Shown here one piece after another: positions 1 to 22,863 of a stretch of 22,863 bases of DNA. Source of the stretch: a virus. The notes under the pieces are model-generated. The model had not been told where the DNA came from. It saw only the letters and a program-made list of their open reading frames with translations, and did not search any database. Every line of letters starts with the position of its first letter. Position 1 is the stretch's first letter. The stretch spans positions 1-22,863 of IMG/VR virus record IMGVR_UViG_3300032665_000199, one strand, 5' to 3'. The translations under genes were made by a program, and so were the position numbers.

Positions 1-89
1 GAGTCGTCCTCCGGGATACCTTGCGGCTTGTATATTCATCCAACACAGATTACTTTGCTGTTAGGCTTTTTATCTGCTGGCAGTCAGTA

Positions 90-163
90 CCATATAGAAA
101 CACACTAATTACGTGCTACCGCCTCCAGCAATAGTCGCTACTCTAATGCATTTCTATATAGAG
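90..163. repeat. Structured element A (CCATATAGAAACACAC family)
   Basis: The left arm starts with CCATATAGAAACACAC at position 90, the same 16 bases as in element B at 315. The right arm at 151-159 (TTTCTATAT) pairs with ATATAGAAA, giving a 9-bp closing helix around about 50 bases. It is the weakest member: the outer CC does not pair. The function is unknown. It may be a small stable RNA, or an RNase III-type processing helix in the tRNA transcript. Confidence 0.45.
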
Positions 164-314
164 CCAGTCTCTCCTAGATGTCACGCCTAACGCTGACGTT
201 TGCGTATGTGATATACAATGTTGACTACCTTAGTGGCCCACAGTCACGTTTGTCCACTCGCTTCTAGGTCGCTACTAAAATGAGTAATTAGTTCATTTGT
301 TTTGCCATTACATA

Positions 315-396
315 CCATATAGAAACACACTACAAACGGGCGGTCGATATCGGCGTTAGCCAAGTCACTTACCCATAAGAATGTGTTTTTATATGG
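315..396. repeat. Structured element B (CCATATA stem family)
   Basis: The left arm CCATATAGAAACACA (315-329) pairs with TGTGTTTTTATATGG (382-396). This 15-bp helix has a single G-T pair on the + strand (A-C on the - strand) and encloses about 52 bases with no clear similarity to the interior of elements A, C or D. Its strand of action is not certain. A good leftward promoter lies 55 bases to the right. Confidence 0.6.
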
Positions 397-427
397 CTTT
401 CGCCACGTCAAATTTTTAAAGAACTGT

Positions 428-480
428 GTTAATTTCTTAACGTATGCATATATTATAACAAGTATTTCATTCTTTGCCAA
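428..480 (-). promoter_or_regulatory. Sigma70-like promoter plus 5' hairpin module (copy 1)
   Basis: Reading leftward, -35 TTGGCA (475-480), a 17-bp spacer and -10 TATAAT (452-457). It is followed after about 10 bases by GTTAAGAAATTAAC (428-441), a 5-bp stem with a GAAA tetraloop that would lie close to the 5' end of the RNA. The same promoter-hairpin arrangement occurs at 3321-3371 and 3419-3469. It would drive the noncoding region to its left. Confidence 0.75.
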
Positions 481-504
481 ATTGCTTGTTGCAATTTTAC
501 AACA

Positions 505-652
505 CCATATAGAAGACAACTGCGAAAACAATGTTGCTGGCCCGGCGTTGGTCGCGAAAACCCTTTCCTTTCCACTTGGCATTGTTAACTTCCAGTTACT
601 AGACTACAAGGGCCCTTGCGCCTGTGTTCACTGTCAATTGTCTTTTATATGG
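505..652. repeat. Structured element D (CCATATA stem family), abutting tRNA-Lys
   Basis: The left arm CCATATAGAAGACAACTG (505-522) pairs with CAATTGTCTTTTATATGG (635-652), with one G-T and one C-A position in 18. It encloses about 110 bases. The outer TGG of the right arm (650-652) is also the encoded CCA end of the adjacent tRNA-Lys on the - strand. The helix therefore begins exactly at the tRNA 3' end. Confidence 0.6.
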
Positions 653-725
653 TAGGACGTAAGAGATTTGAACTCTTGACCTCGGGATTAAAAGTCCCTT
701 GCTCTACCTACTGAGCTAACGTCCC
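650..725 (-). tRNA. tRNA-Lys (anticodon TTT)
   Basis: A cloverleaf can be folded by eye: acceptor GGGACGT/ACGTCCT, anticodon loop CTTTTAA (anticodon TTT, reads AAA/AAG), and T-loop TTCAAAT in an AAGAG/CTCTT stem. The discriminator is A and CCA is encoded (650-652). It is the second of two lysine tRNAs transcribed leftward, and the CCA is shared with the arm of structured element D. Confidence 0.93.
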
Positions 726-730
726 ATATT

Positions 731-806
731 TGGTCCCTCCGGGCAGACTCGAACTGCCAACCAGCGGATTAAGAGTCCGTTGCGCTACCAATTGCGCCAC
801 GAAGGG
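731..806 (-). tRNA. tRNA-Lys (anticodon CTT)
   Basis: Acceptor CCCTTCG/CGGAGGG, D-stem GCGC/GCGC, anticodon loop CTCTTAA (anticodon CTT, reads AAG), and T-arm GGCAG-TTCGAGT-CTGCC. The discriminator is A, followed by encoded CCA. It sits five bases upstream of the Lys(TTT) gene and downstream of a candidate promoter at 840-869. Confidence 0.92.
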
Positions 807-839
807 TTGGTGTATTAAAAGTTTCTTTAATGTCTTAAT

Positions 840-869
840 ACTATATTAAAGAGTTCTTTAATGTGCCAA
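840..869 (-). promoter_or_regulatory. Sigma70-like promoter for the two lysine tRNAs
   Basis: Leftward -35 TTGGCA (864-869), an 18-bp spacer and -10 TATAGT (840-845). The spacer contains the palindrome TTAAAGAACTCTTTAA, and an ATTAAAGAA copy recurs just downstream. The two tRNA-Lys genes follow directly. Confidence 0.55.
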
Positions 870-905
870 CCCTGACCAATACGGGATCAAGATTGACACT
901 ACTGT

Positions 906-1139
906 TTAGCAGACGCTTTCATATTCTTCTCCAATTAATTCTTTATCTTCATCATCTAAAAATGTGTTAAGTTTTGTCTTAACAATCTTGTAACTGTCAT
1001 AAATGCAATTACCTTCAAGTTCCCAATTATACTTTTCTTCAGCATACTTGGCTCTTGCTTTGCTATCAAACACTCCCAGCAATTCGGGTTCGCCAGGAGA
1101 ATGGTCATAAGTGATTCCATACAACATGTATAACTTCAT
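906..1139 (-). CDS. Small conserved-type protein, 77 aa (DUF7336-like)
   Basis: Encodes a 77-residue acidic protein. The ATG at 1139 is chosen because AAGGAAG sits five to seven bases upstream; the alternative TTG at 1157 would place this ribosome binding site inside the coding region. The order of features (hydrophobic start with YMLYG, an E-LLGVFDS stretch around residue 20, a helix with A-YAEEKY, then charged strands) resembles the small phage and bacterial proteins of the DUF7336 type, which have no known function. No catalytic motif is visible. It lies between tRNA-Gln (upstream) and the two tRNA-Lys genes. Leftward transcription likely starts at the 1254-1282 promoter, making it part of the tRNA transcript. 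The coding call rests on the ribosome binding site and sensible composition; the family resemblance is tentative. Confidence 0.7.
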   Translation of the reverse strand: MKLYMLYGITYDHSPGEPELLGVFDSKARAKYAEEKYNWELEGNCIYDSYKIVKTKLNTFLDDEDKELIGEEYESVC

Positions 1140-1168
1140 AAACTTCCTTTTTAACAACTAACAAACTT

Positions 1169-1242
1169 TGGCAGGGGATGAAAGAATCGAACTTTCGACG
1201 ATGGAATCAAAATCCACTGTTATACCATTTAACTAATCCCCA
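1169..1242 (-). tRNA. tRNA-Gln (anticodon TTG)
   Basis: Acceptor TGGGGAT/ATCCCCT pairs at six of seven positions (the first is T-T, in keeping with the weak first pair usual in glutamine tRNAs). The anticodon loop is TTTTGAT (anticodon TTG) and the T-arm GAAAG-TTCGATT-CTTTC. The discriminator is G and CCA is encoded. It starts a few bases downstream of a consensus-like promoter at 1254-1282. Confidence 0.9.
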
Positions 1243-1253
1243 ACTGATTTAAT

Positions 1254-1282
1254 ATTGTAACAGTAACATCATTTACTGTCAA
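1254..1282 (-). promoter_or_regulatory. Sigma70-like promoter for tRNA-Gln and the 77-aa gene
   Basis: Leftward -35 TTGACA (1277-1282), a 17-bp spacer and -10 TACAAT (1254-1259). Flanking and spacer bases (AAATTTG before, AAATGATGTTA inside) are nearly identical to the promoter at 3343-3371, suggesting duplication of a promoter cassette. The predicted start is just before tRNA-Gln. Confidence 0.75.
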
Positions 1283-1285
1283 ATT

Positions 1286-1375
1286 TGGCGGAATGACTGA
1301 GACTCGAACTCAGAAAGCAGCTTTCACTACTCGACGGATTAGCAATCCGCTCCAATACCATTATGGGACCATTCC
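1286..1375 (-). tRNA. tRNA-Ser (anticodon GCT)
   Basis: Acceptor GGAATGG/TCATTCC, anticodon stem GCGGA/TCCGT with loop TTGCTAA (anticodon GCT), a long variable arm typical of serine tRNAs, and T-arm CTGAG-TTCGAGT-CTCAG. The discriminator is G and CCA is encoded (1286-1288). The CCA end overlaps the upstream edge of the promoter for tRNA-Gln. Confidence 0.93.
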
Positions 1376-1393
1376 GTATTACTAAATACTAAT

Positions 1394-2038
1394 ATGCATT
1401 ATTTTCAAAAACTTAATTTACCCTACCCATTAAAAGATCAAAATTCCTACAATCAATTATTGGAAGAGAAAAAATTACCTGCGTCGCGACAAACGCTAAA
1501 CCGTATCAACAACTATGATACAGGACTTACCAATTGGCAACGTTATGTCAATCAAGAACTAATTAAAATATTTGAATCACTTAACCTAACACCTTTTCAC
1601 GTCATTGCATTTGGCTGGACTGATAAAAAATCAAGTAAAACTTATGTTCATTCAGACATCATACTTAACGAAGAAGGCAAATGGGAAGACTACCCAGCAG
1701 CCATTAACTGGGAATTAGTTCCATCACATATTAAAATGGATTGGTATGATCCAACAGGGGTTGAATCATTTGAACCAAATGCTGCTGATTACAACACTTA
1801 CCAATTTCAAGGTAGGAAGTACGGTGCCGAACTTAATAAAGATGCCGGTAGTTTAAAACTATTAGAATCCTATATTGCTACAACCGGAATTCCGGCTTTG
1901 CTTAGAACTGACATCCCACATCAAGTAGCAAGTCTTTCATTAAAACAACAAAGAATGTGTTTAAGCATACGTTTCCCCAAACATCAAATTGCGTCTTATG
2001 CAGATGCATTGGAAATATTTAAAGACTACATTATTTAA
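1394..2038 (+). CDS. Putative 2OG-Fe(II) oxygenase-like protein, 214 aa
   Basis: The protein has the signature order of a double-stranded beta-helix iron/2-oxoglutarate oxygenase. H86-x-D88 (in YVHSDI) is followed by an AAINWELV strand near residue 102. A distal His176 lies in TDIPHQV, with Arg187 eleven residues later before a CLSIRF strand. These fit the metal facial triad and 2OG-carboxylate arginine of hydroxylases related to aspartyl/asparaginyl beta-hydroxylases. The substrate is unknown. It is cytoplasmic, with no signal peptide. A TAAATACT motif (1383-1390) ends three bases before the ATG and no ribosome binding site is visible, so the mRNA may be leaderless. It sits on the + strand inside a leftward tRNA array, so tRNA read-through would be antisense to it. 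It is smaller than, and not obviously alignable with, the oxygenase at 3506. The fold call is moderate; the enzymatic role is inference. Confidence 0.65.
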   Translation: MHYFQKLNLPYPLKDQNSYNQLLEEKKLPASRQTLNRINNYDTGLTNWQRYVNQELIKIFESLNLTPFHVIAFGWTDKKSSKTYVHSDIILNEEGKWEDYPAAINWELVPSHIKMDWYDPTGVESFEPNAADYNTYQFQGRKYGAELNKDAGSLKLLESYIATTGIPALLRTDIPHQVASLSLKQQRMCLSIRFPKHQIASYADALEIFKDYII

Positions 2039-2040
2039 TT

Positions 2041-2126
2041 TGGTGGAGAAAGTAAGATTCGAACCTACTCATCCTAAGGAAACAGATTTACAGTCTGCCG
2101 CGCCTCTCCCACTGCGCCGTTTCTCC
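2041..2126 (-). tRNA. tRNA-Tyr (anticodon GTA)
   Basis: Acceptor GGAGAAA/TTTCTCC, anticodon stem GCAGA/TCTGT with loop CTGTAAA (anticodon GTA), a long variable arm as expected for bacterial tyrosine tRNA, and T-arm GTAGG-TTCGAAT-CTTAC. The discriminator is A and CCA is encoded (2041-2043). The 3' end lies two bases from the stop codon of the convergent oxygenase gene. Confidence 0.94.
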
Positions 2127-2132
2127 AAATTT

Positions 2133-2207
2133 TGGTGGACCGTGGGAGGATCGAACTCCCACCTAAGGCTTGCAAAGCCCCCGTGCTCCCATTATCACTA
2201 ACAGCCC
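2133..2207 (-). tRNA. tRNA-Ala (anticodon TGC)
   Basis: Acceptor GGGCTGT/ACGGTCC (with G-T pairs), anticodon stem GGGGC/GCCTT with loop TTTGCAA (anticodon TGC), and T-arm GGGAG-TTCGATC-CTCCC. The discriminator is A and CCA is encoded. A G3-T70 pair, the alanine identity element, is present in the acceptor stem. Confidence 0.9.
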
Positions 2208-2218
2208 ATAACTTTTAC

Positions 2219-2294
2219 TGGGGTGTCATATGAGGATCGAACTCATACAATCAGTTCCACAAACTGAGGTGCAGACCACTACACTAATGACACC
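2219..2294 (-). tRNA. tRNA-His (anticodon GTG)
   Basis: Anticodon loop TTGTGGA (anticodon GTG) in a TCAGT/ACTGA stem, and T-arm ATGAG-TTCGATC-CTCAT. The acceptor end reads GGTGTCAT with ATGACACC before CCA. This gives the histidine-specific encoded G-1 paired with C73, as in E. coli tRNA-His. CCA is encoded. Confidence 0.93.
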
Positions 2295-2299
2295 ATTGA

Positions 2300-2368
2300 C
2301 CATATAGAAACACATTCGGCTAAATTTACTTTCGTACCGGATGCCTTAATGAATGTGTTTTTATATGG
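2300..2368. repeat. Structured element C (best CCATATA stem)
   Basis: CCATATAGAAACACATTC (2300-2317) and GAATGTGTTTTTATATGG (2351-2368) form an 18-bp helix whose only non-Watson-Crick position is a G-T pair on the + strand (A-C on the - strand). An inner GGC/GCC pair extends it around a TTAAT bulge. It lies five bases upstream of tRNA-His in the leftward direction. The interior is unlike those of A, B and D. Confidence 0.65.
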
Positions 2369-2505
2369 TGGACACAAGTTTTGAGGACGGCCCATTAGTA
2401 GATCACTACCACCTGTTACATTGATGTACGTACTATTGCTTGCCCCAAGGATTAGTGCACTACCTTGGTGACTCATACTGAATGATGTAACCCATACGCT
2501 GCTCT
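2369..2505 (-). ncRNA. Possible structured RNA between tRNA-Arg and element C
   Basis: No tRNA or convincing gene. GTTACAT (2415-2421) pairs with ATGTAAC (2485-2491), and inside it CCAAGG (2445-2450) pairs with CCTTGG (2463-2468), giving a two-tier stem. A - strand open frame crosses this stretch, but it also crosses element C, tRNA-Arg and part of tRNA-His, so it is treated as chance. T4 has small stable RNAs of unknown function in its tRNA cluster, which is the nearest precedent. Confidence 0.35.
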
Positions 2506-2580
2506 TGGTGCCGCTACATGGAATCGAACCACGATCACCGCGTTCGTAGCACGGTATATTATCCATTATACTATAGCGAC
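2506..2580 (-). tRNA. tRNA-Arg (anticodon ACG)
   Basis: Acceptor GTCGCTA/TAGCGGC, anticodon stem CCGTG/CGCGG with loop CTACGAA (anticodon ACG, read as ICG after deamination by the host), and T-arm CGTGG-TTCGATT-CCATG. The discriminator is A and CCA is encoded (2506-2508). Confidence 0.9.
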
Positions 2581-2584
2581 TAAT

Positions 2585-2660
2585 TGGTTGCGGGAGGAGG
2601 AATTGAACCTACCATCTATGAGCTTATGAGACTCATGTGCGACCACTACACTTTCCCGCC
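2585..2660 (-). tRNA. tRNA-Met (anticodon CAT), initiator-like acceptor end
   Basis: The anticodon loop is CTCATAA (anticodon CAT) in a TGAGT/GCTCA stem. The acceptor pairs as GCGGGA/TCCCGC at positions 2-7, leaving G1 opposite A72, then A73 and encoded CCA. A mismatch at 1-72 is an initiator hallmark, but the three G-C pairs of an initiator anticodon stem are absent. The T-arm GTAGG-TTCAATT-CCTCC has one mismatch and position 8 is A rather than T. It could instead be an isoleucine tRNA with a modified CAT anticodon; the sequence does not decide. Confidence 0.78.
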
Positions 2661-2670
2661 ATTAAAATAT

Positions 2671-2746
2671 TGGTACATCGTACGAGATTCGAACTCGTGT
2701 ACCCGCCGTGAAAGGGCGGTGTCCTAGGCCTCTAGACGAACGATGC
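2671..2746 (-). tRNA. tRNA-Glu (anticodon TTC)
   Basis: Acceptor GCATCGT/ACGATGT, anticodon stem CCGCC/GGCGG with loop CTTTCAC (anticodon TTC), and T-arm ACGAG-TTCGAAT-CTCGT. The discriminator is A and CCA is encoded. Confidence 0.93.
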
Positions 2747-2817
2747 CGATTAGATTGGACTTACATTTAACTAGACTCTGCATTGACGGCTCGCCTTGTT
2801 AAAATGCCAGAAAACTT

Positions 2818-2895
2818 TGGCGGTCTCAACGGGATTCGAACCCGTGATCTCCTGCGTGACAGGCAGGCATATTAGGCCAACTATACTATGAGACC
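2818..2895 (-). tRNA. tRNA-Asp (anticodon GTC)
   Basis: Acceptor GGTCTCA/TGAGACC, anticodon stem CCTGC/GCAGG with loop CTGTCAC (anticodon GTC), and T-arm ACGGG-TTCGAAT-CCCGT. The discriminator is G, as expected for aspartate, and CCA is encoded (2818-2820). It is the first tRNA downstream of the noncoding leader region 2896-3330. Confidence 0.94.
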
Positions 2896-2904
2896 AAAAT
2901 TGTT

Positions 2905-2972
2905 AGTAGTTGGAGAGTACCACTCACTTCTCTCTTTATTACCAGTGGGTTTAATCTAGAGTTTCAACTACT
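2905..2972 (-). ncRNA. Structured element G with possible pseudoknot
   Basis: AGTAGTTG (2905-2912) and CAACTACT (2965-2972) close a domain of about 50 bases, nine bases upstream of tRNA-Asp. Inside, GGAGAG (2912-2917) can pair with CTCTCT (2930-2935) while CCACT (2920-2924) can pair with AGTGG (2944-2948). The two pairings interleave, which is the topology of an H-type pseudoknot. No homologous family recognised. Confidence 0.4.
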
Positions 2973-3237
2973 TTAAAAAACACTTGAGGAACTCCCTATC
3001 TGTCGCCACCGCCTGTTCGTGTCCTACTAGGGGCTTACGTTTTAAACATCCCCGGGTACCGTCTTCCGGGCTTTAGTTCGTCATTACTGCCTACATACCC
3101 GTCGCTATCGCCAGAGCCGCATGACTGATGTCAGTGCCCTTGTTTCATGTAATGTGTGCTATAGGCCCCGTCGGGCCGTACCATATGCTCAAGCAACACA
3201 TTACCTAACGGTGTAGGTAACCTCAAATGTGTTTTAA
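2973..3237 (-). ncRNA. Noncoding structured leader region, includes element F
   Basis: No gene visible. TAATGTGTGCT (3150-3160) pairs with AGC-A-ACACATTA (3192-3203), 11 bp with one bulge, around a GGCCC-CGTC-GGGCC hairpin at 3164-3177. Further hairpins are CCCGG/CCGGG near 3052-3070 and ACCTA/TAGGT near 3204-3219. The region is downstream of two leftward promoters and upstream of tRNA-Asp. No known RNA family recognised (it does not read as tmRNA or RNase P RNA). Confidence 0.4.
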
Positions 3238-3272
3238 AGTAGTGCTTCTTGCGAAGCAAAACTAGCACTACT
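3238..3272 (-). terminator. Strong hairpin, possible terminator or attenuator
   Basis: AGTAGTGCT (3238-3246) pairs perfectly with AGCACTACT (3264-3272) around a smaller TTGC/GCAA hairpin. In the leftward direction it is followed by TTTAAAA, a weak T tract. It lies about 70 bases downstream of the promoter at 3343-3371 and overlaps the end of a 14-codon reading frame. Confidence 0.4.
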
Positions 3273-3312
3273 CGAATAATTTTTTAATGAACTCTGTAAC
3301 TAACTCAATCAT
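3268..3312 (-). CDS. Possible 14-aa leader peptide
   Basis: An ATG at 3312 opens MIELVTEFIKKLFE, an amphipathic-looking peptide, whose TAG stop lies inside the upstream arm of the hairpin at 3238-3272. It is the first ATG after the 5' hairpin of the promoter at 3321-3371. There is no convincing ribosome binding site (CAGTAACAA precedes it). The arrangement resembles an attenuator leader peptide or a small toxin, but a frame this short could be chance. Confidence 0.22.
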   Translation of the reverse strand: MIELVTEFIKKLFE

Positions 3313-3320
3313 TTGTTACT

Positions 3321-3371
3321 GTTAATTTCTTAACTTGTATCTATTGTAACACTAACATCATTTCTTTGCAA
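3321..3371 (-). promoter_or_regulatory. Sigma70-like promoter plus 5' hairpin module (copy 2)
   Basis: Leftward -35 TTGCAA (3366-3371), a 17-bp spacer and -10 TACAAT (3343-3348), then GTTAAGAAATTAAC (3321-3334). The promoter body closely matches the one at 1254-1282 (shared AAATTTG and AAATGATGTTA). It would drive the structured region and the Asp to Tyr tRNA string. Confidence 0.75.
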
Positions 3372-3418
3372 ATTTGGTGTTGTTATTACGCTACACACTT
3401 GTTATCTCAATTAACTTA

Positions 3419-3469
3419 GTTAATTTCTTAACATGTCTCTATTATAGCGGAGTATTCATTTCTCCACAA
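3419..3469 (-). promoter_or_regulatory. Sigma70-like promoter plus 5' hairpin module (copy 3)
   Basis: Leftward -35 TTGTGG (3464-3469), a 17-bp spacer and -10 TATAAT (3441-3446), followed by GTTAAGAAATTAAC (3419-3432). It is tandem to copy 2, about 98 bases upstream of it, and divergent from the oxygenase gene that starts at 3506. Confidence 0.75.
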
Positions 3470-3505
3470 ATTTTGAGTTGCATAAAAACAACAGTTAAAT
3501 ACTCT

Positions 3506-4252
3506 ATGAACATTAAAGTAATAGATAATACAGTTCCGCTAGAACTGCGAACTAGTGTTTGGGAATATATTTTAAACCAAACTTGGTATATAAAGTACAA
3601 GCAGGATTCATCAATTGACTCATACATACCTAATAAAGAAGGTATAGATATACCTAACAAAAATCCCGTAGCAACTGGCGGTACTACTCTGGCAAGAACG
3701 CCTTTTGCAAAAGATGTGCATTATTTAAAAGCCAAGCACCGGATAATTTATAATCTTTGGGAGGTTATCAATAAATCATTAGGTAACCAATACGAGATAA
3801 CTGGGTATACAGAAGGAATGCCAGTACCCAGTAATTTCAAACATATCAAAACTTTAGTGCCTGGGCTAACCGATGGGTGGCGGGTTTATACAAATTGTCA
3901 ATACCAAGAAAATATAAAACACAGTCACGGTATACACCGAGACAATCCTGATTTAAGCGATAGCTCTTCTGTGACTATTTTGTATGTTGCCAATTTGGAA
4001 TGGTATCCAAGTTGGTTTGCTGAATGTGTGTATTATAATGATGATGTGACTGGAGACGTGCAAAATTTCCAAGGTAAAGATATTGATGCGCAACAACGAA
4101 ATTTTAATTTAGGTTGGGCACAACAAATTGTAAGTCCGGTTCCCGGAAGGATTATTTGCTACGACAGTCGTACACTACATACTACTCGCCCGGCAGCCAT
4201 ATGGGCGCCTGGACCCAGAGTTACAATTGCATTTAGAGCACGTTTAAAATAA
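3506..4252 (+). CDS. 2OG-Fe(II) oxygenase family protein, 248 aa
   Basis: Likely an iron/2-oxoglutarate-dependent dioxygenase of the prolyl-4-hydroxylase-like phage type. H144-x-D146 (in GIHRDNP) is followed by a SSVTILYVAN strand. PVPGRIICYDSRTLHTTRP then carries the distal H225, and R238 lies in RVTIAFRARL at the C-terminus. The set matches HxD...H...R. The substrate is unknown; it could be a protein, a nucleotide or a small molecule. The ATG at 3506 is chosen although the frame stays open to 3374: the extra 44 codons run through the promoter modules of the opposite strand, and the MNIKVIDN start is typical. A TAAATACT motif ends two bases before the ATG with no ribosome binding site, as for the 1394 gene. 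It is followed immediately by tRNA-Ser on the other strand. The family call is good; the specific role is unknown. Confidence 0.82.
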   Translation: MNIKVIDNTVPLELRTSVWEYILNQTWYIKYKQDSSIDSYIPNKEGIDIPNKNPVATGGTTLARTPFAKDVHYLKAKHRIIYNLWEVINKSLGNQYEITGYTEGMPVPSNFKHIKTLVPGLTDGWRVYTNCQYQENIKHSHGIHRDNPDLSDSSSVTILYVANLEWYPSWFAECVYYNDDVTGDVQNFQGKDIDAQQRNFNLGWAQQIVSPVPGRIICYDSRTLHTTRPAAIWAPGPRVTIAFRARLK

Positions 4253-4253
4253 T

Positions 4254-4344
4254 TGGCGGAAGGCTAGAGAGTCGAACTCTAAAGGCGCTACTAACGCTCG
4301 ACGGTTTTCAAGACCGGTTCCATCGCCATTTGGATTGGCCTTCC
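4254..4344 (-). tRNA. tRNA-Ser (anticodon TGA)
   Basis: Acceptor GGAAGGC/GCCTTCC, anticodon loop CTTGAAA (anticodon TGA) in a CCGGT/ACCGT stem, a long variable arm, and T-loop TTCGACT. The discriminator is G and CCA is encoded (4254-4256). It lies downstream of a structured noncoding stretch in the leftward direction and overlaps nothing; the oxygenase stop codon is at its 3' edge. Confidence 0.92.
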
Positions 4345-4672
4345 ATTGTAAGTAACACAACACCACAGTTGGAACACTTATCTTGCGAACTGCCCCGTCA
4401 TAGTTTATCAATCTATCGGCTTTTTTCGTCTGGGTGTTGTATTCTAAAACACACCAGTGTCACGGGATCCGTGCCTGCCTTAGTGGGCTCTCATTGCCCC
4501 CAGGAATCTTCATCTCGTATGTTTTAGAATACCCTCTTGGTAGAGGATATGATAGGGTTGATACCCTACCCAGGAGTCTTACTCGGCACGTTGTCGCCAT
4601 GCCATTCATGTATCCTGTCCGCCCGTTTAAAGTTTTAATGACTTTAGGTCCTCGTTACCTGTAACATTTTGA
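4345..4672 (-). ncRNA. Noncoding structured region, includes element E
   Basis: No gene visible. Element E (4439-4532) is closed by GTATTCTAAAACACA (4439-4453) and TATGTTTTAGAATAC (4518-4532), 15 positions with one C-A/T-G. It contains the hairpins CACGG-GAT-CCGTG (about 4459-4471) and GGGC/GCCC, so it would fold as a multi-branched domain. Next to it are the small hairpins CCTCT-TGGT-AGAGG (4533-4546) and TAGGG-TTGATA-CCCTA. Its architecture (long AT-rich closing helix, GC-rich interior) parallels elements A-D, but the arm sequence differs. Confidence 0.4.
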
Positions 4673-4825
4673 TTAGCGGTTTTCAGCCAATCGTTTTGCC
4701 TGTTCTGCAAGAGCCTGCACATAATGCTCTGCCCTCGCCAACTTAGCTTCTATTAGAGCTAGCCTTTGTTCCTGTGTAAGAACAGTAGGCACTTGCTCCA
4801 CTAACTTTTTCTTTTCTGTTCTCAT
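4673..4825 (-). CDS. Small charged helical protein, 50 aa
   Basis: Encodes 50 residues starting MRTEKKKLVEQ. The remainder is one continuous predicted helix rich in Ala, Glu, Leu, Arg and Lys (TQEQRLALIEAKLARAEHY and onward), with leucine/alanine spacing suggesting a coiled coil. ATG 4825 is preceded by AGGA eight to ten bases upstream. The frame remains open to 4888, but the longer version would begin inside a terminator hairpin, so the short form is preferred. No family is recognised. It follows the terminator of the 4902-5039 unit and precedes the structured region and tRNA-Ser. Confidence 0.6.
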   Translation of the reverse strand: MRTEKKKLVEQVPTVLTQEQRLALIEAKLARAEHYVQALAEQAKRLAENR

Positions 4826-4837
4826 TTTTCGTATCCT

Positions 4838-4871
4838 ATAAAAACAAACCCCAGGGTGTTTAGTCCTGGGG
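4838..4871 (-). terminator. Rho-independent terminator
   Basis: Leftward CCCCAGG-ACTAAACA-CCTGGGG (hairpin 4849-4871) followed by TTTGTTTTTAT. It terminates the unit that starts at the promoter at 5046-5074 and ends after the small frame 4902-5039. Confidence 0.8.
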
Positions 4872-4901
4872 CTTAAGTTAAGATACAATTTTGATTATAC
4901 G

Positions 4902-5039
4902 TTAACTTAAACCCCCGCCTGGTTCACGATCACTATTAATTGATGTTGTAGGCATCGCACTAAACAGTGACCAATAGTCTGCCCCGCCTAAATCGGCTAT
5001 CAGTTGTAGTTGCGAATGTTTAATAATGTTGTTCATCAT
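4902..5039 (-). CDS. Small ORF, 45 aa, between promoter and terminator
   Basis: ATG ATG at 5039 opens MMNNIIKHSQLQLIADLGGA and continues to ...REPGGGLS with a TAA at 4902. There is no ribosome binding site, and the predicted transcription start from the -10 at 5046 falls at or within a base or two of the first ATG. Expression would therefore be leaderless, or the transcript is a small RNA of about 200 nt ending at the 4838-4871 terminator. The composition is protein-like. No family recognised. Confidence 0.5.
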   Translation of the reverse strand: MMNNIIKHSQLQLIADLGGADYWSLFSAMPTTSINSDREPGGGLS

Positions 5040-5045
5040 GTGTCT

Positions 5046-5074
5046 ATTGTACAGTTATTTATGATAGTTGTCAA
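5046..5074 (-). promoter_or_regulatory. Sigma70-like promoter
   Basis: Leftward -35 TTGACA (5069-5074), a 17-bp spacer and -10 TACAAT (5046-5051). It overlaps the C-terminal end of the DUF2061 gene region boundary at 5079 and drives the 4902-5039 small unit. Confidence 0.78.
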
Positions 5075-5078
5075 GTAG

Positions 5079-5327
5079 TTATTCTTTTTCTGGTAATTTT
5101 GGTTCTTTTATTGTTCTATCCCAATCTGTTTTATTCCACACACGTTCATGGAAGAAATATAAAGTACTGTTAACTAAAGTAGTAAATCCAGCAAGACCAA
5201 CTCCAAATGCGACACTGCCCGTTGTGAAATATCCAATAAAAAAGTATTGTAATACAATTAAGAATCTCCAACTAATCATTTTAGCAACCGATCGTGGGAT
5301 TTTTTCGGTGATATGAGTTTTTAACAT
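5079..5327 (-). CDS. DUF2061 small membrane protein, 82 aa
   Basis: Matches the DUF2061 pattern: an N-terminal basic segment ending RSVAKMISWRF, two hydrophobic segments (about residues 22-38 and 42-56), and a C-terminal YFFHERVWNK motif, followed by a charged tail rich in Lys, Pro and Glu. Family members are small inner-membrane proteins of unknown function, found in bacteria and in marine T4-like phages. The ATG at 5327 has AAAGAG upstream. Its own promoter (5345-5373) sits in the short gap after the TRAP-binding-protein terminator. It is followed directly by the promoter of the next small unit, so it is probably monocistronic. The family call is by motif recognition. Confidence 0.85.
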   Translation of the reverse strand: MLKTHITEKIPRSVAKMISWRFLIVLQYFFIGYFTTGSVAFGVGLAGFTTLVNSTLYFFHERVWNKTDWDRTIKEPKLPEKE

Positions 5328-5344
5328 GTGTTCTCTTTGATATG

Positions 5345-5373
5345 ATTATAATTAAAAGGGAAAGAATGGGCAA
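5345..5373 (-). promoter_or_regulatory. Sigma70-like promoter for the DUF2061 gene
   Basis: Leftward -10 TATAAT (5345-5350) and -35 TTGCCC (5368-5373) with a 17-bp spacer. The -35 lies in the downstream arm of the preceding terminator hairpin. Confidence 0.55.
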
Positions 5374-5389
5374 CACCAAGTTGCCCATT
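5361..5389 (-). terminator. Terminator after the TRAP-type binding protein gene
   Basis: AATGGGCAAC/GTTGCCCATT (5365-5374 with 5380-5389), a 10-bp stem with a five-base loop, followed leftward by a T-rich stretch (TCTTTCCCTTTT). It lies nine bases after the stop codon of the upstream gene. Confidence 0.7.
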
Positions 5390-5397
5390 TTGCTTAA

Positions 5398-6339
5398 TTA
5401 AGCGTTGCGGATGTTTTGAACTAATCCAGCGGTGAATGTGTCTTTGTGCATTTCGTAAACGATGGCAGTAGCTTCGGCAAAACGCTTTTGCTCTTCTGTG
5501 CTCATTTTGTTAACTGCGATACCATCAGCCAAACAACGATCTTGTACTAACTGAACATCTTCAATGCTCAACTCACGTTCGTGTTTGGCAGCGGCTTTTG
5601 CAGCATCACTAACGATTGTCTGTAACTCAGGAGTTAATGAATCCCATAGTTCACTTCCAATTAAGATACTGGTTAAGAATAAACTATGCTCAGTATGATT
5701 AATAACTGAAGATACTTTATCATGACCCAAGGCATAAACACGTGGATAGGTACTCTCACCAACAGTTACGTTAGATTGTGCTAAACCTTCTGATAACTCT
5801 TCTAATTCCATAGGAACTACGTCAGCACCAACTGCTTTGAATGTATCAATAGCAACAGGACTAAAACTTGTGCGAATCTTCATTCCCGTTAAGTCTTCAA
5901 TTTTGTTAACAACACCGTTACCAGCCATCATTCTGAAGCCACCCGAATATGTGAATGCCAATCCCTTGATCTTTTTACTGTTCTGTAAACTATCTAGTAA
6001 TCCTGTTCCCACTGAGCCCTCGAATACGCGACCAGCATGATCATGATCTTTAAACAAGAATGGTAAATCTAGCGCAAAGAAGTCTTGATTAATCTTACCC
6101 AATGTAATTGTATACGTTTGGCTCATTTCAATCTTACCCGAATCCAGTAAATCTACTAGTTCGTGTTTGCTAACTAAAACACCGTTGTTATACTTTTGCG
6201 AATATTCGCTTAAAGTCATAACTTCGATATCTAACGCCTGGGGCGCTTTTGTGTTTACTTCTGCGGCAAATACCTTTGCAGCACGGAGGAATAATTCAAT
6301 TGGTTCGTGGGCTAATACCCATCGTATTTTTTTTGTCAT
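5398..6339 (-). CDS. TRAP-type (DctP family) solute-binding protein without signal peptide, 313 aa
   Basis: The sequence has the layout of DctP/SiaP-type substrate-binding proteins. After an N-terminal strand with the conserved helix come SQTYTITLGKINQDFFALDLPFLF, then FTYSGGFRMMAG, the LTGMKIRT segment that carries the ligand-carboxylate-binding arginine in the family, GADVVPMELEEL, and a C-terminal helical part. Normally such a protein is exported and feeds an organic acid to a TRAP transporter. Here the protein starts MTKKIRWVLAHEP with no signal peptide; ATG 6339 is fixed by AAGGA about ten bases upstream. The longer open frame to 6501 would overlap the divergent gene and its promoter. 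No DctQ/M membrane subunits are visible. It therefore probably acts in the cytoplasm or in the virion as a small-molecule binder; the ligand is unknown. The family call is strong. Confidence 0.85.
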   Translation of the reverse strand: MTKKIRWVLAHEPIELFLRAAKVFAAEVNTKAPQALDIEVMTLSEYSQKYNNGVLVSKHELVDLLDSGKIEMSQTYTITLGKINQDFFALDLPFLFKDHDHAGRVFEGSVGTGLLDSLQNSKKIKGLAFTYSGGFRMMAGNGVVNKIEDLTGMKIRTSFSPVAIDTFKAVGADVVPMELEELSEGLAQSNVTVGESTYPRVYALGHDKVSSVINHTEHSLFLTSILIGSELWDSLTPELQTIVSDAAKAAAKHERELSIEDVQLVQDRCLADGIAVNKMSTEEQKRFAEATAIVYEMHKDTFTAGLVQNIRNA

Positions 6340-6415
6340 TTGGGGTTTCCTTATAGAATAGATAAGATTGTTACTATTATTTAGCATCAAAACACAAATA
6401 TTTATTTCTTTGTTG

Positions 6416-6433
6416 GATAAATACTCAAAAGGA
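6416..6433 (+). promoter_or_regulatory. T4-late-like promoter and ribosome binding site
   Basis: GATAAATACT (6416-6425) resembles the T4 late promoter core TATAAATA. AAAAGGA (6427-6433) lies seven bases before the ATG at 6440. These fix the start of the propeller gene. Confidence 0.6.
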
Positions 6434-6439
6434 TTCAGA

Positions 6440-7345
6440 ATGACTTGGACTACGGGCACGATAAACACCCCAGATAGCTGGAATAGTATAGCATATGGCA
6501 ACGGGGTATTTGTTACAGTCGCTAATATTAGTTCAAATAGTAGTTATAGCTCGGATGGCATAACCTGGTACCAGGGTGTAACTGAGTATGCAAGTCCCAG
6601 TAGATTCTTAACTAGTATCCTTCCGGTGAAAGCCTATTGGCAAAGTATTGCATATGGTAACGGTAAATTTTCTGCAATTGCCACAAATGCATATTCTGCA
6701 TTTAGTATAGATGGAAAAAACTGGAGTTTTAGTTCGTTACCCAATCCCAAAAATTGGCAGAGCATCACGTACGGTAATAATTATTTTGTGGTTGTAGGTT
6801 CAGGGTTCAATACAAAAATGGGCTATCCTTACGGTAATCGTGTCATGGCTTTTACCCCAGATCCACACGATTGGGCAAATAGCGTAATGGATGTGGGATT
6901 ACCTTGGACCGAAGTAGTTTGCGGTAATCATGGGTTTGTTGCTGTTACCAGCAACAGTAACGCAAGTTCTACAAGTACTCATGGGGCAAGTTGGATTACT
7001 ACGTACAATATGCCAGCAAATCAAAACTGGACCGGATTAACCTATGGTAGTAACAAATACGTAGCAGTTGCTGCCAATTCCAATGTTGCAGCCTATAGCA
7101 CCGATGGTGTTAATTGGACTGCAACTTCTTTACCCTCGGCAAGTCAATGGACTAGTGTGGCTTATGGTAATGGTACATTTATAAGTGTCGCTTATAATGG
7201 TGCCAATGCTGCAGTCAGTAGTGATGGCATAACTTGGCATTCAGAAACGATGCCGGCTACACAACCCTGGACTGCCATTACATTTGGACAGGATAGGTTT
7301 GTAGCCGTTGCTAGTAATACTACTGTAGTTGCGGTTAGGGTTTAA
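6440..7345 (+). CDS. Seven-bladed beta-propeller repeat protein, 301 aa (tail or adhesin candidate)
   Basis: Built of seven repeats of about 40 residues with the pattern W-xSIAYGNGxFVAVA-x-STDGxxW-x-LP. They start near residues 14, 68, 102, 151, 191, 234 and 276. The N-terminal MTWTTGTI matches the outer strand (ITWHSETM) that the last repeat lacks, so the ends can close a propeller in the velcro manner. Repeats with this Asp-box-like look are common in phage tail and receptor-binding proteins and in bacterial surface proteins; binding of a glycan or host surface is inference. Repeat 3 carries an insertion (about residues 116-142). There is no signal peptide. It has its own T4-late-like promoter and is the only rightward gene in this part. 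It converges with the glycosyltransferase gene, overlapping it by 11 bases. Confidence 0.8.
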   Translation: MTWTTGTINTPDSWNSIAYGNGVFVTVANISSNSSYSSDGITWYQGVTEYASPSRFLTSILPVKAYWQSIAYGNGKFSAIATNAYSAFSIDGKNWSFSSLPNPKNWQSITYGNNYFVVVGSGFNTKMGYPYGNRVMAFTPDPHDWANSVMDVGLPWTEVVCGNHGFVAVTSNSNASSTSTHGASWITTYNMPANQNWTGLTYGSNKYVAVAANSNVAAYSTDGVNWTATSLPSASQWTSVAYGNGTFISVAYNGANAAVSSDGITWHSETMPATQPWTAITFGQDRFVAVASNTTVVAVRV

Positions 7346-8168
7346 CTATACCGCCTAATTTTAATTCTTTTATGTTAGCCTGTATAAATTCGCGTAAGCC
7401 ATGCGGAACTAATAGGGAATCAAAATCAATTGTGGGGTTTTTTAGAAAGTGGTTGTTTCCATTACCGTTGTATAATTGTCTGATGGTGTCAATTAACGTA
7501 TCAACAGTCCATTCATTAATTTCATTTTCTTTTAAAAAATAAGTCTTGGAGTCTAGATGCATTATCATTGGTAAAATATTATTTCCTTTCCAAGGAAACA
7601 TTATAACAGGAACGGTCAAACAATGAGCCAAATGAGCCACCCCGCTCTCTAAACCAATAACACAATCGCAAAGATTGTTTATCAGATAAAATTTTTCATC
7701 TAAATTAGTATTGCTACTGTTTAAAGTTATAATATCATACCCGGCATCAATTGATAATTCTATTATTTTATCGATATCTTGTCTACCATAAGAATATTTT
7801 GACGGGATTAAGTTTAAATCAATATTTTGAGATTTGTTCAAGTAAACTAACCGAGCAAAATCAGTATCACCGGCTAATGCTATACCAATACAGGGTTTAT
7901 TTTTCTTTGGTGTCCCTGCCTTAATATAAGGGCTAAAAACTTTTGCATTATCGCATAAGCTATTGGAAAAATCAGTACTAATAGGTCTATTGACTACATT
8001 AACAAATATTTTGTTATCAGGAATTGAAAAAAGTCTTTTAAGATCATTTGGTGTTCGCCAATTTGGACTTACGTTAAATTGAAACGATTTATCTGTTGAT
8101 TGGACTAGACTGTATAACCCTATCACACTACCTAGCCCCATAACAGATAAATCGTATTCAAAATCCAT
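7335..8168 (-). CDS. GT9-like (heptosyltransferase-type) glycosyltransferase, 277 aa
   Basis: The C-terminal half has the nucleotide-sugar-binding domain signature of GT-B glycosyltransferase family 9: CIGIALAGDTDFAR near residues 93-106, then NNLCDCVIGLESGVAHLAH (165-182) and TVPVIMFPW. The N-terminal half is short compared with full heptosyltransferases of about 330-350 aa, so the acceptor domain is reduced. The sugar and acceptor are unknown; modification of the host surface or of phage proteins are both possible. The start ATG overlaps the TAA of the truncated ahpD remnant (TAATG), and a TAAATACT motif ends two bases before it. There is no classical ribosome binding site, so coupling to the former upstream frame or leaderless initiation is suggested. 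The fold is confident; the activity is inferred. Confidence 0.72.
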   Translation of the reverse strand: MDFEYDLSVMGLGSVIGLYSLVQSTDKSFQFNVSPNWRTPNDLKRLFSIPDNKIFVNVVNRPISTDFSNSLCDNAKVFSPYIKAGTPKKNKPCIGIALAGDTDFARLVYLNKSQNIDLNLIPSKYSYGRQDIDKIIELSIDAGYDIITLNSSNTNLDEKFYLINNLCDCVIGLESGVAHLAHCLTVPVIMFPWKGNNILPMIMHLDSKTYFLKENEINEWTVDTLIDTIRQLYNGNGNNHFLKNPTIDFDSLLVPHGLREFIQANIKELKLGGIVKP

Positions 8169-8287
8169 TAAGTATTTAACACCTTAGCGGCTGAATTAAT
8201 AACTGATGCAATACGTCCGATGTCACGTAGTTGCTCTACAGTATAACCCTCTTTCTTTAGTGTTTCATAATGAGCTTTAACACAGAA
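8168..8287 (-). pseudogene. Truncated ahpD remnant (C-terminal 39 codons)
   Basis: From 8287 the - strand encodes FCVKAHYETLKKEG and onward to a TAA at 8168. Aligned by eye to the last 39 residues of the intact AhpD, 31 of 39 are identical. The remnant begins at the Phe just before the second cysteine of the CxxC redox motif, one base after the stop codon of the HNH gene. It has no start of its own and is overlapped by TAATG with the glycosyltransferase gene. It looks like the 3' part of an older ahpD copy whose 5' part was replaced when the HNH gene arrived. Confidence 0.85.
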
Positions 8288-8288
8288 G

Positions 8289-8975
8289 TTATTCTTTAGA
8301 TTTACAATTATCGCCGTGCCAACGATTGAACATTCCAGAACTAACTGTCTTGCCACAATGTGGGCAGATTTTTTTGATTTGACTTGGGTGTGTTCCGTTC
8401 GCCAGTTGATTCTTTACAGACTTTCCGCCCAAAAAGTTATGACTGCCTTCTGCTACTCGTTTTTGGTTAGCCTTACGGGATACTTCCCCGCCCAAAAACG
8501 GATGTGTACCATTTTTAACTTTTACTAACTCTTTTTCGCGAGCCCAATCTTTATCTAAAAAAGTATGGGTGCCTTCTGCTATTCGTTTTAGATTTCGTTG
8601 TGATGCTTTTTCACTGTCTTGCCAATGATGCTCACCTGCTTCTACCAAACGCTGTTGTGTTTTCTTTTGTATCTCACCGCCTAAAAAATTATGAGTTCCG
8701 TTTTTTACCGCTTCAAGTGCCGCTAATCTTGATAACTCTGATTTTTCTTTTGGGGAAATATTTAATGCTCCAGAAATCAATAAACAAGCATACCAGTCTC
8801 CTTGACTGTAGTGTATGTCGTAATGTTCTTGAATAGATACTGCTTTGAGATTTAATGGATTGTTATTAGAGTGATCCCCATCAATGTGATGGATTTCAAA
8901 AGATCGTCCATCAGCATCAACAGGGATTTCACCGTAGTACTGTTTGTATATTTTTCTATAAGATCGGTCTCTCAT
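8289..8975 (-). CDS. HNH homing endonuclease, 228 aa
   Basis: The N-terminal part is an HNH nuclease of the phage type: YRKIYKQYYGEIPVD, then FEIHHIDGDHSNNNPLNLKA (catalytic HH and downstream Asn), then EHYDIHYSQGDWYA. It is followed by a repeated DNA-binding tail with units around NGTHNFLGG, EGTHTFLD, NGTHPFLGG, EGSHNFLGG and NGTHPS (about residues 90-205). The end is a zinc-finger-like CPHC...H...C at the C-terminus. Homing endonucleases of this type cut a conserved target in a relative lacking the element and spread by repair. Here it sits between an intact ahpD and an ahpD remnant. The start is ATG 8975 (MRDRSYRK); a TTG at 8990 would overlap the ahpD stop and a TAAATATT motif (8978-8985) that ends three bases before this ATG. 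No intron core is visible around it. Confidence 0.88.
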   Translation of the reverse strand: MRDRSYRKIYKQYYGEIPVDADGRSFEIHHIDGDHSNNNPLNLKAVSIQEHYDIHYSQGDWYACLLISGALNISPKEKSELSRLAALEAVKNGTHNFLGGEIQKKTQQRLVEAGEHHWQDSEKASQRNLKRIAEGTHTFLDKDWAREKELVKVKNGTHPFLGGEVSRKANQKRVAEGSHNFLGGKSVKNQLANGTHPSQIKKICPHCGKTVSSGMFNRWHGDNCKSKE

Positions 8976-8986
8976 AGAAATATTTA

Positions 8987-9502
8987 TCAACTATTCAGCA
9001 CCTTTGCTAAACTATTAACCACAGCCGCTATTCTACCTATATCTCGTAACTGCTCAACAGTATACCCCATCTTTTTTAATCCATTATAATGGGCCGAGAC
9101 ACAGAACTCGCATTTTCCAACAATGCTTGCGGCAAGGCTATATGCCTCAAATCGTTCTTTAGTCGTACCACCGTGGGTTGTGATTGCGTTCATTCTGAGT
9201 TGAGCCGGAAGACCTTTAAGGTTAGCATCTTCTGCCATCTCTACATATGGATACCAAGTGTTGTTCATCGACATCAAAGATGCGGCAGTGAGTGCGGCAT
9301 CTCGCTCTTGTGAGTTTTCCATAGAACTTTGAATAAAGGTAACTAATTTCCCGTTACCTGTGCTCATTGCGGCGGCCAGCGCACAACCTTCTGCTTCCTC
9401 AACTGCTAGAGTACTACGCTTAATAACAGCGTCCAAGTTCAACTTAGTGTCCTTGGCGTACTCAGGCAGACCTTCTTTAAGTTGATCTACCCAGGCAGTC
9501 AT
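8987..9502 (-). CDS. ahpD: AhpD-like alkylhydroperoxidase, 171 aa
   Basis: Belongs to the AhpD/carboxymuconolactone decarboxylase-like family of all-helical disulfide reductases. The CxxC motif lies in GKCEFCVSAHYNGLKK near residue 130, with the general pattern C-x2-C-x2-AHxxxL, preceded by LRMNAITTHGGTTKERFE, the proton-relay region. In the known system (Mycobacterium) AhpD reduces AhpC using lipoyl-dihydrolipoamide dehydrogenase from the host. The start ATG 9502 overlaps the ahpC stop codon (TAATG), so the two are translationally coupled. The alternative start at 9541 lies inside ahpC. The length is typical. The 3' end is followed at once by the HNH gene, beyond which lies a truncated second copy of the ahpD 3' end. 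Detoxification of peroxides during infection is the likely role. Confidence 0.88.
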   Translation of the reverse strand: MTAWVDQLKEGLPEYAKDTKLNLDAVIKRSTLAVEEAEGCALAAAMSTGNGKLVTFIQSSMENSQERDAALTAASLMSMNNTWYPYVEMAEDANLKGLPAQLRMNAITTHGGTTKERFEAYSLAASIVGKCEFCVSAHYNGLKKMGYTVEQLRDIGRIAAVVNSLAKVLNS

Positions 9503-10041
9503 TATAAAGTCTCTCCGCCTACAGTTCTTGAACAGGCACAAAGTTCTCCCGTTTGTAAGGCATCTAAAATACGCAAGGTTTCTTCTGGACTGCGTCCAAC
9601 ATTTAGATTATTAACTGTGACATGTTGGATAACATTATCAGGATCGATAATAAATGTAGCTCTTAAAGGAGCACCAGCAGGTGCGTAAAATACGCCTAGT
9701 TGTTCGACTAAACTTAATTCTCCTCGTTGTGTATCGGCGAATTGTGTATGTGTGATTTTTTGTAGATCTGCGTGGGCTTTTTGCCAAGCTACAGCACAAA
9801 ATTCATTATCTGTGGATCCTGTTAAAAGAACAGCATCTCTATCAATAAAATCTTGATTCAATTTGTCATATCCTACAATTTCTGTGGGGCAAACAAAAGT
9901 AAATGATTTTGGATAAAACACGATTACTTTCCACTTGCCTTCGAAGCTAGTTTCATCAATATCAAAGAAAGCATCTTCTGGTTGTCCTGGCTTAACACCT
10001 GTTACTACAAAGTGAGTTAATTTATCGCCGATTGTTTTCAT
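9502..10041 (-). CDS. ahpC: AhpC peroxiredoxin, 179 aa
   Basis: A typical 2-Cys peroxiredoxin of the AhpC group. FYPKSFTFVCPTEIVGYDKL carries the peroxidatic cysteine (about residue 50) with the PxxxT/SxxC context, STDNEFCAVAWQKAH follows, and ALRATFIIDPDNVIQHV is the conserved strand. NLNVGRSPEETLRILDALQT leads to the resolving cysteine in GELCACSRTVGG at the C-terminus. It reduces hydrogen peroxide and organic peroxides and would be recycled by the adjacent AhpD. The wording of the sequence resembles beta-proteobacterial/actinobacterial AhpC. ATG 10041 has AGGAG six bases upstream and a long leader with a hairpin. It is expressed from the 10099-10127 promoter with ahpD. It is full length, and all catalytic cysteines appear intact. 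Confidence 0.93.
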   Translation of the reverse strand: MKTIGDKLTHFVVTGVKPGQPEDAFFDIDETSFEGKWKVIVFYPKSFTFVCPTEIVGYDKLNQDFIDRDAVLLTGSTDNEFCAVAWQKAHADLQKITHTQFADTQRGELSLVEQLGVFYAPAGAPLRATFIIDPDNVIQHVTVNNLNVGRSPEETLRILDALQTGELCACSRTVGGETL

Positions 10042-10074
10042 AATTTTCTCCTATAAATGTTGTTTGAAAACTGT

Positions 10075-10136
10075 ATTAGTGTTTTCACTAATGTTCTTAT
10101 TGTAATAGTATTTAACAATTAAATCAAGTGATTTAA
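10075..10136 (-). promoter_or_regulatory. Promoter, 5' hairpin and palindrome upstream of ahpC
   Basis: Leftward -35 TTGATT (10122-10127), a 17-bp spacer and -10 TACAAT (10099-10104). Just downstream ATTAGTG-AAAA-CACTAAT (10075-10092) would form a hairpin near the RNA 5' end. The perfect palindrome TTAAATCAAGTGATTTAA (10119-10136) covers the -35 and could be an operator. A TTAAATACTATT stretch in the spacer also resembles a T4 late promoter. Confidence 0.6.
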
Positions 10137-10144
10137 TAGGTTTT

Positions 10145-10166
10145 CCCCAAATATATTTTTATGGGG
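10145..10166 (-). terminator. Weak hairpin after the 75-aa membrane protein gene
   Basis: CCCCA/TGGGG with an AT-rich loop, 15 bases after the stop codon at 10181. It lacks a T tract in the leftward direction, so termination is doubtful. Confidence 0.3.
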
Positions 10167-10180
10167 CCAATAGAGAAAAT

Positions 10181-10408
10181 TTATTGTTGTGTAGTTGTTG
10201 TAGCCGGTGTGGTATTAGCCGTTACAGATTCTGCAGGCATTTCATAATATCTTGGAGGCGGTATATCCTCAAATCGAATCCATTTAATAGGTTTCCAATA
10301 TTTTGCTGCCAAATTGTTTATCACCAATACTGCTATGGCAATTACGATAAATCCCAACCCGGTCAATATCGACCCTGCTAGGAATACGCTTGCTTGATCC
10401 ATGTCCAT
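10181..10408 (-). CDS. Small single-pass membrane protein, 75 aa
   Basis: MDMDQASVFLAGS is followed by one strong transmembrane segment (about residues 10-33, ILTGLGFIVIAIAVLVI). A short basic segment (KYWKPIKWIRF), a proline-rich turn (EDIPPPRYYEMP) and a Thr/Ala/Gln-rich tail complete the protein. The ATG at 10408 has AAGGAAA seven to eight bases upstream, which beats the longer frame to 10469 that includes the promoter. A consensus promoter lies 30-60 bases upstream. No family recognised; holin-like or inner-membrane modifying roles are possible but nothing in the sequence shows them. Confidence 0.65.
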   Translation of the reverse strand: MDMDQASVFLAGSILTGLGFIVIAIAVLVINNLAAKYWKPIKWIRFEDIPPPRYYEMPAESVTANTTPATTTTQQ

Positions 10409-10439
10409 TTTCTTTTCCTTGAAATATGTTGCGTACTGT

Positions 10440-10469
10440 ATTATATACTATACCGTAGATACATGTCAA
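10440..10469 (-). promoter_or_regulatory. Consensus sigma70 promoter
   Basis: Leftward -35 TTGACA (10464-10469) and -10 TATAAT (10440-10445), both perfect, with an 18-bp spacer. It lies just after the stop of the 489-aa gene and drives the small membrane protein gene. Confidence 0.85.
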
Positions 10470-10472
10470 GTA

Positions 10473-11942
10473 TTATCTGCGTGCTCTGCCCAAATCTACT
10501 GACTTGGATTTATTAGATTTACCCAAAACATCTGCGCCAATACTGTGTGCAGTTCCTGCCTTGGTAATTTTTGCCGCAGTTTGCTTGTCGCCCCAAGCGG
10601 TAGTTTGAACTTTGGTTAACTCTTCCAAGAGTTTACCTTTTTCAATAATATTTCTTACATATAACTCGCCATTTTTCTTAGTTTCAACTTTGGCACGTAT
10701 TGTAATTAATATATTTTTGGGATCATTTACATCATGAATATTGATTTCAGGTCTTGCCTTTGTATCAACATAAGTAGCAGTCATATCGACTGATTTAAAT
10801 TTTTCAACTAGATTGTTAAAGCGTAAAATTTTAAAGCCACCTTTGTCAAATTGAACTAGTTCAACTGCCGGATCATCTAGTGTTGCAAAGAATGTAACTG
10901 CCTTTGCTACATGACTAACAAATTCTGCTTCCCCCTTAGGGCCTGATTTTTTAAGACCAGCAGACAATTTTTTAGCAACTTTTTCATACATCATTTTCAG
11001 TGCGTCAAATTGATCTTGGCCCTGAGCTTTCTCATATTCCTTTAACCATGGTGTTACATCAATACCAAAGTAACTCCATAACTTAAGCATACTTGCACTT
11101 TCGCTCCCACCAACTTGACCAAACTGTTTTACCGGACCAGCTTTTAAACTTGCATTAAGTTTTAAACGTCTCATATTACCAGTTTTAGGATCTCTGATTG
11201 CAACCCACACATCAATCTTACTGGAGCTTTCACTAGCTGCACCATCGCAAATAATTGCAATATCGTCTGCACGACCATTCAAATAAAAATACTTGCTATA
11301 ACGTTCTGCACGTTCGCTATTAACATATGCGACAGCACTGGAAAATTCATTTTTTAATAAATCACGTTTAGCTAGATCCATTAAATCTTGATAGGGTTTA
11401 GTTTTTAATACAAGTTTATATGTGACACGATCTGCGTGTTTATGGTTACTATCCTGTACATCAACTTGATACATATCTGTACCAACATTCTTTAATTGGT
11501 TTAATACTTTAGCAATGTCATCAGCTGACACCATGCCAATACCTTCAGCACTCTCACGTTTAGTAAACTTGGCAAACATAGCGGCACCCAGAATACCTTC
11601 AGCAAGTTCTCCTCGATTTGCTAAGTTACCTGAATGAACAAAATAAGAGTCCGGAGTTCCATTGACTACAAAGTATTGATCGTTTATATCTTTAAATACC
11701 CATTGTGTTTTTCCGCTACCAAATTGAACTTCTATCTCATTAGGATCAACTTCTGAAGGATCAACAATAGTAACCGGATCATCTGTATTAATACCTTGAA
11801 CACTAAGAGCAGCAATAAGTTGTTGCCCCTTTACTCCGTCACTGAATAGGTATGCCGTTCCGTAAGGGTATTTGTTTAGGTCCGAAACAGAAGCTTCGTT
11901 AATTTGTTCTAGTTTGGTTAATAGTTCGCGAATAGTAGTCAT
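10473..11942 (-). CDS. 489-aa phage protein, possible PD-(D/E)xK-like nuclease fold
   Basis: Unrecognised by name. The N-terminus (MTTIRELLTKLEQINEA) is of a kind common at the start of marine T4-like phage proteins. In the middle, a helix RGELAEGILGAAMFAKF (110-126), a strand SSKIDVWVAI with D244, and the strand RLKLNASLKAG with K267 are followed by KQFGQVGG and a region of helices. This order (acidic helix, D, x-x-K strand) resembles PD-(D/E)xK nucleases, with Ser in place of the usual Glu/Asp before K, so catalysis is uncertain. The C-terminal third is lysine-rich. TAAATACT ends five bases before the ATG and no ribosome binding site is seen. It is the last gene of the recombination/radical-SAM run, 14 bases after the methyltransferase. 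A virion protein is the main alternative. Confidence 0.75.
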   Translation of the reverse strand: MTTIRELLTKLEQINEASVSDLNKYPYGTAYLFSDGVKGQQLIAALSVQGINTDDPVTIVDPSEVDPNEIEVQFGSGKTQWVFKDINDQYFVVNGTPDSYFVHSGNLANRGELAEGILGAAMFAKFTKRESAEGIGMVSADDIAKVLNQLKNVGTDMYQVDVQDSNHKHADRVTYKLVLKTKPYQDLMDLAKRDLLKNEFSSAVAYVNSERAERYSKYFYLNGRADDIAIICDGAASESSSKIDVWVAIRDPKTGNMRRLKLNASLKAGPVKQFGQVGGSESASMLKLWSYFGIDVTPWLKEYEKAQGQDQFDALKMMYEKVAKKLSAGLKKSGPKGEAEFVSHVAKAVTFFATLDDPAVELVQFDKGGFKILRFNNLVEKFKSVDMTATYVDTKARPEINIHDVNDPKNILITIRAKVETKKNGELYVRNIIEKGKLLEELTKVQTTAWGDKQTAAKITKAGTAHSIGADVLGKSNKSKSVDLGRARR

Positions 11943-11955
11943 AGTTTAGTATTTA

Positions 11956-12711
11956 TTAGTTTTTAGCGAAACGCCAATCCTTGTCTAACCAAGTAAACAT
12001 CAAATCTTCTTGACGCACATAACCATAATTGTTTAAACTAGTTATTGCACTATCGTTTATTAGATTTAGATCTGCTAGATCAAACCAACTTGTACTTGCG
12101 GGCTCTAAGGGATCTGCACTTTTGTAAACTGCGAAATGCATCCAGGCGTTGTTGGTATCCATCCACACGTAACAATCCCTGCAATCAAATCCATTAACTG
12201 CTAACATATACATCAAATTACAGACATTGTAGTGATAATAGCATCCACTAATACTGCGAGTATGTATTCTGTTGTATTGATATGTTTGGTGTTGGGGCAG
12301 GCTTAAAACCAGCATACCGTTTGTATTCATCATCTGATTCCAGTTTTTAAGGGTGTTGAGAGGATTAAGTGCATACTGGAAACTGTTATGACTCCACATC
12401 AAATCAATGTTTACCGGTATTACTCGACCATCTTCAAAATTTGCCTGTATCGGGGTAATATTGGGCGTTTCTAATATTTCTGGCTCAATTTGTTTGATAT
12501 TGGTATCTACAGCAAAACATTTATATTCGTGCGGTTCTGGTGGATCATCTCTAGTTGTTAATTCGGCCCACCATTTTATATCCATTCCACTACCGCACCC
12601 CATATCAGCAACAGTACGAATACTATCCATGAAACTGTCATATTCATACAACAATGTTAATATCTGTTTACTATGATTATGACTATCTATTACATTTTTA
12701 AATTGATCCAT
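11956..12711 (-). CDS. Class I SAM-dependent methyltransferase, 251 aa
   Basis: A Rossmann-type methyltransferase. Motif I is TVADMGCGSGMD (residues 33-44), with the acidic end of strand 2 in KCFAVDTN. Motif IV/post-II is IDLMWSHNSFQYALNPLNTLKNW, followed by a NTNGMLVLSLPQ strand 5. The middle pattern (short-lived query of the form vwshnvl-l-p) matches the Methyltransf_11/23-like small-molecule, lipid or peptide methyltransferases rather than DNA methylases; no DPPY or NPPF motif is present. The C-terminal part has several tryptophans and tyrosines, possibly acceptor binding. The start ATG 12711 overlaps the end of the upstream 83-aa gene by 14 bases, so it is translated from the same mRNA as uvsY and the radical SAM genes. 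The substrate is unknown; the operon suggests the product of those enzymes. Confidence 0.82.
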   Translation of the reverse strand: MDQFKNVIDSHNHSKQILTLLYEYDSFMDSIRTVADMGCGSGMDIKWWAELTTRDDPPEPHEYKCFAVDTNIKQIEPEILETPNITPIQANFEDGRVIPVNIDLMWSHNSFQYALNPLNTLKNWNQMMNTNGMLVLSLPQHQTYQYNRIHTRSISGCYYHYNVCNLMYMLAVNGFDCRDCYVWMDTNNAWMHFAVYKSADPLEPASTSWFDLADLNLINDSAITSLNNYGYVRQEDLMFTWLDKDWRFAKN

Positions 12712-12949
12712 CTGTTAATATATCCAATACCACTGTTTGTTTAAATTTTTTAAGGCGGGGTTCAAGTTGGTGGCAGGCTTTGGCTATATCGTTTGGTTCA
12801 CCCCAGGCACGTTGTGTTGCTAAATGGCTTGCCCATATGGCACAACTTTCTTTTGCTATCTCAACGTCTAATGCATTATGGTACGGGCGTGCACGGCAAC
12901 AGGCATTGTACTCTGATAATAACTCATCTGCACGTTGATGCCAGTCCAT
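12698..12949 (-). CDS. Small protein, 83 aa
   Basis: MDWHQRADELLSEYNACCRARPYHNALDVEIAKESCAIW and onward: mostly helical, with three cysteines near the N-terminus (residues 17, 18, 34) and a basic C-terminal helix (EPRLKKFKQ). No family recognised. ATG 12949 shares its A with the uvsY stop codon (TAATG), and the end overlaps the methyltransferase start, so it is embedded in the operon. The frame is open further upstream to 13045, but that part overlaps uvsY. Tight packing supports that it is real. Confidence 0.72.
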   Translation of the reverse strand: MDWHQRADELLSEYNACCRARPYHNALDVEIAKESCAIWASHLATQRAWGEPNDIAKACHQLEPRLKKFKQTVVLDILTDGSI

Positions 12950-13401
12950 TATACTACCACATCCTCCATTCCTGCAGTTCTTAACCGAACCACATGTCCC
13001 AACATAAAGTTTTTGCTCTCTATACCCTTCATAACTCCCAACCATTTGTTACGCAACAATGCCACCTCATTGATAATTGTTTCCATGTCAATAACTTCAT
13101 CTTCGGCCTCTGCGTACTTCTCAGCATCTCTGCTAGTCAGCGCCCTTGCATAGGCTTCCAAATATTTTTTATAATATGTTTGTCTTATTTTGCGTAATTG
13201 TATATTTAAATAATTTAATACTGCCTCAATCTCTTGTAGTTGATTGAATCTGTGCTCAGTCAATCCCGGAAGATTGCTCAAAGCACGTTCTATATTTCCC
13301 TGTATCTTTATTTCGCCTTTAGCTGAGATTAATTCGGCTTCATAGTAACTTATAAAAGAAGGAATTTGCCCAAGGTCAGCTACAATTTTATTGTAAAACA
13401 T
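12949..13401 (-). CDS. uvsY: UvsY-like recombination mediator, 150 aa
   Basis: Resembles the UvsY of marine T4-like phages: a mostly helical protein with YYKKYLEAYARALTSRDAEKY in the middle and NEVALLRNKWLGVMKGIESK plus NFMLGHVVRLRTAGMED at the C-terminus. UvsY (about 137-150 aa) helps load the recombinase UvsX on gp32-covered single-stranded DNA, and both partners are encoded nearby. ATG 13401 lies 14 bases inside the end of the upstream radical SAM gene. It is separated from uvsX by a radical SAM gene and a 76-aa gene, which is not the arrangement in T4 itself. The family call is by similarity of the C-terminal part. Confidence 0.85.
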   Translation of the reverse strand: MFYNKIVADLGQIPSFISYYEAELISAKGEIKIQGNIERALSNLPGLTEHRFNQLQEIEAVLNYLNIQLRKIRQTYYKKYLEAYARALTSRDAEKYAEAEDEVIDMETIINEVALLRNKWLGVMKGIESKNFMLGHVVRLRTAGMEDVVV

Positions 13402-14644
13402 TCTTTAATACCTCGCTTAACCATGGAAAAGTCTTTTGCCAATTTAAATTTCTTCTTGAATCAATAGCATCTAAATATGCAACCAATTTTACTTGCAACT
13501 CGTGTTTGTTGATAGTGGTATTATTAGACAAAGTTTTACAGATACCATTGAGAGTCTGGCGTGTATTCTCAATATCAAACGAATCACCGATTAAGTATTC
13601 TTTTACTTTTTCTAAGTAAGGCTCCCATAACGAATATTCAAATGCACTTGCACTTAGTAGGTGCTGATCAATTGGTAGTGTTAAATGCATATACCAAGAT
13701 ATTGGTTTTGTTTTATTCCATTCAACAAACTTTTCTGCCAACAATGGCATACTTGTTATACTTAGACTATTTACAGTTGACAGTATACTTAATCTTAGAA
13801 AATCAAATTGTAGCAGATAATTAAAGTTACTATCAAATATATCACAATCAAATCCATATCTAACGTACTCTTGTTCAGGACCCCAACTATCAACGCTACA
13901 AAGTATATCTAATCTTTTTATTTTATGATCTTTATATAATTGTTCTAGTGAGTTTATACTCTTACGCAAATTGGCCGGTTTAACAATTAGATTTGTAATA
14001 ACGCTTAATTCTAATTTTGGATTAGGATGAGTGTTTATAAATTCAATTAATCGTTCAAAATCAGCCTGGATAAATGGCTCTCCGCCCAAAATATGCAATC
14101 TATGTAATTTCTCAAAATTTTTGTCTAGCCATTCCCACATCAATGGTGCCAACTCATTGTAATTATTTTTTGTTAATGTACTATTACTATTATCCAACAA
14201 TACGGATCCAAACTTTTTATTTTCTTTTTGTATGCTTGAACTAAAAGATTCGTTGCAGTACAAACAACTCAAATTACAAGTATTATTAAAAAATACTTCA
14301 AGTATAACTGGATTGATATTAGTTAATTTAGGATTAGTATTTAATTCCTGAGGGTAAACAAAAGGGATAGTATTTTGAAAGTTTCGATCACTGTACCCAC
14401 CCGAGTCTTCGATATTTTTACAATACTCACACCCAGCACCAGGCCAGTTACCTTCTAACATCTCTTGCCTTGCTTTTATTTTTTCAGGTAAATTATGAAA
14501 ATTAAAAAAATTTTCCTTATTGAGAGTACCAATGCTTGACCGATGACAACTAGCAGTTTTGCCGGTAGTTAGATATACTGTACTCCATGCCCATTTTAAT
14601 CTACAAGCTGTGTTAGTCTCGATTGGGAAATATTTGTTTGCCAT
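13388..14644 (-). CDS. Twitch/SPASM-like radical SAM protein, 418 aa (copy 1)
   Basis: A radical SAM enzyme with CxxxCxxC at C123, C127 and C130 (NNTCNLSCLYCNES) binding the SAM-reducing 4Fe-4S cluster, and the SAM-contacting GGEP at 187-190. Upstream of the core, C14, C33, C72 and C75 form a four-cysteine set of the twitch/SPASM kind, likely an auxiliary cluster, in N-terminal rather than the usual C-terminal position. SPASM/twitch enzymes commonly modify ribosomal peptides or other substrates by radical chemistry; the target here is unknown. The start ATG 14644 directly follows the TAG of the 76-aa gene. The C-terminus has a long extra helical domain (about residues 290-418) without recognisable motif. 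It is coupled to uvsY downstream. It is the longest of three related genes in the window, and the most AT-rich by eye. Confidence 0.88.
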   Translation of the reverse strand: MANKYFPIETNTACRLKWAWSTVYLTTGKTASCHRSSIGTLNKENFFNFHNLPEKIKARQEMLEGNWPGAGCEYCKNIEDSGGYSDRNFQNTIPFVYPQELNTNPKLTNINPVILEVFFNNTCNLSCLYCNESFSSSIQKENKKFGSVLLDNSNSTLTKNNYNELAPLMWEWLDKNFEKLHRLHILGGEPFIQADFERLIEFINTHPNPKLELSVITNLIVKPANLRKSINSLEQLYKDHKIKRLDILCSVDSWGPEQEYVRYGFDCDIFDSNFNYLLQFDFLRLSILSTVNSLSITSMPLLAEKFVEWNKTKPISWYMHLTLPIDQHLLSASAFEYSLWEPYLEKVKEYLIGDSFDIENTRQTLNGICKTLSNNTTINKHELQVKLVAYLDAIDSRRNLNWQKTFPWLSEVLKNVLQ

Positions 14645-14875
14645 CTAGTACTCGTTTTCGTCCTCGATTGATTCATTGTCGTCATCATTGACATATTCTT
14701 TAAAGGCTTTTGTGAGTATACCGTCTGTTCCACTAAAATGAGCAAGATCAACATCGTTTAACATGTCTACCATAACGCTCATTAAATTATCTGCGGCTTC
14801 TTGACGATCCTTAACTGGAATGTATTGTTTTAAAATTGTGTACGCTTCACCAAGTACTTCTATATCTATGCTCAT
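14645..14875 (-). CDS. Small acidic protein, 76 aa
   Basis: MSIDIEVLGEAYTILKQYI, a helical middle (DRQEAADNLMSVMVDML), then an acidic tail (EYVNDDDNESIEDENEY). ATG 14875 overlaps the uvsX stop (ATGA), indicating translational coupling. No family recognised; similar short acidic genes follow uvsX in marine T4-like phages as far as I recall, so an accessory role to recombination is possible. Confidence 0.72.
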   Translation of the reverse strand: MSIDIEVLGEAYTILKQYIPVKDRQEAADNLMSVMVDMLNDVDLAHFSGTDGILTKAFKEYVNDDDNESIEDENEY

Positions 14876-15939
14876 TCTTCGGTCACCTCTGCTGGTTGTG
14901 TTACTGCGGTTACATGGTGTGGATTTTCTGTATAGTCTTTCATAACTTTGTCAAGACATTCGTCTTCGTTACGTTCCCATGCTTTACGGAACTTTTTAAT
15001 AATAGTGCCGTCTGCTAGTGTATATTTAAGGCTATTACCTTCTTTAGATAATAAACCTTTACCCTCAATCATGTCAACTAAACCACTATAAGGATTCATA
15101 CCTGTTTCATAAGGGATCTTGACTTGCACTGATTCAAAGGGTTTGGCATAACGTGTTTTCATAATCTTACAAGCAGCCCTAATACCATTTACTTCTGAAA
15201 CCTTATTGCCATCTTCATCTTCTTTGAGTTTTAGTTTACGCATAGCAACTACAATACTACTTGCATAGATAAAGCCTTGTCCACCAGAGATCTTGTCATC
15301 TGGATCAAACATATCTTGGCTTGCGTATGTGTGTGCAGTTGTTACTAATCCAATGTTTAAGTTACCAAACATATTAACACAATTACGTACCAATGACGCT
15401 AGTGCTTTTGGCTTACGACCCATGTCACCCTTCATGTCACCAGCTTCAAACTGATTAACGTCTGTGGGTGTTAATAGCATACCTAAACTATCAACCACAA
15501 ATAAAACTTTTGGGCGCTCTCCTTCAGGTATCAATTTATATTCTTTAACAAATTCACTGATCATTTTAGCAACGTCGTCGATCATTGCCATGTTTAGTTT
15601 TAATAGTTTGTCTTCACTGGTGTCTACATTTAAATCATGCAACCATTTTTCATCTAAGGCATTCTCTGTATCAATAAGGATAACATATACCCCTGCTTTT
15701 TGAGCATTGGATACTAAATTACCTGAGCAGATAAAACTTTTACCAGCACCAGATTCTCCGGCAAACACAGTAACTTTGCCTAATGGTACTCCTTTATAAA
15801 AGTCCCCACTAATCAAATAATTTAGTGCATAGTTGTTTGTGCTGATCCAATCAGTAGGATCATTAAAGCCTACACTGATACCGTCAATGCTTTTTGTAAT
15901 TGATTTTCTAAATTTGCTTACGTCAAATGGTTTGCCCAT
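14872..15939 (-). CDS. uvsX: UvsX, RecA-like recombinase, 355 aa
   Basis: A RecA/RAD51 fold ATPase. Walker A is GESGAGKS (61-68), IDTENALD carries the catalytic Glu92, and Walker B is VLFVVDS (145-151). The L1-like region (GMLLTPTDVNQFEAGDMKGD) and the VTTAHTYASQDMFDPDD motif that follows are typical of UvsX, as is the C-terminal domain with KYTLADG. It catalyses homologous strand exchange in phage recombination-dependent replication and repair with gp32 and UvsY. The length is close to that of marine T4-like UvsX. ATG 15939 has TAAGGA about 11 bases upstream and overlaps the upstream radical SAM gene by 17 bases. Its stop overlaps the 76-aa gene. The product call is confident. Confidence 0.96.
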   Translation of the reverse strand: MGKPFDVSKFRKSITKSIDGISVGFNDPTDWISTNNYALNYLISGDFYKGVPLGKVTVFAGESGAGKSFICSGNLVSNAQKAGVYVILIDTENALDEKWLHDLNVDTSEDKLLKLNMAMIDDVAKMISEFVKEYKLIPEGERPKVLFVVDSLGMLLTPTDVNQFEAGDMKGDMGRKPKALASLVRNCVNMFGNLNIGLVTTAHTYASQDMFDPDDKISGGQGFIYASSIVVAMRKLKLKEDEDGNKVSEVNGIRAACKIMKTRYAKPFESVQVKIPYETGMNPYSGLVDMIEGKGLLSKEGNSLKYTLADGTIIKKFRKAWERNEDECLDKVMKDYTENPHHVTAVTQPAEVTEE

Positions 15940-17089
15940 AATTGCTTTCCTTAAGTTTATATAATTGTGTAAAAATTTTACTGCTGTCTAATCCACGCCT
16001 TTGATCTAATAGAGCTAACTGTCTAAATGAGTTTGGTAAGTTTGCTTCATAGGGCATTGTTACATAACTCAAAAGATTTTTATAACTATCTTCTAATAGA
16101 AATCCAGGTTTTTGTTTTATAAGATTAATCAGTTTTTCTTTAATTGATTGTAACTGATTTTTTGGCAAATGTCTAATATTTAGGTAATCCGGAGTCAGCA
16201 ATGCCCCAATTATAAAGCTATTATTATGAAACCCTAGCCCTTTAAGATATTCCACGCAGGTAAACATACTTTGATAGTTTAATAAAAAATATAGCATATT
16301 GAAGGATATTTTGTGATCAAGTCCCTTTATAGTATGCAAATTGTTCAAAAAGTCCTGCCAAGAGCCGCCATAACGAACATATTCGTATTCTTCTTCAATT
16401 GTCTCTACACTGACTGTCCAGTGTACGTTTTTAAACTTGCATACTAGATCAAAAATTTTAGTATCTATTTTACTTAGATTGGTGTTTATTCTCAAATTGA
16501 CGTTGGGGTCAAGTAAATCCAATAGCTCTAAATTTTCTTTCATCAGCAATGGTTCACCCCCAGCTAAGTAAACGTGTTTTAACTTCTTTGCATGGTTAAA
16601 TATGTATTCTTTAAAATCAGCTCGTTGTTGGTCAGTTGGTAATACCTGTGTAGTATTCAATTCACTTGCCCATCGGCTGCTAAATTTTGGGCTACAATAA
16701 ACACATGCTTGATTGCATAAATTAGTCCAACGAATATCCGTCGTGTATAAATCAAAATTTCCATCTTCGTATGTTTTTACCGGGATATCCTTTAATTCTC
16801 TTATGTAAAAAACACGATCGCTGATGATGTCAAAACCCTTTTTATTGTTTTCTAAATCTTTGCAGGTGTGGCAACTAGGCACTGGCAACTTGTTAATAAT
16901 CTTAGATTGTCTTGATTGATTTTCATCGCCTAGCAATATATCCCCAATGTTGTCAATTTTTATATCACCAATTGGCATAGTGTCAGCACTTCTTATACAA
17001 TTTTTAACAATGCCATCAAAATTATACATTAATCCAGTCCAGGGCACAGGGCAAAAATTGGAGTTAGTCAGCATATCTTTTGGGGTCAT
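15923..17089 (-). CDS. Twitch/SPASM-like radical SAM protein, 388 aa (copy 2)
   Basis: N-terminal SPASM-like part: CPVPWTGLMYNFDGIVKNC (C13, C31) and PVPSCHTCKDLE (C73, C76). This is followed by the radical SAM core with CNQACVYC (C125, C129, C132), LAGGEP at 175-180 and VRYGG near residue 240. The CPxxW start is typical of phage-encoded twitch-type radical SAM proteins. The C-terminal part holds long hydrophobic helices of unknown role. The start ATG 17089 overlaps the SDR stop codon (ATGA), and the end overlaps uvsX by 17 bases. The enzyme therefore lies on the uvsX mRNA between a cofactor-type reductase and the recombinase. The substrate is unknown; peptide, carbohydrate and nucleoside modification are all open. 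Confidence 0.88.
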   Translation of the reverse strand: MTPKDMLTNSNFCPVPWTGLMYNFDGIVKNCIRSADTMPIGDIKIDNIGDILLGDENQSRQSKIINKLPVPSCHTCKDLENNKKGFDIISDRVFYIRELKDIPVKTYEDGNFDLYTTDIRWTNLCNQACVYCSPKFSSRWASELNTTQVLPTDQQRADFKEYIFNHAKKLKHVYLAGGEPLLMKENLELLDLLDPNVNLRINTNLSKIDTKIFDLVCKFKNVHWTVSVETIEEEYEYVRYGGSWQDFLNNLHTIKGLDHKISFNMLYFLLNYQSMFTCVEYLKGLGFHNNSFIIGALLTPDYLNIRHLPKNQLQSIKEKLINLIKQKPGFLLEDSYKNLLSYVTMPYEANLPNSFRQLALLDQRRGLDSSKIFTQLYKLKESNYGQTI

Positions 17090-17595
17090 AATAATGATAT
17101 ATCCGGTATAGGTAAATTTTTATTTAATATATCAACTAGTTCCTGCGCCCATATTGCAGGATCGGTACCACCATCACCCTGGGTATTGATTTTCCCAGGA
17201 CGAACTATTGTGAGTTTAATCCCCAATCTCTGATGTCTCAGTTGTTTTACTGCTTCTTCCAACGCAATCTTTTGTGTACGATATTCTACCATACCCAACC
17301 CCGGTATTGTGGGCACAGGTTGTTGTGTCATCATTGTACTGATGTTAATAATATGTTTGCCGGTATTTTGCCACCGTTTAGCTACGTCAAAAAGCAATTC
17401 TGTTTGTGCAAACCCCACTTGTGCATTGTTGATAAACAGGTCACAGGGCTCTATCACACCTGCCAATTTGGGAATTATTCGAATGTTGTAGCCATTGCGT
17501 CTACTTAGACCCACAATCTCATGACCCTGAGATTGATATATTGTTGCCAATGCTTGACCTATTCCGGCACTGTGTCCTGTAATTGCTATTTTCAT
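17086..17595 (-). CDS. Short SDR-family oxidoreductase, 169 aa
   Basis: Short-chain dehydrogenase/reductase fold: the nucleotide-binding TGHSAGIG (6-13, pattern TGxxxGIG), NNA at 56-58, catalytic Ser86 (INIST) and YxxxK at Tyr105 to Lys109, then PGKINTQ. It would oxidise or reduce a hydroxyl/keto group with NAD(P). At 169 aa it is much shorter than the usual 250, lacking much of the region between the cofactor loop and NNA, though all catalytic residues remain. ATGA overlaps at both ends (with the 2OG gene upstream and the radical SAM gene downstream) place it in the same translational string. The substrate is unknown; it may act on the same molecule as the neighbouring radical SAM and 2OG enzymes. 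Confidence 0.82.
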   Translation of the reverse strand: MKIAITGHSAGIGQALATIYQSQGHEIVGLSRRNGYNIRIIPKLAGVIEPCDLFINNAQVGFAQTELLFDVAKRWQNTGKHIINISTMMTQQPVPTIPGLGMVEYRTQKIALEEAVKQLRHQRLGIKLTIVRPGKINTQGDGGTDPAIWAQELVDILNKNLPIPDISLL

Positions 17596-18062
17596 TTTAA
17601 TAATTCTATCGGTTCGTTATGGAATGTAAAACTTGCTATTATGCGCGGTAGATGATGTGCGTCTATTATTTCTACACTATGCTCAATTTGACTATTGAAC
17701 GCTATTGGCAACTTCATGTCCAGTAATTCTGCAACTAATACACCATCAACATACCATCGATTGGCCCATCCACTTGTATTGATTACTGGAAAATTAATTT
17801 TTGCGACTACAGGTAATTCATCTATATGTCTAGTCAAGTGCGAGTTATTTTCTACTAAGGTAATAGCAGCATGCCTAGGTATTAATTTATGTTGTTTAAA
17901 AAAATATTTTAATTCTGTATTTGTGGCCAATAGTTTTTTACAGTCAACAAAATTCCACCCGTATTTAAAATTGTTTGAATCTAAATCTTGTTTTATAAAA
18001 TCATATATATTGCTAGATATTTTATCAATCTCATTACACTCTAACTCTACAAAATATTTCAT
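17592..18062 (-). CDS. 2OG-Fe(II) oxygenase-like protein, 156 aa
   Basis: H79-x-D81 (LTRHIDELP), a conserved VAKINFPVINTSG strand-rich middle, distal H128 (NSQIEHSVEI) and Arg140 (LPRIIASFTF) fit the HxD...H...R set of iron/2-oxoglutarate oxygenases, of the aspartyl-hydroxylase-like kind. The spacing HxD to H is only 47 residues, so it is a compact version. It is cytoplasmic. The start overlaps the radical SAM stop (ATGA) and the end overlaps the SDR start (ATGA). The middle resembles the oxygenase at 1394 in pattern, but not closely in sequence. Confidence 0.68.
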   Translation of the reverse strand: MKYFVELECNEIDKISSNIYDFIKQDLDSNNFKYGWNFVDCKKLLATNTELKYFFKQHKLIPRHAAITLVENNSHLTRHIDELPVVAKINFPVINTSGWANRWYVDGVLVAELLDMKLPIAFNSQIEHSVEIIDAHHLPRIIASFTFHNEPIELLK

Positions 18063-18940
18063 ATATTTCTCAATTGTTTTTGTTCTTGTATATATCGGTC
18101 AATTGATGCTTGATCTTTATTATCCACGCTCAAAACTTCGGGACGCTTTAGATATGCGTATTCATGATCAATGTTGTGTTGTTTAGCGAATGCAATTATC
18201 TCAGGTAATTGATGTTGGTTTAGTACACTAACTGTGGTCCATAAATTTAGTCTTATGGGCATACTTTTATATATCATTAAATTTTCGTAAAACTCCGCCC
18301 ATTTGATGGGCCAACGCACAAAGTCATGTACTTCACCTATACCATCAAAACTCACTGTCACTGTGACTTTTATTCCTCGATATATAATAGGTAAAAGTTC
18401 TTGTAATACTGTACTACAGTTTGTATTAAGTCTTACACTTTTTACATTTGGTGGTAAGTTAGATAGTATGTGTTTATATTTTTTACTGTAGCTAGGTTCA
18501 CCACCATTTATATCTAAATGCTCTATCCTATCTAAAGGTAAACTCCAAAACTTATCAGAGTTATCTACTATAGGAAATTGGCGGCTTTTTAAACTACCTA
18601 TCTTTGTACTGAGTTGCTCACTACAAGTCATACAAGCACTATTGCAAGTATTGTCTAAGACTCCGCCCACAATCAAATAATCTTTACGAGTTTGTTCTTT
18701 GTGAAACTCCCAGGCATGTGTTCGGATACTTGTACCAGATTCTGTTTCAGTCTCTTGACATCTTACACATTCTCGGGGCCAAATGCCATTCATCATCTCT
18801 GCTTCTACATTTTGTCTCCAAAGGCTATGGTCCATTTCGTGAAGGCTTTGGAATTTGGGCGCACTAACCATATGACCACAACGACTAACCGTGCCGTCAG
18901 GATTGAATCTAACAAAATGTTCTAGTCTAGGACACCACAT
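18059..18940 (-). CDS. Twitch/SPASM-like radical SAM protein, 293 aa (copy 3)
   Basis: Starts MWCPRLEHFVRFNPDG and has the N-terminal four-cysteine set C3, C21, C58 and C61. The radical SAM core follows with CNSACMTC (C99, C103, C106), INGGEP at 144-149, TNCS near 173 and VRWP near 207. It is shorter than the other two, ending soon after the core barrel. ATG 18940 lies 19 bases inside the sulfotransferase end, and the stop overlaps the next gene (ATGA). Of the three it has the tightest auxiliary motif spacing. The reaction is unknown; the N-terminal cluster suggests a peptide or thiol ligand. Confidence 0.88.
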   Translation of the reverse strand: MWCPRLEHFVRFNPDGTVSRCGHMVSAPKFQSLHEMDHSLWRQNVEAEMMNGIWPRECVRCQETETESGTSIRTHAWEFHKEQTRKDYLIVGGVLDNTCNSACMTCSEQLSTKIGSLKSRQFPIVDNSDKFWSLPLDRIEHLDINGGEPSYSKKYKHILSNLPPNVKSVRLNTNCSTVLQELLPIIYRGIKVTVTVSFDGIGEVHDFVRWPIKWAEFYENLMIYKSMPIRLNLWTTVSVLNQHQLPEIIAFAKQHNIDHEYAYLKRPEVLSVDNKDQASIDRYIQEQKQLRNI

Positions 18941-19533
18941 AAGTCTTTACTTCTTTGAATTACTTCTTTATATAGTGCTGGATATTTGTGTTGCACGTGC
19001 GCACATATCTGATGAAAACTTGCGGTTTGCCCCATAAAATCTTCATATAAAACTTTGTCTAACATTAAATAGTAGTTTAATTTATGATTGTATTGGAAAC
19101 GATCTATTAGTGATTGATCTCTAGTCAATGTATTCCACATCTGGGTTGTTGTGTCTTTTAATTCATCAATGTGCTTAAATTGCAACCAAGCATCACTGTG
19201 CCTTGCTAAATTTACCACCCAATGAAACTGTAGACTAAAATGACTATTTAAAAATAAAAATCGTTCTATAAACTTTAACGCAGTCTCACGATCAAATTCT
19301 GGGTTATGATTCAAATAAGTTTGCACCCCGCTTACATACCTATCAAAAGGATCTCGTAGATATATTTGGATTGTTTTTATTTGATTGTGCTTATAATAGG
19401 GCACCTCCGCCAACGCAATTTGTGCAATCGTACTGCTGGCATTTTTATATATAGGATATACAAACTGACTTGGAGTCAATTCATATATCTTATATTGATC
19501 TGGAAATAATGTTGGATCTAAATATGATAGCAT
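18922..19533 (-). CDS. Sulfotransferase-like protein, 203 aa
   Basis: Resembles carbohydrate-type sulfotransferases (Sulfotransfer_2-like). The 5'-phosphosulfate loop analogue YPIYKNASST is at 26-35, with the lysine of the PAPS-binding loop. IYLRDPFDRYVSG (57-69) is the 3'-phosphate-binding segment with its Arg and Ser. The rest is helical. It would transfer sulfate from PAPS to a hydroxyl of a sugar or peptide. The start is ATG 19533; a frame to 19578 is open but would begin inside the gp32 terminator, giving an implausible N-terminus. It is the first gene of the long leftward operon after the gp32 terminator. It lacks an obvious own promoter, so read-through or a distant promoter is needed. 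Confidence 0.75.
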   Translation of the reverse strand: MLSYLDPTLFPDQYKIYELTPSQFVYPIYKNASSTIAQIALAEVPYYKHNQIKTIQIYLRDPFDRYVSGVQTYLNHNPEFDRETALKFIERFLFLNSHFSLQFHWVVNLARHSDAWLQFKHIDELKDTTTQMWNTLTRDQSLIDRFQYNHKLNYYLMLDKVLYEDFMGQTASFHQICAHVQHKYPALYKEVIQRSKDLCGVLD

Positions 19534-19539
19534 GATGGT

Positions 19540-19567
19540 ATAAAAGCAGGGGACCGTTACCCCTGCT
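19540..19567 (-). terminator. Terminator downstream of gp32
   Basis: AGCAGGGG/CCCCTGCT (19545-19552 with 19560-19567), an 8-bp perfect stem with a seven-base loop, followed leftward by TTTTA. A second perfect inverted repeat, ATCTACAA/TTGTAGAT, lies just upstream across the gp32 stop codon. Confidence 0.8.
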
Positions 19568-19585
19568 GACACAAGCATCTACAAT

Positions 19586-20593
19586 TTAAGTTGTAGATTT
19601 ACGGTTTCTAATCATTGCCAAAATGTCTTCAGCTTTTTGGCTTGAAGCTTTTGGTGCAACTGGTGCCACTACTGGCTCACTTACTTCTGGAACATCATCT
19701 TCAACATCTGCTACTGGGGCAGGTGCTACTACTGCCAGTGTAGGTTTAGCCTGTGCAACTGGTTTAGCTTCGGGTAATGCATCTGCATCAACACCTTCAC
19801 CACCTTTAAAACCACTGGGCTTGTAGTAGTTTGCCCAACGATCTGGATCGTAAGGTTGCCCGTCTACACTTGCCTCAAACATTTCTTTGATCACTTTCAA
19901 TTCAACGTCTGTGGGTTGTTTTGGTAAGAAGTCATTTAGGTCATACAAACCAAACTTCTCAATCGCTTCTGCTTCATCAGCATTAAGAGCAGTTTCTTTA
20001 CGTGCCCATGTGGATGTGTTGTAGTCAGCATATCCACCTTTGCTTGTCTTTTTAATATTAAAGTCAAGTCCAGCGGCATAGTCTGTGGGTAAATTTTCCA
20101 TGTCTGGATCCATCAATGCGTTCTTGATCAAGTTAAAGATCTGTGGGCTAATGATAAATCTACGAATTGGGTTCTCGGGGCTCTTGTCATCACTAACTGG
20201 ATTCTCACGAACAAAGCCTTGGAACAAATAACTACGTTTCTTCCAATACTTACGACCCATTTCTTCCAAGTTAGCATCCTTAAACCAAGGACGTACCTCA
20301 GCTAGGATTGGACATGCGCCACCGTACATTTCCATACAGGGAACTTGTACTGTAACTGGTTTGCTGTCTGCTTGACCTTTAATACCTGCAAATGGTAAAC
20401 GAATCATTGCACGTTCTACCCAAAAGAAGGAATTTTTTGTGTTTGCGTCGGGAAGGAATCTTACGCGAGCTGTTGTGTTTTCTGGAATGTTCCAGTGTGC
20501 GTAGATTGCGTTGTCGCCTTGTGATTTACCACTTGATCCGCGGTTCTCGTTGGCTTGTAGTTTTGCTCTAATTTCTGCTAGTGTCATGGCCAT
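19586..20593 (-). CDS. gp32: gp32 single-stranded DNA-binding protein, 335 aa
   Basis: The single-stranded DNA-binding protein of T4-like phages, which coats DNA in replication and recruits UvsX and UvsY. The N-terminal basic LAST-like segment (MTLAEIRAKLQANENRG) mediates cooperativity. The OB-fold core carries FFWVERAMIRLPF, KPVTVQVPCMEMYGGACPI, RPWFKD and KYWKKRSYLFQGFV. The C-terminal half is acidic and Pro/Ala-rich (EVSEPVVAPVAP). Only two cysteines (86, 94) are seen in the region of the T4 zinc site (H64, C77, C87, C90), so zinc binding seems reduced or absent. The start at 20593 has AGGAG eight bases upstream. It is its own unit from the promoter at 20652 to the terminator at 19540. Confident call. 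Confidence 0.95.
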   Translation of the reverse strand: MAMTLAEIRAKLQANENRGSSGKSQGDNAIYAHWNIPENTTARVRFLPDANTKNSFFWVERAMIRLPFAGIKGQADSKPVTVQVPCMEMYGGACPILAEVRPWFKDANLEEMGRKYWKKRSYLFQGFVRENPVSDDKSPENPIRRFIISPQIFNLIKNALMDPDMENLPTDYAAGLDFNIKKTSKGGYADYNTSTWARKETALNADEAEAIEKFGLYDLNDFLPKQPTDVELKVIKEMFEASVDGQPYDPDRWANYYKPSGFKGGEGVDADALPEAKPVAQAKPTLAVVAPAPVADVEDDVPEVSEPVVAPVAPKASSQKAEDILAMIRNRKSTT

Positions 20594-20633
20594 AATAATT
20601 CTCCTTAATAAATGCCTTAATAATGTGCCTAAA

Positions 20634-20680
20634 TGTATACAGCACTCCCGCAGTATACAATATTATTTATGATTAAACAA
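20634..20680 (-). promoter_or_regulatory. gp32 promoter with inverted repeat
   Basis: Leftward -35 TTGTTT (20675-20680), a 17-bp spacer and -10 TATACT (20652-20657). The -10 is half of an inverted repeat TGTATAC/GTATACA (20634-20640 and 20653-20659) whose other half lies at the likely start of the RNA, a possible operator or 5' hairpin. An ATAAATAATA stretch in the spacer resembles a T4 late core. Confidence 0.6.
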
Positions 20681-20708
20681 GAGAAAAGGCACAAATTTTT
20701 GTGCCTTT
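20681..20708 (-). terminator. Terminator upstream of gp32, after the 222-aa gene
   Basis: AAAGGCACAAA/TTTGTGCCTTT (20685-20695 with 20698-20708), 11 bp with a small loop, followed leftward by TTCTCTTGTTT. It lies 22 bases after the stop at 20731. Confidence 0.78.
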
Positions 20709-20730
20709 GGATAAAATGATTTGGATCAGT

Positions 20731-21399
20731 TTATTTGCCTTTCCAACTAACTCCAGGAAAGTCACCTTGTCCATGCAACCATGAATAGATTACAAGACAT
20801 ACACACAGAGCAGCCAATGCGTATGTAGCCAAATCCAAATTAAAACTGGCTTGATTTGATGCTGTCATTTTGGCTACTTCCCATTGCATAATGTTCATCA
20901 ATTGGCCATCTGCAAATCTAGCAGATACATCAGCGGCAGCGGCATTGCCTGTTGCCGTTGCTATGTCGCTTACTTTATCTGCAGCATATCCAGCAGCTGC
21001 ACCACCTGCTAGTGCTGCTTGTCCGCCCCATTTAGCAAATGTATCTTTCCAACCTTCATTGGTGGCTGGAGCCTGTCCCGGTTGAGCTTGTCCTTGTCCT
21101 TGTTGTTTAACTTGGTCAGCTTTTTGTTTAATTCCGGCTGCAACTGGTTTTAGTTGTGCCGCTACATTTTTAATTGTAGATAAATTCAATGTTGGTTTTT
21201 GTCCACCGCTGGCCTGAGTTACCATTTGAACAATGGCTTGTTTTTCTTCGGGGGACGCTTTGTCGGCTAATCCTTGTATTTTGTTTTTTGCCCAGTTAAC
21301 TAAACTATCAAGCATGCCTTCGTTTAATTGTTGAACAGGTAAATCTTTTTCTGCAGATTCTACTAGATCTGCATACTTTCTAAAAAATCTTGGGTCCAT
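20731..21399 (-). CDS. 222-aa phage protein with one membrane segment
   Basis: Unrecognised. The N-terminal MDPRFFRKYADLVESA and VQQLNEGMLDSLV have the LNEG-type pattern often seen in virion and assembly proteins of marine T4-like phages. The middle is Gln/Ala/Pro-rich (KQQGQGQAQPGQAPATNEG). A Gly/Ala-rich helix (GGQAALAGGAAAGYAADKV, about 122-140) and one clear hydrophobic segment near the C-terminus (LATYALAALCVCLVIYSWL, about 190-208) follow. ATG 21399 has AAAGGA about ten bases upstream, after an ATAAATATA late-promoter-like stretch. It ends in its own terminator. A structural or membrane-associated role is a guess. Confidence 0.7.
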   Translation of the reverse strand: MDPRFFRKYADLVESAEKDLPVQQLNEGMLDSLVNWAKNKIQGLADKASPEEKQAIVQMVTQASGGQKPTLNLSTIKNVAAQLKPVAAGIKQKADQVKQQGQGQAQPGQAPATNEGWKDTFAKWGGQAALAGGAAAGYAADKVSDIATATGNAAAADVSARFADGQLMNIMQWEVAKMTASNQASFNLDLATYALAALCVCLVIYSWLHGQGDFPGVSWKGK

Positions 21400-21419
21400 T
21401 TTTAATTCCTTTAATATAT

Positions 21420-22863
21420 TTATTTATGTAATCCAGCCAATTTACGCATAAACGCTAACGGGTCTGTGCTCTCGTTTGCTGGATTTACTTGAGGACTAGG
21501 GTTAGCAGTTCCAGGACCACCATATTGCCCTTGGCCTGTGGCCTGTGCGGCTATTTCTGCAGCATCTTGTTGGTTTTGTTGTGCCTGTGCTTGTAATGGT
21601 GCATTACTTTGAGTATACAATTGGTCATATCTGTCTGCTAGTTCAGTGTAACTATGATCTCTTAACCAATCAATAACTACACCACGGGCATCTGCATCAC
21701 CATTTTCGGCATCAGCCAACATACCCAGTTTGTCGAACAATTCATCGTCCCCAATAATATTATACAATACTCCGGTGGCATTTTCAGCATCATCACCAAC
21801 TGGTAATGGGTGTTGCATGATTTTATCTAATTCTTGTATATCTTCATCTTGATCGGGAAGTTGCCAAGTGCCTTCGGTTACTTCATTTGCCCAAGATTCA
21901 AATTCTTCGGCCATCGGTGTTTCTTGTTGTTTTTTATCGTTCATATAAGCTCTATATACGTAGGGCAATGCTTCATCAAATTTATCATTATAAATCTTCT
22001 TGGCAAAACGGTCACGCAACTCTTGTAAATTTATTTCTTCGTCATCATGTGCCTGTGGGCTATAGCATTCTAATTTATAGTCACCGTAACCACGACGCCC
22101 GCCGATGTGGCGTAGTTTGTGTTTTAGTTGATTATAGCGATTGATTGCAGACTGTGCCATTTCTATTGTATCTGCATCTTCAAATTGTCTACGCTTTGCT
22201 CCGCGAACAAAATGTTTCATAGCTTCCATTTCGGTTACCATGTGTGTGATACCTTCACCAAGATCGTCATGAACATCACCACCTTGGCTCATATGTTGTG
22301 CCATTGCTCTAGCACCGTGTAAATTTTTAAATGGTAATAATCTGCGTTCGCCTAGATGCGTTTCAACAAATACTGATTCAACATTACGTGTTCTGGCTCC
22401 GCGTTTTTCTTCATCAACATTGTCGCTATGTCTTACAATAATTCTAACCGGGCCACATTCTTGATAACTGCTACGACTAGTGCCATGCATACGACTTTCT
22501 GTAACTGAAATATCATCGGTGCTTAATGTTGCATCTGCTTTTGCCTGTTGTTTAACATCTTTGACTTGCAAATTCTTTTTAGCAATATCGCGAGCATCAA
22601 AACTCAATAGATTGCGTTTAGCAAATTTGCGCACACCACGTAAAAAATTATACCACTGTTCTTCAGCCGATCCATGCTCGGAGTCTTCTCCTGTCGATGC
22701 GTCTAATTCTTTAAGATTATCGACAATATCTTTACCATAATAAATCTTAAGACTATTTTCATCAATCAAACTCAATGTGATGCTTCCAACTTTTTGTCCG
22801 TTGACTGCGTAATCAAAGTTGATAAAGCGAGCCTTTTCAGGATCTGTTGTAGCCTTGGATTTT
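21420..22863 (-). CDS. Large phage protein, partial (N-terminus beyond the window)
   Basis: The frame is open to the right edge. An apparent start at 22775 is a TTG codon, and the in-frame sequence before it (KARFINFDYAVNGQKVGS and on) is protein-like, so the true start is outside. At least 480 residues are visible. They are mostly charged and helical, with FETHLGERRLLPFKNLHGARAM-like segments around a conserved-looking region, a basic stretch KHKLRHIGGRRGYGDY, acidic repeats around DLPDQDEDIQELD, and a Gln/Ala-rich linker. The C-terminal TDPLAFMRKLAGLHK fits the short tail found on many marine T4-like virion proteins. No named family recognised. The gap of 20 bases to the next gene contains its late-type signal. 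Probably a virion or assembly protein. Confidence 0.75.
   Translation of the reverse strand, partial: KSKATTDPEKARFINFDYAVNGQKVGSITLSLIDENSLKIYYGKDIVDNLKELDASTGEDSEHGSAEEQWYNFLRGVRKFAKRNLLSFDARDIAKKNLQVKDVKQQAKADATLSTDDISVTESRMHGTSRSSYQECGPVRIIVRHSDNVDEEKRGARTRNVESVFVETHLGERRLLPFKNLHGARAMAQHMSQGGDVHDDLGEGITHMVTEMEAMKHFVRGAKRRQFEDADTIEMAQSAINRYNQLKHKLRHIGGRRGYGDYKLECYSPQAHDDEEINLQELRDRFAKKIYNDKFDEALPYVYRAYMNDKKQQETPMAEEFESWANEVTEGTWQLPDQDEDIQELDKIMQHPLPVGDDAENATGVLYNIIGDDELFDKLGMLADAENGDADARGVVIDWLRDHSYTELADRYDQLYTQSNAPLQAQAQQNQQDAAEIAAQATGQGQYGGPGTANPSPQVNPANESTDPLAFMRKLAGLHK

Follow-up and report, generated by a model that had tools for sequence, protein, structure and literature searches.

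Our analyses revealed that four enzyme genes, often joined by a fifth, form a conserved cassette between the gene for a gp32-type single-stranded DNA-binding protein and uvsX in giant phages related to RaK2, GAP32 and Paride. The cassette, ST-RS3-(2OG)-SDR-RS2, is exchangeable, is present or absent essentially as a unit and is carried by phages known from metagenomes. It probably modifies a sugar or a similar product made during infection. The window, the whole 22,863-nt stretch of viral DNA that was analyzed, carries the complete version with 2OG. The original prediction had placed eleven genes in one leftward string at 11956-19533, and all eleven are present there on the minus strand, with gene calls that hold. 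The features, from the upstream flank of the cassette through the string in its order from the ST end, are:

19586-20593, minus strand: gp32-type single-stranded DNA-binding protein, the upstream flank of the cassette
18922-19533, minus strand: ST, 203-aa sulfotransferase-like P-loop protein, cassette gene 1
18059-18940, minus strand: RS3, 293-aa N-terminal-twitch-type radical SAM enzyme, cassette gene 2
17592-18062, minus strand: 2OG, 156-aa Fe(II)/2-oxoglutarate-oxygenase-like protein, optional cassette gene
17086-17595, minus strand: SDR, 169-aa compact short-chain dehydrogenase, cassette gene
15923-17089, minus strand: RS2, 388-aa N-terminal-twitch radical SAM enzyme, cassette gene
14872-15939, minus strand: uvsX recombinase (phrog_97, E 1.4e-66), backbone, the downstream flank of the cassette
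14645-14875, minus strand: s76, 76-aa protein, backbone and not cassette-specific (in 30 of 54 cassette-less loci with uvsX and uvsY)
13388-14644, minus strand: RS1, 418-aa N-terminal-twitch radical SAM enzyme, inserted separately between s76 and uvsY
12949-13401, minus strand: uvsY recombination mediator (phrog_231, E 1.1e-14), backbone
12698-12949, minus strand: s83, 83-aa protein, backbone (present in 7 cassette-less loci)
11956-12711, minus strand: MT, class I SAM methyltransferase-like protein (Pfam Methyltransf_11, 22.1 bits against a cut-off of 21.2), backbone (in 20 cassette-less loci)

The junctions are as tight as had been described (ATGA, TAATG or overlaps of 14-19 bases). ST and RS3 overlap by 19 nt, ATGA overlaps join RS3 to 2OG, 2OG to SDR and SDR to RS2, and RS2 overlaps uvsX by 17 nt. 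Further along, uvsX meets s76 at an ATGA, the RS1 ATG directly follows the s76 TAG, RS1 overlaps uvsY by 14 nt, uvsY and s83 share a TAATG and s83 overlaps MT by 14 nt. The predicted ST start, the ATG at 19533, is the conserved one; the mechanical ORF begins 45 nt upstream. The same gene order was found in contigs of the same phage from other assemblies (L081-L084), with 100% identity over the shared genes. The gp32-type protein matched no Pfam family and is 48% identical over its full length to the annotated single-stranded DNA-binding protein of Pseudomonas phage Paride.

The co-occurrence of the cassette genes is all-or-nothing. Among the uvsX-anchored viral loci with both flanks, drawn from the 80 top-scoring matches among at least 600, many of them on fragmentary contigs, 62 of 71 had none of the genes and 9 of 71 had all four core genes (Fisher 1e-11, a value that ignores relatedness). 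The core genes stand in one order in all nine cassette-bearing loci, five of which also carry 2OG. In RS3-anchored loci, ST lies directly upstream of RS3 in 76 of 77, the remaining locus being cut by the contig end. The overlaps are likewise conserved across relatives: mostly 14, 19 or 20 nt for ST/RS3, 4 nt for RS3/SDR (59 of 63) and 4 nt for SDR/RS2 (71 of 89), with a gap from gp32 to ST that is usually 3 nt. Distances among the cassette proteins correlate after those of uvsX are removed (partial r 0.43-0.64), and the uvsX tree implies 21 changes in cassette presence, no fewer than 12 of them on supported branches. Rare exceptions, ST-RS3 alone in three loci and RS2 alone in one, show that the cassette is built of two sub-modules, ST+RS3 and SDR+RS2.

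Because of this all-or-nothing pattern in the gp32-uvsX slot, a joint pathway, which had been proposed for all the enzymes of the string, is supported for RS2, RS3, SDR, ST and often 2OG; it does not extend to RS1, MT, uvsX, uvsY, s76 or s83. The proposal was open to the objection that its radical SAM genes might occur singly and without partners. RS2 and RS3 co-occur with SDR, ST and often 2OG, whereas RS1 occupies a different slot, between s76 and uvsY, and is found with or without the cassette; its raw association with the cassette was not significant once phylogeny was allowed for. MT, uvsX, uvsY, s76 and s83 all occur in cassette-less loci and are therefore backbone genes.

The three radical SAM proteins had been described as sharing a twitch/SPASM-like layout. 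All three indeed resemble NF033640 (N_Twi_rSAM), a subfamily-level model of N-terminal-twitch radical SAM proteins, and relatives carry up to 15 radical SAM proteins. The twitch domain is N-terminal and not the usual C-terminal SPASM/twitch. Against its curated cut-off of 170 bits, RS1 (227.1 bits) and RS2 (235.0 bits) score above over nearly their full length, and RS3, a shorter and weaker relative, scores below (136.3 bits). The CxxxCxxC cluster-binding cysteines of the radical SAM superfamily are invariant in the RS1, RS2 and RS3 alignments. Specifically, C99/C103/C106 and the N-terminal C3/C21/C58/C61 are invariant in 37 RS3 sequences, and C125/C129/C132 and C13/C31/C73/C76 in 41 RS2 sequences; RS2 also matches Pfam Radical_SAM at 60 bits. 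By fold, RS2 resembles BlsE and AprD4, among others, as well as the peptide maturases SkfB, anSME and SuiB. We found no NF033640 member with a known function, and a profile scan of bacterial and archaeal genomes confirmed no RS2 relative. In isolate phages RS2, ST and SDR had no match, and RS1 and RS3 had only weak matches in Vibrio phages, mostly of the KVP40 type, with RS1 also matching one marine virus fragment. Identity with the antiviral viperins (pVip) was rejected: RS1, RS2 and RS3 score 29.6, 31.9 and 15.7 bits against an equivalog cut-off of 180, and PADLOC matches were weak and at superfamily level.

The partner enzymes also retain intact active-site residues. ST appears to be sulfotransferase-like on the strength of motifs, weak profiles and a viral structure match: K30, R60, R65 and S68, which fit PAPS-binding motifs, are invariant across 38 relatives, six of which weakly match Pfam Sulfotransfer_2 (best E 0.017), and a phage model labeled "Sulfotransferase family" in BFVD matches its predicted fold (TM 0.94, 53% identity). 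The window ST itself has no curated Pfam match, and the PDB yielded nothing by profile sequence search or by fold. Motifs and weak profiles likewise suggest that 2OG is oxygenase-like. Its H79, D81, H128 and R140, corresponding to an HxD...H iron triad and a 2-oxoglutarate-binding arginine, are invariant in 18 sequences, and five of the 18 weakly match Pfam Asp_Arg_Hydrox (best E 0.0065); the window protein matched no 2OG-oxygenase Pfam family, and its profile found nothing among PDB sequences. SDR matches Pfam adh_short (32.1 bits, cut-off 26.6) and carries the TGxxxGIG and YxxxK motifs as TGHSAGIG and YRTQK in the window.

Sugar genes lie in the same operon of relatives. A CTP_transf_like and MannoseP_isomer fusion follows MT in many of them, succeeded in some by GT8 and GT25 genes, and glycan tailoring is therefore the favored, if unproven, reading. 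Arrays of radical SAM genes also adjoin tail genes, as read from sequence, in two relatives, one of which has NDP-sugar epimerase, DegT aminotransferase and carbamoyltransferase genes in the same region; the window itself holds a weak GT9-like gene (7335-8168). The formyltransferase and SDR among the other inserts of the slot and the BlsE and AprD4 fold matches of RS2 also favor this reading, whereas the fold matches of RS2 to peptide maturases speak against it. However, the cassette contains no glycosyltransferase or sugar-nucleotide gene, and the fusion is no commoner with the cassette (22 of 33) than without it (15 of 27), so the glycan link belongs to the operon and not specifically to the cassette. 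We give about even credence to the view that the cassette enzymes act in sequence on one product, a carbohydrate of the host surface glycan or of virion proteins. The cassette genes are probably cotranslated with those for replication and recombination. The radical SAM enzymes would make difficult C-H changes of oxidation, epimerization or dehydration type, SDR would carry out a stereospecific NAD(P)H redox step, 2OG, where present, would hydroxylate, and ST would transfer sulfate from PAPS onto a hydroxyl. The altered carbohydrate could then set infected cells or virions apart from those of rival phages. We infer each reaction, the reaction order, the substrate and the benefit.

Unlikely, though the most probable of the alternatives, is an action of the cassette on a peptide or protein, either as a RiPP-like pathway or by posttranslationally modifying a protein of phage or host, for example a virion or replication protein. 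The twitch/SPASM-type architecture and the SkfB, anSME and SuiB fold matches are typical of peptide-modifying radical SAM enzymes, and 2OG weakly matches Asp/Asn hydroxylases. However, no gene fits as a precursor (none had seemed obvious originally), and because the cassette junctions mostly overlap or leave few nucleotides, there is no room for one within the cassette, although a distant precursor is possible. The 76-aa and 83-aa proteins, which had been put forward as the only short candidates, are backbone proteins of cassette-less loci as well and are therefore poor ones. Nor does any residue of gp32, UvsX or UvsY separate cassette-bearing from cassette-less phages (largest frequency difference 0.59), which argues against these proteins as substrates.

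It is improbable that the product is instead a modified nucleoside or DNA base, made or decorated by the cassette to shield phage DNA. The location of the cassette between the single-stranded DNA-binding protein and uvsX would reflect such a role, nucleosides can be substrates of radical SAM, 2OG and SDR enzymes, and BlsE is among the RS2 fold matches. Yet ten related contigs of 48-261 kb, which may be incomplete, encode no thymidylate-synthase/hydroxymethylase family protein, and sulfotransferases are not known to modify DNA.

We consider it very improbable that the genes are unrelated cargo, hitchhiking singly at recombination hot spots beside core genes without a joint pathway. The slot does hold many other inserts in relatives, including a formyltransferase and an SDR, radical SAM genes also sit singly by gp46/gp47, gp43 and uvsW-like genes (as read from sequence), and ST-RS3 or RS2 occasionally stands alone. 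For ST-RS3-SDR-RS2 this explanation is nevertheless largely refuted by co-presence, with four different genes in one order and conserved overlaps, and ST accompanied by RS3 wherever the contig extends far enough; it is plausible for RS1. Least probable is a small diffusible molecule or redox cofactor, whether antibiotic-like or for host takeover: the enzyme mix resembles small-molecule tailoring sets, and BlsE, AprD4 and BtrN are radical SAM enzymes of antibiotic pathways, but no scaffold-forming enzyme, transporter or resistance gene was seen in the cassette.

Beyond the favored glycan reading, we think it possible, at somewhat less than even confidence, that N-terminal-twitch radical SAM enzymes are each linked to a dedicated partner (sulfotransferase, dehydrogenase or others) as swappable modules of phage-specific biosynthetic chemistry, through which a sulfated, radically modified product would vary from one giant phage to another; no isolate counterpart was found. 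The cassette offers a defined enzyme set for testing this large phage family, marks a junction between core replication genes as a place where giant phages exchange tailoring modules and makes the purpose of radical SAM enzymes in phages rich in them a directly testable question.

The literature, as far as searched, held no report of this cassette or of the gp32-uvsX slot, and to that extent the description of the system as new is fair for the cassette; earlier reports had described T4-like phages rich in radical SAM genes and exchangeable radical SAM cassettes (PMC5332604, PMC7029224). The auxiliary-cluster (twitch) domain of BtrN, a 2-deoxy-scyllo-inosamine dehydrogenase, aligns with residues 12-82 of RS2 (E 0.0045), a weak similarity that covers the domain and not the substrate; in RS2 the order is reversed, with the domain N-terminal. 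KVP40-like Vibrio phages encode several radical SAM proteins per genome (moaA/nifB/pqqE) that are weakly similar to RS1 and RS3, but with ∼21-30% identity over part of the protein and with another locus and other partners. A T4-like environmental viral genome carries 12 radical SAM genes, discussed with Fe-S cluster assembly (PMC5332604); it is alike in having many such genes in one phage genome, and the passage on them describes no cassette structure. In the host-recognition clusters of pelagimyophages, whole cassettes of radical SAM genes are gained or lost, in a region that also holds LPS-type glycosyltransferases (PMC7029224). Those cassettes lie in a tail-fiber island, whereas the present one lies at the gp32-uvsX junction, has sulfotransferase and dehydrogenase partners and belongs to a different phage lineage.

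All eleven overlapping minus-strand genes of the original prediction were found at positions 11956 to 19533. The window covers its IMG/VR virus record from end to end (22,863 bases), and other assemblies contain contigs of this phage with the genes in the same order. Five of the eleven, encoding a sulfotransferase-like protein (ST), the radical SAM (rSAM) enzyme RS3, a 2-oxoglutarate-oxygenase-like protein (2OG), a short-chain dehydrogenase (SDR) and the rSAM enzyme RS2, form a cassette flanked by the ssDNA-binding protein (gp32) on one side and UvsX on the other. Among the best 80 of at least 600 viral loci anchored on uvsX, 71 held both gp32 and uvsX; 62 of these 71 lacked the cassette genes and nine carried ST, RS3, SDR and RS2 together, accompanied in five of the nine by 2OG. 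In 77 further loci, anchored on RS3 and new relative to the first set, ST lay immediately upstream of RS3 in 76, the remaining locus being at a contig edge. The gene overlaps within the cassette are kept from locus to locus, which fits translational coupling. Mapped on the uvsX phylogeny, the presence or absence of the cassette switches 21 times, with at least 12 switches on supported branches, and the distances among cassette proteins correlate beyond the part explained by uvsX.

A joint pathway had been proposed for the whole string. The co-presence of the cassette genes supports this for the cassette. Both small proteins, like the methyltransferase, were found in cassette-less loci as well. 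The third rSAM enzyme, RS1, sits in a different slot; its association with the cassette, present as a raw signal, was not significant in phylogenetically independent pairs.

Rare exceptional loci show ST–RS3 immediately ahead of uvsX (L220, L250 and L267), ST–RS3–2OG–SDR without RS2 (L258), RS2 on its own (L132), or SDR–RS2 with a 184/185-aa protein and a 345/347-aa rSAM in place of ST–RS3 (L101, L144, L152, L156 and L159). These exceptions show that the cassette is made of two sub-modules, ST with RS3 and SDR with RS2.

In the isolates CBB and Phosso, for example, uvsX directly adjoins the ssDNA-binding protein gene (unnamed in the Phosso annotation), and in Paride the gene after it is likewise UvsX-like, split in annotation. 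Among other inserts in this slot are a 272-aa protein with or without an rSAM, an SDR-family enzyme plus unclassified proteins, and a formyltransferase plus unclassified proteins. The 272-aa protein (family unassigned) is paired with a different rSAM at L002 2395-4369 and in relatives; by eye, it appears to have a relation in the related contig G001, where the neighbour of one rSAM is a protein of 360 aa.

Elsewhere, the window encodes 12 tRNAs (650-4344), a TRAP-type solute-binding protein (5398-6501; DctP, 167.5 bits), a weak GT9/heptosyltransferase-like gene (7335-8168; 18.3 bits, below the cut-off of 22) and an AhpC-type peroxiredoxin adjoining an AhpD/CMD-like protein (8987-10041), a pair also found in the relative L026. 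A TctC-type receptor in G002 and a protein in L026 that, judged from its sequence, resembles such a receptor, together with the DctP protein, hint at proteobacterial hosts. By reading, a 62-aa ORF (8168-8356) resembles the C-terminus of the CMD-like protein (8987-9541) across an HNH endonuclease gene; it may stem from a partial duplication, or from a gene that the HNH gene interrupted.

RS1 and RS2 are members of NF033640, a family of radical SAM proteins whose twitch domain is N-terminal, and RS3 is a shorter relative scoring under the cut-off; the cluster cysteines of all three are invariant across relatives. The BtrN auxiliary-cluster domain aligns with the N-terminal region of RS2, whose predicted structure (mean pLDDT 82) matched SkfB, anSME, BlsE and AprD4, all at low TM-score, so these matches point to no single substrate class. 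ST retains PAPS-binding-compatible residues and matched a viral sulfotransferase model, with some relatives weakly matching Sulfotransfer_2 and no match to ST in the PDB. The 156-aa 2OG protein retains the iron triad and Arg, and SDR scored above the Pfam cut-off.

NF033640-type matches numbered 15, 13 and 10 in relative contigs of 145, 261 and 180 kb, respectively. Two of these contigs contain arrays beside tail-type genes, the latter identified by reading the sequence:

G001 (contig of L118), 13762-23091: five N-terminal-twitch radical SAM genes (15 matches in the contig)
G016 (contig of L245), 3285-11743: five N-terminal-twitch radical SAM genes (10 matches in the contig)

One array region also has NDP-sugar epimerase, DegT aminotransferase and carbamoyltransferase genes. 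A nucleotidyltransferase/mannose-phosphate-isomerase-like fusion lies downstream of the methyltransferase in many relatives, and in some of these GT8 and GT25 genes come next; the fusion is equally common with and without the cassette.

The gene set supports a model in which the cassette enzymes would act one after another to tailor a single product. A carbohydrate is the favoured candidate, given the operon and genome context, the sulfotransferase-like enzyme and, by analogy, earlier phage rSAM cassettes near glycosyltransferases (PMC7029224). A peptide or protein product is less likely, the cassette having no precursor gene, and a nucleoside is less probable still, no thymidylate-synthase-type enzyme having been found in ten related contigs of 48-261 kb, some of them perhaps incomplete. 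A small molecule, for which the cassette has no scaffold enzyme, is the least probable of the three.

A 2017 report describes one T4-like phage with many rSAM genes (PMC5332604), and rSAM cassettes of pelagimyophages, in a region with glycosyltransferases, were reported in 2020 (PMC7029224). The open-access literature searched contained no description of the present cassette, its slot or its sub-modules. Phages rich in rSAM genes and phage rSAM cassettes are already known, and what is new, as far as the open-access literature goes, is the ST–RS3–(2OG)–SDR–RS2 cassette in the gp32–uvsX slot.
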